From Citrobacter sp. FP75 (lineage in GTDB: Bacteria; Pseudomonadota; Gammaproteobacteria; Enterobacterales; Enterobacteriaceae), in contig NZ_JAFDOE010000003.1 of assembly GCF_018342065.1 (NCBI RefSeq), positions 620,001 to 684,000 of the forward strand: a stretch of 64,000 nt of DNA, in the 5' to 3' direction. Shown in pieces: positions 1-64,000 of the stretch. Position 1 is the stretch's first letter, and each line of letters starts with the position of its first letter. Made by a program: the position numbers and the translations under genes. The notes beneath the pieces are model-generated. The model saw nothing but the letters and a program-made list of their open reading frames with translations. It was not told where the DNA came from and did no database searches.

Positions 1-206
1 TCTGTCTTTACCCGCAAGTGGTAGGGGCTGGGCCGGTAATACTGGTGCTGCATATGGTGTTGGCGGTTGTCGGCATCCTGTTTATTTGTGCCCATATTTA
101 CCTGTGCACGCTGGGCGACACGCCGGGGCAAATTTTCCGCAGCATGATTGATGGTTATCACCGGCATTGTAGCCGTCACGCAGACGTATCACCACGGAAA
201 GGGTAA
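1..206 (+). CDS. phsC: Thiosulfate reductase cytochrome b subunit PhsC, C-terminal end only
   Basis: This is the last 67 or so codons of a gene that begins before the window. The reading frame is open from the first complete codon at position 3 to the TAA at 204-206. The peptide contains one hydrophobic transmembrane segment followed by an amphipathic tail with the stretch [17 protein letters not shown], which resembles the end of PhsC, the haem-b membrane anchor of anaerobic thiosulfate reductase. PhsC passes electrons from menaquinol to PhsB and PhsA for hydrogen sulfide production. The position next to dacD is the same as in Salmonella. Identification rests on a short piece and on synteny; a formate-dehydrogenase-type cytochrome b is the main alternative. 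Confidence 0.7.
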
Positions 207-362
207 TGTAGTGGGGATTTCTCACTATCCGTTTATCTGATACTTGCATTCCATTGCAAGAAAATGGTCCTTAAGTCACATTTTCTTGCAATTTATCCCT
301 GTTTGTTCGTCAGAATTTCCGTAAAAAGAACGGCCATTTCTTCAATTTCTAAGGATATTCTG

Positions 363-1529
363 TTGAAACGCCGTTTGTTTATTGCCGCTTCATTATTCGC
401 GATGAGCTTTTCGCCTGCCTGGGCGACTGATGTCACCAACTTTGCCCCTCAGCCTCCCGCCATTAATGCTGGCGCGTGGGTACTTATGGATTACACCACG
501 GGCCAAATACTGACCGCCGGTAATGAACACCAGCAACGCAATCCGGCCAGCCTGACCAAGCTGATGACCGGCTATGTTGTTGATCGCGCAATCGACAGCC
601 AGCGTATTAGCCCGACAGATATTGTCACAGTCGGGCGTGACGCGTGGGCGAAAGACAATCCGGTATTCGTCGGCTCATCGTTGATGTTCCTGAAAGAAGG
701 CGATCGTGTTTCGGTGCGTGATTTAAGCCGTGGTTTAATTGTTGATTCTGGCAACGATGCCTGCGTTGCACTGGCTGATTACATCGCCGGCGGACAGTCG
801 CAGTTTGTCGCCATGATGAACAGCTATGTGCAGAAACTGAAGTTGCAGGACACCCATTTCGAAACGGTGCACGGACTGGATGCCCCAGGTCAGCACAGCT
901 CGGCTTACGATCTGGCCGTGTTGTCCCGGGCTATCATTCACGGCGAACCTGATTTCTACCATATGTACAGTGAGAAAAGCCTTACCTGGAACGGGATCAC
1001 CCAGCAAAACCGTAACGGCTTGTTGTGGGATAAGACCCTGAACGTAGATGGGCTGAAGACGGGCCACACTTCTGGCGCCGGATTTAACCTGATTGCGTCT
1101 GCCGTCGACGGACAGCGGCGATTAATTGCCGTTGTTATGGGGGCCGAGAGTGCGAAGGGGCGTGAAGATCAGGCGCGTATACTGCTGAAGTGGGGGCAGC
1201 AAAACTTCGACACGGTACAGGTTTTGCGCAGCGGCAAGCAGGTTGGCGTGGAGCGGATCTGGTATGGCGATAAAGAAAAAATCAGTCTCGGTACTGAGCA
1301 AGATTTTTGGATGGCGCTGCCTAAAGCCGAAGTGCCGAATATTAAAGCAAAGTATGTGCTTGATAAAAAAGAATTGGTGGCACCTATTGCCGCGCATCAG
1401 CGCGTGGGTGAAATTGAACTCTACGACAGAGATAAGCTGGTGGCGCATTGGCCGCTGATGACGCTGGAGTCAGTTGGTGAGGGCGGAGTGTTTTCGCGTC
1501 TGAGCGATTATTTTCACCATAAGGTATAG
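363..1529 (+). CDS. dacD: D-alanyl-D-alanine carboxypeptidase DacD (penicillin-binding protein 6b)
   Basis: Periplasmic low-molecular-mass penicillin-binding protein that trims the terminal D-alanine from peptidoglycan pentapeptides. The protein is 388 residues from a TTG start at 363, preceded by AAGGAT at 351-356; the same TTG start and length occur in E. coli. A further in-frame codon 33 codons upstream would place non-homologous residues before the signal peptide, so it was rejected. The signal peptide ends at AWA (residues 19-21). The active-site motifs are SLTK (63-66), SGN (129-131) and KTG (232-234). The C-terminal tail RLSDYFHHK is the amphipathic membrane anchor typical of the family. 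It is apparently transcribed alone. Confidence 0.96.
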   Translation: MKRRLFIAASLFAMSFSPAWATDVTNFAPQPPAINAGAWVLMDYTTGQILTAGNEHQQRNPASLTKLMTGYVVDRAIDSQRISPTDIVTVGRDAWAKDNPVFVGSSLMFLKEGDRVSVRDLSRGLIVDSGNDACVALADYIAGGQSQFVAMMNSYVQKLKLQDTHFETVHGLDAPGQHSSAYDLAVLSRAIIHGEPDFYHMYSEKSLTWNGITQQNRNGLLWDKTLNVDGLKTGHTSGAGFNLIASAVDGQRRLIAVVMGAESAKGREDQARILLKWGQQNFDTVQVLRSGKQVGVERIWYGDKEKISLGTEQDFWMALPKAEVPNIKAKYVLDKKELVAPIAAHQRVGEIELYDRDKLVAHWPLMTLESVGEGGVFSRLSDYFHHKV

Positions 1530-1619
1530 ATTCCTGTTTGTGCACCAGACTGGCAAGAGTGCGAATCTGCTCACATAATAATCACTGTTTCCTTGTGGCC
1601 AAAATACGAAAAAATTACA

Positions 1620-1635
1620 CTGTATATAAATACAG
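1620..1635. promoter_or_regulatory. LexA (SOS) box upstream of sbmC
   Basis: The sequence CTGTATATAAATACAG is a perfect match to the CTGT-N8-ACAG core of the SOS box with an A/T-only centre. It ends 18 bases before the sbmC start. The E. coli sbmC gene is known to be LexA-repressed, so the site is expected to make this gene DNA-damage inducible. Confidence 0.9.
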
Positions 1636-1653
1636 TGTAATAACGGAGGTTAT

Positions 1654-2121
1654 ATGGAGTACGAGATAAAGCGGGTCGATAAACGCAAGATTGCCGGTTT
1701 TCACATGGTTGGACCATGGGAACAAACGGTAAAGCAGGGGTTTGAGCAACTGGTGATGTGGGTTGACGGTAAACAGATTGCACCGCTGGAATGGATTGCT
1801 GTCTATTACGACAACCCAGACGAGGTTCCGGCAGACAAACTGCGCTGCGATACTGTCGTTTCCGTTCCGCAGAATTTTGTCATCCCGGAGAACAGTGAAG
1901 GGGTGATCCTGACTGAACTGGCGGGAGGCGAATATGCTGTGGCTGTTGCCCGCGTTGAAAATCATGACTTTGCCACGCCCTGGTACCAGTTCTTTGAACG
2001 CCTGATGCAGGATTCGACCTATGCGATAGCGGCTAAACCCTGCTTTGAAGTTTATATGAACAATGGCATGGAAGACGGATACTGGGACATTGAAATGTAC
2101 GTGCCGGTGCAGGCGAAGTAA
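1654..2121 (+). CDS. sbmC: DNA gyrase inhibitor SbmC/GyrI
   Basis: Cytoplasmic 155-residue protein of the GyrI-like family. It binds gyrase and protects cells from gyrase poisons such as microcin B17. The protein starts [20 protein letters not shown] and keeps the family's hydrophobic core, the [12 protein letters not shown] helix and the C-terminal [19 protein letters not shown] segment. GGAGGT lies just before the ATG and an SOS box sits at 1620-1635, so expression should rise after DNA damage. It is about two residues shorter at the C terminus than the E. coli protein; nothing is missing from the domain. Confidence 0.95.
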
Positions 2122-2228
2122 CTGTTTTTGGTGTTAATCAGGATAAAAGTCTTGTTGAAAACGGTGATATTTTCACTGAAAAAGCAGGTACAATTCCGTT
2201 CTTTGCTATTCCCTGACGGAGTGCATGA

Positions 2229-3287
2229 GTGCGTGCAGATAAGTCACTGAGTCCTTTTGAAATTCGTTTGTATCGTCATTATCGTGTGGTGCATGGTATT
2301 CGCATCGCGCTGGCGTTTCTTCTTACTTTTCTGCTGGTTCGCCTGCTGAACATCCCTGAAGGTACCTGGCCTCTGATCACGCTGGTGGTGATCATGGGGC
2401 CGATTTCTTTTTGGGGTAATGTGGTCCCCCGGGCTTTTGAGCGCATTGGCGGAACGATTCTGGGCTCGGTTCTTGGTCTGGTGGCGCTACGGTTGGAGCT
2501 CTTTTCACTGCCGCTGATGCTGATATGGTGTGCGGTGGCGATGTTCCTGTGCGGCTGGCTGGCATTAGGCAAAAAGCCGTATCAGGCACTGCTGATCGGC
2601 ATCACGCTTGCCGTCGTGGTCGGGGCACCTGCGGGTGATATGAACACGGCGCTCTGGCGCGGTGGGGACGTGATTCTCGGCTCGCTCCTGGCGATGTTGT
2701 TTACCTGGATCTGGCCGCAACGTGCATTTATACACTGGCGTATTCAACTGGCACACTGCATTACCGGCTATAACCGGGTGTATCAGGCTGCGCTATCACC
2801 CAACCTACTCGAACAACCCCGGCTGGATAAACACTTACAGCAACTGCTGAGTGACGTCGTTAAAATGCGCGGATTAATCATCCCTGCCAGCAAAGAAACC
2901 CGCATTCAAAAGTCTGTTTTTGAGGCTATTCAAACGATTAATCGCAATCTGGTGTGCATGCTTGAGCTGCAAATCAACGCGCTGTGGGCAACGCGTACCA
3001 GCCATTTTGTGATGCTGAACGCACATACGCTGCGTGAAACTCAGCTCAGAATGCAACAGGCGTTGCTGACAATAACGCACGCCTTGTATGAAGGTAATCC
3101 GCAGCCGGTGCTGGCCAACACCGAAAAATTAAACGACATCGTGACCGAACTTCGTCTACTGATTGATGCACATAAGGGCGATCGTGTAGCCGAAACGCCC
3201 ATTCACGGCTACGTCTGGCTGAATATGGAGATGGCGCGGCAGCTGGAGCTGCTCTCGCATTTAATCTGCCGTGCTTTGCGCAAATAA
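2229..3287 (+). CDS. yeeA: FUSC-family inner membrane protein YeeA
   Basis: A 352-residue inner-membrane protein of the fusaric-acid-resistance/aromatic-acid-exporter-like (FUSC) family. The N-terminal half (about residues 20-165) has six closely packed hydrophobic segments, including the conserved GNVVPRAFERIGGTILG stretch. The C-terminal half is a soluble helical domain rich in leucine and arginine. The start is GTG at 2229, giving MRADKSLSPFEIRLYRHYR, as in E. coli. The substrate is not known. It follows sbmC with a 107-base gap and appears to have its own promoter. Confidence 0.93.
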   Translation: MRADKSLSPFEIRLYRHYRVVHGIRIALAFLLTFLLVRLLNIPEGTWPLITLVVIMGPISFWGNVVPRAFERIGGTILGSVLGLVALRLELFSLPLMLIWCAVAMFLCGWLALGKKPYQALLIGITLAVVVGAPAGDMNTALWRGGDVILGSLLAMLFTWIWPQRAFIHWRIQLAHCITGYNRVYQAALSPNLLEQPRLDKHLQQLLSDVVKMRGLIIPASKETRIQKSVFEAIQTINRNLVCMLELQINALWATRTSHFVMLNAHTLRETQLRMQQALLTITHALYEGNPQPVLANTEKLNDIVTELRLLIDAHKGDRVAETPIHGYVWLNMEMARQLELLSHLICRALRK

Positions 3288-3525
3288 AACGCAGATGAGG
3301 GGATTGGTTCTACTGCTGCTTCGATTCAGCAAAGATTAAGGGTATGATACTGAAAAAGGCTAAAACCATTGGTAACTGCAATGGCTTTACCCTCGATAAC
3401 TCAGGTTTCAACCGTGCATTGTCGATGCAGATGCAACTTGAAGTATGGCGGGCATGAAAGTAATGTTGACCCACTTTAGCCGTTGTTTAAACGAATCCGA
3501 ATCTCACATTATCAGGGGTGTAAAA

Positions 3526-3861
3526 ATGGAAACTACCAAGCCTTCTTTCCAGGACGTGCTGGAATTTGTTCGTCTGTTCCGTCGTAAGAACAAACTGCAA
3601 CGTGAAATCCAGGACGTTGAGAAAAAGATCCGTGACAACCAGAAACGTGTCCTGCTGCTGGACAACCTGAGCGACTACATCAAGCCTGGCATGAGCGTTG
3701 AAGCGATCCAGGGCATTATTGCCAGCATGAAAAGCGACTATGAAGATCGTGTGGATGATTACATCATCAAAAATGCCGAGATCTCGAAAGAGCGTCGCGA
3801 CATTTCTAAAAAGCTCAAAGCCATGGGCGAAGTGAAAAACGGCGAAGCGAAAGCAGAGTAA
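3526..3861 (+). CDS. tmaR: PTS polar-localisation regulator TmaR (YeeX)
   Basis: A 111-residue highly charged, almost wholly helical coiled-coil protein beginning [20 protein letters not shown]. The E. coli homologue clusters at the cell pole and sequesters PTS enzyme I, modulating sugar uptake. The ATG at 3526 is chosen because AGGGGTG lies just upstream and the homologue starts here. The frame continues another 27 codons upstream, but those residues look non-coding. The 3288-3525 gap before it holds no recognisable gene; a CCATTG/CAATGG inverted repeat near 3367-3384 is the only structure noted. Confidence 0.95.
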
Positions 3862-3871
3862 TACTGCACAA

Positions 3872-3900
3872 CGGTAAGGGTCGCTATCTGGCCCTTACCG
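3872..3900. terminator. Hairpin between convergent tmaR and pduX
   Basis: CGGTAAGGG (3872-3880) and CCCTTACCG (3892-3900) form a perfect 9-bp stem with an 11-base loop. On the plus strand it is followed by CTCTTATTGT. The genes on both sides converge here, so it probably terminates tmaR and perhaps also the pdu operon, though neither flank has a long U-run. Confidence 0.7.
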
Positions 3901-3903
3901 CTC

Positions 3904-4770
3904 TTATTGTAATTCAACTCCACCCGTAACCATCCGCAGCAAATGCTGCTCCGGCCAGTGTTTAGTCAGCTGTTTCTGCGCCAGCATCCATTTGATGTAG
4001 TCAACGTCGTGACGCGTTCTGTCCAGCATCAGGCCAACCACGCTGCCGCTGTGTGCAACATTCACACCGTATAAATCACACTCTTCAACCAGCGACAATA
4101 ACGAATCGAAATCCGGTTTTGGCAACAACATCTGGCTGGCAATGGCGCTTAGCGTGGCTGCTTCGCCCAACCGATAAGGGTTTTGACTAATACAGGCTTC
4201 CTGTACTTTTTCCCATGCTCGTTTGAGAGCGGGCGCGCCTGCCTGTAACCCGGCGTGGCGGGGAATACGGTGATAGTCTGCCGTGCGTAATGTTTCCGGG
4301 CTTTCGAGAACCAGCAGGTCGAGTTGGGGCTGTGCGACACAGGCAATCTGGGTGGACGCGTCGTTATGATCAAAAAGCGTTAACTGGCGAAAAACGGTGC
4401 TGTCGGTAGGTTCGAGTGAAACGCACAGTTGAGCCAGCGTGGCTTCATCTAACTGGTGGCCCAGATGGTGCGCGGTAGCGATAGCAGTGGCGGCAATATC
4501 TGCCGTGCTACTGGCCATTCCTTTGGCGATAGGGATTGTGGAGTGGATATCTATGCGAATATCCTGGCTGAAATGCGCCGGATATTGCCAGTGCTGCAAC
4601 AACGTATCAACCATCGCCCGAGAAAGAGGACGCTCATCTTCCAGCGGCGAACCGGAACTGACTTCAACCGTGCTGTACCATTCAACCGGGCAGGAGACCA
4701 ATTTCTCGCTGCCCAGAATCCAGCCCTGGATAAGTTCCCCGCATGATGCGGGGCATTGCGTAACAGCCAC
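3904..4770 (-). CDS. pduX: L-threonine kinase PduX
   Basis: GHMP-family kinase that phosphorylates L-threonine to O-phospho-L-threonine, the precursor of the aminopropanol linker of cobalamin. It joins the pdu operon to B12 synthesis and is the last pdu gene. The 288-residue protein has the N-terminal CPASCGELIQGW segment and the GHMP nucleotide loop PIAKGMASSTADIAATA at about residues 84-100. The start is GTG at 4770 with AAGGTGA six bases upstream. The remembered Salmonella protein is about 12 residues longer. Here the equivalent upstream codons (HYAPRIANHKGED) are still readable but contain no good start and are closed by a TGA, so the N terminus is shorter. Confidence 0.95.
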   Translation of the reverse strand: MAVTQCPASCGELIQGWILGSEKLVSCPVEWYSTVEVSSGSPLEDERPLSRAMVDTLLQHWQYPAHFSQDIRIDIHSTIPIAKGMASSTADIAATAIATAHHLGHQLDEATLAQLCVSLEPTDSTVFRQLTLFDHNDASTQIACVAQPQLDLLVLESPETLRTADYHRIPRHAGLQAGAPALKRAWEKVQEACISQNPYRLGEAATLSAIASQMLLPKPDFDSLLSLVEECDLYGVNVAHSGSVVGLMLDRTRHDVDYIKWMLAQKQLTKHWPEQHLLRMVTGGVELQ

Positions 4771-4836
4771 GTCTTCACCTTTGTGATTAGCAATCCTCGG
4801 CGCATAGTGTCACGGCGATCGCGCTATTACCATGAT

Positions 4837-4860
4837 TTGCCGCAATTTGCGGTGCGGCAA
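4837..4860. other. Small inverted repeat in the pduW-pduX gap
   Basis: TTGCCGC (4837-4843... ) and GCGGCAA (4854-4860) can pair as a 7-bp GC-rich stem just after the pduW stop codon. There is no U-run. It lies in the 92-base gap 4771-4862, the longest inside the pdu operon, and could stabilise or attenuate the transcript before pduX. Confidence 0.35.
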
Positions 4861-4862
4861 TA

Positions 4863-6514
<1,652 letters not shown>

Positions 6515-6518
6515 CACG

Positions 6519-6869
6519 TCACGTCCGCGTAATTGGGCAGGCGGTAAAACGCATCATTTCACCCAATGTACGGGTAACCTGTTTCAACGCGTACTCTACG
6601 GCTGAGACATCGCCGGTTAATACGACTGCGCCGGTAAAGCGGTCAAGAAAGCCAATTTCCACCGCACCCGATTTGGTGGCGATATCACAGGCGATGATCG
6701 AGGCTTCGCTAGGCGTAATGGTTAAAATGCCAATCGCCGAGACCGAATCCTGCAAGCCCAGTTTCTTGAACAAATCTTTACCGGGATTAGCGATAAGATG
6801 CGCCAGCGTGACCTGCTTGCCGGGTACGTATTCCTGAATCATACGATCCGTCGTCGGTTGTATTTCCAT
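6519..6869 (-). CDS. pduU: Shell protein PduU (permuted BMC domain)
   Basis: A 116-residue bacterial-microcompartment shell hexamer subunit with a circularly permuted BMC fold. In the known structure the N-terminal strands of the hexamer form a small beta-barrel capping the pore. The start at 6869 ([19 protein letters not shown]) overlaps the pduT stop as TGATG; a longer frame upstream begins inside pduT and is not needed. The pduV start follows four bases after the stop, consistent with the known PduU-PduV interaction. Confidence 0.95.
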
Positions 6870-7423
6870 CACCCCTCCACCATCTGTCGCCACATGCTTT
6901 CATGCGGGCGTGGGATCACAGAGCGATAGACCAGCAGACCTTTTTCACCCGCACTTTCGCTGGCGACCGTCACGGCGTTATTCACATCGGAAACATCGCC
7001 CGCGACAACCATGTAGCACTTACCGCCAATACCAAATGCCATATGGACCCGTACCAGCGTGACATTGGAGGCTTTAACCGCGCGATCGGCGGCACAAATG
7101 CAGGCTGCTACGCTCCAGGTTTCGACAATTCCCACCGCCTGACGTTTTTCTACACTGTTAAGGCCACTGATCGCTGGCAGAACGCTGGCATGAATGTTGG
7201 GCAGTACCAGGCTGTCGACGAGCATATCCCCGGCAAGAGAGGTCCCTGCGGCAATCGCCTGCTGTATTGCGCCAACGTCGCCACCGAGCATGAGCAAAAA
7301 TTTTCCCGGGCAGATTGTTTTACTGACCAGCAAATTCACATTTGCACTTTTCAGCATCGCATCGCCGGCTTCCATCCCTTTGGCAATGCTGGTGAGTTCT
7401 AAAATCCCTATAGCCTGAGACAT
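6869..7423 (-). CDS. pduT: Shell protein PduT (tandem BMC, iron-sulfur pore)
   Basis: A 184-residue protein with two BMC domains in tandem (about residues 1-90 and 91-180); it forms pseudo-hexameric trimers in the shell. The single pore cysteine that holds a [4Fe-4S] cluster is visible in [13 protein letters not shown] near residue 38. PduT is thought to pass electrons across the shell together with the neighbouring iron-sulfur flavoprotein PduS. The C terminus ends [15 protein letters not shown]. Confidence 0.96.
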
Positions 7424-7425
7424 GG

Positions 7426-8781
7426 TTAACCTCTTATTACCGTGATGGACTGTTCCGTGATCTCGCTGACAATACCGTCAATGCTGGCGTGAATCGGAGC
7501 ACCTAATGCACCTTCGGGGACATCGGCAACACATTGACCGCGTGTAACGTGTTCGCCTTTTTGTACGCATGGGATAGCGCTGGTACCGATATGCTGGCGC
7601 AACAACAGCGTTGTTTTTTCAGTGGAATGATCGGCCAGGTCTAACGGCGCATCGTGATACCAGTCACTGAGACCCAGTTTGGTTATTAATCGTTGCACCG
7701 GGATCAACCGGTATTTCGCCATTTCATCTTCAGGGTTTAGCGGCCCTTCGTAACGATGGTTGAGCGCACGCAGTTCGCGTTTTAGCATGCGGTTAATACG
7801 CATCGGAGAAATCCCCACCGGACAGGCCACGCTTTCACAGACATTGCATTCAGAGCAGGTCAGGGCAGTAAGCAGCAATTGCGGCGTGGCGGCCTGCTGA
7901 TAGTTAACTGCACGAACCAGCAGATGTGGAGAAAGCTCATGACCAATCAGGTGCCTTGGGCACAGATCCGTGCACAAGCGACACTGCTCGCAGACGGTTT
8001 TTGCTACCGAAAGCACGGTGCGCTCATCCTGCATCCGTCGCTGGATCAGCGCATGGGATTTTGGCAAAACCAGCAAGCCTCCGGTGGTCTTGCTGACCGG
8101 TGTATCCAGTGAGGTAATCAAACTGCCCATCATCGGTCCGCCGTTAATAAATCCGGGTGACTCGACGGTGGCGCCGCCCGCAAATGCCAGAACTTCGCGT
8201 AACGACATACCGACAGGTACAGTCAGAGTGACGGGTCGGGCAACCGCTCCGTTGACAGTCAACGTGCGACGCGTAACGGGGTACTGCTGTTCAACGGCTC
8301 TGGCAATGTTAAGCACGGTCTGGACGTTATTGACCACCACGCCCACGCTAACCGGGAGCGCGGCGGGAGGCACACGCCGTCCGGTTGCCATCCAGATCGT
8401 CAGCACCTCATCGCCAGCCGGATAGACATCAGGCAAAATGTGCAATCTGATATCGGCGGGCAGCAGAGGCGTTAAGGCATTGATCGCGCTCTGATACTTT
8501 TCTTTAAGGGCAATGATGCCGGCGCTGGCCCCGGTGGCCTTCATGGCATACTGTACGCCGCGTATCAGCCGGTCTGCCTGCAAGGCCATTAATTGCTGAT
8601 CAACCTTCAGCATCGGCTCGCATTCTGCTGCATTGACCAGAAACGTATCGACCTGCGCCTGCAGTTTTACGTGTGCAGGAAAACCAGCACCACCGGCTCC
8701 CACCACACCGGCTGCCCGCACGCGTTCGCGTATCGTTTGCGCGTCACAAAGAGATGTTTCCGCCGTCATGGCTGTATTCAT
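7426..8781 (-). CDS. pduS: Cobalamin reductase PduS (RnfC-like iron-sulfur flavoprotein)
   Basis: A 451-residue flavoprotein that reduces cob(III)alamin and cob(II)alamin so that PduO can rebuild adenosylcobalamin inside the compartment. The N-terminal [16 protein letters not shown] segment is the glycine-rich RnfC/NuoF-like flavin region. Two ferredoxin-type cysteine clusters follow: [12 protein letters not shown] near residues 260-275 and [13 protein letters not shown] near 309-322. A C-terminal barrel-sandwich-like domain ends [15 protein letters not shown]. It overlaps pduQ by four bases. Confidence 0.96.
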
Positions 8782-9890
8782 AGTAATTCCTCAAGCAGTT
8801 CCTGGATGGCACCGGCATCAGCAGCACGTGGATTCGTTTGCAGCGTAGCATCTGCCAGCGCAGCCTGAACCATCGATGGGATACGCTGTGACCAGGTTTG
8901 CTTTCCGTCTTTGAGCGCGTCAGTGAAAGAGGGCAACGCACACTGTTTTTTGAGTTGCTCAATATGATGAATTAGCGCATTGAGTGCCGCCGTATCGTTT
9001 GCGATATCAGGGCACAAGTGGCAAGCCTTCGCGAAGCGGGCATAGCGTTTCGCGGCTCTGGGATCGCGGGCATTAAAGTGAATAACAGACGTCAGGAGTA
9101 GTGCGTTGGCAAGGCCGTGCGGCATATGAAACTGACCGCCAAGCTGATGGGCTATGGCATGGTTAATCCCAAGACCCGCCTGGCTAAATGCCATTCCTGC
9201 GAGCGTCGAGGCGTTGTGCATTTTCCCCCGGGTGGCCAGACAATCGCCTTTGCTGACGGCGACGGGCAGATACTGAAAGACGATTTGTGCGGCTTTTTCA
9301 GCCAGCGCGTCGGTGAAGTCGCTGGCCTTTGTGGAAACGTATGCCTCCAGCGCATGTGTCAGCACGTCCATTCCGGTATTTGCGGTGATGGCGGGCGGTA
9401 CGCTGACGACCAGCATTGGATCAAGGATCGCCATATCCGGGTAGAGCGCGTTATTAAATAACGGATATTTAATGCCTTTATCCGGATCGCTGATTACGCA
9501 GGCGCTGGTCACTTCAGAACCTGTGCCGCTGGTGGTAGGGATTGCCACACAGGTTTCGATTTCGATGCCAAACTGACGGCTGAACCAGACAATAGCTTTC
9601 GCTGCATCAAGCGCCGATCCCCCACCAAAACCAATCACGACGTCCGGTCGCAGGGACTGCATTTGCGCAATCCCTTGTACTACCGTATTGATGGTGGGAT
9701 CGGGGGTGATATCACTGAATACGCTAACGCGATTATCCGCAGGCAGCGCAGCGCGCAGCGTTTCAATCAATGGCGAACGCGCAAGAAAACCATCGCAAAT
9801 AATCCAGATATGTTTATTCGTGAAGCGTTTGAGTACGCCCAGACTGCCCTGGCCGCTGTACAATCGAGTTTGCAGTGAAAAGCGATTCAT
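8778..9890 (-). CDS. pduQ: Propanol dehydrogenase PduQ
   Basis: Iron-dependent alcohol dehydrogenase of the group III family (370 residues). It reduces propionaldehyde to 1-propanol and recycles NADH to NAD+ for PduP inside the microcompartment. Characteristic segments are the nucleotide loop GFGGGSALDAAKA, the TTSGTGSEVT signature, and the metal-ligand histidines in GLGINHAIAHQLGGQFHMPHG. Its overlap with pduS and short gap to pduP show it is cotranscribed. Confidence 0.96.
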   Translation of the reverse strand: MNRFSLQTRLYSGQGSLGVLKRFTNKHIWIICDGFLARSPLIETLRAALPADNRVSVFSDITPDPTINTVVQGIAQMQSLRPDVVIGFGGGSALDAAKAIVWFSRQFGIEIETCVAIPTTSGTGSEVTSACVISDPDKGIKYPLFNNALYPDMAILDPMLVVSVPPAITANTGMDVLTHALEAYVSTKASDFTDALAEKAAQIVFQYLPVAVSKGDCLATRGKMHNASTLAGMAFSQAGLGINHAIAHQLGGQFHMPHGLANALLLTSVIHFNARDPRAAKRYARFAKACHLCPDIANDTAALNALIHHIEQLKKQCALPSFTDALKDGKQTWSQRIPSMVQAALADATLQTNPRAADAGAIQELLEELL

Positions 9891-9900
9891 AACGGCCTCA

Positions 9901-11286
9901 TTAGCGGATAGAAAAACCGTTGGTCAGTACGCAACGACGAGAGCGTGCGAAAGTCCGCGCAGACGTTGTTCCTTCACCGGTCGGAGTTGCGATGGTGAAG
10001 GTCGTAAAGCCTTCACCACCCACGCCAATCCCGGCGTAAGAGGGGCCATTTTTCACAAAAATTGACGTCTGCAGCGTGCGAGCAGCAAGATTCAAACGTG
10101 ACACATTTTGCGAGTGCATAATGGCGGTATGGTGCAGTCCCTCTTCAACCTTCAGCGCCAACGTTAGCGCACTGTCAAAATCGTTTACGGTTACGACGGG
10201 CAGCATAGGCATCAACTGTTCGCTGGTGACCCATGGATCGTCCGCGTTGACGATGCCAATCAACAGGCGAGGTGCTTTTGCCGGAACCGGTATCCCTGCG
10301 GCTTCTAATAGCGCTGCGGGGCTTTTCCCAACCAGCTTTTTATTGGCCGCGCCTTCTGGCAAACAGGCTGCGCGCAGTTTGTCTGTCTCTTCGCTATTGA
10401 GAAGCATCGCGCCAAAAGACTGCATTTGCTGAACAAGACGTTCGGCCACGGCATTGACAACAATCAAGCTCTTCTCAGCAATGCAAGGCAGGTTGTAATC
10501 AAATGATGCGCCGTTGATGATGTCTTCAGCAGCTTTAACCAGGTCGGCAGTTTCATCAACAATACAGGGTGGGTTGCCTGCACCTGCGCCAATGACTTTT
10601 TTCCCGCTTTTCATACCCATGGCTACAATGCCCGGGCCACCGGTAATCGCCAGAACTGCGATTTTAGGGTGCGCCATCATCTGCTGGGTAGCTTCAAAAG
10701 TAGGTTCTGTGACCGTGACGACAAGATTCCGAATCCCGCAGCAGCGGAAGGCAATATCTTCAATCATGGCGATCAGCTTGAGTGAAACGGTTTTAGCACC
10801 CGGGTGCGGACTGAAGTAAACGCTATTTCCCGCAGCCAACATACTGATACTATTATTAATAATGGTTTCCGTTGGGTTGGTGCTAGGGGCGACGGAACCT
10901 ATTACGCCAAACGGAGAATACTCGAATAACACCATGCCGCCGTCACCGGTCAGCGCCGTTGTGGTCAGATCTTCGATACCGGGGGTGTTATCCAGTGCGG
11001 CTTTATTTTTGAGGAACTTATCCTCTTTGTTGCCCATCCCCGTTTCGGCTGCGCTTTCTGCCGCCAGCGAGGCAAGATGAGGCGTCAGTTCTTCCCGCAT
11101 GGCGCTAATGATGGCGCTACGGGTTTTCAGTGGGCATTGCTGATAACGTAAAAAGGCCTGATGTGCGGCATCTATTGCTTCACCGACGGACGGAAAAATA
11201 CCGTTACCTTTTATTTCTGCTTTTGCCGGTACGAGTTGTTCAGTCAAAATGGTGCGGATAAGGGTTTCAAGTTCTGACGTATTCAT
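9901..11286 (-). CDS. pduP: CoA-acylating propionaldehyde dehydrogenase PduP
   Basis: Converts propionaldehyde, NAD+ and CoA to propionyl-CoA inside the microcompartment (461 residues). The first 18 residues, MNTSELETLIRTILTEQL, form the amphipathic helix known to target PduP into the shell. A linker follows and then an aldehyde-dehydrogenase domain with the catalytic cysteine at residue 268 in NLPCIAEKS. GAGAGNPPCIVDETAD is also conserved. The start overlaps the pduO stop by four bases. Confidence 0.96.
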   Translation of the reverse strand: MNTSELETLIRTILTEQLVPAKAEIKGNGIFPSVGEAIDAAHQAFLRYQQCPLKTRSAIISAMREELTPHLASLAAESAAETGMGNKEDKFLKNKAALDNTPGIEDLTTTALTGDGGMVLFEYSPFGVIGSVAPSTNPTETIINNSISMLAAGNSVYFSPHPGAKTVSLKLIAMIEDIAFRCCGIRNLVVTVTEPTFEATQQMMAHPKIAVLAITGGPGIVAMGMKSGKKVIGAGAGNPPCIVDETADLVKAAEDIINGASFDYNLPCIAEKSLIVVNAVAERLVQQMQSFGAMLLNSEETDKLRAACLPEGAANKKLVGKSPAALLEAAGIPVPAKAPRLLIGIVNADDPWVTSEQLMPMLPVVTVNDFDSALTLALKVEEGLHHTAIMHSQNVSRLNLAARTLQTSIFVKNGPSYAGIGVGGEGFTTFTIATPTGEGTTSARTFARSRRCVLTNGFSIR

Positions 11287-12290
11287 TGATGTGTTCTCAC
11301 GTTAATCGCCGCAATGGCGGTTTCTGCAATGTCCATATCCTGCTCAACGCTTCCTCCGCTGATGCCAAGACCCCCAAGGAGTAAACCCTCTCGCCACAGT
11401 GCGTACCCGCCACCAAACGTGACGACTTTTCCCTGCATATGGCTTTCCAGGCCGTAAAGTGCGGCGCCCGGTTGTACCGCAGAACTCAGTTCGTGCGTGG
11501 CGGTTTTCATCGCCACGGCGGTCCAGGCTTTTTTTGGTGCAAGCTCGCTACTGACGAGCAAGGCGTCAGGCATGCGCCAGGTCACCGTTTGAGTTCCGTT
11601 CGCATCAACAATGCTGATGACGACCGGAACCTGAAGTTCTTCTGCTCTCGTCACCGCAGCGCGAGTGAGCTGATGGAGTTCCTGAAAAGACAATGACATA
11701 GCAGACTCCTGAATGGCTGATGTCTGGGTCGCTGCTACGTAACGCTCAGCCACCTTTTGGATAATAGTGCTTTGATGGGCGTCATAATCTTCAGCGCGCG
11801 CCAGTGCATACAAGCAGTCGGACAGGCGGTTGATATAACGCATCAATACATGTCGGATGGAGACATCTGCTGAGAGTTCGACAAGCCGCCTTTCGGCGCG
11901 GCGAGTAAGCGTACGGGCGAAGTGCAGACGGCTGGCGGCTTCACAGCGCCCGGGTAAAATAAAGCTGCGTAGGGGAGGAATTCGCCCCATAGCGTTATCG
12001 ATGGCGACCTCAAGTGCCGAAATTTCTTCCGAGCTGATGTAGCGCTGATCGGGCGTTGGCTGCTCGCTTTCACTGGCAAGTTCTGCACTGAACCAAAACA
12101 GCTGCAACTGGATCTCTTCAAGTAACAGGCGATGCTGCGGGTTTTTTACCGCACAGACGCACAGGCTCAGCGCTGCGTTGAGTTCATCCAGCGTGCCGTA
12201 AGCCTCAACGCGTGGGTGTGTTTTACTGACGCGCTGCCCGGTAAAGAGTGCTGTCGTACCGGCATCGCCCGTTCGGGTATAAATCGCCAT
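11283..12290 (-). CDS. pduO: ATP:cob(I)alamin adenosyltransferase PduO
   Basis: Two-domain protein of 335 residues. Residues 1 to about 185 are the PduO-type adenosyltransferase, starting MAIYTRTGDAGTTALFTG with the ATP-binding TRTGDxGTT motif; the helical bundle contains RCEAASRLHFARTLTRRAER. Residues from about 195 form a GlcG/HbpS-like (DUF336) domain that binds haem in known PduO proteins. The enzyme regenerates coenzyme B12 for the diol dehydratase. It overlaps pduP by four bases and is nine bases downstream of pduN. Confidence 0.96.
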   Translation of the reverse strand: MAIYTRTGDAGTTALFTGQRVSKTHPRVEAYGTLDELNAALSLCVCAVKNPQHRLLLEEIQLQLFWFSAELASESEQPTPDQRYISSEEISALEVAIDNAMGRIPPLRSFILPGRCEAASRLHFARTLTRRAERRLVELSADVSIRHVLMRYINRLSDCLYALARAEDYDAHQSTIIQKVAERYVAATQTSAIQESAMSLSFQELHQLTRAAVTRAEELQVPVVISIVDANGTQTVTWRMPDALLVSSELAPKKAWTAVAMKTATHELSSAVQPGAALYGLESHMQGKVVTFGGGYALWREGLLLGGLGISGGSVEQDMDIAETAIAAINVRTHQ

Positions 12291-12298
12291 AGTTCCTC

Positions 12299-12574
12299 CT
12301 AGCGAGAAAGCGTGTCGACAATGCCGACAATGGCCAGATCGATAGCCTCATTTGGGCCGGTAAAAACGTGCCTGGCGCTGGAGCCGCTGCTGAGTAAAAC
12401 CAGCTCACCGGTACCGGCACCCACTGAATCAACTGCGACCTCGTCACCCGTTGTTGGCGGTTCTGGAAGTTCACCGTCAGCGCTTATTCGACGAACCAGC
12501 AGCAGTTTTTTTCCAACCAGTGACGGTGATTTTTGCGTGGATACCACGACGCCTGTAACGCGAGCCAGATGCAT
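12299..12574 (-). CDS. pduN: Shell vertex protein PduN
   Basis: A 91-residue EutN/CcmL-type pentameric protein that closes the vertices of the microcompartment shell. It starts [29 protein letters not shown] and contains the family's [22 protein letters not shown] pore-loop region. Mutants lacking PduN in Salmonella make malformed shells. It lies four bases after pduM. Confidence 0.95.
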
Positions 12575-12577
12575 GGT

Positions 12578-13069
12578 TCACTCCTGCTTAATTAATTGGA
12601 CATTTCGCATACTGACGGCTTCTTTTGCTAACGCAGTCACGACACACCGACGGCGTAGCACCAGAAATCCACCCTGTAATTGGGCCACATCGGCATAACT
12701 TAAAAGCGTTGCGGGATGCAGCACGATGATTTGCCCCTGTTCATCGCTGAATTCCAGCGGCAACCGTGCGAGTTTACGTACGGGGATCGCCGGCAATAAT
12801 CGATGCTGCAGCGATATCTTTACGCGCACGCCGCAGGCCAGGGCTTCGTGGATCCTGGCCGCTGACACATCGGATGGTTCGTGTTGCGCAATGTGCTCCA
12901 GCAACGGCAGATCAACGTGTTCGATGCATAGAGCGGAGTACTGACAAATTAATGTCCGGGGATCGGATTCCCGTAACTGCGCGACGCTCAGGGAGAGCAT
13001 ACTTTCCGCGCGTTTTCTTAATCGGGAGACGACCTCCCCGATGATGCGTTGCAGCAGTTCGTTGTTCAT
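12578..13069 (-). CDS. pduM: Microcompartment assembly protein PduM
   Basis: A 163-residue protein needed for proper microcompartment assembly in Salmonella; its biochemical activity is not known. The first 15 residues (MNNELLQRIIGEVVS) resemble an encapsulation helix like those of PduP, PduD and PduL, which suggests it is internal to the shell. The rest is an alpha/beta domain with no motif I recognise. Its start overlaps the pduL stop by four bases. Confidence 0.93.
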   Translation of the reverse strand: MNNELLQRIIGEVVSRLRKRAESMLSLSVAQLRESDPRTLICQYSALCIEHVDLPLLEHIAQHEPSDVSAARIHEALACGVRVKISLQHRLLPAIPVRKLARLPLEFSDEQGQIIVLHPATLLSYADVAQLQGGFLVLRRRCVVTALAKEAVSMRNVQLIKQE

Positions 13070-13698
13070 TGTGAGCTCACCAGCGTGGCGAATGCCTGCG
13101 GGCTATCGGCCCCCGCAGCATTGGCTTCATCAGTATCAATATGCATTTCAAGACGCATATTCGGTGAGACGCGCACGGCGACATTATCGAAAATCAACCG
13201 GCGTTCATCGCCATTGATAGCAACGGAAACTTTATCGCCATGCGACACGCGCAGGATCAGCGCATCAAGCGGTGACATATGAATATGTCGCTGGGCGACA
13301 ATCACTCCAGATGTGATATCCAGTTCAGCAAAAGGACTCACCAGACGAATGCCTGGGGTCCCCTGAATATTGCCTGACATGCGTAGCGGTGCGCTAATAC
13401 CCAACGTACGGGCGTCTGTACGGGAGATTTCTACCTGACTGGTGCTACGCAGTGGGCCAAGTAAACGCACATTTTTTAACTGACCTTTCGGTCCCACAAG
13501 CGTGACGGTCTGGTCTGCTGCATATTGTCCTGGCTGCAGCAGGCCTTTTTTCTCGCTGATGGGCTGATTGGGAAATAAACGGGTGTAATCTTCAGCGCAA
13601 AGATGGATATGGCGATTAGAGATCCCCAGCGGAATAGGGCGCTCACGCAGTTCATCCAGTACTTTACTGACCGTCGTCTCCAGTTGCTGTTTATCCAT
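13066..13698 (-). CDS. pduL: Phosphate propanoyltransferase PduL
   Basis: Zinc enzyme that converts propionyl-CoA and phosphate to propionyl phosphate and CoA, recycling CoA inside the compartment; PduW then makes ATP. The 210-residue protein has an N-terminal targeting helix (MDKQQLETTVSKVLDELRE) and the metal-binding motifs SNRHIHL, QRHIHMSP and EMHIDTDEANA. It is unrelated in fold to the classical phosphotransacetylase Pta. It starts one base inside the pduK stop region and is translationally coupled. Confidence 0.96.
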   Translation of the reverse strand: MDKQQLETTVSKVLDELRERPIPLGISNRHIHLCAEDYTRLFPNQPISEKKGLLQPGQYAADQTVTLVGPKGQLKNVRLLGPLRSTSQVEISRTDARTLGISAPLRMSGNIQGTPGIRLVSPFAELDITSGVIVAQRHIHMSPLDALILRVSHGDKVSVAINGDERRLIFDNVAVRVSPNMRLEMHIDTDEANAAGADSPQAFATLVSSQ

Positions 13699-14162
13699 TA
13701 CGCTTCACCTCGTTTGCCAGAATGCAGGCAGAGTGAGCGAGGCTCTCCCTTCTGGCGCGTACAGGCAGGATCGAGACATAAATTGCAGCTAATCAAGCCT
13801 GCATCTTGTGGTGTTTCGGGTAACTCACTTTCCACAATCATCTCTTCTTTCACCTCGACAGGTGTCGGTTCAGGGATGGGTTCAGGCGCAGAAACAGCGC
13901 TGTGTGAAAGGATGCCTTCCCCGGGCCTGGAAATGACCTTGTGCGCGACCAGACCATCCCGCTGATCTGCAAAGCTGGCACCAGTGGAAATGGCCGCCTG
14001 AACGGAGGCCACATCACCGATTATTTTGATCACTGTCCAGCCTGAGCCGTTGGTTTTTTCGAGGCCCACCAGCGTGATGGAGGCAGCTTTCGCCATGACA
14101 TCCGCGCAACTGATGGCTAATGCCAGACCACTAACTTCGAGTAATCCCAGTGATTGCTTCAC
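13698..14162 (-). CDS. pduK: Shell protein PduK with cysteine-rich tail
   Basis: A 154-residue minor shell protein. Residues 1 to about 90 are a BMC domain (MKQSLGLLEVSGLALAISCADVM). A proline/glutamate-rich linker follows, then a C-terminal tail with four cysteines in SCNLCLDPACTRQKGEPRSLCLHSG that looks like an iron-sulfur or metal site. PduK in Salmonella is needed for correct spatial distribution of the compartments. The linker is slightly shorter than I recall for Salmonella. Confidence 0.95.
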   Translation of the reverse strand: MKQSLGLLEVSGLALAISCADVMAKAASITLVGLEKTNGSGWTVIKIIGDVASVQAAISTGASFADQRDGLVAHKVISRPGEGILSHSAVSAPEPIPEPTPVEVKEEMIVESELPETPQDAGLISCNLCLDPACTRQKGEPRSLCLHSGKRGEA

Positions 14163-14185
14163 GCTGTGCTCCTTGTTGCGACGGT

Positions 14186-14461
14186 TTAGGCGGATTTAGG
14201 TAGAATTGCTTCGACGTCGCTGTGTGGACGCGGGATAACGTGGCAGGATTTCACCTCACCAACGGCGCTGGCGGCAGCGCTCCCCGCATCTACAGCGGCT
14301 TTAACCGCACCGACGTCACCACGAACCATGACGGTGATAAGGCCTGAACCAATTTTTTCGTAGCCAACCAACTGCACGTTAGCGGATTTCACCATGGCAT
14401 CAGCGGCTTCAATAGCGCCGACAAGCCCTTTTGTTTCAACCAGTCCCAGTGCGTTATTCAT
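14186..14461 (-). CDS. pduJ: Major shell protein PduJ
   Basis: A 91-residue BMC-domain hexamer, one of the most abundant facets of the shell. It is very similar to PduA encoded at the other end of the operon, sharing [20 protein letters not shown] and [11 protein letters not shown]. The ATG at 14461 gives the homologous N terminus [13 protein letters not shown] and is preceded by AGGAG; the frame extends 26 codons upstream, but that part overlaps the end of pduH. Confidence 0.96.
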
Positions 14462-14480
14462 ACTGCTTTTCTCCTGTGGA

Positions 14481-14831
14481 TTATGAGTGGCATTCCCTGA
14501 AAGGGATGCCTTTAACCAGCCGCGCAGCGTTATTACCAATGCTCCGTCGAGCGTGACTATCTTGTTGATACATCAGCGTAAAAAGCGGTGCTGAGGTCGG
14601 TAAGTTTTTATAGTGCACAACCAGCGTTTCCCGGTTGCATCCGATGCCGACGAGCAGCGGTGACTGACATGCCGCCAGCCATGCACTATGGATAATGTCA
14701 GTGGAGTGACATTCCCTGATCACAAAAGGGATCCCTTCTTCTTCAATACCCAGCAGGACGTCATTCCAGAGTGAAGTGCAGTCTCCCTGGGCGAAGATCA
14801 CGATAGCCGGTGCGCTGAGGTTACTTTCCAT
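14481..14831 (-). CDS. pduH: Diol dehydratase reactivase small subunit PduH
   Basis: A 116-residue small subunit of the chaperone-like reactivating factor. With PduG it releases damaged cobalamin from the dehydratase in an ATP-dependent cycle. The fold resembles the beta subunit of the dehydratase (PduD), visible in [25 protein letters not shown], which parallels [21 protein letters not shown] in PduD. It overlaps pduG by 11 bases. Confidence 0.95.
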
Positions 14832-16656
14832 GAGCGAACGCCTTGTACCAGGAGAGGATTAGCCCAGTTGCAACAGCGTTTCGCGGGCCTTCGGTGCCGC
14901 GAATATTGCCGCGGCCCGCAACCAGCCGGTAGTGCGCCAGCGCATCCGTCACCAGTTGAGGAACCTCGAAATCCAGGGAAGAGCCGCCAACCAAAACCAC
15001 AAACGGAATGTCGCGAATATTGCCGGTTGGGCTAACCTGGCGGAGTGCCCGCAGCGCGTTAGTGACAAAAACACGTTCTTTGGCGCTGCGGCGAATGGCG
15101 CGAACTTTTTCCAGCGTCAGGTCCCCAGGTAATGGCACCAGTTCATCGGGCTTCACCACACAGACTCGGGCAAACACCGTTGGCGGCAGAGGGGAGGGGA
15201 AGAACTGAACGCTGCCGTCTTCGTGGCGAAGGTGAAACAAACTTTCAACTTTCGCCAGCGGGTATTTTTTGATTTCCTCGGCGAGATAGCGGTCATCCAG
15301 TCCCAGTTCACGGGCAATGATCATCGTGACCATATCGCCAGCTCCCGCCAGGTGCGTGGCAATAATTTCGCCTTTCGGGTTTATGATGGAGGCATCAGTC
15401 GAACCCGCGCCGAGATCCAGAATGGCCAGCGGACGCGTTGTGCCCGGCGTGGTTAGCGCGCCCAGAATTGCGGCTTCAGCTTCAGCGCCGCCTACTTGCA
15501 CATCAATATTGAGTTTTTGCGTGATTTCCTGGGCAATCATCGCCATTTGCAGGCGGTCTGATTTCACCATTGAAGCAATACCTACCGCTTGTTCCAGCGA
15601 AAACTCTCCAGCTAGCCCCCCCGTCACGCTGACGGGAACGGAGGTATCAACCGCCAGTAAATCCTGAATGAAGATTTCATGGCTGGGCTTGTTGGTTAAT
15701 TCCGCCATGGTCTGGCGTACGTGCTCCAGCATGCCGCCAATATTGGTTCCCGCTTCGCCAGTGACATTATCAAGATGTGGGCATTCGCCTACCGCTTTCA
15801 TAATGGCTTCTGCGCCCGCTGCAACGTCGACGCGAATGGTACGTCCTTGCGACTGAAGTTCGAGGTTTCCGGCAGGAATGGCGCGCGCCTTCACATCACC
15901 CGACGGTGTTTTCACCACCACCGCAGATCGGTTGCCAATCAGGGCGCGTGCCATGGGGACAATATTTTTAGTCTCTTCCGCATTCAGGTTAAAAACGGTC
16001 GCAATCCCGTAAGGGTTAGAGAGCGTTTCAATCACTTTTCCGGGGACCGCGACCTCAATGGCCGCCAGCATTCCTAACGGGATACGGTCGATATAGAGCA
16101 CTTCGTCCACGATGGGCAGCGGCGTAGTAAGACGGTTGCTAACCAGCACGCCATCGTCCTGCTGCAAAATAACGCCTGTAAGCTGATATCCGGCGCGAAC
16201 GGAAGCATTAATCATGGTGGCGACATCGGCAAAATCGAATGCTGATGACACCACCAGGATGTAAGGAATATCCGCCGGACGGGTTAACAACTCTTCCGGC
16301 GTGATCGTGACGCCAACACCTAACCCGACCCCACCCGGCGTTTTAGGGTTGTGACCGATCATGGTCGATTCGGTGATGATGGTTTCGGTGATCGTCTCCA
16401 TCGCCACATCACCAATGACTGGCGTGGCTTCGTTAATTCGGATGAGTGAAATATCGCTGACATTGATGCCTGCATTTTTTGCAGCAAGCGTAAGCGCCTC
16501 CTGAATACCAAACACATTACGTAATGTGCCCTTAATTCCAGTCGTTTCTGCCAGTGCGCTGGTTGTAATGCTCAGCGTGCCAGCGTCATCCAGGGTCGCA
16601 AGGGCGACTTCTGTTGATGAGTTGCCTATGTCAATGCCAGCTATATATCGCATCAT
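14821..16656 (-). CDS. pduG: Diol dehydratase reactivase large subunit PduG
   Basis: ATP-hydrolysing large subunit (611 residues) of the reactivase that exchanges inactivated B12 out of PduCDE. It has an actin/Hsp70-like ATPase fold: the phosphate-1 loop is IAGIDIGNSSTEVALA and the phosphate-2 region is LAILDLGAGSTDASI. Two ATG codons stand in tandem (16656 and 16653); AGGGAAAA precedes them and the second corresponds to the usual start MRYIAGIDIG, making 610 residues. Confidence 0.96.
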   Translation of the reverse strand: MMRYIAGIDIGNSSTEVALATLDDAGTLSITTSALAETTGIKGTLRNVFGIQEALTLAAKNAGINVSDISLIRINEATPVIGDVAMETITETIITESTMIGHNPKTPGGVGLGVGVTITPEELLTRPADIPYILVVSSAFDFADVATMINASVRAGYQLTGVILQQDDGVLVSNRLTTPLPIVDEVLYIDRIPLGMLAAIEVAVPGKVIETLSNPYGIATVFNLNAEETKNIVPMARALIGNRSAVVVKTPSGDVKARAIPAGNLELQSQGRTIRVDVAAGAEAIMKAVGECPHLDNVTGEAGTNIGGMLEHVRQTMAELTNKPSHEIFIQDLLAVDTSVPVSVTGGLAGEFSLEQAVGIASMVKSDRLQMAMIAQEITQKLNIDVQVGGAEAEAAILGALTTPGTTRPLAILDLGAGSTDASIINPKGEIIATHLAGAGDMVTMIIARELGLDDRYLAEEIKKYPLAKVESLFHLRHEDGSVQFFPSPLPPTVFARVCVVKPDELVPLPGDLTLEKVRAIRRSAKERVFVTNALRALRQVSPTGNIRDIPFVVLVGGSSLDFEVPQLVTDALAHYRLVAGRGNIRGTEGPRNAVATGLILSWYKAFAHGK

Positions 16657-16668
16657 TTTTCCCTAAAA

Positions 16669-17187
16669 TTAATCGTCACCTTTAAGCTTCTTACGCTCTA
16701 CGTACAACACTGCCGCTTCACGCACGAAAGCTGCGCAAATCTTTGCCTGATAACGTTTTTCGAGATCGTCGGCGATGGCCATCAGCTCGTCTTTGGTCGA
16801 GCGATACGGGCGCAGCGCGTTATAGATTTCAAGGATGCGATCGTCAGGTACTGCGGTCAGTTCTGCGGCACGTTCAAAGTTCATCGCCAGCCTGTCACGT
16901 CCGGCATCTTTGGCTATTTCAGCCTGGAGGCGCAGCGTTTCAGGGGTGATGCGCATGTCCTGTGCGGTCACTTTGTTGCTCAGCACATTTTCGAGCGTGA
17001 AGTCATCCAGCGTTTTGTTGGTGGCGGTTTTTACCCACTCAGGATGTTTATTTGCGAGCGGGTAATCCGTTACTTTCGCGGTGTGTACTGAGGAGCCAGT
17101 CGCAGCTGGAGTGACGGTCTCACCCTGCAGGCTGTTCATCCGGCTCAGCACATCCCGAACCATCGATTCAATTGCGTCGGTATTCAT
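16669..17187 (-). CDS. pduE: Propanediol dehydratase small subunit PduE
   Basis: A 172-residue gamma subunit of the coenzyme-B12-dependent diol dehydratase. The N-terminal about 35 residues (MNTDAIESMVRDVLSRMNSL and a low-complexity linker) precede the conserved DYPLANKHPEWVKTATNKTL core. Like the PduD extension, this N-terminal helix lowers solubility and may aid encapsulation. The start at 17187 was chosen by homology; an upstream ATG at 17205 would add six residues (MIKDNS), overlapping the pduD stop. Confidence 0.95.
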   Translation of the reverse strand: MNTDAIESMVRDVLSRMNSLQGETVTPAATGSSVHTAKVTDYPLANKHPEWVKTATNKTLDDFTLENVLSNKVTAQDMRITPETLRLQAEIAKDAGRDRLAMNFERAAELTAVPDDRILEIYNALRPYRSTKDELMAIADDLEKRYQAKICAAFVREAAVLYVERKKLKGDD

Positions 17188-17201
17188 GGAGTTATCCTTT
17201 A

Positions 17202-17876
17202 TCAAAGCGCCACGCGCAGTTCCTGCGGGTTTTTGCCCGTCACGACGTATTTGGTCTCTTTAATATGCAGAATGGCCGATTTCGCCTGGTACTTCGGACG
17301 CGCCATCTGATCATTCAACGTAGGGACCGGCTGCGGAGATTCACGCTTGGCATAACGCGCGGCGTTCTTACCGATCTGACGGTAGGTTTCCAGCGTCAGA
17401 AGGGGAGCCTGAGGAAACAGCTCCAGATTTGAAAGCGGCGGTAACCCCTGCTGGTGGATAACCGTGGTGCCTTTGGACTGGATGCCGATTGAAATACCGG
17501 AGCCACTCAGACGGTTGCCTTCTACGGCAACAAACGCCACGTCGGAGGATTTAAAGCAGCGGATGACGCGCGCTTTAATACCTTCTTCTTCAATACCGGC
17601 AATCACTTCGCGCAAGATATTCTTGTGCGGAATGCCGACAATATTGGCTGTCTGCGAGAGGCCAAACGCTGGCCCTACGGCAATAATGACTTCGTCCTGC
17701 TGCTGGCCCTGTTTGGCTTCGCCAATTTCGGTCAGAAAACTGTCGCTTTGTACCGCTGCCGCCTGTGGCATGCTTGCCGCTGTAGATGAGCGGAAAGAGA
17801 CAGGTTTGTCACTGGTCTGCATTTCAGACAGCACATCTTCAATTATCTGGCGCAGCAGCTTTTCATTGATTTCCAT
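17202..17876 (-). CDS. pduD: Propanediol dehydratase medium subunit PduD
   Basis: Beta subunit (224 residues) of the diol dehydratase; together with PduC it forms the site that holds the lower part of cobalamin. Residues 1-18 ([18 protein letters not shown]) are the amphipathic helix known to target the whole PduCDE complex into the microcompartment. A linker follows, and then the Rossmann-like domain with [34 protein letters not shown]. It starts 11 bases after pduC. Confidence 0.96.
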
Positions 17877-17886
17877 TTTTCACCCC

Positions 17887-19551
17887 TTAGCCAAGCTCGT
17901 TGGGATCAAGTGCGCCAGGGATGTTTTTGATCTCTTCCCAGCGTTCGCCTTGCAGGCGATAACCTGTTGCCGGACCGGCATAGTCGTTGACGTCATTGAC
18001 TGCGGATAGCACTTGTCCACTGCCGACGATAATGGCGGAGGTATGCAGATAGTCTCCGGTTAACTTGGCTTTCTGGATATTGAGCATGTCCTGAGCAACA
18101 TCGGTAAAACCACCCTGGGCAAGGGCTTTCACCACTTCCAGCCCGTTGCGGTTTTTGCTGATGATCTCTTGCGCAAACTTAATGTCTTCAACGATGTTAC
18201 GCTCCGGCATATCTTTCGAACCGTGGGCGTAAGTTGCGGCTTCCACTTCTTCATCGGTGATTGGCGGCAATCCCATTCCGGCAAATACGGCCTGCAGTGC
18301 ACGCGCCGCTTTGTTACGAATGGCGATAACGTCTTCTTCACGAACCGGACGCAGACCACCGTCTACCTTCAGGTCACGCTGGAGAACGTTGTAGTCGTCA
18401 AAGTCCTCGGCATCCTCGTTAGAACCCGCAAACATGTTGTCGTAGTTCGGTACAGCGGAATAACCGGAAGAGATGAAGTCAGTACCAGGCAAGAACTGCA
18501 TCAGCAAACGCGCAGTACGACGCATGTCCGAGTGGGTAAAGGTTTGGTCGTTGCTGGAGGCGCATTCCAGATCCAGAGAAGAACAGATCAGGTTTTCAGC
18601 CAGCACCGCACGAATACCCGACGGAACAGCGGAAGGCACGCCGATACAGCTTACTGAACCGTTTTGCAGACCCTGTACGCCAGCGGCTTTGGTGATGTAA
18701 ATGCAGCGGGCTTCCAGATACAGCATGGATTTGCCTTCGGCATATCCCATCTGAACCTCTGAACCGGAGCCGGAGGTAAAGCGCATTTTAAGTCCGCGCG
18801 AGGCGTAAGAGGAGGCCAGGAAGCCTTTTGACCATGGGGTGTCGTCGCCATCGGTAAAGACCGGCTCAGTACCGTACACGGAAATGGTTTCTGCATAGCA
18901 GGTGTGGCCTAGCATGCCGAGTTTCAGTTCGGTGGCTTCTTCCAGTGAGCACTGGGTTAATACGCCAGGACGGCCAACTTGTGAACCGACCAGCAGAGCA
19001 ATGGCGTTAAACGGGGCGTAGCGCGCGACGGCAACGGTTGTTTCCTGCTCGTCAAATCCACGCCATGCGCCTTCTGCAGCATCGGCCGCAATCTGCACCG
19101 GGTTGTCTTTAACGTTGGTGACGTGCGCTTGTTGAGAAGGAGTACGACGAGCACGCATTTTTTGCATCGACATCATCATCTCGACGACGTTCATATGCGA
19201 AACCACTTCGACAATTTTCGCCGGCGTCATCGCGGTGGTCAGCGGAACAATGTCTTTGCGCTTCACGTTAGGATCGCAAAGCATATTGGCGAGTTTGACG
19301 GAATCCATTGCCATGACTTCTTCCGCACGCGCCAGATTAATACCGTAGCGGGCAATAAAATGGTCAATCAAATCAAATTCACTGGCGGCCTTACCATCCA
19401 GTTCGGTGACCATACCGTTAACGATTTTGATAGACGGTTTCGGGTCGTTCGGGCTTTCCATCGCAATGAAGCCTTCTTCGATCCACTCCTTAACGAAGCC
19501 GTCCTGATTCACAGGGCGTTTCGCCAGTGCTTCAAATCTTTTCGATCTCAT
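17887..19551 (-). CDS. pduC: Propanediol dehydratase large subunit PduC
   Basis: Catalytic alpha subunit (554 residues) of adenosylcobalamin-dependent diol dehydratase. It converts 1,2-propanediol to propionaldehyde by a radical mechanism in a TIM-barrel active site. The protein begins MRSKRFEALAKRPVNQDGFVKEWIEEGF and is colinear with the Salmonella enzyme throughout. It could also act on glycerol, giving 3-hydroxypropionaldehyde and suicide inactivation, which is why PduGH is needed. The length and lack of gaps indicate an intact enzyme. Confidence 0.97.
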   Translation of the reverse strand: MRSKRFEALAKRPVNQDGFVKEWIEEGFIAMESPNDPKPSIKIVNGMVTELDGKAASEFDLIDHFIARYGINLARAEEVMAMDSVKLANMLCDPNVKRKDIVPLTTAMTPAKIVEVVSHMNVVEMMMSMQKMRARRTPSQQAHVTNVKDNPVQIAADAAEGAWRGFDEQETTVAVARYAPFNAIALLVGSQVGRPGVLTQCSLEEATELKLGMLGHTCYAETISVYGTEPVFTDGDDTPWSKGFLASSYASRGLKMRFTSGSGSEVQMGYAEGKSMLYLEARCIYITKAAGVQGLQNGSVSCIGVPSAVPSGIRAVLAENLICSSLDLECASSNDQTFTHSDMRRTARLLMQFLPGTDFISSGYSAVPNYDNMFAGSNEDAEDFDDYNVLQRDLKVDGGLRPVREEDVIAIRNKAARALQAVFAGMGLPPITDEEVEAATYAHGSKDMPERNIVEDIKFAQEIISKNRNGLEVVKALAQGGFTDVAQDMLNIQKAKLTGDYLHTSAIIVGSGQVLSAVNDVNDYAGPATGYRLQGERWEEIKNIPGALDPNELG

Positions 19552-19569
19552 GAATCAGCCTCACGGGTA

Positions 19570-20382
19570 TCAGATATAGGACGGACGATCGTTTTTCGGC
19601 TCTGAGCCGAGAGTCCCGAGTACGGTTTTACCGATTTCGCGGGCGGAGATAACGGCCTGGCGTACGGCGCCGGAATCACCGGAAATGACCAGAATGGCTT
19701 CGTTACTGAAGCTGGTGCCATGGGCCGGGGAGCTATAGGCCACCACTTCTACGTTGGCCGATTTCAGTGCGGTATCGGCCATCAGGACACCAACGGATGC
19801 CGGTGCGCCGACGATCACGCCGCAGGCACGGCCAATGGGTGCGCCAAAAGCTTTTTCCAGCGCATAGCTGGCGCGTGCGGTGTATTGCATTTCGATGTGA
19901 CCGGCTTCATTGGCGTAGACATCGCCGAATGTGCGATCCAGCTCTTTCAGTGCGACTTCAATTCCGCGTTTCACGTCGGAAACATCGTTGCCGCCCAGGA
20001 TAATCAGCGATCCATGGCCCGCGCCGCCTTTGGTATCACGGGGAAGCTCAATACTGACCACTTCGGTATTGGTGGCTTTTACCGCTTCATCGGCGGCCAT
20101 GATATGTGGGCCAGCGCCGGTACGGGCGCCAAGGATGCCAATGGAGCGATAGCGTTTTTCAAGTTTCATCGCGTCCAGTAAGGCGCTGTCGACGTTTGCG
20201 ATCACCAGACCGACGGTGTCGCCAATCGCGGTGCCGACAAATTCCGTTAAACTGCAGCTCTTCTCTGCCATAGCCGTCTCTCGTGTTGGATGATTGTTTT
20301 CAGGGATAGCCTTGTGTTCCGGCGTTGCCACACGAGCAATCACCTGCGCCATGATCTGTTCAACCAGTTCATTGCTGCTCAT
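19570..20382 (-). CDS. pduB: Shell protein PduB with internal start for PduB'
   Basis: Tandem-BMC shell protein (270 residues) forming trimers; it is one of the most abundant facets. The first 37 residues ([21 protein letters not shown]) form the extension that in Salmonella links shell to lumen enzymes. An internal ATG at 20271, preceded by GAGAGA, starts MAEKSCSLTEFVGTA and should give the shorter PduB' of 233 residues, as known for Salmonella. The start overlaps the pduA stop in a TGATG arrangement. Confidence 0.96.
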   Translation of the reverse strand: MSSNELVEQIMAQVIARVATPEHKAIPENNHPTRETAMAEKSCSLTEFVGTAIGDTVGLVIANVDSALLDAMKLEKRYRSIGILGARTGAGPHIMAADEAVKATNTEVVSIELPRDTKGGAGHGSLIILGGNDVSDVKRGIEVALKELDRTFGDVYANEAGHIEMQYTARASYALEKAFGAPIGRACGVIVGAPASVGVLMADTALKSANVEVVAYSSPAHGTSFSNEAILVISGDSGAVRQAVISAREIGKTVLGTLGSEPKNDRPSYI

Positions 20383-20663
20383 CAGCTAATTCCCTTCGGT
20401 AAGATTTTTTCGACATCGGTATGAGGGCGTGGGATCACGTGTACGGCTTTCACTTCCCCCACGTTACGTGCGGCTGCGGCACCTGCATCTGTTGCTGCTT
20501 TTACCGCGCCAACATCACCGCGCACTATTACGGTGACCAGTCCTGAACCAATTTTTTCGTAGCCGACCAGCATCACATTGGCTGACTTCACCATTGCATC
20601 TGCGGCCTCTATGGCTGCAGTCAAGCCTTTGGTTTCTACCATTCCTAACGCTTCTTGTTGCAT
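20382..20663 (-). CDS. pduA: Major shell protein PduA
   Basis: A 93-residue BMC-domain hexamer, first gene of the pdu operon. Its central pore is the selective entry for 1,2-propanediol and retains propionaldehyde. The sequence [54 protein letters not shown] carries the edge lysine and the pore segment KIGSGL. It is a close paralogue of PduJ (14186-14461). The ATG is preceded by CGAGGT, a good ribosome site. Confidence 0.96.
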
Positions 20664-21188
20664 AAAGACCTCGCCTGGGTTGTTCCGATTTTCATGACTA
20701 TAAAAAGAAGCGAGGAAAAAGAATGGCTGACTTGAAACTGAGAGTGAAAAAATAGTGAGTGAGTCGTGATATAAAATTGCCAGGAAATTATATATAATTT
20801 TGTTTTTTAAAGGTTTTTTTAAATTTATATGATGTGAATATTTGGCTTTATCAATACCAAATTTACATTTTTGCTAGTGACAAGATAAATATGATTTGCT
20901 ATGCGAAAAAATGAATTTGTGATGTTCGTTTGAAAACGGAAAACTGCTATTGGCAATATTTTATTATTTTTATGATGCGCTTTTAATAGGGTCAAGGCTC
21001 GTTTTTGTTGGTGTTTTTAATAAGATTGATAGCAAGAATTTGCTATCACTACACGATTTTAAAAAGGTTGTAGTGCTCAGGTTGCCAACAATTTGCCGAC
21101 GGCGCTTTTTATAGTAAGCCTTGAAGTATTCTACTGCCAGCAGGGAGTCCGCTGGTACAGACACGAACTCTGCTTAGAAGGTGTCACA
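20664..21188. promoter_or_regulatory. Divergent pduA/pduF control region
   Basis: A 525-base A/T-rich region without any credible gene, between pduA (minus) and pduF (plus). It must hold the promoters of both. It contains the perfect palindrome listed separately at 21027-21048, a degenerate half copy ending TTTGCTAT at 20885-20902, and a CTATTGGCAATA stretch near 20946. By analogy with Salmonella, PocR with propanediol and Crp/ArcA act here, but I could not assign convincing Crp or ArcA sites. Confidence 0.7.
21027..21048. promoter_or_regulatory. Candidate PocR operator upstream of pduF
   Basis: TGATAGCAA and TTGCTATCA form a perfect 9-bp inverted repeat with the 4-base spacer GAAT. The central 18 bases ATAGCAAGAATTTGCTAT differ at one position from the palindrome immediately after pocR at 23113-23130. 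Both lie in regions that PocR is known to control in Salmonella, so this is a strong candidate binding site. The assignment is inference from the shared sequence and context. Confidence 0.6.
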
Positions 21189-21998
21189 ATGAACGATTCA
21201 CTAAAAGCGCAATGTATTGCCGAGTTTTTAGGTACCGGGCTATTTCTGTTTTTTGGCATCGGATGCCTGAGCGCCCTTAAGGTGGCCGGTGCGAGTTTGG
21301 GATTATGGGAGATATGCATTATTTGGGGACTCGGGATTTCGCTGGCAGTCTACCTGACTGCCGGAATTTCTGGAGCACACCTCAATCCTGCCATTACCAT
21401 CGCGCTGTGGCTGTTTGCCTGTTTTCCTGGGCGCAAAGTTTTACCCTATACGGTAGCGCAAGTGGCGGGTGCCTTTGGCGGCGCGTTGCTGGCCTATTTG
21501 CTGTATGGCAGTTTATTTATTGAGTATGAGACGGCAAACCATATGGTACGCGGTAGCCTGGAGAGCCTGCAGCTTGCCAGTATTTTTAGTACCTATCCGG
21601 CGGCCGCGCTTAGCGTCTGGCAAGCGGCGCTGGTGGAGGTGGTGATCACGTCCATTCTGATGGGCATGATTATGGCGCTGACGGATGATGGCAATGGGGT
21701 TCCTAAAGGACCGCTCGCACCGTTGCTGATTGGCATCCTGGTTGCCGTCATCGGTGCATCTACAGGCCCGCTCACGGGATTTGCCATGAATCCGGCGCGT
21801 GATTTTGGTCCTAAGCTTTTTGCCTGGTTTGCCGGATGGGGAGATGTTGCGATGACAGGGGGACGCGATATTCCATACTTTATCGTTCCAATTGTTGCCC
21901 CCATCATCGGTGCTTGCGCCGGAGCAGCAATTTATCGCTATTTTATTGGCAAAAATTTACCGTGTAATACCTGTAAGCTGGAGGAAAATGAGAGCTAG
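21189..21998 (+). CDS. pduF: Propanediol diffusion facilitator PduF
   Basis: Inner-membrane aquaglyceroporin of the MIP family (269 residues) that lets 1,2-propanediol (and glycerol) into the cell. Six transmembrane helices are visible, with the two NPA boxes HLNPAITIALW and GFAMNPARDFGP. The ATG at 21189 follows GAAGGTGT and gives the homologous N terminus MNDSLKAQCIAEFLGTGLFLFFG; the frame runs 32 codons upstream but without homology. It is transcribed away from pduA and ends at a terminator at 22067. Confidence 0.96.
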   Translation: MNDSLKAQCIAEFLGTGLFLFFGIGCLSALKVAGASLGLWEICIIWGLGISLAVYLTAGISGAHLNPAITIALWLFACFPGRKVLPYTVAQVAGAFGGALLAYLLYGSLFIEYETANHMVRGSLESLQLASIFSTYPAAALSVWQAALVEVVITSILMGMIMALTDDGNGVPKGPLAPLLIGILVAVIGASTGPLTGFAMNPARDFGPKLFAWFAGWGDVAMTGGRDIPYFIVPIVAPIIGACAGAAIYRYFIGKNLPCNTCKLEENES

Positions 21999-22066
21999 CT
22001 TCACGGAAAATGTTTATTTTTGAGATGTAAAAACTGATTTCGTGATCCGCTTTCCTGAACTACTTA

Positions 22067-22097
22067 AAAAGTCTCCCCACAATGGGAGACTTTTGTT
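22067..22097 (+). terminator. Rho-independent terminator after pduF
   Basis: AAAAGTCTCCC (22067-22077) pairs with GGGAGACTTTT (22084-22094) around the loop CACAAT, followed by GTT. This strong 11-bp stem with its A/T flanks separates pduF from pocR, so pocR has its own promoter in 22095-22200 or relies on read-through. Confidence 0.88.
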
Positions 22098-22200
22098 ATG
22101 GTCCATTACGCCTTTTATCATTGCTTCGGATAGCGAGATGAAAAGTGAATGTGAATAATATGTTTTGTTTATAACAATAAATTAACTGAGAGGTTTTATC

Positions 22201-23112
22201 ATGATTTCTGCGAGCGCCCTGAACTCAGAACTCATTAATAAAATCGCACAGGATTTTGCGCAGGCCACCAGTCTGGCCGTTGTGGTGGTCAATATTCACG
22301 GTGATGAAATTTCTGAACTCTTTAATTTTACCCCTTTTTGCCAGTTGATGCGCCAACACCCGCAGCACAGTACGCGATGCCGTATGAGCGATCGCTGTGG
22401 GGGACTTGAGGCATCAAAATCTGACCAACCATGTATTTATCGCTGTCATGCCGGCCTTACCGATTTCTCTATCCCTTTAGTGATTGCCGGGCATTTGGTT
22501 GGGTTTGTTTTATGCGGCCAGGTGCGCTTAAGCAATGATGTGGGTCTGGTTGATATTTTGAATGTCGACGACCGCTGGCAAGCCGATCCTGAACTGGTCA
22601 ATGAGTTTCGCAATGTTCCAGAGATGGACTATTCTCGGGTCATCGCCTCTGCAGATTTACTGAAGCTTATTGTGGAAAATTGCCTTAAAAAACAATTGAA
22701 TTTTGTTGTTATTAAAGATAATCCACCGCAGTCGGAGTCGGCGCACCCAGCTCGTAGTCCGACCCCTCATGACAGTAAAATGAAAAAAGCGCTACGCTAC
22801 ATCGATGCGCATTTATCGGATGAGCTTCGCCTTGAGGATGTAGCTTCGCATGTTTATCTCAGCCCCTACTATTTCAGTAAGCTGTTCAAAAAATACCAGG
22901 GGATTGGTTTTAATGCCTGGGTAAACCAACAGCGAATGGCGAGTGCAAAAGAGTTGCTTTGTCACAGTGACTGGAGTATCGCCAGCATTGCGCGAAATTT
23001 AGGCTTTTCACAAACCAGTTATTTTTGCAAAGTTTTCCGTCAGACGTATCAGGTGACACCGCAGGCTTTTCGCCAACAAATTAATGTTGTTTCGTCTGAA
23101 GAGTCAGCCTAA
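22201..23112 (+). CDS. pocR: Transcriptional activator PocR of the pdu and cob operons
   Basis: AraC-type activator (303 residues) that responds to 1,2-propanediol and turns on pdu and cob/cbi together. Residues about 10-170 form the PocR sensory domain with the cysteine set CRMSDRCGG and PCIYRCHAG, which may hold a metal or ligand. Residues about 198-295 carry two helix-turn-helix motifs, LEDVASHVYLSPYYFSKLFKKY and IASIARNLGFSQTSYFCKVFRQ. It sits between the two operons it controls. A candidate operator begins at its own stop codon. Confidence 0.97.
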   Translation: MISASALNSELINKIAQDFAQATSLAVVVVNIHGDEISELFNFTPFCQLMRQHPQHSTRCRMSDRCGGLEASKSDQPCIYRCHAGLTDFSIPLVIAGHLVGFVLCGQVRLSNDVGLVDILNVDDRWQADPELVNEFRNVPEMDYSRVIASADLLKLIVENCLKKQLNFVVIKDNPPQSESAHPARSPTPHDSKMKKALRYIDAHLSDELRLEDVASHVYLSPYYFSKLFKKYQGIGFNAWVNQQRMASAKELLCHSDWSIASIARNLGFSQTSYFCKVFRQTYQVTPQAFRQQINVVSSEESA

Positions 23113-23131
23113 ATAGCAATAATTTGCTATT
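23112..23131. promoter_or_regulatory. Candidate PocR operator upstream of the cbi operon
   Basis: AATAGCAA and TTGCTATT form a perfect 8-bp inverted repeat with spacer TAAT, beginning at the last base of the pocR stop codon. It matches the palindrome at 21028-21047 at 17 of 18 central positions. It lies about 580 bases before the cbiA start and about 330 before the riboswitch, so an activator bound here would act on a promoter in about 23150-23450. It might alternatively act as a weak pocR terminator, but the following bases GCCGATTTTTG make only a poor U-tract. Confidence 0.6.
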
Positions 23132-23458
23132 GCCGATTTTTGATATCGTTCTGTATGTCCGTCATTATAAAATGAAAAATAAGGATAGCAGGCAATAAAT
23201 TGTCATAGCGCAACAAAGTAATAGTGTTGGAAGGATAAACTGCACCAGTTTTTATTTTTGTGATGAGATACAGTGTCTGTGTGAATGCCTTTCTTTATTA
23301 TTAGTTAAAGCTTTCATTCGGAATGTAAACATAAGAATAAACTTAATGATGCCAATAACATTGGCTGAATGAACGCAAGAAGATATTAAAAATGAATTTT
23401 TGTCATGAGGTGTGATAATTCATCTCATGCCAGGAGCTTAATAGAATAGGCTCCTGAG

Positions 23459-23610
23459 CTGACAGGTCTGCCACGTTTGTGGTAGGGAAGGGGGTGAGAA
23501 TCCCCCGCAGCCCCCGCTGCTGTGATGCTGACGACCCCGTATAGACCACTGATCGCAAGATTGGGAAGGACGGGCGAGAATGACGCTAAGCCAGAAGACC
23601 TGCCTGTCAG
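23459..23610 (+). ncRNA. Adenosylcobalamin riboswitch in the cbiA leader
   Basis: The closing P1 helix is CTGACAGG (23459-23466) with CCTGTCAG (23603-23610). The core has the conserved GGGGGTGAGAATCCCCC stem-loop, the GCAGCCCCCGCTGC hairpin followed by TGTGATGCTGACGACC, and the B12 box AAGCCAGAAGACCTGCC at 23588-23604. This is the same element that in Salmonella lets adenosylcobalamin repress the cob operon. It sits 100 bases upstream of the cbiA start, with the RBS hairpin at 23690-23709 as probable expression platform. Confidence 0.95.
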
Positions 23611-23655
23611 TGACTACCAACAACTTCGGTGGGAAGTGGGTTGCTCAGATGCATA

Positions 23656-23709
23656 CAGTCGAAAGACTGGGTATCTCTATACCCCTACCACCCTGAACAG
23701 GATCAGGGT
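23656..23709 (+). promoter_or_regulatory. Three consecutive hairpins with the cbiA ribosome site in the last loop
   Basis: Three small stems follow one another: CAGTC-GAAA-GACTG (23656-23669), GGTAT-CTCT-ATACC (23670-23683) and ACCCTGA-ACAGGA-TCAGGGT (23690-23709). The last ends at the base before the cbiA ATG and shows the Shine-Dalgarno AGGA (23699-23702) in its loop. This agrees with the known model in which B12 binding promotes folding of an RBS hairpin and blocks cbiA translation. The first hairpin has a stable GNRA tetraloop. Confidence 0.8.
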
Positions 23710-25089
23710 ATGGCGGCTAATTTTCGCGCGTTTGTTCTGGCAGGTACCGGAAGCGGCTGTGGCAAAACCACAGTGACGCTGGGCCTGTTGAGTCTGCTGA
23801 AAAAACGCGGTTTGCGCGTCCAGCCTTGCAAAGTAGGTCCAGATTATCTGGATACCGGCTGGCATACCGCTGTATGTGGCACGGCTTCCCGCAATCTTGA
23901 TAGCTTCATGCTCCCCGCCCCCACGCTGAACGCCTTGTTTCGTGAGCAGATGCAACAGGCTGACATTGCCGTCATTGAGGGCGTCATGGGGCTGTATGAC
24001 GGTTATGGCACGGACCCCAACTACTGCAGCTCTGCCGCGATGGCGAAACAGCTGGGTTGTCCGGTTATTTTGCTGGTGGACGGTAAAGCGGTCTCAACGT
24101 CAATTGCGGCAACGGTGATGGGGTTCCAGCACTTTGATCCCTCGCTGAATATTGCCGGTGTAATTGTTAACCGGGTAAACAGCGAAACGCATTACCAGCT
24201 ACTCAAGGTCGCGATTGAACGTTACTGTTCGGTACCGGTATTGGGCTATGTTCCTCGTGTCGATGGCGTGGCACTGCCCGAACGTCATCTGGGACTAGTC
24301 ACCGCACGTGAATCAATAGTTAACCAACTACCGTGGCATGAATTTGCCGCAACGCTCGAGCAAACGCTGGATATCGACGCGCTGCTGGCATTAAGCCGGT
24401 TAGACACCTTCCCCATGGGTGAATGGCCTGCGCTTCCTGCTGCTGATGCCGGTGCAGGGCTAACGCTTGCCATTGCCGATGACGAAGCGTTCAACTTCTA
24501 CTACCCGGATAACATAACGCTACTGGAGCGTACGGGGCTTAACGTTGTCCGTTTTAGCCCGTTGCACGACACCTGCTTGCCCGACTGCCAGATGATCTGG
24601 TTAGGTGGCGGATATCCTGAGTTACACGCTGCAACGCTGGCCCGCAATGTTTCGATGCTTGAACAGTTGCGTGCGGCGCATCAGCGCGGCGTGGCTATTT
24701 ATGCAGAGTGTGGTGGTCTGATGTACCTCGGTAGTTCGCTGGAGGATAGCAACGGCGATACCTGGTCGATGGCAGATATCATTCCAGGCCACAGCAAAAT
24801 GGGCAAACGTCTGACCCGATTCGGCTACTGCGAAGCGCAGGCCGAACAACAAACCTTACTGGCAGCGCCCGGAGAGGTGCTGCGTGGGCATGAATTTCAC
24901 TACTCCGATTTTACCCCTCAAACCCAGGCTGTGATGAATTGTCGCAAAGTTCGCGATGGCAAAACGTTACAGGCATGGTCCGGCGGCTGGCAGGTTGGTA
25001 ATACGTTTGCCAGCTATCTGCACGTTCATTTTGCTCAGCGCCCTGAAATGCTCAATCACTGGCTGGCTGCGGCAAGGAGCGTGCTATGA
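23710..25089 (+). CDS. cbiA: Cobyrinate a,c-diamide synthase CbiA
   Basis: Glutamine- and ATP-dependent amidation of the a and c side chains of cobyrinic acid. The 459-residue protein has an N-terminal P-loop domain with GTGSGCGKTTVT at about residues 12-23 and a C-terminal type-1 glutamine amidotransferase domain whose nucleophile is the cysteine in YAECGGLMYLG. The ATG at 23710 (MAANFRAFVLAG) is the base after the regulatory hairpin; the frame extends upstream into the leader, but those residues are not homologous. It is the first gene of the 20-gene operon. Confidence 0.97.
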   Translation: MAANFRAFVLAGTGSGCGKTTVTLGLLSLLKKRGLRVQPCKVGPDYLDTGWHTAVCGTASRNLDSFMLPAPTLNALFREQMQQADIAVIEGVMGLYDGYGTDPNYCSSAAMAKQLGCPVILLVDGKAVSTSIAATVMGFQHFDPSLNIAGVIVNRVNSETHYQLLKVAIERYCSVPVLGYVPRVDGVALPERHLGLVTARESIVNQLPWHEFAATLEQTLDIDALLALSRLDTFPMGEWPALPAADAGAGLTLAIADDEAFNFYYPDNITLLERTGLNVVRFSPLHDTCLPDCQMIWLGGGYPELHAATLARNVSMLEQLRAAHQRGVAIYAECGGLMYLGSSLEDSNGDTWSMADIIPGHSKMGKRLTRFGYCEAQAEQQTLLAAPGEVLRGHEFHYSDFTPQTQAVMNCRKVRDGKTLQAWSGGWQVGNTFASYLHVHFAQRPEMLNHWLAAARSVL

Positions 25090-26045
25090 CTCTGCTCGCG
25101 TGGTGTGTTGCCTGGCTGCTTGATTTCATTATTGGCGATCCGCAGAGCTGGCCGCATCCGGTACGCTGGATCGGCAATCTTATTACCGCCGTGCAGCGAG
25201 TGGTGCGGCGTTACTGCCATAGCGACCGCGCGCTGCGTATCGGTGGCGCGGTGATGTGGGTCGTGGTGGTTGGTCTGACCTGGGCCGTTTCCTGGGGCGT
25301 ACTGGCGCTGGCGCAATCCATTCATCCCTGGCTTGGTTGGGGCGTCGAGGTGTGGATGATCTTCACCGTGCTGGCCGGGCGCTGCCTGGCGAACGCCGCT
25401 CTGGATGTCGAACGTCCGCTGCGCACTAATAATCTCGCGCAAAGTCGGGAAAAACTCTCCTGGATTGTGGGACGTGATACTTCCCAATTACAGCCAAAAC
25501 AGATCAATCGCGCCGTGGTGGAAACCGTCGCTGAAAACACCGTTGACGGCATTATTGCTCCGCTGTTCTTCCTGTTCCTTGGCGGTGCTCCTCTGGCGAT
25601 GGCTTATAAGGCAGTGAATACGCTGGATTCCATGGTGGGTTACAAACATGAAAAGTACCGCGCTATCGGTATGGTCAGCGCGCGTCTGGACGATGTTGCG
25701 AACTTTATTCCAGCCCGGCTGAGTTGGCTGCTGCTGGGCGTGGCGGCATTTTTGTGCCGTAAAGACGGCTCCCGCGCTTTACAGATTGGCTGGCGCGATC
25801 GCTACAACCACAGCAGCCCAAATTGCGCGTGGTCGGAGGCCTCTGTCGCCGGGGCATTAGGAATTCGGCTGGGTGGTCCTAACGACTACTTTGGCGAGCG
25901 CGTTGAGAAACCGTGGATTGGTGATGCACAACGAGACATTTCAGTAGACGACATTTCCCAAACGATACGATTGATGTGGGTAGCATCGACCCTGGCCCTG
26001 GCGCTATTTATCGCGCTGCGGTGGCTGTTGGTCGGTGTCGCCTGA
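25086..26045 (+). CDS. cbiB: Adenosylcobinamide-phosphate synthase CbiB
   Basis: Inner-membrane enzyme (319 residues) that attaches aminopropanol phosphate to adenosylcobyric acid; the linker precursor depends on PduX and CobD. Several hydrophobic segments are seen at residues 1-18, about 55-85, 155-175 and near the C terminus. Conserved segments include DFIIGDPQSWPHPVRWIG at the N terminus and the VNTLDSMVGYKHEKYRAIG loop. It overlaps cbiA by four bases (ATGA). Confidence 0.95.
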   Translation: MTLLAWCVAWLLDFIIGDPQSWPHPVRWIGNLITAVQRVVRRYCHSDRALRIGGAVMWVVVVGLTWAVSWGVLALAQSIHPWLGWGVEVWMIFTVLAGRCLANAALDVERPLRTNNLAQSREKLSWIVGRDTSQLQPKQINRAVVETVAENTVDGIIAPLFFLFLGGAPLAMAYKAVNTLDSMVGYKHEKYRAIGMVSARLDDVANFIPARLSWLLLGVAAFLCRKDGSRALQIGWRDRYNHSSPNCAWSEASVAGALGIRLGGPNDYFGERVEKPWIGDAQRDISVDDISQTIRLMWVASTLALALFIALRWLLVGVA

Positions 26046-26055
26046 GGACAAAACG

Positions 26056-26688
26056 ATGCAATACATTCAGCAACCCCAGGCGATTGAAGCCAAAAGTTTC
26101 GACATTATTGGCGAGATTATTCGTGAAACCCGCTCGGACTACGAGTTTGCCAGTCCACTGCATGAGGCCATCATCAAGCGGGTTATCCACACCACCGCGG
26201 ACTTCGACTGGCTGGACATTTTGTGGTTTTCCAGTGATGTGCTGGAGCAGTTCTGTGCCGCACTAAGTCGCTCCAGCGTGATTTACACCGATACCACGAT
26301 GGCCCTTTCCGGGATCAATAAAACGTTGCTGGCAAAATTTGGCGGTGAATGCCGCTGCTATATCAGCGACCCGCGCGTCGTACGTGCGGCAAAAGAACAG
26401 GGAATCACCCGTTCGATGGCGGCCGTCGACATTGCGGTGCAAGAAGAGGGCGAAAAACTGTTTGTCTTTGGCAATGCGCCGACGGCGCTTTTCCGGCTGC
26501 TGGAACATGATGTTGCCGTGAGCGGCGTGGTAGGCGTACCAGTCGGGTTTGTCGGTGCTGAGGAATCTAAAGATGCGCTGACGCAGAGCAATCTACCTGC
26601 CATTGCCGCGTTGGGCCGCAAAGGGGGAAGCAACGTCGCGGCTGCTATCGTCAACGCCATGCTCTATCACATGCAGGGGGCGCGATGA
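26056..26688 (+). CDS. cbiC: Cobalt-precorrin-8 methylmutase CbiC
   Basis: Moves the C11 methyl group to C12 to give cobyrinic acid, the last step of corrin ring formation. The 210-residue protein contains the family stretch [22 protein letters not shown] with the catalytic histidine, and [12 protein letters not shown]. The ATG at 26056 follows GAGGACAAAACG and matches the homologous N terminus; a frame opening at 26035 inside cbiB is not needed. It overlaps cbiD by four bases. Confidence 0.95.
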
Positions 26689-27833
26689 GCGACCAACCCT
26701 TTGACGCACCGGTATGGCACAACGGTAAAGCGCTGCGTAAAGGGTACACCACTGGATCGTGTGCGACGGCAGCCGCCAAAGTGGCTGCGCTGATGGTATT
26801 GCGTCAGCATTTGATCCATCAGGTTTCCATTGTCACGCCGTCCGGGGTCACGCTGTGCCTGAACGTTGAGTCGCCGCACATTGAAGGACAGCAGGCGATT
26901 GCCGCCATTCGCAAAGACGGTGGCGATGACGTGGATGCCACCCACGGGATGCTGATTTTTGCTCGCGTAACGTTAGACGACAGCGGGGAAATTGCGTTGC
27001 AGGGCGGAGAAGGCGTCGGCACGGTCACCCGTAAAGGAATTGGTCTGCCGGTGGGCAGTTCGGCGATTAATCGCACACCGCGTCAGACTATTGAGTCAGC
27101 GGTTCGCGAAGCGATCGGCCCGAATCGTGGGGCACAGATTGAAATTTTTGCGCCAGAAGGTGAAGAGCGGGCGCAGAAAACCTATAACTCGCGACTGGGT
27201 ATTCTGGGCGGCATTTCCATTATTGGCACCACCGGCATTGTGACGCCAATGTCGGAAGAGAGCTGGAAGCGCTCACTGTCGCTGGAGCTGGAAATCAAAC
27301 GCGCGGCGGGACTGGATCGCGTGGTGCTGGTGCCGGGTAACCACGGTGAACGTTTCGTCCGCGAACAGATGGGGATCGACACGCAGGTTGTGGTCACTAT
27401 GAGCAACTTTGTCGGTTATATGATTGAAGAGGCGGTACGTCTTGGATTCAAACAAATCGTTCTCGTCGGGCATCCGGGCAAGCTCATCAAAATTGCCGCA
27501 GGCATTTTCCATACCCACAGCCATATTGCCGATGCGCGTATGGAAACCCTGGTGGCCCATCTGGCGCTACTCGGTGCGCCGTTGGAATTACTGACGCTGG
27601 TCAGCGACTGTGATACCACCGAAGCGGCCATGGAACACATCGATGCCTACGGTTTTCAGCATATTTATGACCATCTGGCCAAACGTATTTGCATGCGCGT
27701 CCTGCAGACCTTGCGGTTCACGAAAAACCCACCGACCTGCGACGCCATCATGTTCTCTTTTGATAACCAGATCCTCGGCAGCAACCGTCCAGTCACAGAG
27801 ATTGCGCAGGAGATGACATGCTTACCGTTGTAG
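26685..27833 (+). CDS. cbiD: Cobalt-precorrin-5B C1-methyltransferase CbiD
   Basis: S-adenosylmethionine-dependent methylation of C1 in the anaerobic route (382 residues). The N terminus has the family signature [20 protein letters not shown], followed by [15 protein letters not shown] and [18 protein letters not shown]. Its fold is unlike that of the other corrin methyltransferases in this operon. The end overlaps cbiE by 16 bases. Confidence 0.96.
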
Positions 27834-28423
27834 GGATGGGACCGGCGGGGCTGCATTTGATGACCCCCGCAGCGCGCGACGCGGTTGCCACGGCGGATGT
27901 GTTGGTTGGCGGCAAACGGCATCTGCAGCAGTTCCCGGATTTTTCCGGCGAACGGTTTGCCCTCGGCGCCAATATTCCGGAGCTATTAGCGTGGATTAGC
28001 GAGCATCAGGAGAGAAATGTAGTGGTACTGGCATCTGGCGATCCGCTGTTCTACGGCATTGGTACCCGGATGGTGGCGCATTTTGGCATTGAGCATGTGC
28101 GCATTATTCCCGGCATCAGCGCGGTGCAATATCTGTGCGCACAGTCCGGTATTGATATGAACGATATGTGGCTCACCAGCAGCCACGGTCGTAGCGTCTG
28201 TTTCGATGAACTGGCACGACATAACAAGGTGGCGATGGTCACGGACGCCCAGTGCGGCCCGCGTGAAATCGCGCAGCAGCTTATTGCCCGGGGTAAGGGA
28301 CATCGCTGGATGGTGATTGGCGAAAACCTGGCAATGGAAAACGAACGCATCCGCTGCCTGCCGCTCAGTGAAGTTAATACCGACTATGACATGAATGCAG
28401 TGGTGATCCTCGATGAAAGATGA
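27818..28423 (+). CDS. cbiE: Cobalt-precorrin-7 C5-methyltransferase CbiE
   Basis: A tetrapyrrole-methylase-fold enzyme (201 residues) that methylates C5. The N-terminal loop [14 protein letters not shown] and the [17 protein letters not shown] segment are typical of the class III methylases. With CbiT, encoded next and overlapping by 11 bases, it does the job of the fused CobL of the aerobic pathway. Confidence 0.95.
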
Positions 28424-28982
28424 GCTTTTTCTGCGTGGAGAGAAGGTGCCGATGACCAAAGAAGCGGTACGCGCACTTGCCCTCTCAAAACTTGAACTAC
28501 ACCGCGCCACTCACCTGATTGATATTGGTGCAGGGACCGGCAGCGTATCGATAGAAGCGGCGCTGCAATATCCGTCGCTACGCGTTACAGCGATTGAGCG
28601 TAACCCGGCGGCGCTCAGGCTACTGGACGAAAATCGCCAGCATTTTGCCTGCGCCAACATCGATATTTATCCCGGTATTGCGCCGATGACCATCGCGGAA
28701 AAAGCCGATGCCATCTTTATGGGCGGCAGCGGCGGTCACCTGACCGACCTGATTGACTGGTCGATGCGTCAGTTGCATCCCGCCGGGCGACTGGTGATGA
28801 CGTTTATTCTTCAGGAAAACCTGAATACCGCGCTGGCGCATCTGGAACATCTTGGCCTGCAGGGTGTGGATTGCCTGCAAATGCAGGTTTCATCTCTGAC
28901 CACGCTCGGCAGTGGTCACTATTTCAAACCGAATAATCCCGTTTTTGTTATCGCCTGTCAGAAGGAAGGAAACCATGTCTGA
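28413..28982 (+). CDS. cbiT: Cobalt-precorrin-6B C15-methyltransferase (decarboxylating) CbiT
   Basis: Methylates C15 and removes the C12 acetate carboxyl group. The 189-residue protein is a class I Rossmann methyltransferase with the SAM-binding motif [20 protein letters not shown] at about residues 36-55 and [14 protein letters not shown] later. It overlaps cbiE upstream and cbiF downstream, indicating tight translational coupling. Confidence 0.95.
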
Positions 28983-29748
28983 GATATTTGATCCCCGTAG
29001 TGTGTGGTTTGTTGGCGCTGGTCCTGGCGATCGCGAACTGATTACCCTCAAAGGTTATCGGTTGCTGCAGCAGGCACAGGTGGTTATCTATGCCGGATCG
29101 CTGATTAACACTGAACTGCTGGAGTATTGCCCGCCTGGCGCGGAGTGTCACGACAGCGCCGAACTGCATCTGGAGCAGATCCTCGACCTGATGGAAGCCG
29201 GCGTGAAAGCAGGTAAAACGGTTGTGCGCCTGCAAACCGGCGACGTCTCGCTGTACGGTTCGGTTCGTGAGCAGGGCGAAGAGCTGACCAAGCGCGGGAT
29301 TGAATGGCAGGTAGTACCTGGCGTCAGCGCGTTCCTTGGCGCGGCGGCGGAACTCGGTGTTGAGTATACCGTGCCTGAAGTGTCGCAGAGTCTGATCATT
29401 ACCCGTCTGGAGGGGCGTACACCGGTACCGGAGCGCGAACAGCTGGAGTCGTTTGCCAGCCACCAGACATCAATGGCGATTTATCTTTCCGTCCAGCGTA
29501 TCCATCGGGTCGCTGAGCGTTTGATTGAGGGCGGTTATCCGGCGACCACGCCAGTGGCAGTCATCTACAAAGCGACCTGGCCTGAAAGCCAGACCGTACG
29601 TGGCACCCTTGAGGATATTGGCGACAAAGTGCGCGACGCGGGGATCCGCAAAACGGCGCTTATTCTGGTCGGCAACTTCCTGGGCACGGAGTATCACTAC
29701 TCCAAACTCTATGCGGCGGACTTTAGCCATGAATACCGTAAAGCCTGA
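28975..29748 (+). CDS. cbiF: Cobalt-precorrin-4 C11-methyltransferase CbiF
   Basis: Class III tetrapyrrole methylase (257 residues) that adds the C11 methyl. The family loops are [17 protein letters not shown] at the N terminus, [16 protein letters not shown] and [16 protein letters not shown]. The ATG at 28975 with AGGAAGGA upstream is the start; a longer frame from 28912 overlaps cbiT and is rejected. It overlaps cbiT by eight bases. Confidence 0.96.
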
Positions 29749-30784
29749 GTCTATTGCGTTGTTCTGCCTGACGCCCGGCGGTGTGGTGCTGGCTAAGCGT
29801 CTGGCGGCAATGCTACCGGTGACCTGTTTCACCAGCGAAAAGCTGCTGGAGGAGGGGTTTATTCCCTTCGAAAACGGCTTTGCCAATGCTGCCCGCGACG
29901 CGTTTGCGAACTATTCGGCGCTGATTTTTATTGGCGCGACCGGTATTGCGGTACGCGTACTGGCCCCGCTGGTTAATGACAAATTTAGTGATCCGGCGGT
30001 GGTGGTTATTGATGAGCGTGCGCAGCATGTCATCAGCCTGCTGTCTGGCCACGCGGGTGGCGCTAACACGTTGGCGCGTTATCTGGCGGGTATGTTGGGT
30101 GCCGATCCGGTGATTACAACAGCGACGGATGTGAATGATATGGCGGCCCTCGATACGCTAGCGTTTCAGCTGAATGCGCGAATGACCGATTTCCGTTCGG
30201 TGGTAAAAATCGTCAATCAGATGCTGGTCAGCAACAAGCGGGTTGGCTTGTGGTGGGACGACGAGCTGGCGCAGGACGTTAGTCATTGTGACCGTCGTGG
30301 TTTTATCACGGTGACTGACCTGCACCAACTCCCTGAGCTGGATGCGCTGATTTGCATCACGTTACGTACCGATCTACCCGAACTGCCTCTCCCGCACTGG
30401 AAGCTGGTGCCACAACGGGTAGTCGCCGGAATTGGCTGTCGTCGCGATACGCCGTTTCCGCTGTTAGCCGAACTGCTTTCTCGCCAGCTTGAAGCCCAAC
30501 GGCTCGATCCGCTGGCGTTAAAAGCAATCGGCAGCATCACGCTGAAAAAAGATGAACAGGGGCTTATTCAGTTGGCTTCCTGCTGTCGCGTACCTTTCGA
30601 AACCTTTACTGCTGACGCGCTGCGTGAGCATGAACATCGTTTTCCTGCCTCATCGTTTGTTCGTAAAACGGTCGGGACGGGAAGCGTCTCCGGTCCTGCA
30701 GCCTGGCTGTTGAGTCATGGAAAACTGTTAGGCGAGACCCTGCGTGAACAGGGCGTCACTATTACTTTGGGAGTTTCACACTGA
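29729..30784 (+). CDS. cbiG: Cobalt-precorrin-5A hydrolase CbiG
   Basis: Opens the delta-lactone ring, releases acetaldehyde and so contracts the macrocycle in the anaerobic pathway. The 351-residue protein has the CbiG N-terminal domain with [15 protein letters not shown] and [18 protein letters not shown], and a C-terminal domain with [15 protein letters not shown] and [18 protein letters not shown]. The start ATG lies within the last codons of cbiF, overlapping by 20 bases. Confidence 0.95.
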
Positions 30785-31509
30785 TGTTAACTGTAATTGG
30801 AATTGGCCCTGGCTCGCAGGCAATGATGACCATGGAAGCCGTTGAAGCATTGAAGGCGGCAGAGATTATCGTGGGTTACAAGACGTACACCCACCTGGTT
30901 AAAGCTTTCACCGGTGACAAGCAGGTGATCAAAACCGGGATGTGTAAAGAGATCGAACGCTGTCAGGCGGCGATTGAACTGGCGCAGGCCGGTCATAACG
31001 TGGCGCTAATCAGCAGCGGCGACGCCGGAATTTACGGTATGGCCGGGTTGGTACTTGAGCTGGTCAGCAAGCAGAAGCTGGATGTTGAGGTCAAGCTGAT
31101 CCCGGGGATGACCGCCAGTATTGCCGCCGCCTCTTTGCTCGGCGCGCCGCTGATGCACGACTTCTGCCATATCAGCTTAAGCGATCTGTTAACGCCGTGG
31201 CCGGTAATTGAAAAACGCATAATTGCCGCCGGCGAAGCAGATTTTGTTATCTGTTTCTACAACCCGCGTAGCCGCGGCCGCGAGGGGCATCTGGCGCGCG
31301 CGTTTGAGCTGCTTTCTGCCAGCAAGAGCGCACAAACCCCAGTGGGGATCGTGAAGTCAGCCGGACGTAAAAAACAGGAAAAATGGCTGACTACGCTCGG
31401 CGAAATGGACTTTGAACCGGTGGATATGACAAGTCTGGTGATTGTCGGCAACAAAACAACCTACGTTCAGGATGGCCTGATGATCACGCCACGCGGTTAC
31501 GTGCTGTGA
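30784..31509 (+). CDS. cbiH: Cobalt-factor III C17-methyltransferase CbiH
   Basis: Class III tetrapyrrole methylase (241 residues) that methylates C17 and drives ring contraction. Visible motifs are VIGIGPGSQAMMTMEA, ISSGDAGIYGMAGLVLE and LIPGMTASIAAASLLGAPLMHDF. Its ATG overlaps the cbiG stop as TGATG, and its own stop overlaps the cbiJ GTG start. Confidence 0.95.
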   Translation: MLTVIGIGPGSQAMMTMEAVEALKAAEIIVGYKTYTHLVKAFTGDKQVIKTGMCKEIERCQAAIELAQAGHNVALISSGDAGIYGMAGLVLELVSKQKLDVEVKLIPGMTASIAAASLLGAPLMHDFCHISLSDLLTPWPVIEKRIIAAGEADFVICFYNPRSRGREGHLARAFELLSASKSAQTPVGIVKSAGRKKQEKWLTTLGEMDFEPVDMTSLVIVGNKTTYVQDGLMITPRGYVL

Positions 31510-32291
31510 ATTACGGTGATGTGCTGGTCATGGGCGGCACCAGCGATGCGCGCATGCTGTGCCAGCAGTTGGATGCAGCAAACGTGGCTTATACCCTGTC
31601 GGTCGCAACCCCGACGGGGAAACAGCTGGCGGGCGATATCAAAGGTCAGGTGCGCTGCGGGCGTCTGGAGCGGGATCACATGATTGCCTGGCTGCAGGAA
31701 AACCGTACGCGCTGGGTGATTGATGCCTCGCATCCGTATGCCGAAGTTGTGAGCCGTAACATCATGAGTGCCTGTGAAGCGGCGGGCGTGCTGCTGAGCC
31801 GCTATCAGCGCCCTGAGCAACTGAGTGACCTGACGCACCCGCATCTGTACACCGTACAGAGTATTCAGCAAGCCTGCGACGTGGCGCGCGATTTCGGCGA
31901 GCGCGTGTTGTTGACGACCGGCAGCAAAGATTTGGCAACCTGGCGCGCGGGGCTGCCGGAAAAAACGCTGCTTGCCCGTGTACTGCCGGTGCCTGACGTT
32001 ATCCAGCAATGCGCAGATTTAGGATTTGGCGTCGGTGAGATCTTTGCCCTGTGCGGGCCGTTTAGCGCTGAGTTTAACGCTGCCTTTTACCGTCAGTGCC
32101 AGGCTGATGTGGTGGTAACCAAAGCCTCAGGCGCAGAAGGTGGTTATCAGGAAAAAGTACAACCCTGTCTGGATGCCGGTATCCCGTGCATCGTGATTAC
32201 ACGTCCGGCACCGTTGGTGACGGGAGAAGAATTACTGGAAAGTCAGGCTGCATTTGCGGCGCGTTTAACGCGCTGGCTGGCCGAAGCTTAA
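31506..32291 (+). CDS. cbiJ: Cobalt-precorrin-6A reductase CbiJ
   Basis: NADH-dependent reductase (261 residues) of the corrin ring. The N-terminal Rossmann loop is VLVMGGTSDARMLCQQL and the family segments IDASHPYAEVVSRN and LLTTGSKDLATW are present. The start is GTG at 31506, overlapping the cbiH stop (GTGA). The GTG is the only in-frame initiator that keeps the nucleotide-binding loop. Confidence 0.95.
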   Translation: MNYGDVLVMGGTSDARMLCQQLDAANVAYTLSVATPTGKQLAGDIKGQVRCGRLERDHMIAWLQENRTRWVIDASHPYAEVVSRNIMSACEAAGVLLSRYQRPEQLSDLTHPHLYTVQSIQQACDVARDFGERVLLTTGSKDLATWRAGLPEKTLLARVLPVPDVIQQCADLGFGVGEIFALCGPFSAEFNAAFYRQCQADVVVTKASGAEGGYQEKVQPCLDAGIPCIVITRPAPLVTGEELLESQAAFAARLTRWLAEA

Positions 32292-32301
32292 GGAGTTAGA
32301 G

Positions 32302-33096
32302 ATGAAAAAGGCGCTTCTGGTGGTCAGCTTTGGCACCAGCTATCACGACACCTGTGAGAAAAATATCGTGGCCTGCGAACGCGATCTCGCGGCCAGCTGC
32401 CCTGACCGTGACCTGTTTCGGGCGTTTACCTCCGGGATGATCATCCGCAAGCTCAAACAGCGTGACGGCATCGATATCGATACGCCGCTGCAGGCCCTGC
32501 AAAAGCTGGCGGAGCAGGGGTATCAAGATGTGGCCATTCAGTCGCTGCACATCATTAACGGTGACGAGTACGAAAAAATTGTCCGCGAAGTACAAAGCAT
32601 GCGCCCACTGTTTGCGCGCCTGACGTTGGGTGTGCCGCTGCTGAGCAGCGTTGAAGATTACACACAACTGATGCTGGCGCTGCAGCAGCAGATGCCGTCG
32701 CTTGGCGAGCGTGAAAAAGTGGTGTTTATGGGCCACGGGGCAAGTCATCACGCTTTTGCCGCCTATGCCTGTCTCGATCACATGATGACGGCGCAGGGTT
32801 TCCCGGCACGGGTAGGGGCGGTAGAGAGCTACCCGGAAGTGGATATTCTCATCGAGAGTTTAGGCCGCGAAGGAATAACGGCGGTGCATCTTATGCCGTT
32901 AATGCTGGTTGCCGGCGATCATGCCATTAACGACATGGCCTCTGATGAAGACGACTCGTGGAAAACATTATTTAACGCCGCGGGTATTCCGGCCACACCG
33001 TGGCTGAGTGGTCTGGGTGAGAACCCGGCGGTACGCGCCATGTTCGTGGCACATTTACAGCAGGCGCTGAGCGTGGCGCTGGAGGAAGCAGCATGA
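32302..33096 (+). CDS. cbiK: Sirohydrochlorin cobaltochelatase CbiK
   Basis: Inserts cobalt into sirohydrochlorin, the committing early step of the anaerobic route. The 264-residue protein is a class II chelatase starting MKKALLVVSFGTSYHDTCEKNI, with the metal-binding histidines in VVFMGHGASHHAFAAY and the GDHAINDMASD loop. It is preceded by TAAGGAG and overlaps cbiL by four bases. Confidence 0.96.
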   Translation: MKKALLVVSFGTSYHDTCEKNIVACERDLAASCPDRDLFRAFTSGMIIRKLKQRDGIDIDTPLQALQKLAEQGYQDVAIQSLHIINGDEYEKIVREVQSMRPLFARLTLGVPLLSSVEDYTQLMLALQQQMPSLGEREKVVFMGHGASHHAFAAYACLDHMMTAQGFPARVGAVESYPEVDILIESLGREGITAVHLMPLMLVAGDHAINDMASDEDDSWKTLFNAAGIPATPWLSGLGENPAVRAMFVAHLQQALSVALEEAA

Positions 33097-33806
33097 GCGG
33101 CAAACTGTACGCATTGAGCACCGGGCCAGGCGCTTCCGATTTGATAACCGTGCGCGCGGCGCGCACGCTGGGCATGCTGGATATTCTCTATGCGCCCGCC
33201 GGACGTAAAGGCGGCGATAGCCTGGCGCTGTCGATTGTGCGGGAGTATATCGGCGAGCAGACCGAAGTCCGCTGCTGTCACTTCCCCATGAGTGCCGACA
33301 GCGCCGAAAAAGAGGCCGTCTGGGATGAGGTTGCCGCAGCGCTGGTTGCGGAAGTGGAGGCCGGTAAACAGGTGGGTTTTATCACCCTCGGTGACGCCAT
33401 GCTGTTCAGTACCTGGGTCTTTTTACTCCAGCGCATCGGCTGTCCTGACTGGTTAGAAATCGTCCCCGGCGTGACCTCATTTGCCGCCATTGCTGCCCGC
33501 TCAAAAACGCCGCTCGCCATGGAACAGCAGTCGCTGGCGGTGGTTTCGTGTACTGCACCGGAGGCGGAGATCCAGCAGGCGTTAAAGCAGCATGACAGCC
33601 TGGTATTGATGAAAGTGTACGGCCGTTTTGCGCGCATTAAGGCGCTGCTGCAAGAAGAGGGGATTCTGGACTGTGCGTTAATGATGTCCGAAGCCACGCT
33701 ACCAGGTGAGCAGTGCTGGCGCCATCTCAGTGAAGTGAGTGACGATCAGCCGCTGCCGTATTTCTCGACCATTCTGGTCAATAAACAGTGGGAGTATGAA
33801 AGATGA
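33093..33806 (+). CDS. cbiL: Cobalt-precorrin-2 C20-methyltransferase CbiL
   Basis: Class III tetrapyrrole methylase (237 residues) acting directly after CbiK. Motifs are LYALSTGPGASDLITVRAAR, ITLGDAMLFSTWVFLL and EIVPGVTSFAAIAAR. It is coupled to cbiK and cbiM through ATGA overlaps at both ends. Confidence 0.95.
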   Translation: MSGKLYALSTGPGASDLITVRAARTLGMLDILYAPAGRKGGDSLALSIVREYIGEQTEVRCCHFPMSADSAEKEAVWDEVAAALVAEVEAGKQVGFITLGDAMLFSTWVFLLQRIGCPDWLEIVPGVTSFAAIAARSKTPLAMEQQSLAVVSCTAPEAEIQQALKQHDSLVLMKVYGRFARIKALLQEEGILDCALMMSEATLPGEQCWRHLSEVSDDQPLPYFSTILVNKQWEYER

Positions 33807-34540
33807 AGCTTGAAAATCAGCTAAAACAGCTGTCTTTCAGCGGGTTGGCTGCGGCGCTATTACTGATGATTGTGCCTGAGCAGGCGTTCGCCATGCACAT
33901 TATGGAGGGTTTTCTACCGCCGATGTGGGCGCTGGCCTGGTGGCTGCTGTTTTTACCTTGCCTGTGGTATGGGCTGGTGCGCCTGCGTCAAATCGTGCAG
34001 GAAGATAACCATCAGAAAGTTTTGCTGGCCCTGTGCGGCGCGTTTATTTTCGTGCTGTCGGCGCTAAAAATTCCTTCAGTTACCGGGAGTTGTTCGCATC
34101 CGACCGGGGTCGGTCTGGCGGTTATTCTGTTCGGACCGGGCGTTGTTGCCATCCTCGGGGCGATCGTCTTGCTGTTCCAGGCGCTGCTGCTGGCACATGG
34201 TGGTTTGACCACGCTGGGCGCTAACGGTATGTCGATGGCGGTTATTGGGCCGGTTGTCGGCTATATGGTATGGAAGATGGCCTGTCGCGCGGGGTTCCGT
34301 CGTGATGTCTGCGTCTTCTTGTGCGCGATGCTGGCGGATCTCGTGACCTATTTTGTTACGTCGGTGCAGTTGGGCGTCGCCTTCCCGGATCCGTCCGCTG
34401 GCGCTACTGGCTCAATCATTAAATTTATGGGGATTTTCTGCCTGACGCAGATCCCAATTGCTATCGCGGAAGGTTTGCTCACCGTGATGATTTACGACCA
34501 GCTCACCAAACGGCAACTCATCACCGCACAAGGACATTAA
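33803..34540 (+). CDS. cbiM: Cobalt ECF transporter S-component CbiM
   Basis: Substrate-binding integral membrane component (245 residues) of the CbiMNQO cobalt importer. A signal-peptide-like N terminus ends EQAFA, and cleavage would expose the N terminus MHIMEGFLPP, whose Met-His residues coordinate Co2+ in the known structures. About six further hydrophobic segments follow. It provides the metal for CbiK. Confidence 0.96.
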   Translation: MKLENQLKQLSFSGLAAALLLMIVPEQAFAMHIMEGFLPPMWALAWWLLFLPCLWYGLVRLRQIVQEDNHQKVLLALCGAFIFVLSALKIPSVTGSCSHPTGVGLAVILFGPGVVAILGAIVLLFQALLLAHGGLTTLGANGMSMAVIGPVVGYMVWKMACRAGFRRDVCVFLCAMLADLVTYFVTSVQLGVAFPDPSAGATGSIIKFMGIFCLTQIPIAIAEGLLTVMIYDQLTKRQLITAQGH

Positions 34541-34542
34541 CT

Positions 34543-34824
34543 ATGAAAAAGACGCTGATTTTGTTAGGGATGGTTGTGGCGCTGGTGATCCTGCCGTTCT
34601 TTATCAACCACGGTGGAGAATATGGGGGTTCAGACGGCGAAGCGGAAAGCCAGATTCAGGCTATTGCCCCGCATTATGAACCGTGGTTCCAGCCGTTGTA
34701 TGAACCAGCCAGCGGTGAGATTGAAAGCCTGCTGTTCACGCTTCAGGGATCGCTCGGTGCAGCGGTGATTTTCTACATTCTGGGTTACACCAAGGGCAGA
34801 CAACGCCGTGATGACCGGGCTTGA
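34543..34824 (+). CDS. cbiN: Cobalt transport protein CbiN
   Basis: A 93-residue membrane protein with two transmembrane helices (residues about 5-22 and 66-84) and a periplasmic loop containing GGEYGGSDGEAESQI and PWFQPLYEPASGEIESLLF. It loads cobalt on CbiM. It overlaps the start of cbiQ by 14 bases. Confidence 0.95.
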   Translation: MKKTLILLGMVVALVILPFFINHGGEYGGSDGEAESQIQAIAPHYEPWFQPLYEPASGEIESLLFTLQGSLGAAVIFYILGYTKGRQRRDDRA

Positions 34825-35488
34825 CAGGCTGAGCTACCAGAGCCGCTGGTTTCATGTCTCACCACAGCGCAAGTTTCTGCTGTGGTTGGTGATGATGATT
34901 CTGGCGTTTACCCTGCCCCCGCTGGGGCAGGGTATTGAGCTGTTACTTATTGCCGCACTGAGCTGCTGGCTGCTGCGTATCTCTTTCTGGCGCTGGTGTC
35001 GCTGGATGGCGTTGCCCTTTGGTTTTTTGCTGGTCGGTGTGGTGACTATTTTATTTAGCGTGAGTCGCGATCCGCATACTTTGCTGGTCAGCCTGCCGGT
35101 GGGCAGTTACTGGTTAGGCGTCACCGAGTCGGGCGTACTCACCGCCAATGAAACATTCTGGCGAAGCCTGGCGGCGCTGGCGTCCACGTTCTGGCTGGTG
35201 CTTAATCTGCCATTCCCGCAGTTAATTATTTTGCTCAAACGGGCACATGTCCCACGCCTGCTGACTGAGCAGATCCTGCTGACCTGGCGATTTATTTTTA
35301 TCCTGTTAGACGAAGCGCTCGCCATTCATCGCGCACAAACGCTGCGTTTTGGTTATCGTAGCTTGCCGCTGGGCTATCGCTCGCTGGCAATGTTGGTGGG
35401 GCTGCTGTTTACCCGCGTGTTAATCCGCTATCAGCAAATGACCACCACACTGGATATCAAACTGTATCAGGGTGATTTTCACCTGTAA
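34811..35488 (+). CDS. cbiQ: Cobalt ECF transporter T-component CbiQ
   Basis: Transmembrane energy-coupling subunit (225 residues) that links CbiM to the ATPase CbiO. Four to five hydrophobic helices occupy residues about 20-125, and the coupling segment with LLTWRFIFILLDEALAIHRAQTLRFGYR follows. The ATG at 34811 (MTGLDRLSYQSRW) is used; a GTG immediately before it at 34808 is also possible but unnecessary. Confidence 0.95.
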   Translation: MTGLDRLSYQSRWFHVSPQRKFLLWLVMMILAFTLPPLGQGIELLLIAALSCWLLRISFWRWCRWMALPFGFLLVGVVTILFSVSRDPHTLLVSLPVGSYWLGVTESGVLTANETFWRSLAALASTFWLVLNLPFPQLIILLKRAHVPRLLTEQILLTWRFIFILLDEALAIHRAQTLRFGYRSLPLGYRSLAMLVGLLFTRVLIRYQQMTTTLDIKLYQGDFHL

Positions 35489-35496
35489 GGAAAAGT

Positions 35497-36312
35497 ATGC
35501 TTGCCACTTCAGCGCTGTGGTTTCGCTATCAGGATGACCCGATCCTCAAAGGGCTAACGCTGGATTTTTCTGCGCATGCCGTCACCGGACTGGTGGGGGC
35601 AAATGGTTGCGGGAAATCCACGTTGTTTATGAACCTGAGTGGTTTACTGCGCCCACAGCAGGGGGCGGTGATGTGGCAGGGAAAACCGCTGGATTACAGC
35701 AAGCGCGGCCTGCTGGCGTTGCGCCAGCAGGTGGCAACCGTATTTCAGGACCCCGATCAGCAAATCTTTTATACCGATATCGACAGCGACATCGCCTTTA
35801 GTCTGCGCAATATTGGCGTGGATGAACCTGAAATTGCCCGCCGGGTGGAAGATGCTCTGACGCTGGTCGATGCACAACATTTCCGCCATCAGCCCATTCA
35901 ATGTTTAAGTCACGGACAAAAGAAACGCGTTGCTATCGCTGGTGCGCTGGTGCTGCAAGCGCAGTATTTGTTACTGGATGAACCGACGGCGGGGCTTGAT
36001 CCCTCGGGCCGTACGCAGATGATTGAGATTATCAAACGCATCGTGGCGCAGGGAAACCATGTCGTTATTTCCAGCCATGATATCGATCTTATCTATGAAG
36101 TCAGCGACGCGGTTTACGTTTTACGCCGGGGAGAAGTGCTGACGCACGGTACGCCTGGTGAGGTATTCGCGCGCACGGACCTTATTGAACAAGCAGGATT
36201 AACTCAGCCCTGGTTGGTGAAGCTGCATACAGAACTGGGCTTCCCACTGTGTAAAACAGAGGCTGAATTTTATCGTTGTATGCGAGAGAACGCACTAAAG
36301 GAGGCGTCATGA
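35497..36312 (+). CDS. cbiO: Cobalt ECF transporter ATPase CbiO
   Basis: ABC ATPase (271 residues) that drives cobalt uptake with CbiMNQ. The Walker A loop is GANGCGKST, the Q-loop region FQDPDQQIF, the signature [15 protein letters not shown] and Walker [13 protein letters not shown]. It overlaps cbiP by four bases. Confidence 0.96.
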
Positions 36313-37829
36313 CGCAGGCAATAATGTTGCAGGGAACGGCATCTGATGTGGGCAAAAGCGTATTAGTCGCCGGGTTGTGTCGCATTTTTTATCAGGATGG
36401 ACTGCGTACCGCACCGTTCAAATCGCAGAACATGGCGCTGAACTCGGGCATTACGCCAGAGGGGAAAGAGATGGGCCGCGCGCAAATTTTTCAGGCCGAA
36501 GCGGCAGGCATCACCCCGGATGTGCGAATGAATCCGGTACTGCTGAAACCGACCAGTGACCGAAAAGCGCAGGTGGTGTTGATGGGCAAAGTAGCGACCG
36601 ATATGGATGCGGTAAGCTACCACGAATACAAACCGCGTCTGCGTGAACAGATTATTTCGGTCTATAACAGCCTGGCGCAGGAGTTTGACGTTATTGTGCT
36701 GGAAGGCGCGGGAAGCCCGGCTGAAATTAACCTGCGCGATCGCGACATCGTCAACATGGGGATGGCGGAGATGGCGCAGTGCCCGGTTGTGCTGGTGGCG
36801 GATATCGATCGCGGCGGGGTATTCGCCTCGATTTACGGCACGCTGGCGCTGCTGCATGACCATGAACGCGCGCGGGTCAAAGGCGTGATTATCAATAAGT
36901 TTCGCGGTGATGTGGCGCTGCTCTATTCCGGTATTGAACAAATTGAAGCGCTGACCGGCGTTCCCGTGCTCGGCGTGATGCCGTGGCTGAATGTCGATCT
37001 CGAAGATGAAGACGGCGTTGCGCTGCAAAAAGGCAAGTATTTACGTACAGACAAACGGGATATCGAGATTGCCGTGGTGCAACTGCCGCATATTTCCAAC
37101 TTTACGGATTTCAATGCGCTGGCCGCGCAGCCGGACGTTCGGGTGCGCTATGTTCGCCACCCCGAGGAGTTGGCGGGCGTTGACCTGGTTATCCTGCCCG
37201 GCAGTAAAAATACACTGGGCGATTTAGTCTGGCTACGTGAAAGCGGCATCGCGCACGGCGTGTTGCAGCTACACCGTCAGAACGTGCCGGTGGTAGGCAT
37301 TTGCGGCGGCTATCAGATGCTCGGTGAGACCATTATTGATGAAGTGGAGTCGGGACTCGGTACGCTGCCGGGTCTTGGTCTGCTCGATACCGTGACCCAT
37401 TTTGCGCAGCATAAAACCACGACCCAGGTTGAAGGGCTCATGTCGGCCACGCTGCCTGACTGGCTGGCAGGCGCCTCGGGGTTGGCTGTTCGCGGCTATG
37501 AGATTCATATGGGCGAAACGCTGTTATCCGGGGAATGTCGGTCGGTGATGACGCTGCAAAAAGACGGTGGCAACGTGGCTGACGGCGCGGTGACTCACGA
37601 CGGTCTGGCGTTTGGCACTTATCTTCATGGTCTCTTTGACAGCGATGAATTCACCCGCGCGTTGGTCAACGGCCTGCGTGTACGCAAAGGGTTAGCAGCG
37701 CTGGATTCCACCTTCCATTACGCGCAATATAAATCGCAGCAGTTTGATCTGCTGGCGGATGCGATGCGGCAACACATCGATATTGAGAAAATTTATACCA
37801 TCATGCAGCAACACCGGGAGCCAGTATGA
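36309..37829 (+). CDS. cbiP: Cobyric acid synthase CbiP
   Basis: Glutamine-dependent amidation of the b, d, e and g side chains of adenosylcobyrinic acid a,c-diamide (506 residues). The N-terminal P-loop-like region is [20 protein letters not shown], and the C-terminal amidotransferase domain has the nucleophile in [12 protein letters not shown]. The ATG at 36309 overlaps the cbiO stop; an earlier opening at 36276 lies inside cbiO and is rejected. Confidence 0.97.
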
Positions 37830-38371
37830 TGATTCTGGTTACCGGTGGTGCCCGTAGCGGTAAGAGCCGCCACGCTGAGGCACTGATCGCGGACTCCCCA
37901 AACGTGCTGTATATCGCTACGTCGCAGATTTTTGATGAGGAGATGGCTGCGCGGATTCAGCATCATCGTGATGGACGCCCTGCGCACTGGCGTACAGCTG
38001 AGCGCTGGCAACATCTTGATGAACTGATAACGCCAGCAAACGATCCGCGCGAGGCGATTTTACTGGAATGTATTACCACGATGGTCACCAACCAGCTGTT
38101 TGCGCTGGGCGGCGACAGTTGCCCTGATGGCTGGGATTATGCGGCAATGGAGCGGTCCATTGAGGATGAGATCCGTGTGCTGATTGACGCCTGTAAGCGT
38201 TGTCCGGCAAAAATTGTGCTGGTCACGAACGAAGTGGGGATGGGGATTGTTCCGGAGAACCGTCTGGCGCGGCATTTTCGCGATATTGCCGGACGGGTGA
38301 ATCAGCGCCTGGCTGCTGCAGCAGATGACGTCTGGCTGGTGGTATCTGGAATTGGAGTCAAAATTAAATGA
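37826..38371 (+). CDS. cobU: Adenosylcobinamide kinase / guanylyltransferase CobU
   Basis: Bifunctional nucleotide-loop assembly enzyme (181 residues) that phosphorylates adenosylcobinamide and transfers GMP. The P-loop is GGARSGKS near the N terminus, and the catalytic histidine lies in [16 protein letters not shown]. Two tandem ATG codons begin the frame (37826 and 37829); the ATGA overlap with cbiP favours the first. Confidence 0.96.
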
Positions 38372-39111
38372 GTAAGTTGTTCTGGGCAATGCTCTCTTTT
38401 ATCAGTCGCTTGCCTGTTCCGTCGCGCTGGTCGCAAGGACTGGATTTCGAACAGTATTCGCGCGGCATTGTCATGTTCCCACTGATAGGTGTGGTGCTGG
38501 GAGGGTTGACGGGACTGGTCTTCATGGCGCTGCAAGCCTGGTGCGGTATTCCGCTGGCGGCGCTCTTTAGCGTGCTGGCGTTGGCGTTACTAACCGGCGG
38601 TTTTCATCTTGACGGTCTGGCGGATACCTGTGACGGCGTGTTTTCTGCACGTCGGCGCGAGCGGATGCTGGAAATTATGCGCGACAGCCGCCTGGGAACC
38701 CACGGCGGGCTGGCGTTAATTTTCGTGTTACTGGCGAAAGTGCTGGTGGTGAGCGAACTGGCTTTGCGTGGCACGCCGATGCTGGCGGCGCTTGCTGCAG
38801 CCTGCGTGGCGGGGCGCGGAACCGCGGTTCTTCTGATGTACCGGCATTGTTATGCCCGCGAAGAAGGGCTGGGAAATGTCTTTATTGGCAAAGTAACCGG
38901 ACGACAAACCTGCGTCACGTTGGGGCTCGCGGCGATCCTGGCCGCCGTACTGCTTCCCGGCATGCGTGGAGTGGCGGCTTTGGTCGTCACGATGGTGGCA
39001 ATTTTCATTCTTGGGCAATTATTAAAACGCACGTTGGGGGGGCAAACCGGCGATACGCTTGGGGCGGCCATCGAACTTGGCGAGTTGATCTTCTTACTGG
39101 CTCTGCTTTGA
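38368..39111 (+). CDS. cobS: Adenosylcobalamin 5'-phosphate synthase CobS
   Basis: Integral inner-membrane enzyme (247 residues) that joins adenosylcobinamide-GDP to alpha-ribazole phosphate. The acidic metal-binding motif [20 protein letters not shown] is visible at about residues 73-92, and several hydrophobic helices surround it. It overlaps cobU by four bases and is 25 bases upstream of cobT. Confidence 0.96.
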
Positions 39112-39136
39112 GCCAGTCAACACATTGAGAACCCTT

Positions 39137-40201
39137 ATGCAGACTTTATCCGCTTTACTCCGCGCGATCCCTTCACCCGATAGCGCTGCGATGCTGCGTG
39201 CACAGCAGCATATTGATGGCCTGCTGAAGCCTCCAGGTAGCCTGGGACGACTTGAAACCCTTGCCGTGCAACTGGCAGGTATGCCGGGCCTGAAAGGCGT
39301 GCCGCGCGTGGGGGGAAAAGCGATGCTGGTGATGTGCGCCGATCACGGCGTCTGGGATGAAGGTGTCGCCGTTTCGCCTAAAGTTGTGACGGCGATTCAG
39401 GCGGCAAATATGACGCGTGGAACGACCGGCGTCTGCGTGCTGGCGACGCAGGTTGGCGCGAAGGTACATGTGATTGATGTGGGGATTGATGCTGACCCCA
39501 TTCCTGGCGTGGTGAATATGCGCGTGGCGCGCGGCTGCGGCAATATTGCTGAAGGCCCGGCAATGAGCCGCTCTCAGGCCGAAGAGCTACTGCTGGAAGT
39601 GATTCGGTATACCCATGATCTGGCGAAAAACGGCGTCACGCTGTTTGGCGTCGGCGAACTGGGGATGGCAAATACCACGCCTGCGGCGGCAATCGTCAGC
39701 GTCCTGACCGGCAGCGATGCTGAGGATGTCGTGGGTATCGGTGCTAACCTGCCCCTCTCACGGGTAGGTAACAAGGTGGACGTTGTGCGTCGGGCCATTA
39801 CCATCAACCAGCCAAATCCCACCGATGGCATCGATGTGCTGGCCAAAGTCGGTGGTTTTGATCTTGTGGGGATGGCGGGAGTCATGCTGGGGGCGGCCTC
39901 TTGCGGTCTGCCGGTGCTGCTGGATGGTTTTCTCTCTTACTCCGCTGCGCTGGCCGCCTGTCAGATTGCGCCTGAGATCAAGCCGTACCTGATCCCATCG
40001 CACTTCTCCGCTGAGAAAGGCGCGCGCACCGCGCTGGCGCATCTGGAACTGGACCCGTACCTCAACATGGGAATGCGTTTAGGAGAAGGCAGCGGTGCCG
40101 CGCTGGCGATGCCGATTGTTGAGGCCGCCTGCGCCATGTACAACAATATGGGACATTTAGCCGCCAGCAATATTGTGCTTCCGGACGGTAAGGAAGCCTA
40201 G
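39137..40201 (+). CDS. cobT: Nicotinate-nucleotide:dimethylbenzimidazole phosphoribosyltransferase CobT
   Basis: Makes alpha-ribazole phosphate, the lower ligand of cobalamin. The 354-residue protein has [19 protein letters not shown] near the N terminus, [32 protein letters not shown] and the catalytic-glutamate region [19 protein letters not shown]. The ATG at 39137 (MQTLSALLR) is chosen by homology; an in-frame TTG at 39125 would add four residues. It is the last gene of the operon. Confidence 0.96.
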
Positions 40202-40211
40202 TCACCTGTGG

Positions 40212-40234
40212 CCCCGTTTGAACGCGGGGTTTTC
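40212..40234 (+). terminator. Rho-independent terminator of the cbi-cob operon
   Basis: CCCCG (40212-40216) pairs with CGGGG (40225-40229) around an 8-base loop, followed by TTTTC. It begins 11 bases after the cobT stop codon and marks the end of the operon. Confidence 0.8.
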
Positions 40235-40315
40235 ATAAGCATGCTTACTGTAACCCCCTAAAACAGATAAAAAAGCTATACTTCACGGATATCTGCTGCG
40301 GCGAAGGAAAGGACA

Positions 40316-41245
40316 ATGTTGCGTCGTGTAAAACTGTTGTGTTCACTTATCATGCTGCTCGCCAGTCAGGGAGCGCAGGCGGTGAGTTATCCACTGCCGC
40401 CAGAGGGCAGTCGTCTGGTCGGAAGCCCGCTGACGATTACGGTACCGCCTGCCAATACGCAACCGCTGGAGGCATTCGCTGCGCAGTACGGGCAGGGACT
40501 GAGCAATATGCTCGAAGCTAATCCGGGAGTGGATGTCTATTTGCCGAAATCAGGCTCTACGCTGGTAGTGCCACAGCAGGTCATTTTGCCTGATACCGTA
40601 CGTGAGGGCATCGTTATTAACGTGGCAGAAATGCGCCTTTACTATTACCCCAAAGACAGCAATACGGTTGAAATCTTACCGATTGGTATCGGTCAGGCGG
40701 GGAGAGAAACGCCGCGCAACTGGGTAACGGCAGTAGAGCGCAAGCAGGAAGCGCCAAGCTGGACGCCTACGCCAAATACGCGCCGGGAATACGCCGCTCG
40801 CGGAGAAAGCTTGCCTGCGTTTGTTCCGGCCGGACCGGAAAATCCGATGGGGCTGTACGCCATTTATATTGGCAGGCTGTACGCTATTCACGGCACTAAT
40901 GCTAACTTTGGTATTGGGTTGCGGGTAAGCCAGGGCTGTATTCGCCTGCGCAATGACGATATTAAATATCTGTTTGATACCGTGCCGGTGGGAACGCGGG
41001 TTCAACTCATCGACCGGCCTGTGAAATACAGCACCGAACCAGACGGTAGCCGCTGGGTTGAAGTTCATGAGCCGTTGTCACGTAACCGCAGCGAATATGA
41101 GTCGGATAAAAAGATCCCGCTGCCGGTAACCCCTGCGTTACGTACTTTTGTTACCGGGGATGGCGTGGACATCAGCCGTGCCAATGCAACGCTGGAGCGC
41201 CGCTCCGGGATGCCGGTGAATATCAGCCGGGTACAGAAATTCTAA
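40316..41245 (+). CDS. ldtA: L,D-transpeptidase LdtA (ErfK), lipoprotein-anchoring type
   Basis: Periplasmic enzyme of the YkuD family (309 residues). In E. coli this group links Braun's lipoprotein to peptidoglycan. The signal peptide ends GAQA (residues about 19-22). A LysM-like segment with [16 protein letters not shown] precedes the catalytic domain. The active site has [20 protein letters not shown] with the nucleophile Cys208. Position next to cobT is the same as in E. coli. Confidence 0.95.
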
Positions 41246-41282
41246 TCATCTCCGTGCGGCCTGCGCTTCGCCGTCAGATAAG

Positions 41283-41957
41283 TCAGGCCGCGTGTTTCGT
41301 TTGATACTGACCCATTTTCACAAAACCGATATGGTCCGCCATCAGCTGCGCTTCATGTTCACTGTGGGTGACCAACAGCGCCGTTTGCCCGGCGGCGCGC
41401 AAAATATCGCGCACTTCGCCCCCCAGACGCTCGCGGGTACGCTTATCCAGACTGGAAAAGGGTTCATCCAGCAGCAGTATTTCCGGATGCGGCGCCAGGG
41501 CGCGGGCCAGGGCAATACGTTGCTGTTGTCCACCAGAAAGCTCATGAGGATAACGGCTGGCGTGGCTGTGTAATTCCACCATTTTTAACAGCTCGGCGAC
41601 TCTGGTCTGTTGAACTTCACGTGGCAGGCGTCGCAAACCAAATGCCACGTTTTGTTGGGCCGTCAGATGCGGGAATAAGGCATATTCCTGAAAAACCATG
41701 CCGACATGACGTTTTTCCGGCGGCAGATGCACGCCAGGGCCAGCGACGCGTCGCTGCGAAACATAAATTTCTCCACGCTGTAGTCGTTCAAACCCGGCAA
41801 CTGCGCGCAAAACCGTGGTTTTACCACAGCCTGACGCACCCAGCAGGCAGGCGATTTCTCCCTTATGCACCGACATTGAAAAGCCAGTCAGCACCGATTG
41901 CTGGCTGTTGCCATAGGCAACGTGTACATCCTGGAGTCGTAACGCGATTTCTGACAT
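41283..41957 (-). CDS. ATPase of a ferric-iron-type ABC importer (FbpC-like)
   Basis: ABC ATPase (224 residues) and third gene of a minus-strand operon. Walker A is GASGCGKTT, the signature LSGGQQQRIALARAL, Walker B ILLLDEPFSSLD and the H-loop LVTHSEHEA. It is about 120 residues shorter than typical FbpC/PotA ATPases because the C-terminal regulatory domain is absent; the stop codon follows the ATPase core directly. It presumably powers the permease encoded 10 bases upstream. Substrate by context is Fe3+. Confidence 0.85.
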   Translation of the reverse strand: MSEIALRLQDVHVAYGNSQQSVLTGFSMSVHKGEIACLLGASGCGKTTVLRAVAGFERLQRGEIYVSQRRVAGPGVHLPPEKRHVGMVFQEYALFPHLTAQQNVAFGLRRLPREVQQTRVAELLKMVELHSHASRYPHELSGGQQQRIALARALAPHPEILLLDEPFSSLDKRTRERLGGEVRDILRAAGQTALLVTHSEHEAQLMADHIGFVKMGQYQTKHAA

Positions 41958-41967
41958 GGTCGTTCTC

Positions 41968-43656
41968 TTAACCTCGGCGCGTCATCTGATGACGAACCAA
42001 CAAAATAACCGGCAATGTGCCTGCTAAAACAATCATCAGCGCGGCAATTGCCCCTTCTTCATAGGTTCCTCGCGCTGCTTCGGCGTACAGCAGCGTGGCC
42101 AGCGTTTCGAAGTTTACCGGGCGTAGCAGCAACGTGGTGGGCAACTCTTTCATCGCGTCAGCAAATACCAGCAATGCACTGCTTACCAGGGCAGGGCGCA
42201 GCAGCGGAAAATGCACGCGGGCAAACGTTCCGGCACCATTTTCTCCCAGTAGACGTGAGGCCTGCTCAAGGGAAGGGGGGATGCGACCCAGCCCGGAATC
42301 CAGCGCGCCGATGGCAATGGCCTGAAAACGCATCGCGCAGCAAATAATCAGCAAGATACCGGCAGACATCAGCGGTAAGCCACGCATGTTCAGCAGATCG
42401 GCCAGCCAGCGGTCAACCGCCATCGCCGGGGGAAGAAAACCAATTGCCAGAATGGTGCCGGGAACCGCGTAACCTAACGAGGCCAGACGCATCACGCCGC
42501 GACGAAAGCCAGACATGGTGTTGTCTGCAGCGCTGTGACGTGCGCTCCACGCCACCAGCATGCTGACGCAAATCACCACCAGCGTAGTTCCGGCTGCCAG
42601 CGATAGCGTATTTTGTAATGCGGAAAGTAGCGACGCAGACAGCGGGTTCTCATCACCCAAACGTTTGGCGCTCTCCCACATTAAAAACAAAACCGGGGCG
42701 AGGAAGCCCAGAACAACGGGTAGAGAAATAACGACACCGAGCAGCCAGCCTCGCCAGCCCTGAACGCGTGTAGGTTGAATTTCTCGCAGGCTGCGACTGC
42801 TGAAGCCTTGCTTTCTGCGGCCGTAAAATTCCAGCGTCAGAATGAAGAAGATAAACATCAGCATCATGCAGGCGATTTGCGCCGCGGCGGATAAATCAGA
42901 GCGCGAGATCCACGTGGTATACACGGTGACGGTTAAGGTCTGTACCCCAAGAAATTCCGACGCGCCAATGTCGTTGAGCGTTTCCAGTAGTGCCAGACTG
43001 ATCCCGACCGCCAGCGCCGGACGCGCCATTGGCAGGGCAACGCGAAAGAAAGTTCCAGTGGTGCTGCAACCCAGCGTTCGCGCGGCTTCCAGCAAATGCG
43101 CGGGCTGGCTGATGAACATGGCGCGGGTGGTGAGATAAACATAAGGGTACAGCACTAAACCAAGCAGCAAAATTGCGCCGGAAAGGGAGCGTAAATCCGG
43201 CAAACGGAACTGTCGGGGGCTGTCGAAACCGAGTAAAAAACGGATAAAGGTTTGCAGTGGGCCGATGGGATGCAGTAGATCGAGCCAGGCAAAGGCCACG
43301 ATATAAGTCGGCATCGCCAGCGGCAACAGTAGCGCCCAGCTCAGTATTTTGCGCCCGGGAAAGTCCCATGCCGTCACCGCCCACGCGCTGCCAACGCCAA
43401 TCACGCCGACCATTATCGCGACTCCCGCCAGTAACATTGCGGTGTTTTTTAACGCTGAAGGCAGCACATAAGTAATGAGATTATCCCAGTGGGACAAGTC
43501 GGCCTGCGTGGCCTGCCAGATGAGCGCGACAATAGGGGTCAGGACGCCAAGCGCGATGCATAGCGCACCAAGATGGAGCGGCGTTAATAATGACTGCGGC
43601 CCGGAAACCAGGCCGCGTAACATCGGAAACAACAGCGGTTTATTGATCGAATCCAA
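41968..43656 (-). CDS. Permease of a ferric-iron-type ABC importer (FbpB-like, double domain)
   Basis: A 562-residue membrane protein made of two homologous permease halves, each with about six helices, as in FbpB/SfuB. The two EAA-type loops that contact the ATPase are EAARTLGCSTTGTFFRVALP and EQASRLLGENGAGTFARVHFP. The listed start is a TTG overlapping the end of the binding-protein gene by 17 bases; an ATG at 43620 would remove 12 residues and is an equally possible start. Confidence 0.85.
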   Translation of the reverse strand: MDSINKPLLFPMLRGLVSGPQSLLTPLHLGALCIALGVLTPIVALIWQATQADLSHWDNLITYVLPSALKNTAMLLAGVAIMVGVIGVGSAWAVTAWDFPGRKILSWALLLPLAMPTYIVAFAWLDLLHPIGPLQTFIRFLLGFDSPRQFRLPDLRSLSGAILLLGLVLYPYVYLTTRAMFISQPAHLLEAARTLGCSTTGTFFRVALPMARPALAVGISLALLETLNDIGASEFLGVQTLTVTVYTTWISRSDLSAAAQIACMMLMFIFFILTLEFYGRRKQGFSSRSLREIQPTRVQGWRGWLLGVVISLPVVLGFLAPVLFLMWESAKRLGDENPLSASLLSALQNTLSLAAGTTLVVICVSMLVAWSARHSAADNTMSGFRRGVMRLASLGYAVPGTILAIGFLPPAMAVDRWLADLLNMRGLPLMSAGILLIICCAMRFQAIAIGALDSGLGRIPPSLEQASRLLGENGAGTFARVHFPLLRPALVSSALLVFADAMKELPTTLLLRPVNFETLATLLYAEAARGTYEEGAIAALMIVLAGTLPVILLVRHQMTRRG

Positions 43657-44677
43657 CTTTATCTACCAGCAGACTAGCTTGTTTACGGTACTTCACGATT
43701 TCGGTTAACGGGATCTTGTCGACGTCGATTTCACCGATGGTGGCGCTGATAACCGGATCGAGCGTCACGCCTTTCAGTACCGGGTATTCAAAATTGGCTT
43801 TCGCGTACTGCTGCTGAGCAGGTGCAGAAACCAGGTATTCCATCAGCTTAACGGCGACGGCTTTATTGGGTGCGTAGCGGGCTACCGCAGCACCGCTGAT
43901 ATTGACGTGGGTGCCGCCTTTCTCAAAGGTCGGTTTAACCACTTTAATGGCATCGCCCCATTGACGCGCATCGCTGCCTTCTTTGGCATTTTTCATATGG
44001 CCGACGTAATAGGAGTTAGCCAAGCCAATATCACAAATACCGCCGAGGATATCGCGGGCAACGTCACGATCGCCGCCGGTTGCTTTACGTGCCAGGTTAG
44101 CTTTCACGCCGCGCAGCCACTCTTCCGTTTTGGCTTCGCCGTGGTGGGCTATCATGGCGGCAATCAACGCGGTGTTATACGGATGCTGTCCAGACCGGAT
44201 ACAGACTTTGCCTTTGTACTCGGGGCTTGCGAGCTGCTCATAATGCCAGTTATCGATAGGCAGTGATTTTTCGGCGTAGAGCACGCGTGCGCGCATGGAA
44301 AGCGCAAACCACTGGTTATCAGCACCGCGCAGATTGGCCGGAATAGCGGCCTTGAGTGCGTCGGACTGTACCGGTTGCGTCACGCCTGCTTCGACTAAAT
44401 CGATGAGATTACCGGCATCGACGGTCATTAGCAGGTCGGCCGGGGAGTTTTTACCTTCCGCTTTCACACGCTCAAGCATGCCATCCTTGATATACACCGT
44501 GCTCACTTTTATACCGCTGGTTTTCGTCCAGCTATCGAGCAGGGGTTGGATCAGGCCCGGTTCACGGGTGGTATAAAGCGTTAACGTATCCTGCGCGAAA
44601 GCCGGCAGGCTGACGGAAAGGACCAGGGCAGATGCAAGCGTGATACGGCGCAGTCCGGTGCGAGGCAGAGCATTCAT
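43640..44677 (-). CDS. Periplasmic ferric-iron-binding protein (FbpA-like)
   Basis: First gene of the operon (345 residues), a class of extracellular solute-binding protein. The signal peptide ends PAFA (about residues 25-28). The mature protein begins QDTLTLYTTREPGLIQPLL and holds the paired tyrosines in ANSYYVGHM that coordinate Fe3+ in FbpA proteins. The Fur-like box at 44748-44766 supports an iron role. A thiamine or phosphonate binder of the same superfamily is less likely. Confidence 0.85.
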   Translation of the reverse strand: MNALPRTGLRRITLASALVLSVSLPAFAQDTLTLYTTREPGLIQPLLDSWTKTSGIKVSTVYIKDGMLERVKAEGKNSPADLLMTVDAGNLIDLVEAGVTQPVQSDALKAAIPANLRGADNQWFALSMRARVLYAEKSLPIDNWHYEQLASPEYKGKVCIRSGQHPYNTALIAAMIAHHGEAKTEEWLRGVKANLARKATGGDRDVARDILGGICDIGLANSYYVGHMKNAKEGSDARQWGDAIKVVKPTFEKGGTHVNISGAAVARYAPNKAVAVKLMEYLVSAPAQQQYAKANFEYPVLKGVTLDPVISATIGEIDVDKIPLTEIVKYRKQASLLVDKVGFDQ

Positions 44678-44747
44678 CGTTTATATCCCAGAGTAATTGG
44701 AACGTACAGTGACCCGAGCAGGCGCTCGTTCTTTTGGCTCGCGTACA

Positions 44748-44766
44748 ATAAATGATAATCACTAGC
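44748..44766. promoter_or_regulatory. Fur-like box upstream of the iron ABC operon
   Basis: ATAAATGATAATCACTAGC agrees with the 19-base Fur consensus GATAATGATAATCATTATC at 14 positions, with the central ATGATAATCA intact. It lies 71-89 bases upstream of the binding-protein start on the minus strand, where iron-bound Fur would block the promoter. Confidence 0.7.
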
Positions 44767-45106
44767 ACTTACAATAATGGCAAAGTTTAAACGATTTACA
44801 TTTACACAACTTTAAGCAACGGTGTGATGTGGCAAGGAACGGGCGTTGTGACAGGTGCGGAGCGATGAAGAAGGCTTACCACTGTTGCGCGCAAGTCATC
44901 CGTTGGCGAAACCAAATTGCACCATCAGCTACCATAACTCGTACATTTTGCAGCAAAAATACACAAAGCGTGATTATTGCATTATTTATGTACTTTATTG
45001 TTAACGAGATGTGATCCCCTCCGTAATTTCACGTCATTGCACCGGAAGCCGTAAAACGGCGCTCTATACTCAAAATTGTCGAAATCTACGCAATGGTGCG
45101 CAAAGT

Positions 45107-45122
45107 TGGCAACCCTTTTGCT
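45107..45122 (+). promoter_or_regulatory. Candidate sigma-54 promoter of the Liv-like operon
   Basis: TGGCAACCCTTTTGCT matches the -24/-12 consensus TGGCAC-N5-TTGCW at all positions except two, with the invariant GG and GC exactly ten bases apart. Transcription would start near 45134, giving a leader of about 128 bases. Control by nitrogen supply would fit an amino-acid importer. Confidence 0.5.
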
Positions 45123-45261
45123 TAATGATTTGGCCTGAAAAGCGTAAGGAAACCTCGCCGTTATCAGCAGGATATTGTCAGGATGTCGTTTGTTTGGTGA
45201 ACGTGCCAATAGTTCGGCTTCACACCGCTATGCATAAACCTCTTTGCTAAGGTAGATAATA

Positions 45262-46383
45262 ATGTCGCTGAAATTAATGAAAAATCCGCTTTCTCTCGTG
45301 TTGGCTGGTTGTCTGGTAGCGGCGGTTCCCGCCCAGGCTGATATCGTGATTGGCGTTGCCGGGCCATTTACCGGGCCAAACGCTACCTACGGTGATCAGT
45401 ACTGGCACGGCGCGACTCAGGCCGCGGAAGATATTAATGCTGCCGGTGGGATCAACGGCGAAAAAATCAAGCTGGTGCAGGGCGATGACGCCTGTGAACC
45501 GAAACAGGCTGTGTCGGTCGCGAACCGACTGGTCGATCAGGACAAAGTGAAGGCCGTCGTTGGTCACTTCTGTTCTTCTTCTACAATGCCAGCCTCAGAG
45601 GTTTACAGCGACGCGGGGATCATCGCTATTACACCTGGTTCGACTAACCCGCTGATCACCGAGCGCGGCATGAATGACATGTTCCGTATGTGTGGCCGTG
45701 ACGATCAGCAAGGGGGCGTCGCCAGTAATTTCATCATCGACAAACTGAAAGCCAAGCGGGTGGTGATTATTCACGATAAAGATACCTACGGGCAGGGGCT
45801 GGCGGATGCGACACGTGCTGCGCTGGCTAAGCGCGGGGTGAAAGATGTGATGTATGAAGGGCTGTCGCGCGGTGAAAAAGACTTTAATGCGCTGGTGACC
45901 AAAATTGGTGCTCAGAAGCCGGACGTGGTGTTTTTCGGCGGCTGCCACCCGGAAGCGGGCCCGCTGGTGCGCCAGATGCGTGAGCAGGGCGTACAGGCTA
46001 AATTTTTCTCCGGCGACTGTATCGTCAACGAAGAGATGGTAACTGCCGCCGGCGGCCCGCAGTACACCAACGGTATTTACATGACCTTCGGTAAAGATCC
46101 TCGTCTGATCGCAGACGGTAAAGCGGTTATCGAAAAATTCCGTAGCAACAAGTTTGAACCGGAAGGCTACACCCTCTACTCCTACGCCTCTATTCAGGCA
46201 ATCGCCGCGGCATTTAAAGCCACCGGCGGCACCGACTCAGCCAAAGCCAGCGCCTGGCTGAAGGCGAACCCGGTGGAAACGGTGATGGGCAAAAAAGCCT
46301 GGGACAGCAAAGGCGACTTGAAGGTCTCGGATTACGTCGTTTATCAGTGGGATGACAAAGGCAAATATAAAGAAGTCGAGTAA
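45262..46383 (+). CDS. Periplasmic branched-chain amino acid-type binding protein (LivJ/BraC-like)
   Basis: A 373-residue type I periplasmic binding protein of the LivJ family. The signal peptide ends PAQA (about residues 23-26), and the mature protein begins DIVIGVAGPFTGPNATYGDQYWHGATQAAEDIN, the family hallmark. The two cysteines in GDDACEPKQ and GHFCSSST probably form the conserved disulfide. It is the first gene of a liv-like operon separate from the main enterobacterial livKHMGF. The exact amino acid is not readable from sequence. Confidence 0.88.
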   Translation: MSLKLMKNPLSLVLAGCLVAAVPAQADIVIGVAGPFTGPNATYGDQYWHGATQAAEDINAAGGINGEKIKLVQGDDACEPKQAVSVANRLVDQDKVKAVVGHFCSSSTMPASEVYSDAGIIAITPGSTNPLITERGMNDMFRMCGRDDQQGGVASNFIIDKLKAKRVVIIHDKDTYGQGLADATRAALAKRGVKDVMYEGLSRGEKDFNALVTKIGAQKPDVVFFGGCHPEAGPLVRQMREQGVQAKFFSGDCIVNEEMVTAAGGPQYTNGIYMTFGKDPRLIADGKAVIEKFRSNKFEPEGYTLYSYASIQAIAAAFKATGGTDSAKASAWLKANPVETVMGKKAWDSKGDLKVSDYVVYQWDDKGKYKEVE

Positions 46384-46388
46384 CGCTC

Positions 46389-46416
46389 AGCGCCGGTGTG
46401 GCGACGCACCGGCGCT
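46389..46416 (+). other. Intercistronic hairpin between the binding-protein gene and livH-like gene
   Basis: AGCGCCGGTG (46389-46398) pairs with CACCGGCGCT (46407-46416) around an 8-base loop: a perfect 10-bp GC-rich stem without a U-run, starting six bases after the stop codon. In ABC operons such hairpins often protect the upstream mRNA so the binding protein is made in excess over the permease. Confidence 0.7.
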
Positions 46417-46445
46417 CATAACATGGCCTATAACACGAGCGAGCA

Positions 46446-47363
46446 ATGATGGAAACTTTCTTCCTGCAACAGTTAGTCAATGGCTTGACGCTGGGATCGG
46501 TTTACGGATTAATCGCCATTGGTTACACCATGGTATACGGCATTATTGGTATGATTAACTTCGCTCACGGCGAAGTGTATATGATTTCAGCATATCTCTG
46601 CGCCATCGGTCTGGCGCTACTTTCCTTCTTTGGCCTGCACTCCTTCCCGCTGCTGATACTCGGTACGTTGGTGTTTACCATCGTAGTGACCGGTGTCTAC
46701 GGCTGGGCGATTGAACGCATCGCCTACAAGCCGCTGCGTAACTCAACGCGCTTAGCGCCGTTAATCTCTGCCATCGGTATGTCATTAATCTTGCAAAACT
46801 ATGCGCAAATCAGCCAGGGGCCGCGCCAGCAGGGCGTGCCGACGATGCTTGATGGTGTGCTGCGTCTACATCTCGGTGAAGGCTTTGTGCAGATAACCTA
46901 TACCAAAATCTTTATCCTGTTGGCTTCGTTTGCTGGCATGTTGCTGCTGACATGGATAATCGGTCATACCCGCTTAGGTCGGATGTGTCGTGCGGTGCAG
47001 CAGGATCGCAAAATGGCTTCCATTCTGGGTATCAACACCGACCGGGTGATCTCGCTGGTGTTTATGATTGGTGCCGCGATGGCAGGGCTTGCAGGGGTAC
47101 TGATCACCATGAACTACGGTACTTTTGATTTCTACGCCGGGTTCATTATAGGTATTAAAGCTTTCACCGCTGCGGTGCTTGGCGGTATTGGCTCATTGCC
47201 GGGGGCGATGTTGGGTGGGCTGTTGCTGGGGGTTGCCGAAGCGCAGTTTTCCGGCATGGTGAACTCCGACTACAAAGACGTATTCTCCTTCGGCCTGCTG
47301 GTGGTTATTTTGATTTTCCGTCCACAGGGGCTGCTGGGCCGCCCGATTGTCGCCAAAGTGTAG
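46446..47363 (+). CDS. livH: Branched-chain amino acid-type ABC permease LivH-like
   Basis: Inner-membrane permease subunit (305 residues) with about eight hydrophobic helices. The N terminus QLVNGLTLGSVYGLIAIGYTMVYGIIGMINFAHGEVYMI is the LivH signature. The cytoplasmic loop GRMCRAVQQDRKMASILGI is the EAA-type contact to the ATPases. Two tandem ATG codons occur (46446, 46449). The symbol denotes family membership, since this is a paralogous system. Confidence 0.88.
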   Translation: MMETFFLQQLVNGLTLGSVYGLIAIGYTMVYGIIGMINFAHGEVYMISAYLCAIGLALLSFFGLHSFPLLILGTLVFTIVVTGVYGWAIERIAYKPLRNSTRLAPLISAIGMSLILQNYAQISQGPRQQGVPTMLDGVLRLHLGEGFVQITYTKIFILLASFAGMLLLTWIIGHTRLGRMCRAVQQDRKMASILGINTDRVISLVFMIGAAMAGLAGVLITMNYGTFDFYAGFIIGIKAFTAAVLGGIGSLPGAMLGGLLLGVAEAQFSGMVNSDYKDVFSFGLLVVILIFRPQGLLGRPIVAKV

Positions 47364-47372
47364 GAGCTGAAT

Positions 47373-48662
47373 ATGACGACTACAACGGCTTCACGCGATG
47401 GTTTTTCACTCAAACGCTGCATTTTGGACACTATTTTTTCGGGGATGGTGGCGTTAGTTCTCTTTGGCCCGATAGTCGGCGTGGTGCTGGACGGCTACAG
47501 TTTCAATTTCGAGGGCCAGCGGCTGGTATGGATTATCGCCGCGGTGATGGTCGGGCGTTTCATCCTCAGCGCTTTTCTGATGACCCAGACCGGACGCCAC
47601 TTTGCCGCCCGCTTTGAAAGCGATAGCGCAGGGGTGTATGTCCGTCCGGCGGGCTATAAAACCAGGATGCGCTGGATTATTCCCCTGGTGCTGGCGCTGG
47701 CCATCTGCTTCCCGTTTGTGGCGACTAAATATGTGCTGACCGTGGCGATCCTCGGTCTTATCTATGTGCTGCTGGGATTAGGGCTGAATATCGTGGTCGG
47801 TCTGGCCGGGCTGCTGGATCTCGGTTATGTGGCTTTCTATGCCATTGGCGCGTACGGCCTGGCGCTGGGTTATCACTATCTGGGACTGGGATTCTGGACG
47901 ATGCTGCCGATGGCCGCATTGATGGCCGCTGCCGCCGGCGCATTGCTCGGCTTTCCGGTCTTGCGGATGCACGGCGATTATTTGGCGATAGTAACCCTTG
48001 GGTTTGGCGAAATTATCCGTCTGATCCTCAATAACTGGCTGAGCTTTACCGGTGGGCCGAACGGAATTTCCGCGCCGCCGCCGACCTTCTTCGGCCTTGA
48101 GTTTGGCCGCCGCGCCAAAGAAGGGGGCATACCGTTCCACGAGTTTTTCCATCTGAGCTATAACCCGAACCTGAAGTTTATCTTTATCTATGCCGTTTTA
48201 GTGTTGGTGGTGCTGCTGGTGCTGTACATCAAGCATCGCCTGACGCGGATGCCGATTGGACGCGCGTGGGAAGCACTGCGTGAAGATGAGATTGCCTGTC
48301 GTTCGATGGGGCTGAATCACGTGCTGGTTAAGCTGTCTGCTTTTACGCTTGGGGCTTCAACTGCGGGCATTGCCGGGGTGTTCTTCGCCACCTATCAGGG
48401 GTTTGTGAACCCGACGTCGTTTACCTTTTTCGAGTCGGCGCTGATCCTCGCTATCGTAGTGCTCGGCGGTATGGGTTCTACCGTGGGCGTTGTGCTGGCG
48501 GCGTTTGTCCTCACCGTCACCCCTGAGCTGTTGCGCAGTTTTGCTGAATATCGCGTGCTGTTGTTTGGCGTATTGATGGTAGTGATGATGATCTGGCGAC
48601 CGCGTGGCCTGATCCGCATTAACCGCAGCGGTTTTGCCGTGCGTAAAGGGGTAGCGCCATGA
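47373..48662 (+). CDS. livM: Branched-chain amino acid-type ABC permease LivM-like
   Basis: Second permease subunit (429 residues), about the length of E. coli LivM because it keeps the extra N-terminal helices (residues 1 to about 110). The core has GLGLNIVVGLAGLLDLGYVAFYAIGAY and the ATPase-contact loop RMPIGRAWEALREDEIACRSMGL. It overlaps livG by four bases. Confidence 0.88.
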   Translation: MTTTTASRDGFSLKRCILDTIFSGMVALVLFGPIVGVVLDGYSFNFEGQRLVWIIAAVMVGRFILSAFLMTQTGRHFAARFESDSAGVYVRPAGYKTRMRWIIPLVLALAICFPFVATKYVLTVAILGLIYVLLGLGLNIVVGLAGLLDLGYVAFYAIGAYGLALGYHYLGLGFWTMLPMAALMAAAAGALLGFPVLRMHGDYLAIVTLGFGEIIRLILNNWLSFTGGPNGISAPPPTFFGLEFGRRAKEGGIPFHEFFHLSYNPNLKFIFIYAVLVLVVLLVLYIKHRLTRMPIGRAWEALREDEIACRSMGLNHVLVKLSAFTLGASTAGIAGVFFATYQGFVNPTSFTFFESALILAIVVLGGMGSTVGVVLAAFVLTVTPELLRSFAEYRVLLFGVLMVVMMIWRPRGLIRINRSGFAVRKGVAP

Positions 48663-49537
48663 GCCGTGACGTGATTTTAAGCGTTGAGCATCTGATGATG
48701 CATTTTGGGGGGATTAAGGCCCTAAACGACGTCAACCTGGAAGTGGAGCGCGGGTCGATTACCGCGCTCATTGGGCCGAACGGCGCGGGAAAAACCACGG
48801 TATTTAACTGTCTTACCGGCTTTTACAAGGCTTCCGGCGGCCATATTCTGTTTAATGCGCGAGGGAAAACCACCAATGTGATTCAGATCCTCGGCCAGAA
48901 GTTCCAGCCGGGTGACTGGGTTAAGCCGGCGCAGTTGGCATCACGGGTGTTCTACAAAATGTTTGGTGGTACCCATTTGGTCAATCGGGCAGGGCTGGCG
49001 CGAACGTTTCAGAACATCCGCTTGTTCCGTGAAATGTCGGTGGTAGAAAACCTGCTGGTGGCACAGCATATGCTAGTGAACCGTAATCTGCTGGCCGGGG
49101 TGTTGAATACTCCCGCTTATCGTCGGGCGGAAAGTGACGCACTGGATCGCGCCTTCTACTGGCTGGAGGTGGTGGACCTGGTCGATTGCGCCAACCGACT
49201 GGCGGGGGAAATGTCCTACGGGCAGCAGCGACGGCTGGAGATTGCACGCGCCATGTGTACCGGGCCGGAGATCCTCTGCCTGGATGAACCGGCGGCTGGT
49301 CTGAACCCGGTAGAAACCAAGGCCCTGAGTAAAATCATTCGCTTTTTACGTGAGCACCATGCGATTACCATTTTACTGATTGAACACGATATGGGGATGG
49401 TAATGGACATTTCTGACAACATTATCGTGCTCGATCACGGTGACGTGATTGCTTTGGGCACAGCGGAACAGATCCAGCACGATGAGAAGGTGATTGCCGC
49501 CTATCTGGGTGCCAGCGAGGACGAGGTTCATCTATGA
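48659..49537 (+). CDS. livG: Branched-chain amino acid-type ABC ATPase LivG-like
   Basis: ABC ATPase (292 residues). Walker A is GPNGAGKTT, the signature region MSYGQQRRLEIARAM and Walker B ILCLDEPAAGLN. It carries an insertion of roughly 35 residues after Walker A (ILGQKFQPGDWVKPAQLAS) compared with E. coli LivG, which makes it longer. It is coupled to livM and livF by ATGA overlaps. Confidence 0.88.
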   Translation: MSRDVILSVEHLMMHFGGIKALNDVNLEVERGSITALIGPNGAGKTTVFNCLTGFYKASGGHILFNARGKTTNVIQILGQKFQPGDWVKPAQLASRVFYKMFGGTHLVNRAGLARTFQNIRLFREMSVVENLLVAQHMLVNRNLLAGVLNTPAYRRAESDALDRAFYWLEVVDLVDCANRLAGEMSYGQQRRLEIARAMCTGPEILCLDEPAAGLNPVETKALSKIIRFLREHHAITILLIEHDMGMVMDISDNIIVLDHGDVIALGTAEQIQHDEKVIAAYLGASEDEVHL

Positions 49538-50250
49538 GCGAGCCGCTGCTGGAATTTCGTGAAGTTGACGTGTTTTACGGCGTGATTCAGGCGCTAAAAC
49601 AGGTCTCATTGCAGGTGAATAAAGGCGAAACCGTGTCGCTGATTGGCGCTAACGGCGCGGGCAAGTCGACGCTGTTGATGTCGATTTTCGGTCAGCCGCG
49701 GGTGCGAAGCGGGCATATTTTATTTGCGGGTGAGGATATCAGCCACCAGTCGACCCATTTTGTCGCCTCGGCGGGGATCGCTCAGGCACCGGAAGGGCGG
49801 CGGATCTTCCCCGATATGACCGTGGAGGAAAACCTGTTGATGGGGACGATTCCAATCGGTAACAAATATGCTGCCGAAGACTTGCAAAGTATGTTCGATC
49901 TTTTCCCGCGCTTAAAGGAGCGGCGCAAGCAGCGCGCGATGACCATGTCCGGCGGTGAGCAGCAAATGCTGGCGATTGCCAGGGCGTTGATGAGCCGACC
50001 CAAGCTCCTGCTGCTGGATGAACCCAGTCTGGGCCTGGCACCGATTGTGGTGAAGCAGATCTTTCAGACCCTGCGTGAGTTGGCGCGTAACGGGATGACT
50101 ATCTTCCTGGTCGAACAGAACGCCCATCATGCACTGAAGCTTTCGGATAGGGGGTATGTAATGGTGAATGGTCAAATTCGACTTAGCGGTAGTGGTGAAG
50201 AGCTGCTGGGGAACGAGGATGTGCGGAAGGCGTATCTGGGCGGTATATGA
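49534..50250 (+). CDS. livF: Branched-chain amino acid-type ABC ATPase LivF-like
   Basis: ABC ATPase (238 residues) and last gene of the operon. Walker A is GANGAGKST, the signature MSGGEQQMLAIARAL and Walker B LLLLDEPSLGL. The C terminus ELLGNEDVRKAYLGG is typical of LivF. It is the last gene before the accessory island. Confidence 0.88.
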   Translation: MSEPLLEFREVDVFYGVIQALKQVSLQVNKGETVSLIGANGAGKSTLLMSIFGQPRVRSGHILFAGEDISHQSTHFVASAGIAQAPEGRRIFPDMTVEENLLMGTIPIGNKYAAEDLQSMFDLFPRLKERRKQRAMTMSGGEQQMLAIARALMSRPKLLLLDEPSLGLAPIVVKQIFQTLRELARNGMTIFLVEQNAHHALKLSDRGYVMVNGQIRLSGSGEELLGNEDVRKAYLGGI

Positions 50251-50541
50251 GCGTGTCGGTTAATGCCATAGTAAGAGGCTCCATTTTCTCAACGAATCGT
50301 GAGACCCTAAAAACTACGAATAGCAAAAGCCCGGGAATCCTTTTCAGGATGACCGGGTAAAGATAATTTCTTTTTTACAACGTCCCCGGACTTGCTGTAA
50401 TGTCCCGAAACTTAAATTTGGCTCCTCTGACTGGGATCGCCTTAGCCATTAACTGACTGATTGGTAAGCTAAACCTAAAAATTGGGGTTGTCAAGACCAC
50501 CAGAATGACCACCAATGGAATGCAATGAAAAACAGATAAAT
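50251..50541. other. Non-coding junction between the Liv-like operon and the accessory island
   Basis: This 291-base stretch has no gene. It contains a hairpin at 50330-50357 (CCCGG...CCGGG outer stem and ATCC...GGAT inner stem), followed 12 bases later by a T6 run, possibly the livF terminator, and the 17-base tRNA-Asn-like repeat at 50418-50434. After the repeat the sequence becomes A/T-rich. Confidence 0.6.
50418..50434 (-). repeat. Attachment-site-like copy of the tRNA-Asn 3' end
   Basis: TTGGCTCCTCTGACTGG is, on the minus strand, CCAGTCAGAGGAGCCAA, the last 16 bases of enterobacterial tRNA-Asn plus one. The same 17 bases are, from memory, the att direct repeat of the Yersinia high-pathogenicity island and of other elements that insert in asn tRNA genes. 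The bases beyond the repeat (GATCGCCTTAG) do not continue the tRNA, so this is a lone att copy rather than a tRNA gene. Confidence 0.75.
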
Positions 50542-51222
50542 TTACCCCAAATATTTCTTGGCAAAACTAGCTAGCTCCTGCGCTCTGACTGGGTCCCAGC
50601 CATTGTTGACTGCAAATTGTCTGATTGCTTCTTCAGATGCTTTAAGTCCTTGCTTTTTCAGGTCAGCAAAAATTCGTTTTGCCCTGTCTTTATCAGATGG
50701 GTGGCTAAGTCCTGTTGACATGTTGATGCAGCGACCGAGTCTTAAAATTTCATTACCAATAGGGTCTGGCAATTCTGGTTTTAGGATTTTCCAGGTAGAT
50801 GGGCCAACTATTTCAGGCTCCCATGTAGATAGCCAGCGTTTACCTTCCTCCACTGACCAAGGTAAAAAGACGATACTATTGATGTTTTGAACACTATCAA
50901 CAATATCCATGTCTTTATCTGTTAAATATGTAGCTAATACAATGTCATGATTGCCATATATTGGAAAATTTTTAGGGATATTAAACTCTAGTCGAACATT
51001 ACTACCCAGATCGATAGTTTGACCTTTTATCAATGCCTTTGTTACCTGGGTTCCAAGGAATATTGCTATATCAGAATGAGAAAACGTTCCTTTCGCAGGA
51101 AATAGTAGAGATACTCGTTGAAGTCCCGCATCTTTACATAGATGGTAGGCCTTACTTAAGGCAGTTTTTATATTATCTTGATTTGAACCATTATTTTCGA
51201 TTAGAAATCTGGAAATTGACAT
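50542..51222 (-). CDS. Unrecognised 226-residue protein
   Basis: I do not recognise a functional family with confidence. The protein begins MSISRFLIENNGSNQDNIKTALSKAYHLCKDAG. The N-terminal 130 residues look like a mixed alpha/beta domain, with LQRVSLLFPAKGTF and SIVFLPWSVEEGKRWL segments. The C-terminal part is helical and ends EEAIRQFAVNNGWDPVRAQELASFAKKYLG, a small helix-rich module. There is no signal peptide or membrane segment. It is the gene nearest the att-like repeat and is separated by 102 bases from the next gene, which is read in the same direction. Coding density and length indicate a real gene. Confidence 0.75.
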   Translation of the reverse strand: MSISRFLIENNGSNQDNIKTALSKAYHLCKDAGLQRVSLLFPAKGTFSHSDIAIFLGTQVTKALIKGQTIDLGSNVRLEFNIPKNFPIYGNHDIVLATYLTDKDMDIVDSVQNINSIVFLPWSVEEGKRWLSTWEPEIVGPSTWKILKPELPDPIGNEILRLGRCINMSTGLSHPSDKDRAKRIFADLKKQGLKASEEAIRQFAVNNGWDPVRAQELASFAKKYLG

Positions 51223-51324
51223 AAAAACTCCTTTTAATAAACATTAGGAATAGTAGAAAAGTCTTGGGTTAGGCTGTTATGTGTTCTGTCTTGTGAGCCG
51301 TCCCCAGTGCTAAAGCAAGTCATA

Positions 51325-52050
51325 TCAAAAGTCTTCGTCGTCATCCGTTGGCCCATCCTCAATTGCTGGTAAGGCTTCAAGCTGAGATTTGAGTTGTTCA
51401 TTTAACTGGGAGCCCAATAAGAGAAAAGCTTCAAGCCTTTTTTGCCTTTTTTCCAGTATTCTCCGTTGCGCATTATTGGGATTGTCTGTATTGGCCGGGT
51501 TACCTCGTAACTGAAAGATACGAATTTCAAGCAGATCAACATCTTCGTCCAATCCAGCTTTCTGTGCTAACTCCACCCATTCTTGGGATTTATCGATAGC
51601 ATTCTCTGCTGCTAAAGATAAACAGTAATCAATCAGTATTTTTGCTACAGAATCAATATCCTTAGCGGCGGTTAACCATTTTTGGACCTCACTGGTTTCT
51701 TTTTCTACATTAATTAGATCTCGGTAAGGTGAAAAAAATCTCGGTTGCTCATTTTCAGGATCAAGACCTTTTAAGGTTCTTAGAATAGGTTCGAGCTCCT
51801 GAAATGGTCTGGTACCAATTGGCAATTCGTATCTGTTAGACCAGAATGACCATATAGAGTCCCTAATCTCCGCTTGTTTAGCTGTACGGACGATGTCGTC
51901 TGTACAATGTTCAGCATCATAAATGAGCTCTGCGATATGATGAGCCATCCATCTGCTTAATGTATCAACAGAGTCATTTAGCTCAAGCTCATCAACTAGT
52001 TTTTTCCCCAGTTCTATAATTGCCGTATAGCGTGTGGATGGTTCCGTCAT
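51325..52050 (-). CDS. Unrecognised helical 241-residue protein
   Basis: A soluble, mostly helical acidic protein starting MTEPSTRYTAIIELGKKLVDELELNDSVDTLSRWMAHHIAELIYDAEH, with a charged coiled-coil-like C-terminal part (NNAQRRILEKRQKRLEAFLLLGSQL) and an acidic tail TDDDEDF. No catalytic motif is visible. It starts one base after the stop of the frameshifted TPR gene upstream, so it is likely cotranscribed with that gene. A role in immunity or defence is possible from context but not shown. Confidence 0.75.
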   Translation of the reverse strand: MTEPSTRYTAIIELGKKLVDELELNDSVDTLSRWMAHHIAELIYDAEHCTDDIVRTAKQAEIRDSIWSFWSNRYELPIGTRPFQELEPILRTLKGLDPENEQPRFFSPYRDLINVEKETSEVQKWLTAAKDIDSVAKILIDYCLSLAAENAIDKSQEWVELAQKAGLDEDVDLLEIRIFQLRGNPANTDNPNNAQRRILEKRQKRLEAFLLLGSQLNEQLKSQLEALPAIEDGPTDDDEDF

Positions 52051-52492
52051 TTATTTTTCGAGTTTAATTCTATCTAAATAAAAATCTAAATACTTTTTAG
52101 GTCGTTCCTGAAAAGCTCTTTTCTTCCCATAACTGTAAGCATCATGAAAATATTTATGTGCCTCATCGTACTGCTCTAGTTCAAAGCAAACCATTCCCAT
52201 ATTAACTATAGGGCCGGTGTCTATTGAATCTTTTACCTCTAATAATACGTAAGCCCAGCTTTTTGCCTTTTCGTAATCACACTTATCAAAATAAGCAGAA
52301 AAAAAAACTGGATGCGATCCAATAAGAAGGCATCATCCAACTAGTTCTAGGTTCCGGCACTAATATCCATGCCTTCTCATAATACAGTAGTGCCGAATCA
52401 ATATCTTTATTATGGCGATACTTATCCCCCTCTAAGACAATTTTATTTATTTCCTCATTCAATGCAGGATCTTTATCATATAAATTGATCAT
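52051..52492 (-). pseudogene. TPR-type probable immunity gene with a homopolymer frameshift
   Basis: The frame from ATG 52492 (MINLYDKDPALNEEINKIVLEGDKYRH) reaches a premature stop at 52286. Shifting frame at the nine-base A/T homopolymer at 52299-52307 restores a continuous protein to the TAA at 52051-52053. The continuation reads SAYFDKCDYEKAKSWAYVLL and ends AFQERPKKYLDFYLDRIKLEK. The joined product of about 146 residues looks like a small tetratricopeptide protein of the type found beside Rhs toxin tips. The defect may be a mutation, a slippage-controlled switch, or a sequencing error. Confidence 0.7.
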
Positions 52493-52504
52493 AGTAAGAA
52501 TTCC

Positions 52505-52831
52505 TCAGTAATTTGGCTGTTCTGCTGGTCCAACAAATCCGCCGGGATCACGGTATCGTTCAGGTGTTGAACCGCCCCTTGAACGGTTGGTACTGTAATA
52601 TTCAAGCTCATAGTTATCTGGATCTTTCATCCATGCCCTAACTTCTTTAGATTTAGGGCCAAAATATCCGCCTCGACGATTCCAGTATGTAACGGCGTCT
52701 TCAAGATGAGACATATCTGCATCTTTTATATGATACCATTTTCCATTAGATTCAAAAAGAATATCCCTATAACCATCACCCATAATACGCCCGTCTTTAC
52801 GCATTCTATCTATTACGGCACGACCAATTAA
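52505..52831 (-). pseudogene. Orphan Rhs C-terminal toxin tip (GH-E-like nuclease), no core
   Basis: An open frame with a plausible ATG at 52804 gives 99 residues (MRKDGRIMGDGYRDILFESNG); it stays open to a TAG at 52832-52834, adding IGRAVIDR-like residues upstream. The body has DADMSHLEDAVTYWNRRG, FGPKSKEVRAWMKDPDNYEL and a tail STNRSRGGSTPERYRDPGGF. This resembles the HNH/Endo VII-superfamily GH-E nuclease tips of Rhs proteins. No Rhs core or DPxGL junction precedes it. It is probably a displaced toxin tip kept with its immunity gene, 12 bases downstream. Confidence 0.6.
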
Positions 52832-52848
52832 CTATTAGGGAGTTAATC

Positions 52849-53181
52849 ATGGCTGAACGCGATTCTACGCCAGAAGTGACCATTTCCAAAACACAGCGCC
52901 GGGTAAAAGTCGGTTATGTCAGAGCACGCCACGAAGAGCGTAAAACCGGCATGACCACATATTACTCACAGCATCCCAGCCTGCAACTTAAAGGCGACTG
53001 GCTGAGAGAGGCGGGATTTGATACCGGGCGCAGCGTGACCGTGAAGATCTCGGAGGGATGCCTGATCATCATCGCCGATAATGACGAAGTGCAGGAACTG
53101 AGGGAAGAACTTTACAGGGTAAAACAGGTGGTTAAGGGGATAAAGGACGGAATGTTTAGTGTGCTGAACAATGGCGGCTAA
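52849..53181 (+). CDS. symE: SymE-like type I toxin
   Basis: A 110-residue protein with the SymE/AbrB-like core: ...HPSLQLKGDWLREAGFDTGRSVTVKISEGCLIIIAD... matching the E. coli LKGQWLEAAGF and VKVMEGCIVL segments. In E. coli SymE is an SOS-induced toxin repressed by the antisense RNA SymR. Here it is read against all neighbours, between an orphan Rhs tip and the main rhs immunity gene, a common setting for such genes. AGGGAG precedes the ATG. I see no LexA box within the 44 bases upstream and could not delimit an antisense RNA. Confidence 0.8.
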   Translation: MAERDSTPEVTISKTQRRVKVGYVRARHEERKTGMTTYYSQHPSLQLKGDWLREAGFDTGRSVTVKISEGCLIIIADNDEVQELREELYRVKQVVKGIKDGMFSVLNNGG

Positions 53182-53190
53182 ATAAAAAAT

Positions 53191-53224
53191 AAGCCGGGAA
53201 GATTTAAGCACTTTCCGGCTTTAT
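53191..53224. terminator. Bidirectional terminator between symE and the rhs immunity gene
   Basis: AAGCCGGGAAG (53191-53201) pairs with CTTTCCGGCTT (53211-53221) with one G-T mismatch and a 9-base loop. It is followed by TATTATTT on the plus strand and, on the minus strand, by TATTTTTTATTT. The two genes converge here, so it serves both. Confidence 0.85.
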
Positions 53225-53227
53225 TAT

Positions 53228-53539
53228 TTAATCTAAAAAATCATCTTCTTCGAGATAATAAATAACAGCATCTAACAGGTCTTCATTTGAAGCATCAGGA
53301 TAATGTTCAAGTTTATTATCTATAATAGCCTGAAACACCTGGTACTCCAGCCATGGCTTATATTTATTTGGCGTATCATCCATTTCATCAAATTCATCAT
53401 CACTTTCTGCAATATAATAAGATGACGTTCTAATGAAATCGATATTATTTCTAAATGAAGTGTCCACAAAAAAACACCATGGCACATCTAGCTCTTTGTA
53501 GATGCGCAACAAACCCTCAAAGCCTTCAATCATTTTCAT
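53228..53539 (-). CDS. Probable immunity protein of the Rhs toxin
   Basis: A small acidic protein (103 residues) directly downstream of rhs, 12 bases away and in the same direction. It begins MKMIEGFEGLLRIYKELDVPWCFFVDT and has a strongly acidic middle and tail (SDDEFDEMDDT, YYLEEDDFLD). I cannot assign a named immunity family. Position, size and charge are those expected of the protein that neutralises the nuclease tip of the neighbouring Rhs. Confidence 0.7.
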   Translation of the reverse strand: MKMIEGFEGLLRIYKELDVPWCFFVDTSFRNNIDFIRTSSYYIAESDDEFDEMDDTPNKYKPWLEYQVFQAIIDNKLEHYPDASNEDLLDAVIYYLEEDDFLD

Positions 53540-53551
53540 AATATGAAATCC

Positions 53552-56500
53552 TTAACGACAACCAGTACCACCACCCCACTTATTACGCCCACCAGAGCCA
53601 TCAGGATGGTAGATTTTGTGGTAAGTTTTGTGATCAAAATGGTCAACTAAACTTAATACTCCAGTTTTATCTTCATGGTGCCATGTCATACCTTTAGGAG
53701 CTGTTGGTTTAAAGTTTCCTCTTGAATTAGGCTGTACATGCTCAACCACTCCGGGATATTTCGTCTGCATTTCTCGTCTGAACGCAGGATCTTTTTGTAT
53801 CCTTTCATAAACCGACTGATTTCCTCGCCTGAAATGTTCAGCATCTGACAGGTCATATTCAGAAGGATTCAGAGTGTGTTCATGAAATACATTATATTTA
53901 CCAAGCTCACGCTGACCTTCACCTTTATATAAACCTAAAGGATCGATCCAACTTAATGGATTCGGCGCATAAGCATACAGGTTTAAACCGCCCGCCAGCC
54001 CTATCGGATCTGCCGAGATATACCGCCCACTCTCAGGCTCATAATACCGATACCGGTTATAATGTAAACCACTCTCTTCATCAAAATACTGTCCCTGAAA
54101 ACGCAGCGGATTCCTCACCGAACCGGTCTGTTCACTCCACGCTCCCCACGGCCCTGCGCTCTGCGACCACGCCACGCCGCCGCTCTCATCCGTCAGCCTC
54201 ATTGGCGCGCCGTTCACGTCGTTGTGATAAAAATATATCCGCTTCTCCGGCTCGCTGAATCCGTCCTTTTCGCTCCAGCGCCGCCCGTACTTTATCAGTG
54301 CCAGCGGCTCAAAACTCTGCGGGTAGTAGATGTACTCCTGCACGGCCTGCCCGGTGACCAGACTCTTCAGCCGCTCCTCCCGCGCTCCGCTGCTGCCCGG
54401 TTTTCGCATATCACACGCCGCCGTCAGCGTTTCCTGTGCCGGGGCCGTCTCCTGCGCTTCTCCCGCCAGCGCATCCCCGTCCCACCAGAACCACGTCAGG
54501 CTGGCGGTGTCTTCACCCGCTTTGACCGTTTTCTTGAATACCCGGCGACCAAGGCCGTCATAACCATATTGTGTGGTGGCGCTGTCGCTGTGCAGTGCTT
54601 TCAGTCTCCCGCTGACGTCCCACTCCAGCGTCTCGCTGACAACCTTCTGTGACCACAGGTACGGTGTCCGGCGTTTACGCTTCTCCAGTTGCCCGTTGCG
54701 GTTATACCAGTGCTCCAGCGTGACCTGCCGCTCTTCCTCCACCCGGCCATAACACTGCCAGTCGTCCCCGCTGCCGCTGATGTCTTCCCGCAGCCGGTTA
54801 CCCGCAGCGTCATACACAAAATTTGTTATCCGCCCCAGAACGTCCGTGTGCGCCGTCAGCCTGTCCATCACGTCATGGCTGAAAAATTCCTGCCCCGTCA
54901 CGCTGTCATTTCGCTGCCGAACGTTACCGTTTAAATCGTAATACCACTCGGTGGCAAACAGCGGCCTGGCCTCCCGGCTCACCCGTTGTGCGCTCAGCCA
55001 GCCGTTTTCGTTATAGCTCAGTTCACGCTTCAGCTCCGGCGTAAGCTGCTCTTCACGCAACCGCCCCAGCGCGTCATACACCAGCGCGGTCGCCGGTTCG
55101 TCGTTTATCCGTATCTGGCTTAACTGCCCCGCATCGTTGTAGCCGAGCCGCACGCGGTTGCCGCTGTCGCTCTCCCGTCCCGCATACTGACCGGCCTCCG
55201 TATAGCCGTGGTGGATGCTGACCCCGTCCTGTACTTCTTCCGTCAGCCTGCCGCCGCTGTCGTAACGCCAGCTCACTTTGCGGTACGGGTTATCGCAGGC
55301 CGTCAGTTGCCCACGCTGGTTATAGTCGTAGCACGCCAGCAGCGTATCGTTGTGATACTGCCCGGTAATGCGGCCCTGTTTATCGTGGTGGTAAGTCAGG
55401 GTGGTGCCGTCCGGCGCGGTTCTGGCGCTCAGCAGGCTGTCGGCGCTCCACTGGTAGCGTGTATTCTGGCCCCGCCAGTCACGCTCTTCCACAATCCGCC
55501 CCAGACTGTCGCGGACTATCTGCCAGCGCTGGTCCATCTGGTTGATGACCGCCACAAGCTGGTCTTCGGTATCATACTCGTAATTGGTACGGCTGCCGTC
55601 CGGCAGGGTACAGCCGGAGACTTCGCCAGTGGGGGTATAGTCCAGCCGGGTAATACGCTGGCCGTCGTCATAAGCCACAAGCTGGCCTTCGGCATCGTAC
55701 TCCAGCCGGATGGCGTTACGGTACGGCAGCTTTGCCTCCGTCAGCCTGTCGGCGCTGTCGTAACGGTAGTCCCGCTGTTCTTTCAGCGCATTCATTTCCG
55801 ACAGCAGGTTGCCCCGGTTATCATGAACGTATGTCGTTTTCGCCCCGGTGCGCGCCGTCAGTGCGCTGACAAAGCCAAGGCGGTCATACTCCAGCAGTTC
55901 GTGGCCCTGTCCAGCGACATCCCTGCGCACCATCTGCCCCAGTTCATCGTAGTGATACTGCTGTTGCACGCCTGCCGGGTCTGTCACGCCGGTCAGATTG
56001 CCACGCTCATCATGTCCGAACTGCCAGCAGGCACCTTCCGGGTCGCTGGCCTCTTTCATATGCAGCCCCTGCCAGACCGCCACAAACTCGCTGTCGTCCG
56101 GCGCGATTTCCCGGCAGATATTGCCTGCCTCATCATATTCAAAGCGGGTGGTTCTTCTGTCTGGTGAGGTGATGCTGACCGTCTGTCCGAACTCGTCGTA
56201 AAGGAAGAACGTCGCACCGCCTTCCGGGTCGATTTCACACAGGGGGAGACGGTCTTCGCTGAAGCGGATGATGGTGGTATGCCCCAGCGAGTTGGTCATC
56301 TCCAGCTCATGGCTGAAGTCATTCCACACGAAATGATAGTCATAGTAACCGCCGTCACCCCATGCGTGAATAACGCGCCACGTATCGTCATAGTCATAAT
56401 GGAAGCGCTGGCCGAGACGGTCGGCGTGGTACTGCATGTAAACCCGTTCCCGCCACGCGAAATGGCGACGATGGCCGTCGCTGTCAGTCTGCCCTGCCAG

Positions 56501-57757
56501 TTGGTTATCCGGGGTATAGTCATACTGCGTCAGGTCGCTCTGCGTTTCATCACCGTCCGGCCACACCCCGGCCTGGCTGTCACACAGACGAATGCGAACA
56601 ATGCGCTGGTGCAGGCAGTCAGCTTCGACCCTGCGCCCGGTCAGTGCCTGCGCGGTGTATTCCGTCAGGGTGATACGCCCGGTTTCATAGCGAAAACGCC
56701 AGCCGTTGCCGTTGTTGTCTTCCAGCCTGTCCGGACGCAGAACCGACGCGGACGACGCCGTTTCCTGACGAAAGCGCCAGCGGCGGTTTTCCGTCGTTTC
56801 TGCATGCCAGTGGCGAACGCCGTCTTCTTCCTCATACCACAGCAGTGCGCCACCCGGCAGACTGCTTACGGCATGGGACTGGCCTGCCTGTTCGGGGATG
56901 TCGGCAAAAAACAGTGAACCATCAGCCAGTACAAGCTCATGGTAATCTTCTTCTGTGTGATGGATAAGACGGGTATCTGCCAGCGTTTTCCAGCCATAAC
57001 TGCACAATCCCTCTTCCTGTACATCCGCTGAACGGTAGTAACGTATCCAGTCCAGAGGCACACGCCCCGACAGCAGGAAATCACGCTGTTCCAGCCTGAC
57101 GCTGCCGTCACGAATATCGACGGGTTCCGCGCGCAGTACCTTACACTTGAGGAAGCCCGGGTCCATGTTTTTAAAGAGTTTTTGACGGAACTCTTTAAAT
57201 TTATCCATGAACTTTTTGTAAGCCTTGCTTTTGCCAATGCGCTTGAAAGCGGAAAATCCAACCTTGGTCAACATTGACATCATACTGATGGTCTGCGGCC
57301 CACCAACGGAAACATGATGGGGCAGCGCCATATTGACCGTCAGCGGCGCGGTCAGGGAGAGTATGGGCATTTTTTTAGCACGCCGAAGGCGAAACGGCGG
57401 AATGATGCCTGCCACGTTACAGCTCAATGTGGGTGACAGGCGACGCGACAGCGGATCGCCATCCACAACGACCGTTTTGCTGCCCATAAACACTTCATCA
57501 TCGGTCTGGGGGCCGCCGGGGATTTTGGGGGGAGGAACCGGCGCACCGATAAGGATATGGAAGACCTTTCCTTCTGTACCGGCAACAGTACGTCTCAGCC
57601 CGTGGATTTTTACCGTCGCCCCGATGATGGGCGCATAGTCCCATACGTCAAAAACCATGGCGATATGCGGCGTGGGCCAGACTCCCGGTGGCAGGGCATA
57701 AGAATGAAAATCGATCCCCAGCATCGGGTCAAAATGTTTACTGGCGTTAATGGCCAT
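53552..57757 (-). CDS. rhs: Type VI PAAR-Rhs effector with WHH-type nuclease tip
   Basis: A 1401-residue polymorphic toxin. Residues about 1-120 form a PAAR-like domain (GAPVPPPKIPGGPQTDDEVFMG, KTVVVDGDPLSRRLSPTLSC) that would sharpen the VgrG spike. Residues about 210-1250 are the Rhs core with many YD repeats such as YDEAGNICRE and YDSADRLTEAKL. The cleavage junction PLSWIDPLGL ends at residue 1276. The last 125 residues are the variable toxin tip with MTWHHEDKTGVLSLVD (W1359, H1360, H1361) and GGRNKWGGG, consistent with a WHH-type HNH nuclease. It is placed between a small membrane protein gene and its immunity gene. Confidence 0.93.
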   Translation of the reverse strand: MAINASKHFDPMLGIDFHSYALPPGVWPTPHIAMVFDVWDYAPIIGATVKIHGLRRTVAGTEGKVFHILIGAPVPPPKIPGGPQTDDEVFMGSKTVVVDGDPLSRRLSPTLSCNVAGIIPPFRLRRAKKMPILSLTAPLTVNMALPHHVSVGGPQTISMMSMLTKVGFSAFKRIGKSKAYKKFMDKFKEFRQKLFKNMDPGFLKCKVLRAEPVDIRDGSVRLEQRDFLLSGRVPLDWIRYYRSADVQEEGLCSYGWKTLADTRLIHHTEEDYHELVLADGSLFFADIPEQAGQSHAVSSLPGGALLWYEEEDGVRHWHAETTENRRWRFRQETASSASVLRPDRLEDNNGNGWRFRYETGRITLTEYTAQALTGRRVEADCLHQRIVRIRLCDSQAGVWPDGDETQSDLTQYDYTPDNQLAGQTDSDGHRRHFAWRERVYMQYHADRLGQRFHYDYDDTWRVIHAWGDGGYYDYHFVWNDFSHELEMTNSLGHTTIIRFSEDRLPLCEIDPEGGATFFLYDEFGQTVSITSPDRRTTRFEYDEAGNICREIAPDDSEFVAVWQGLHMKEASDPEGACWQFGHDERGNLTGVTDPAGVQQQYHYDELGQMVRRDVAGQGHELLEYDRLGFVSALTARTGAKTTYVHDNRGNLLSEMNALKEQRDYRYDSADRLTEAKLPYRNAIRLEYDAEGQLVAYDDGQRITRLDYTPTGEVSGCTLPDGSRTNYEYDTEDQLVAVINQMDQRWQIVRDSLGRIVEERDWRGQNTRYQWSADSLLSARTAPDGTTLTYHHDKQGRITGQYHNDTLLACYDYNQRGQLTACDNPYRKVSWRYDSGGRLTEEVQDGVSIHHGYTEAGQYAGRESDSGNRVRLGYNDAGQLSQIRINDEPATALVYDALGRLREEQLTPELKRELSYNENGWLSAQRVSREARPLFATEWYYDLNGNVRQRNDSVTGQEFFSHDVMDRLTAHTDVLGRITNFVYDAAGNRLREDISGSGDDWQCYGRVEEERQVTLEHWYNRNGQLEKRKRRTPYLWSQKVVSETLEWDVSGRLKALHSDSATTQYGYDGLGRRVFKKTVKAGEDTASLTWFWWDGDALAGEAQETAPAQETLTAACDMRKPGSSGAREERLKSLVTGQAVQEYIYYPQSFEPLALIKYGRRWSEKDGFSEPEKRIYFYHNDVNGAPMRLTDESGGVAWSQSAGPWGAWSEQTGSVRNPLRFQGQYFDEESGLHYNRYRYYEPESGRYISADPIGLAGGLNLYAYAPNPLSWIDPLGLYKGEGQRELGKYNVFHEHTLNPSEYDLSDAEHFRRGNQSVYERIQKDPAFRREMQTKYPGVVEHVQPNSRGNFKPTAPKGMTWHHEDKTGVLSLVDHFDHKTYHKIYHPDGSGGRNKWGGGTGCR

Positions 57758-57776
57758 ATGACGGCTCCTCCCTGAA

Positions 57777-57914
57777 TTACAGCGCCCGCATTAACTGGCG
57801 CAGAAATACCCTGATTTCATCGCGGTATGTGTCGTCAACAAGGCCCACATACGCCATCAGCAGGGCGGCCAGTACGGCAAGAATTAGCCATTTCTTTTTG
57901 TTAAAATTCAGCAT
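57777..57914 (-). CDS. Small single-pass membrane protein in the vgrG-rhs operon
   Basis: A 45-residue protein starting MLNFNKKKWLILAVLAALLMAYVGLVDD, one transmembrane helix with positive N terminus and a short charged C-terminal part (RDEIRVFLRQLMRAL). The ATG at 57914 has AGGAG just upstream and overlaps the last codons of the 540-residue gene by 14 bases. The longer frame upstream overlaps that gene and looks non-coding. No family is recognised. The position directly before rhs suggests a role in loading, protecting or holding the effector at the membrane. Confidence 0.7.
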   Translation of the reverse strand: MLNFNKKKWLILAVLAALLMAYVGLVDDTYRDEIRVFLRQLMRAL

Positions 57915-59523
57915 GTAATGGCTCCTGAGACGGGGTAAAAATGAGGCCAAACAGTAACGATATATTTTCATCCGTAAGATGTGTGGGGAAAGGCGGCAGT
58001 AAAGGGGAAAAGGGCCATTCATCAACGGACTTGTCCAGTGGATGGGCGATTTCAGCCGCTGCCCCCCAGAAGGCATTACTGTATTGACGGGCAAGGCGGA
58101 GTACCTGCTGATAAAGCGGTTTTTCCTGACTGAGCATGTGTTCCCGTTCCAGCAAAGTGTTCTGAAACAGCGTTTCCATCCTTTGCGTCAGTTCGTTATC
58201 GTGCTGTACTACCGCAGTGGCAATATCATGATGCCCGGCCTGATTCACCGCGTCTTCAGCCTGCTGAATAAGCTCTGCCTGCGCTTTCAGATACCGTTCG
58301 GAAAAACTGTCGCTCCGGGATGTGGCTTCGGGTGAAAGCCAGTTGAGCAGGTCGCGGAAAATCTGCATAAATCCCGACTGCGCCCGTTCTTCATCGCTCA
58401 TGGACAACCCCGCTTTCAACGCTGCGTGATAATGCTGCGCCGTTTTTGCCGGTGGGGGCGTGACCGACATCAGGCTGAATCCGGCCATCCGGTATCCTTC
58501 CATCGTCAGCAGCAGGGAAGGGATGTTTTGTGCTTCCTGTGCGGAACGGAAATAGGCATCAGATGCCTGCTCTGGTTTCTTATCCATAAACCATGCATTA
58601 CCTTCCCCCATCAGGTTCTGGGTGATAAGAAGATGGCGGGGTTCTGGCGGCAGGTCTGCGGAGGTTTGTATAGCAAGACGATAGTTTTTGATGGCATTCT
58701 GCGCGTGTTTTTCCTGTAGCCAGCCGCCTGCGATCATGCTAAGCATGATAACCTGTTGGTCGCCCCATCCCTGCTGACGAGCAAGCTCCAGCGCTTTTTG
58801 TGCCAGTTGCTCAGTTTGTGCTGCCGAGCCTTTTTTTATGGAAATGAAGGTGTCCGTCATTAGTTGGCGAAAACGCAGCATAGCGGTTCCATCCGACGTG
58901 GGCGTTTCATTCAGTGTCTGGCGCATCAGTTCATCTTCACTGATATCCGGCGTCAGCAAGCGTGCATTTTCCGGGAACCGGGTCAGAAGCCATTGCCAGT
59001 CAGGGTTCTCATGGGTATCAATAAGGAGCAGACGAAAACGAGACGTTCTGGTGGCTATGCTCTGACACAGGTCGTCAATAAACTGCCGATGAGAATCCGC
59101 ATGGCTGACAGAAGAGGCGGTCAGGATCACGGACAGATAGCGCAGATAATCCTGATGATAATGTGCAAAGTCGCTCATTAAAGCATGCAACGTATCTGCC
59201 TGGTAGCAGGGAAGCGAGCCGACAGGCTGCCAGCGTGGTTCGGGAAACGCCGAGACATTCACTCGTTCAATAAACTCTTCTTCCAGGCCATGAGAATATC
59301 CATAGCGTGTATCAAACGGCGTATTAAAACGAATGAACAGATCGGGCGTCGTAAAGTCATTTTGCTGCTCTTCCTGTAGGGCAAAGAACACATGTATCAG
59401 ACGATCTGAATCAGCAGGCGTGCGCCAGATAAAAATACGGGCATTCTCGTCGTCACTGGCTTCCAGCCAGAGGCGTTCCAGTTCTGCCAGTTTTCGCTCA
59501 ACAGCATTTTTGTTTCCCGACAT
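57901..59523 (-). CDS. Probable type VI effector adaptor, TPR-like, 540 residues
   Basis: A large soluble cytoplasmic protein beginning MSGNKNAVERKLAELERLWLEAS. Residues 1 to about 200 look like an alpha/beta domain (ARIFIWRTPADSDRLIHVFFALQEEQ, SRFRLLLIDTHENPDWQWLL). From about 225 it is helical with TPR-like pairs (QLAQKALELARQQGWGDQQVIMLSM and NAIKNYRLAIQTSADLPPEPRHLL). No catalytic motif or membrane segment is visible. It lies between vgrG and the PAAR-Rhs gene, where effector-loading chaperones are encoded, but it is not the small Eag (DUF1795) or the DUF4123 type. I infer an adaptor role. Confidence 0.72.
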   Translation of the reverse strand: MSGNKNAVERKLAELERLWLEASDDENARIFIWRTPADSDRLIHVFFALQEEQQNDFTTPDLFIRFNTPFDTRYGYSHGLEEEFIERVNVSAFPEPRWQPVGSLPCYQADTLHALMSDFAHYHQDYLRYLSVILTASSVSHADSHRQFIDDLCQSIATRTSRFRLLLIDTHENPDWQWLLTRFPENARLLTPDISEDELMRQTLNETPTSDGTAMLRFRQLMTDTFISIKKGSAAQTEQLAQKALELARQQGWGDQQVIMLSMIAGGWLQEKHAQNAIKNYRLAIQTSADLPPEPRHLLITQNLMGEGNAWFMDKKPEQASDAYFRSAQEAQNIPSLLLTMEGYRMAGFSLMSVTPPPAKTAQHYHAALKAGLSMSDEERAQSGFMQIFRDLLNWLSPEATSRSDSFSERYLKAQAELIQQAEDAVNQAGHHDIATAVVQHDNELTQRMETLFQNTLLEREHMLSQEKPLYQQVLRLARQYSNAFWGAAAEIAHPLDKSVDEWPFSPLLPPFPTHLTDENISLLFGLIFTPSQEPLHAEF

Positions 59524-59555
59524 TTTCCTTTCCCATTAAAATTGCTGCGGGCAAA

Positions 59556-61562
59556 TCAATTTAACGTGATTTCCTTGCCTTCGACCTTCACTTCGCCTGA
59601 AGCAATAAACGTGAATTTCACCCCATTCAGCGTAACGGAACCATCGTTCTTGATTTCCAGCTTTGCCGCTCCACAGGTAATGGTGATGGTATCGCCTACC
59701 GTCAGATCCAGTTTTCCGGCGATATCGGTTGTCTGGTTGCCTTCCTGTACAGTGAGGAACCGGTCGCCCTTGATGGTATTTTTTTGCCCTCCATTCTGGA
59801 TGGTATTGGTCTCCCCGCCATCTTTTACCGTTACGCTATGCCCGTTAGCGACAAAAAGGGAACGCTGACCGGTATTGACCTTGATATGTTGTTCGCCTTT
59901 TTCGACCGTAACTGCATGGCTACCTTCGGTAATCGTTCTGGTACAATCCTTTTTTACCGTGGTATGTTGCTCATTGTTGACATCAAGCCTCTGATCATGG
60001 GTGATAGTGGTATGATCGTCGTGTTTCACCTCAGTAGTGCGGTCATTTTCCACTACGGTATGCATGTCCTTCTGTGCATGCATTGACAACAATTCCTGCC
60101 CGGTCGCATCCTCGAACATCAGCTCGTTATAGCCACTGCCTTTGTAGGTTTTGGAGCGCAGGGTCATCTGGGTTTTGGTGCCAGGCAGGCCGCCGGGGGA
60201 TTTGTTATCCGCGTGGTAGGTGCGGCCTGTGATGATGGGCTGGTCAGGGTCGCCGTTAAGAAAGTCAACGATGACTTCCTGTCCGACGCGCGGAATGGCG
60301 AGATTACCAAAACCGGCTCCGGCCCATGCCTGCGAAACGCGTATCCAGCAGGAACTGCTGTCATCTACCGGATTGTATCTGTCCCATGTGAACTTCACCC
60401 GCACCCGTCCGTGCTCGTCACAGAAAATTTCCTCCCCCGGAGGTCCGGTAACGACCGCCGTCTGGGGGCCGTCCATCTGCGGCTTGGGCAAGGGGGTCGG
60501 TCGCCACGTCAGCTTACCGGGGATGACCTGAAAATCATTGCTCAGCGAGGTGCCCGCGCCTTCATAACCAATCAGCGCCTGCGGCTGCGAGCCGCGCAGC
60601 GTGCTGCTGACGACCTGCCACTGTACGTTCAGGTCCGCGCGGGGATGCGCTTTAAGCTCAAACCGCACACCGGGACGCAGTTTCGGCGAGTCAGTGACAC
60701 CACTCACGGTTTCTGCGTTATTGCGCAGCCCTTCTGTCTGATAGCGGGTAAACGCCTGTCCGTGGGCTTCATCTTTGAAGCGTCCAGGATAGTCAAAGAA
60801 TTCATATATCGGATACTGCGCATCCAGGTTGTCGCCATCATGGCTGAAGCTGCCCGGCCATGATGGGGTCTTAAAGGTGTAATCCTGCGTGGTGACTGAC
60901 GCAGGACGAATTTGCGCGCTACGGCGAAACTGCGTCACGTGGTAGAGCGTGGTTTCTTCACCGGGTGAAGGGTGATAGTTCAGCGATTCGCTGTCCGGCA
61001 GGCCCCCGGCGCTGTCGCACAGGATAAGCTGCTGTACACCATCGCCTTCTTCTTCGTAAGTGAATATTCCTTCTTCGGCCAACAGGCGGGTGATGAAGGC
61101 GTAGTCGGTTTCCATAAACTGTACGCAGAACTCACGTTCCGGATGGTCAGCAGACAGACGGGACTGCCACTGCGTGATCAGCATTTCACCGAACAGGGTC
61201 GAAACGATACCTTCAATATCGGTATTCTGGAAGATGCGGCTGTTGCGCCGCAGGGCGCTGCGCCAGAAGGGGGGATGAATATGCAGGATGTACTGCGTCT
61301 GGTGTTTACCGGTATCGCCCTGTTCACAGGCGGTGACGATGCCCCGTATGCTACGCTGTCGGATATTGTCCCGAAAAATAGTCAGGGTGGCGTTGCTTTC
61401 CAGAAGCTGGTCCAGCGGGATGGCCGGATTGCTACTGGCGGCGGTTACGTTCAGTGTGAACAGCGATGAGAGGGATTCCTGATGATGAAACTCCACCACG
61501 GCAAAGGTTTCGTCTTCCTGACCTTCAACATCCAGCGTAAAATGTGTTCCATATGCGGGCAT
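59556..61562 (-). CDS. vgrG: Type VI secretion spike protein VgrG (TssI)
   Basis: A 668-residue spike trimer subunit. Residues about 1-380 are the gp27-like base (FTLDVEGQEDETFAVVEFHHQESLSSLF) and the gp5 OB-fold with GEEIFCDEHGRVRVKFTWDRYNPVDDSSSCWIRVSQAWAG. The C-terminal part is a long beta-helix of short repeats (TVVENDRTTEVKHDDHTTITHDQR) ending VTLNGVKFTFIASGEVKVEGKEITLN. There is no added effector domain after it. It would carry the PAAR-Rhs protein encoded downstream. Confidence 0.95.
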   Translation of the reverse strand: MPAYGTHFTLDVEGQEDETFAVVEFHHQESLSSLFTLNVTAASSNPAIPLDQLLESNATLTIFRDNIRQRSIRGIVTACEQGDTGKHQTQYILHIHPPFWRSALRRNSRIFQNTDIEGIVSTLFGEMLITQWQSRLSADHPEREFCVQFMETDYAFITRLLAEEGIFTYEEEGDGVQQLILCDSAGGLPDSESLNYHPSPGEETTLYHVTQFRRSAQIRPASVTTQDYTFKTPSWPGSFSHDGDNLDAQYPIYEFFDYPGRFKDEAHGQAFTRYQTEGLRNNAETVSGVTDSPKLRPGVRFELKAHPRADLNVQWQVVSSTLRGSQPQALIGYEGAGTSLSNDFQVIPGKLTWRPTPLPKPQMDGPQTAVVTGPPGEEIFCDEHGRVRVKFTWDRYNPVDDSSSCWIRVSQAWAGAGFGNLAIPRVGQEVIVDFLNGDPDQPIITGRTYHADNKSPGGLPGTKTQMTLRSKTYKGSGYNELMFEDATGQELLSMHAQKDMHTVVENDRTTEVKHDDHTTITHDQRLDVNNEQHTTVKKDCTRTITEGSHAVTVEKGEQHIKVNTGQRSLFVANGHSVTVKDGGETNTIQNGGQKNTIKGDRFLTVQEGNQTTDIAGKLDLTVGDTITITCGAAKLEIKNDGSVTLNGVKFTFIASGEVKVEGKEITLN

Positions 61563-61598
61563 AAAATATCCTTATCACCGGCAAACAGTCTTTGAACA

Positions 61599-61632
61599 GC
61601 GAAATCTCCTGATGGATGGCAGGAGATTTCGC
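61599..61632 (-). terminator. Hairpin between hcp and vgrG
   Basis: GCGAAATCTCCTG (61599-61611) and CAGGAGATTTCGC (61620-61632) form a perfect 13-bp stem with an 8-base loop in the 80-base gap downstream of hcp. On the minus strand it is followed by TGTTC, so no strong U-run. It is probably an attenuator or mRNA-stabilising element that makes hcp more abundant than vgrG. Confidence 0.7.
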
Positions 61633-61642
61633 GCTTTTACAG

Positions 61643-62161
61643 TTAAGATTCGAGCGGCGCACGCCAGTCGTCAGATCCTGAGGTCCCGGCAGTCACGTGT
61701 TCCCACTCAATTTTCCGGTAGGCCAGCGAGACTTTAATTAACTGAGTAAACTCCCGCTTGTTCGCGTCCTGACAGTGTGGCATATGGCAGTCGATATCCA
61801 CGATGGTGGAATCCGTCAGGCGAGTGGTGAAGAAATGCTCCTGTTTACCTTCAATCGAAGTGCGATACCAGTGCAGCTCGGTCGTCGGCAACATTTCGCC
61901 GGATGCCAGCGCGTTATACAGCAGAGGAACCGCTTTGTTCAGCGCGACGGTAAAAATGAAAGGTTTGTGCGCACGCTGACCAGCAGGCTGACCGGATTGT
62001 GGGTCAGTAGGAACGGTGACATTATGCTGAAATTCCTGAACCAGCATCTCGTCTTCATGCCCCTGTACGTAGATGTTACCAACAGAGGGGGCGGTAAATG
62101 CTCCCTGAGTAATGTTCCCCTGAGTTTGCCCTGTAATAGATATGTAACACGGTGTTGGCAT
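61643..62161 (-). CDS. hcp: Type VI secretion tube protein Hcp (TssD)
   Basis: A 172-residue hexamer-forming tube subunit and the most exported T6SS protein. It starts MPTPCYISITGQTQGNITQGAFT, with the family core GNIYVQGHEDEMLVQEFQHNVTVPTD and HKPFIFTVALNKAVPLLYNALASGE. It is the first gene of the minus-strand cargo operon hcp-vgrG-adaptor-small membrane protein-rhs-immunity. Confidence 0.95.
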   Translation of the reverse strand: MPTPCYISITGQTQGNITQGAFTAPSVGNIYVQGHEDEMLVQEFQHNVTVPTDPQSGQPAGQRAHKPFIFTVALNKAVPLLYNALASGEMLPTTELHWYRTSIEGKQEHFFTTRLTDSTIVDIDCHMPHCQDANKREFTQLIKVSLAYRKIEWEHVTAGTSGSDDWRAPLES

Positions 62162-62758
62162 TTTGTAGACTCCTTTTTACACTTGTTTTACGATTATTGA
62201 CGCAGCAGTTTTATCCATAATTACAAGCAATATCTCCCGGTCAATTATTGAAACGAGTAATTGTCTTATTTAAACCAATAAAACAATTTAGAGAAAATAG
62301 AACCACTCTCCACATAATTATGCCAACCTTCACGGTTGAATTAGATAGGTGTTTTTAGAGAAAAAAGAAATCAATAAGAATATTACATTCTCATTTTCCC
62401 TTAATGAATCACTCAGCGATTCTGGCATTGATATTTATTAAAATTTGACATTTACGTCTCATAAACATCTCTCAACTCGTTTTTTTCAGTATGTGTCACA
62501 AGCATGGCAAAATATATGATTCAGATCACGTTACCGGATCTAAAATTCGATATGTTACTCTCCAAAGGGAGGAGTGGTTAAATGATTAATTTGATAAATA
62601 CATTGCAAAGTATATTCATTTTACCAATAAATCAATGAGTTATTTATTGGTTAAATATTTCATTTCAATTTTATTCATCGCGGTAATAGAATTGAAAATT
62701 AGAAACTGATTGCTGAAAAGATATTAGATGACATTTTCACTAATTAAGGATTACAGAC
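62162..62758. promoter_or_regulatory. Divergent hcp/tssB control region
   Basis: A 597-base, strongly A/T-rich stretch with no credible gene between hcp (minus) and tssB (plus). It must carry both promoters. I found no clear sigma-54 element and no Fur box. The A/T richness is what H-NS-silenced islands look like, but this is inference. Confidence 0.6.
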
Positions 62759-63256
62759 ATGAGCAGTAGTAAAAGCGACGGAAGTGTCGCTCCGAAAGAG
62801 AGAATTAACGTCCGCTATACCCCGAAGACAAACGGTGAAGTATCGGAAGTTGAGTTGCCGCTGAATATGCTGATTGTTGGCGATACAGGTAAAATAGATG
62901 ATACACCGTTAGATGAGCGTAGTACGGTTTCTATTAATAAGAATAATTTTAATTCTGTTATTGCTGAGGCGGGTATCAGTCTGAATTTTAATGTACCAAA
63001 TCTGCTCAACAACAAAGCTGACGAAGAGATTAATGTCCATATGGATATTAATGCGCTGGATGATTTTTCTCCGGATAACATCGCCAGACAGGTCCCTGAA
63101 ATGAAGAGGTTGCTGGAGCTGCGTGAGGCGCTTGTCGCCCTGAAGGGGCCAATGGGAAATCTCCCGGCGTTTCGCGCCCAGATTCAGGCTTTGCTGGATG
63201 ATGAAAATTCCCGCGAGCAGCTTCTCAACGAACTGGGTGTTATGAATAAAGATTAA
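62759..63256 (+). CDS. tssB: Type VI secretion sheath small subunit TssB (VipA)
   Basis: A 165-residue protein that pairs with TssC to form the contractile sheath. It begins MSSSKSDGSVAPKERINVRYTPKTNGEVSEVELPLNMLIVGD and contains the sheath-handshake region ERSTVSINKNNFNSVIAEAGISLNF and the helix with MKRLLELREALVALKGPMGN. It lies 16 bases upstream of tssC. An ATG at 62759 follows AAGGATTACAGAC. Confidence 0.95.
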   Translation: MSSSKSDGSVAPKERINVRYTPKTNGEVSEVELPLNMLIVGDTGKIDDTPLDERSTVSINKNNFNSVIAEAGISLNFNVPNLLNNKADEEINVHMDINALDDFSPDNIARQVPEMKRLLELREALVALKGPMGNLPAFRAQIQALLDDENSREQLLNELGVMNKD

Positions 63257-63272
63257 TCAAAAGGATAGCCGT

Positions 63273-64000
63273 ATGTCTTTACAGGAACAGGAATTACCCG
63301 TTGCAGAACCGCTCTCTGCGCCGCCCGCTTCACTGCTGGATGCCATTATGGCGCAGGCGCGCATCGAGCCGGAATCAGAAGGTTATGATATTGCTCGTCA
63401 GGGGGTTGCCGCCTTCATTGCCAGTATGCTGGAAAGCGGTGACCGACAGGAACCCGTTAACAAGCTTGCTGTGGACAGTATGATTGCCACAATTGACGAG
63501 AAACTGAGCAAGCAGACGGACGTCATCAATCATGACGAGAATTTTCAAAAGCTGGAGTCATTCTGGCGATCAGTGAAAACAACCGTTGATCGCACTGATT
63601 TTCGGGAAAATATTCAGATCCACATACTGCATGCAACGAAAGAAGAGCTTTTGGATGATTTCTCCTTTGCGCCGGAAATCACTCAGTCCGCGTATTATAA
63701 ACATGTTTATTCCAGTGGTTACGGCGTGTTTGGAGGCGAACCCATCGCCGCAGTGATTGGTGGCTATACGTTTAATAACACCACGCCGGATATGAAGTTA
63801 CTCCGCTATCTCAGTAGCGTCGGGGCAATGGCGCATGCGCCGTTTATTTCTTCCGTCTCTCCGACGTTCTTTGGCCTGAAGTCATACACTGAGCTGCCTC
63901 AGATTAAAGATCTTTATGCCGTATTTGAAGGACCGGCTTACGCCAAATGGCGTTCTTTACGGGAGTCTGAAGATTCACGGTATCTTGCGCTGACGGCACC
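63273..64000 (+). CDS. tssC: Type VI secretion sheath large subunit TssC (VipB), N-terminal part
   Basis: The ATG at 63273, preceded by AAGGATAGC, opens a frame that runs to the end of the window (242 complete codons). The protein begins MSLQEQELPVAEPLSAPPAS. It has FQKLESFWRSVKTTVDRTDFRENIQIHI and a GYGVFGGEPIAAVIGGYTF segment, both typical of TssC. The normal length is about 500 residues, so roughly half is outside the window. It is not listed as an ATG-started frame elsewhere and was found by direct translation. Confidence 0.94.
   Translation, partial: MSLQEQELPVAEPLSAPPASLLDAIMAQARIEPESEGYDIARQGVAAFIASMLESGDRQEPVNKLAVDSMIATIDEKLSKQTDVINHDENFQKLESFWRSVKTTVDRTDFRENIQIHILHATKEELLDDFSFAPEITQSAYYKHVYSSGYGVFGGEPIAAVIGGYTFNNTTPDMKLLRYLSSVGAMAHAPFISSVSPTFFGLKSYTELPQIKDLYAVFEGPAYAKWRSLRESEDSRYLALTA

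Follow-up and report, generated by a model that had tools for sequence, protein, structure and literature searches.

The window, by which we mean the whole 64,000-nucleotide stretch analysed here, is C22:620001-684000 of the Citrobacter sp. FP75 genome, which comprises 5.09 Mb in 28 contigs. Reading toward higher coordinates, the window contains cobT- and ldtA-like genes (39125-40201 and 40316-41245), a liv-type ABC operon on the plus strand (45262-50250), and, at 50418-50434 on the minus strand, the 17-bp sequence CCAGTCAGAGGAGCCAA, which is present only once in the window and matches the 3' end of tRNA-Asn exactly. This repeat is followed by a conserved stretch of ~82 bp (within 50435-50520) and then by a series of genes on the minus strand.

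The first of these genes encodes a protein of 226 aa (50542-51222; DUF1889 match below the curated cut-off), and the second encodes the AVAST type 3 anti-phage protein Avs3b (51325-52050; NCBIfam NF041817 over cut-off; PADLOC Avs3b, 3.8e-119), here without its partner Avs3a. Next come two short frames of 49 and 68 aa (52051-52492), which are TPR-like by eye and possibly the remains of an immunity gene, and an orphan tip of 99 aa resembling GH-E nucleases (52505-52804; PF14410, 6.6e-05, slightly below the curated cut-off). A DUF7716 protein (53228-53539; PF24832 over cut-off), which from its position is a candidate immunity partner for Rhs, precedes the 1401-aa Rhs protein with its WHH nuclease-like C terminus (53552-57757; PF05593, PF03527, and PF14414). 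Between Rhs and VgrG (TssI; 59556-61562; PF05954, PF22178, and PF04717) lies a 540-aa gene (57901-59523) that matched no family in Pfam, PADLOC, or NCBIfam at 0.001 and whose position suggests an adaptor. Next on the minus strand is Hcp (TssD; 61643-62161; PF05638 and TIGR03344), and the plus strand then encodes TssB (VipA; 62759-63256; PF05591) and TssC (VipB; from 63273 to 64000 and past the window end; PF05943 and PF18945 on L049:5273-6757).

The type VI secretion system (T6SS) genes run on beyond the window. As read from the sequence, the set comprises TssA, TssB, TssC, TssE, TssF, TssG, TssJ, TssK, TssL, TssM, ClpV, Hcp, and VgrG together with FHA, VasI, and VasL; the stretch that begins with TssB and ends with VasL is followed by a second Hcp gene. 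The distal part contains a lipoprotein-like gene (by eye), a sequence encoding 162 C-terminal residues of a TIGR03744 conjugation ATPase (C22:704551-705051; L007 551-1051), and a SIR2-like gene that a stop codon divides into frames of 213 and 783 aa (L007 1306-1947 and 1984-4335; C22:705306-708335), the second of which had no family match. The ATPase fragment, which appears to be the relic of a conjugative element, was the only conjugation gene among the island frames scanned; the same frames included no yersiniabactin-type gene, and the 1401-aa Rhs frame was the largest.

An island-free relative has an intact tRNA-Asn at the position of the repeat

The exact 17-mer occurs five times in the whole assembly. 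Four copies each form the 3' end of a tRNA-Asn gene that ARAGORN identified as intact (C1:811494, C5:1581, C5:3995, and C5:5879), and the window copy alone has no tRNA; a tRNA gene scan of the 64-kb window found none. Thus, the proposal from the sequence-only reading that these bases are the end of a tRNA-Asn whose remainder is missing is correct.

We compared window positions 49534-50541 with 60 relatives. Among the matches listed, only G012, a congener of another species, has a left flank that matches as far as the repeat, and it is therefore our single empty-site comparator. G012 is 92% identical to this query, and the match stops at 50434, the last base of the 17-mer. Over a longer distance, window 43897-50434 matches G012 L031 1-6543 with 95% identity (L031 as compared begins at the equivalent of window 43897), and C5:1578-3971 matches L031 6524-8918 with 93% identity. 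These matches have exactly 20 bp in common, L031 6524-6543, with the sequence CCAGTCAGAGGAGCCAAATT, which is the pattern left by integration at a tRNA 3' end. The suggested boundary at 50418 is consequently confirmed and refined to a shared core of 20 bp, i.e., the 17-mer plus ATT, at 50415-50434 on the minus strand, and we refer to this core as attR. Read onward, the window copy gives CCAGTCAGAGGAGCCAAATTTAAG, of which the first 20 bases are common to both island ends.

The gene order in L031 is liv-type operon, tRNA-Asn (minus strand), LysR gene, LysR gene. At this place, G012 contains the 17 bases only within the whole tRNA-Asn and has no adjoining T6SS genes; its best match to the island ClpV is 70% over 491 bases. 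Because the ABC operon (95% identity to G012) is also present at the empty site, it represents chromosomal flank rather than island. In L031 8902-17104, within a 20-kb stretch, there is no second tRNA-Asn after the second LysR gene, unlike in the FP75 genome, and ketosynthase-, epimerase-, and glycosyltransferase-like frames begin there (by eye).

The other island end on contig C5 contains a tRNA-Asn and an integrase gene

The sequence-only reading had placed the element at higher coordinates, with an intact minus-strand tRNA-Asn beyond it, the same 17 bases at the other end, and a P4-type integrase beside the tRNA. An intact tRNA-Asn is present at C5:1582-1657 (minus strand; ARAGORN), on a contig that we join to C22 by elimination (see below), and insertion at its 3' end is supported by the G012 empty site. 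The 3' flank of this gene differs from those of the other three tRNA-Asn genes, which share a terminator-like stretch. The 17-bp attO direct repeat is present at both island ends, at C22:670418-670434 and C5:1581-1597. Directly behind the tRNA-Asn lies an unbroken gene for a tyrosine recombinase of 423 aa (L010:149-1420, minus strand) with Arm-DNA-bind_3, Phage_int_M, and Phage_integrase domains and a score for NCBIfam NF007246 below that family's cut-off. Hence, the tRNA, the second repeat, and an adjoining recombinase were all found, while the label "P4-type" is presumed, the tools giving integrase domains and relatives. A second integrase in the same genome (G000:C25:197990-199246) has 57% aa identity to the island integrase.

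Beyond the C5 tRNA are two LysR genes, a tRNA-Asn, a MATE gene, and a tRNA-Asn. This order agrees with E. coli asn, nac, cbl, asn, yeeO, asn, the DNA matching at 76-78%, and, together with the cobT- and ldtA-like genes on the window side, it bears out the expectation of an E. coli-like neighborhood. Because the neighboring genes match the E. coli order, the integration site is taken as the putative asnV equivalent. E. coli SCU-485 has a similar integrase (83% nt) in the corresponding place. Separately, the chromosomal flank of attR (window 50341-50434) is similar to the yeeN-asnW flank of E. coli (75% over 95 bases, the core among them), and its match to the E. coli asnV side is confined to the core.

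The sequence just inside attR is a conserved element end

Using the 86 bp just inside attR (50435-50520) as the query, we obtained matches in 48 of 295 genomes of the family (the FP75 genome included), representing 38 of 154 genera. Of the 65 places listed, 57, counted by hand, start with the first base of the element end, beside the core. We examined 20 of these 65 places, namely the top-ranking one from each of 20 genomes including FP75, and at all 20 loci the element end abuts a core resembling the 3' end of tRNA-Asn. These cores are exactly CCAGTCAGAGGAGCCA in 15 cases and have one difference in 4 cases and two differences in 1 case. The element end is also present in 804 of 5426 E. coli genomes.

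Among the matches listed, there are 14 element-end places besides that in the window, and 6 of these have a full-length integrase relative (49-91% aa identity) within 30 kb on the same contig, in every case in the same relative orientation as in the FP75 island. At the other eight places, the integrase is on another contig, fragmentary, or not nearby; at G014:C8, a piece of an integrase lies on the outer side of the element end. We infer that the ~82-bp end binds recombination proteins. At two loci (L067 and L075), the element end and core lead into sequence resembling the integrase-side end, which would be expected of tandem islands at one tRNA-Asn.

The cargo next to attR has retained Avs3b and appears to have lost Avs3a

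The 226-aa protein has 94.7% aa identity to the product of the gene adjoining avs3b in an E. coli asnW island, and its relatives were found in three loci (L050 to L052) in a scan of genome contigs from which records of the FP75 genome itself were possibly left out. Avs3b has 93% aa identity to E. coli Avs3b from residue 17 of the latter onward. For Avs3a, the alignment is limited to the last 23 residues and spans 30 codons at window 51995-52084; this scrap lies mostly within the stretch that corresponds to the avs3a-avs3b overlap of E. coli. A complete AVAST type 3 pair is accordingly absent, with Avs3b present and Avs3a not present beyond the 3'-end scrap. Raoultella terrigena (L050) has the same island end with a full Avs3a, and NZ_WHOY01000031 (L051) has the same island end with Avs3a residues 1-1973. 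In L051, at ~9533-9536, the Avs3a match breaks off at residue 1973 and, within 3 bases, that to Avs3b picks up at residue 138, resembling a deletion-fusion.

The change in gene content that had been proposed for position 50418 therefore needs restating: the ABC operon is indeed flank, but the cargo nearest to attR is an Avs3b remnant, and the T6SS genes start further in. We interpret the cargo as a mosaic, in which the Avs3 module at attR has apparently lost avs3a and the Rhs/T6SS block stands in its place. It is fairly likely that several events built the region between attR and attL, starting from an Avs3-type asn-tRNA island, within which recombination subsequently substituted the Rhs/T6SS block for avs3a, with the SIR2-like gene and the conjugation fragment as further pieces; this would leave the att boundary unchanged and is a refinement more than a rival of a single island. 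In line with such stepwise assembly, homology at the DNA level to the islands of E. coli and Raoultella stops at window 52050, the avs3b start, where those islands continue into full avs3a, and the GC content jumps from 39.7% at 50435-52050 to 56.7% in Rhs and is 35.9% at C22:704001-708461. Against it, no island with the same T6SS was found, with or without Avs3, so that the order of events is unseen. A ClpV search for a close T6SS relative in 16 other genomes of the genus found none, giving matches at full or near-full length with 74-77% identity in four and one split match of 76 and 81%. For a 20-kb T6SS stretch, none of 5426 E. coli genomes covered 80% of the query, and the best match listed was 76% over 10%, in a near-mode search that is insensitive below ~85% identity.

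An insertion sequence probably interrupts the assembly between the two island ends

C22 ends at 708461, 24.5 kb beyond the window. Its last 83 bases are the reverse complement of C26:1-83, and C1 likewise ends in the reverse complement of C5:1-83; C22 and C26 finish in one IS end, and C5 and C1 finish in the other. Judged by eye, these ends form imperfect inverted repeats belonging to a single IS, which we take to be IS256-like and of which a diverged copy of ~1.3 kb is present on C25. An 8-bp target duplication, TAAGATAG, is shared by the flanks on C26 and C1. In G012, these flanks match C2:782856-782948 and 782941-783017, which by match coordinates are neighbors overlapping by 8 bp; both are short matches, of 86 and 76 query bases, and G012 was the only one of five genomes given that matched. 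G012 has a weak extra match to the C26 side 5 kb away.

Because the C26 and C1 flanks share a target duplication and are neighbors in G012, C22 would pair with C5. By elimination, one IS copy would thus lie between C26 and C1 and the other between C22 and C5. If C22 were instead joined to C1, the T6SS block would be in another structure, and the tRNA-Asn and integrase on C5 would belong to a different island. Both pairings use the same IS ends, and we looked for a target duplication flanking the copy between C22 and C5 and found none; however, the C26-C1 duplication and the adjoining flanks in G012 argue against this joining, as does the direct link in G012 from the left flank on C22 to the C5 tRNA, and we regard it as very unlikely. 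With C22 joined to C5, the island length is estimated at ~40.8 kb, i.e., 38,047 bases on C22, ~1.16 kb of unassembled IS (a share estimated from the C25 copy), and 1,597 bases on C5. As no duplication flanks this IS copy, the island has probably been shortened or reorganized at this point, and material may have been lost or rearranged between C22 and C5.

We also considered that the lone 17 to 20 bp could be what remains of a tRNA-Asn gene that decayed or was duplicated in part, unrelated to site-specific integration, given that several tRNA-Asn genes are clustered in the region. However, G012 has an intact tRNA-Asn exactly there, and the element end inside the repeat is conserved and found beside tRNA-Asn-like 3' ends elsewhere; based on the 20-bp overlap at the empty site, we rejected this explanation, which is highly improbable. 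A chance occurrence of the 17-mer has a negligible probability and was rejected, as 0.01 matches are expected in the window even if up to two mismatches are allowed and the repeat coincides with the end of the G012 match.

DISCUSSION

We conclude that 50415-50434 is very probably the attR of a ~40.8-kb island integrated at a tRNA-Asn by a tyrosine recombinase of the HPI type, with attL on C5. Integrases that use tRNA sites act on attP and the tRNA 3' end, and the tRNA gene is kept whole at attL. In the mechanism that we propose, an HPI-type integrase would recombine the attP of the element with the 3' end of tRNA-Asn, after which the whole tRNA gene and the integrase gene would be found at attL on C5, and attR in the window would be left with an isolated 20-bp copy of the 3' end. 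The island integrase itself presumably made this insertion. Excision takes the integrase plus a directionality factor, and an AlpA/Hef-type directionality factor acts in HPI. A PF05930 search across the FP75 genome found no AlpA-type directionality gene in the island and two matches elsewhere on C22, at C22:398786-399119. Because no such gene was found in the island and an IS without target duplication lies beside the integrase gene, the island is presumably little mobile now, and its present mobility is doubtful; the lack of an AlpA-type gene does not affect its status as an island.

The retention of Avs3b without Avs3a suggests that such an island exchanged cargo. We tentatively raise the possibility, which at present we hold to be the less probable one, that the attR-side module is an exchangeable slot for weapons or defence, in which Avs3a was swapped for a whole T6SS with an Rhs nuclease while Avs3b and its 226-aa neighbor were kept, and that an HPI-type integrase unit could move a complete T6SS between enterobacterial species. 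In the literature, we found no report uniting Avs3 with type VI secretion, island, and integrase, and none on type VI secretion, asn tRNA, and Citrobacter together; a T6SS in an asn-tRNA island may nevertheless have been published. The present analysis defines the boundary exactly and supplies, for a T6SS-bearing island, the empty site together with both att ends; the ~82-bp element end provides a handle for finding asn-tRNA islands throughout the family regardless of their cargo.

Several known systems can be compared with this island. In Table 1 of Paauw et al. (2010; PMC2801613), the attO of the HPI-ICE elements is the same 17-mer, in agreement with the sequence-only reading, which took these bases as the att repeat of asn-tRNA islands such as the Yersinia HPI. 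HPI and the HPI-ICE elements (ICEKp1, ICEEc1, and HPI-ICEEh1) are like the FP75 island in the 17-bp attO, the tRNA-Asn target, and a related integrase by the tRNA, and in one of the six attO copies in that table, 18 of the 20 inner flanking bases are as in the window (by eye). The integrase of an E. coli yersiniabactin island, also beside tRNA-Asn, matches C5:1-1581 with 72.8% nt identity over 87%. Unlike HPI and HPI-ICE, the island described here has no yersiniabactin genes that we could see and a fragment of one conjugation gene only, and its cargo consists of a T6SS, Rhs, an Avs3b remnant, and a split SIR2-like gene.

Two E. coli asnW islands provide a second comparison. The island in NZ_AP045171 (L035) is homologous to ours at both ends, with 87% aa identity in the integrase and 93-95% aa identity in the products of the first two cargo genes, and the island in NZ_CM143728 (L036) is alike in DNA. 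They differ in being ~15 kb long, in lying at asnW beside yeeN, and in containing avs3a (as two annotated frames in L036); unlike in FP75, no T6SS gene is listed in them from attR to the integrase. The T6SS clusters of congeners and E. coli have the same core as that of the island, namely tssA to tssM, ClpV, Hcp, VgrG, and Rhs. PMC2801613 describes the asn-tRNA region as an integration hotspot with exchangeable modules; our island fits this picture and overturns nothing in it. It is a further member of the known HPI-type asn-tRNA (attO) kind, and the T6SS block in the position of Avs3a is its unusual part.
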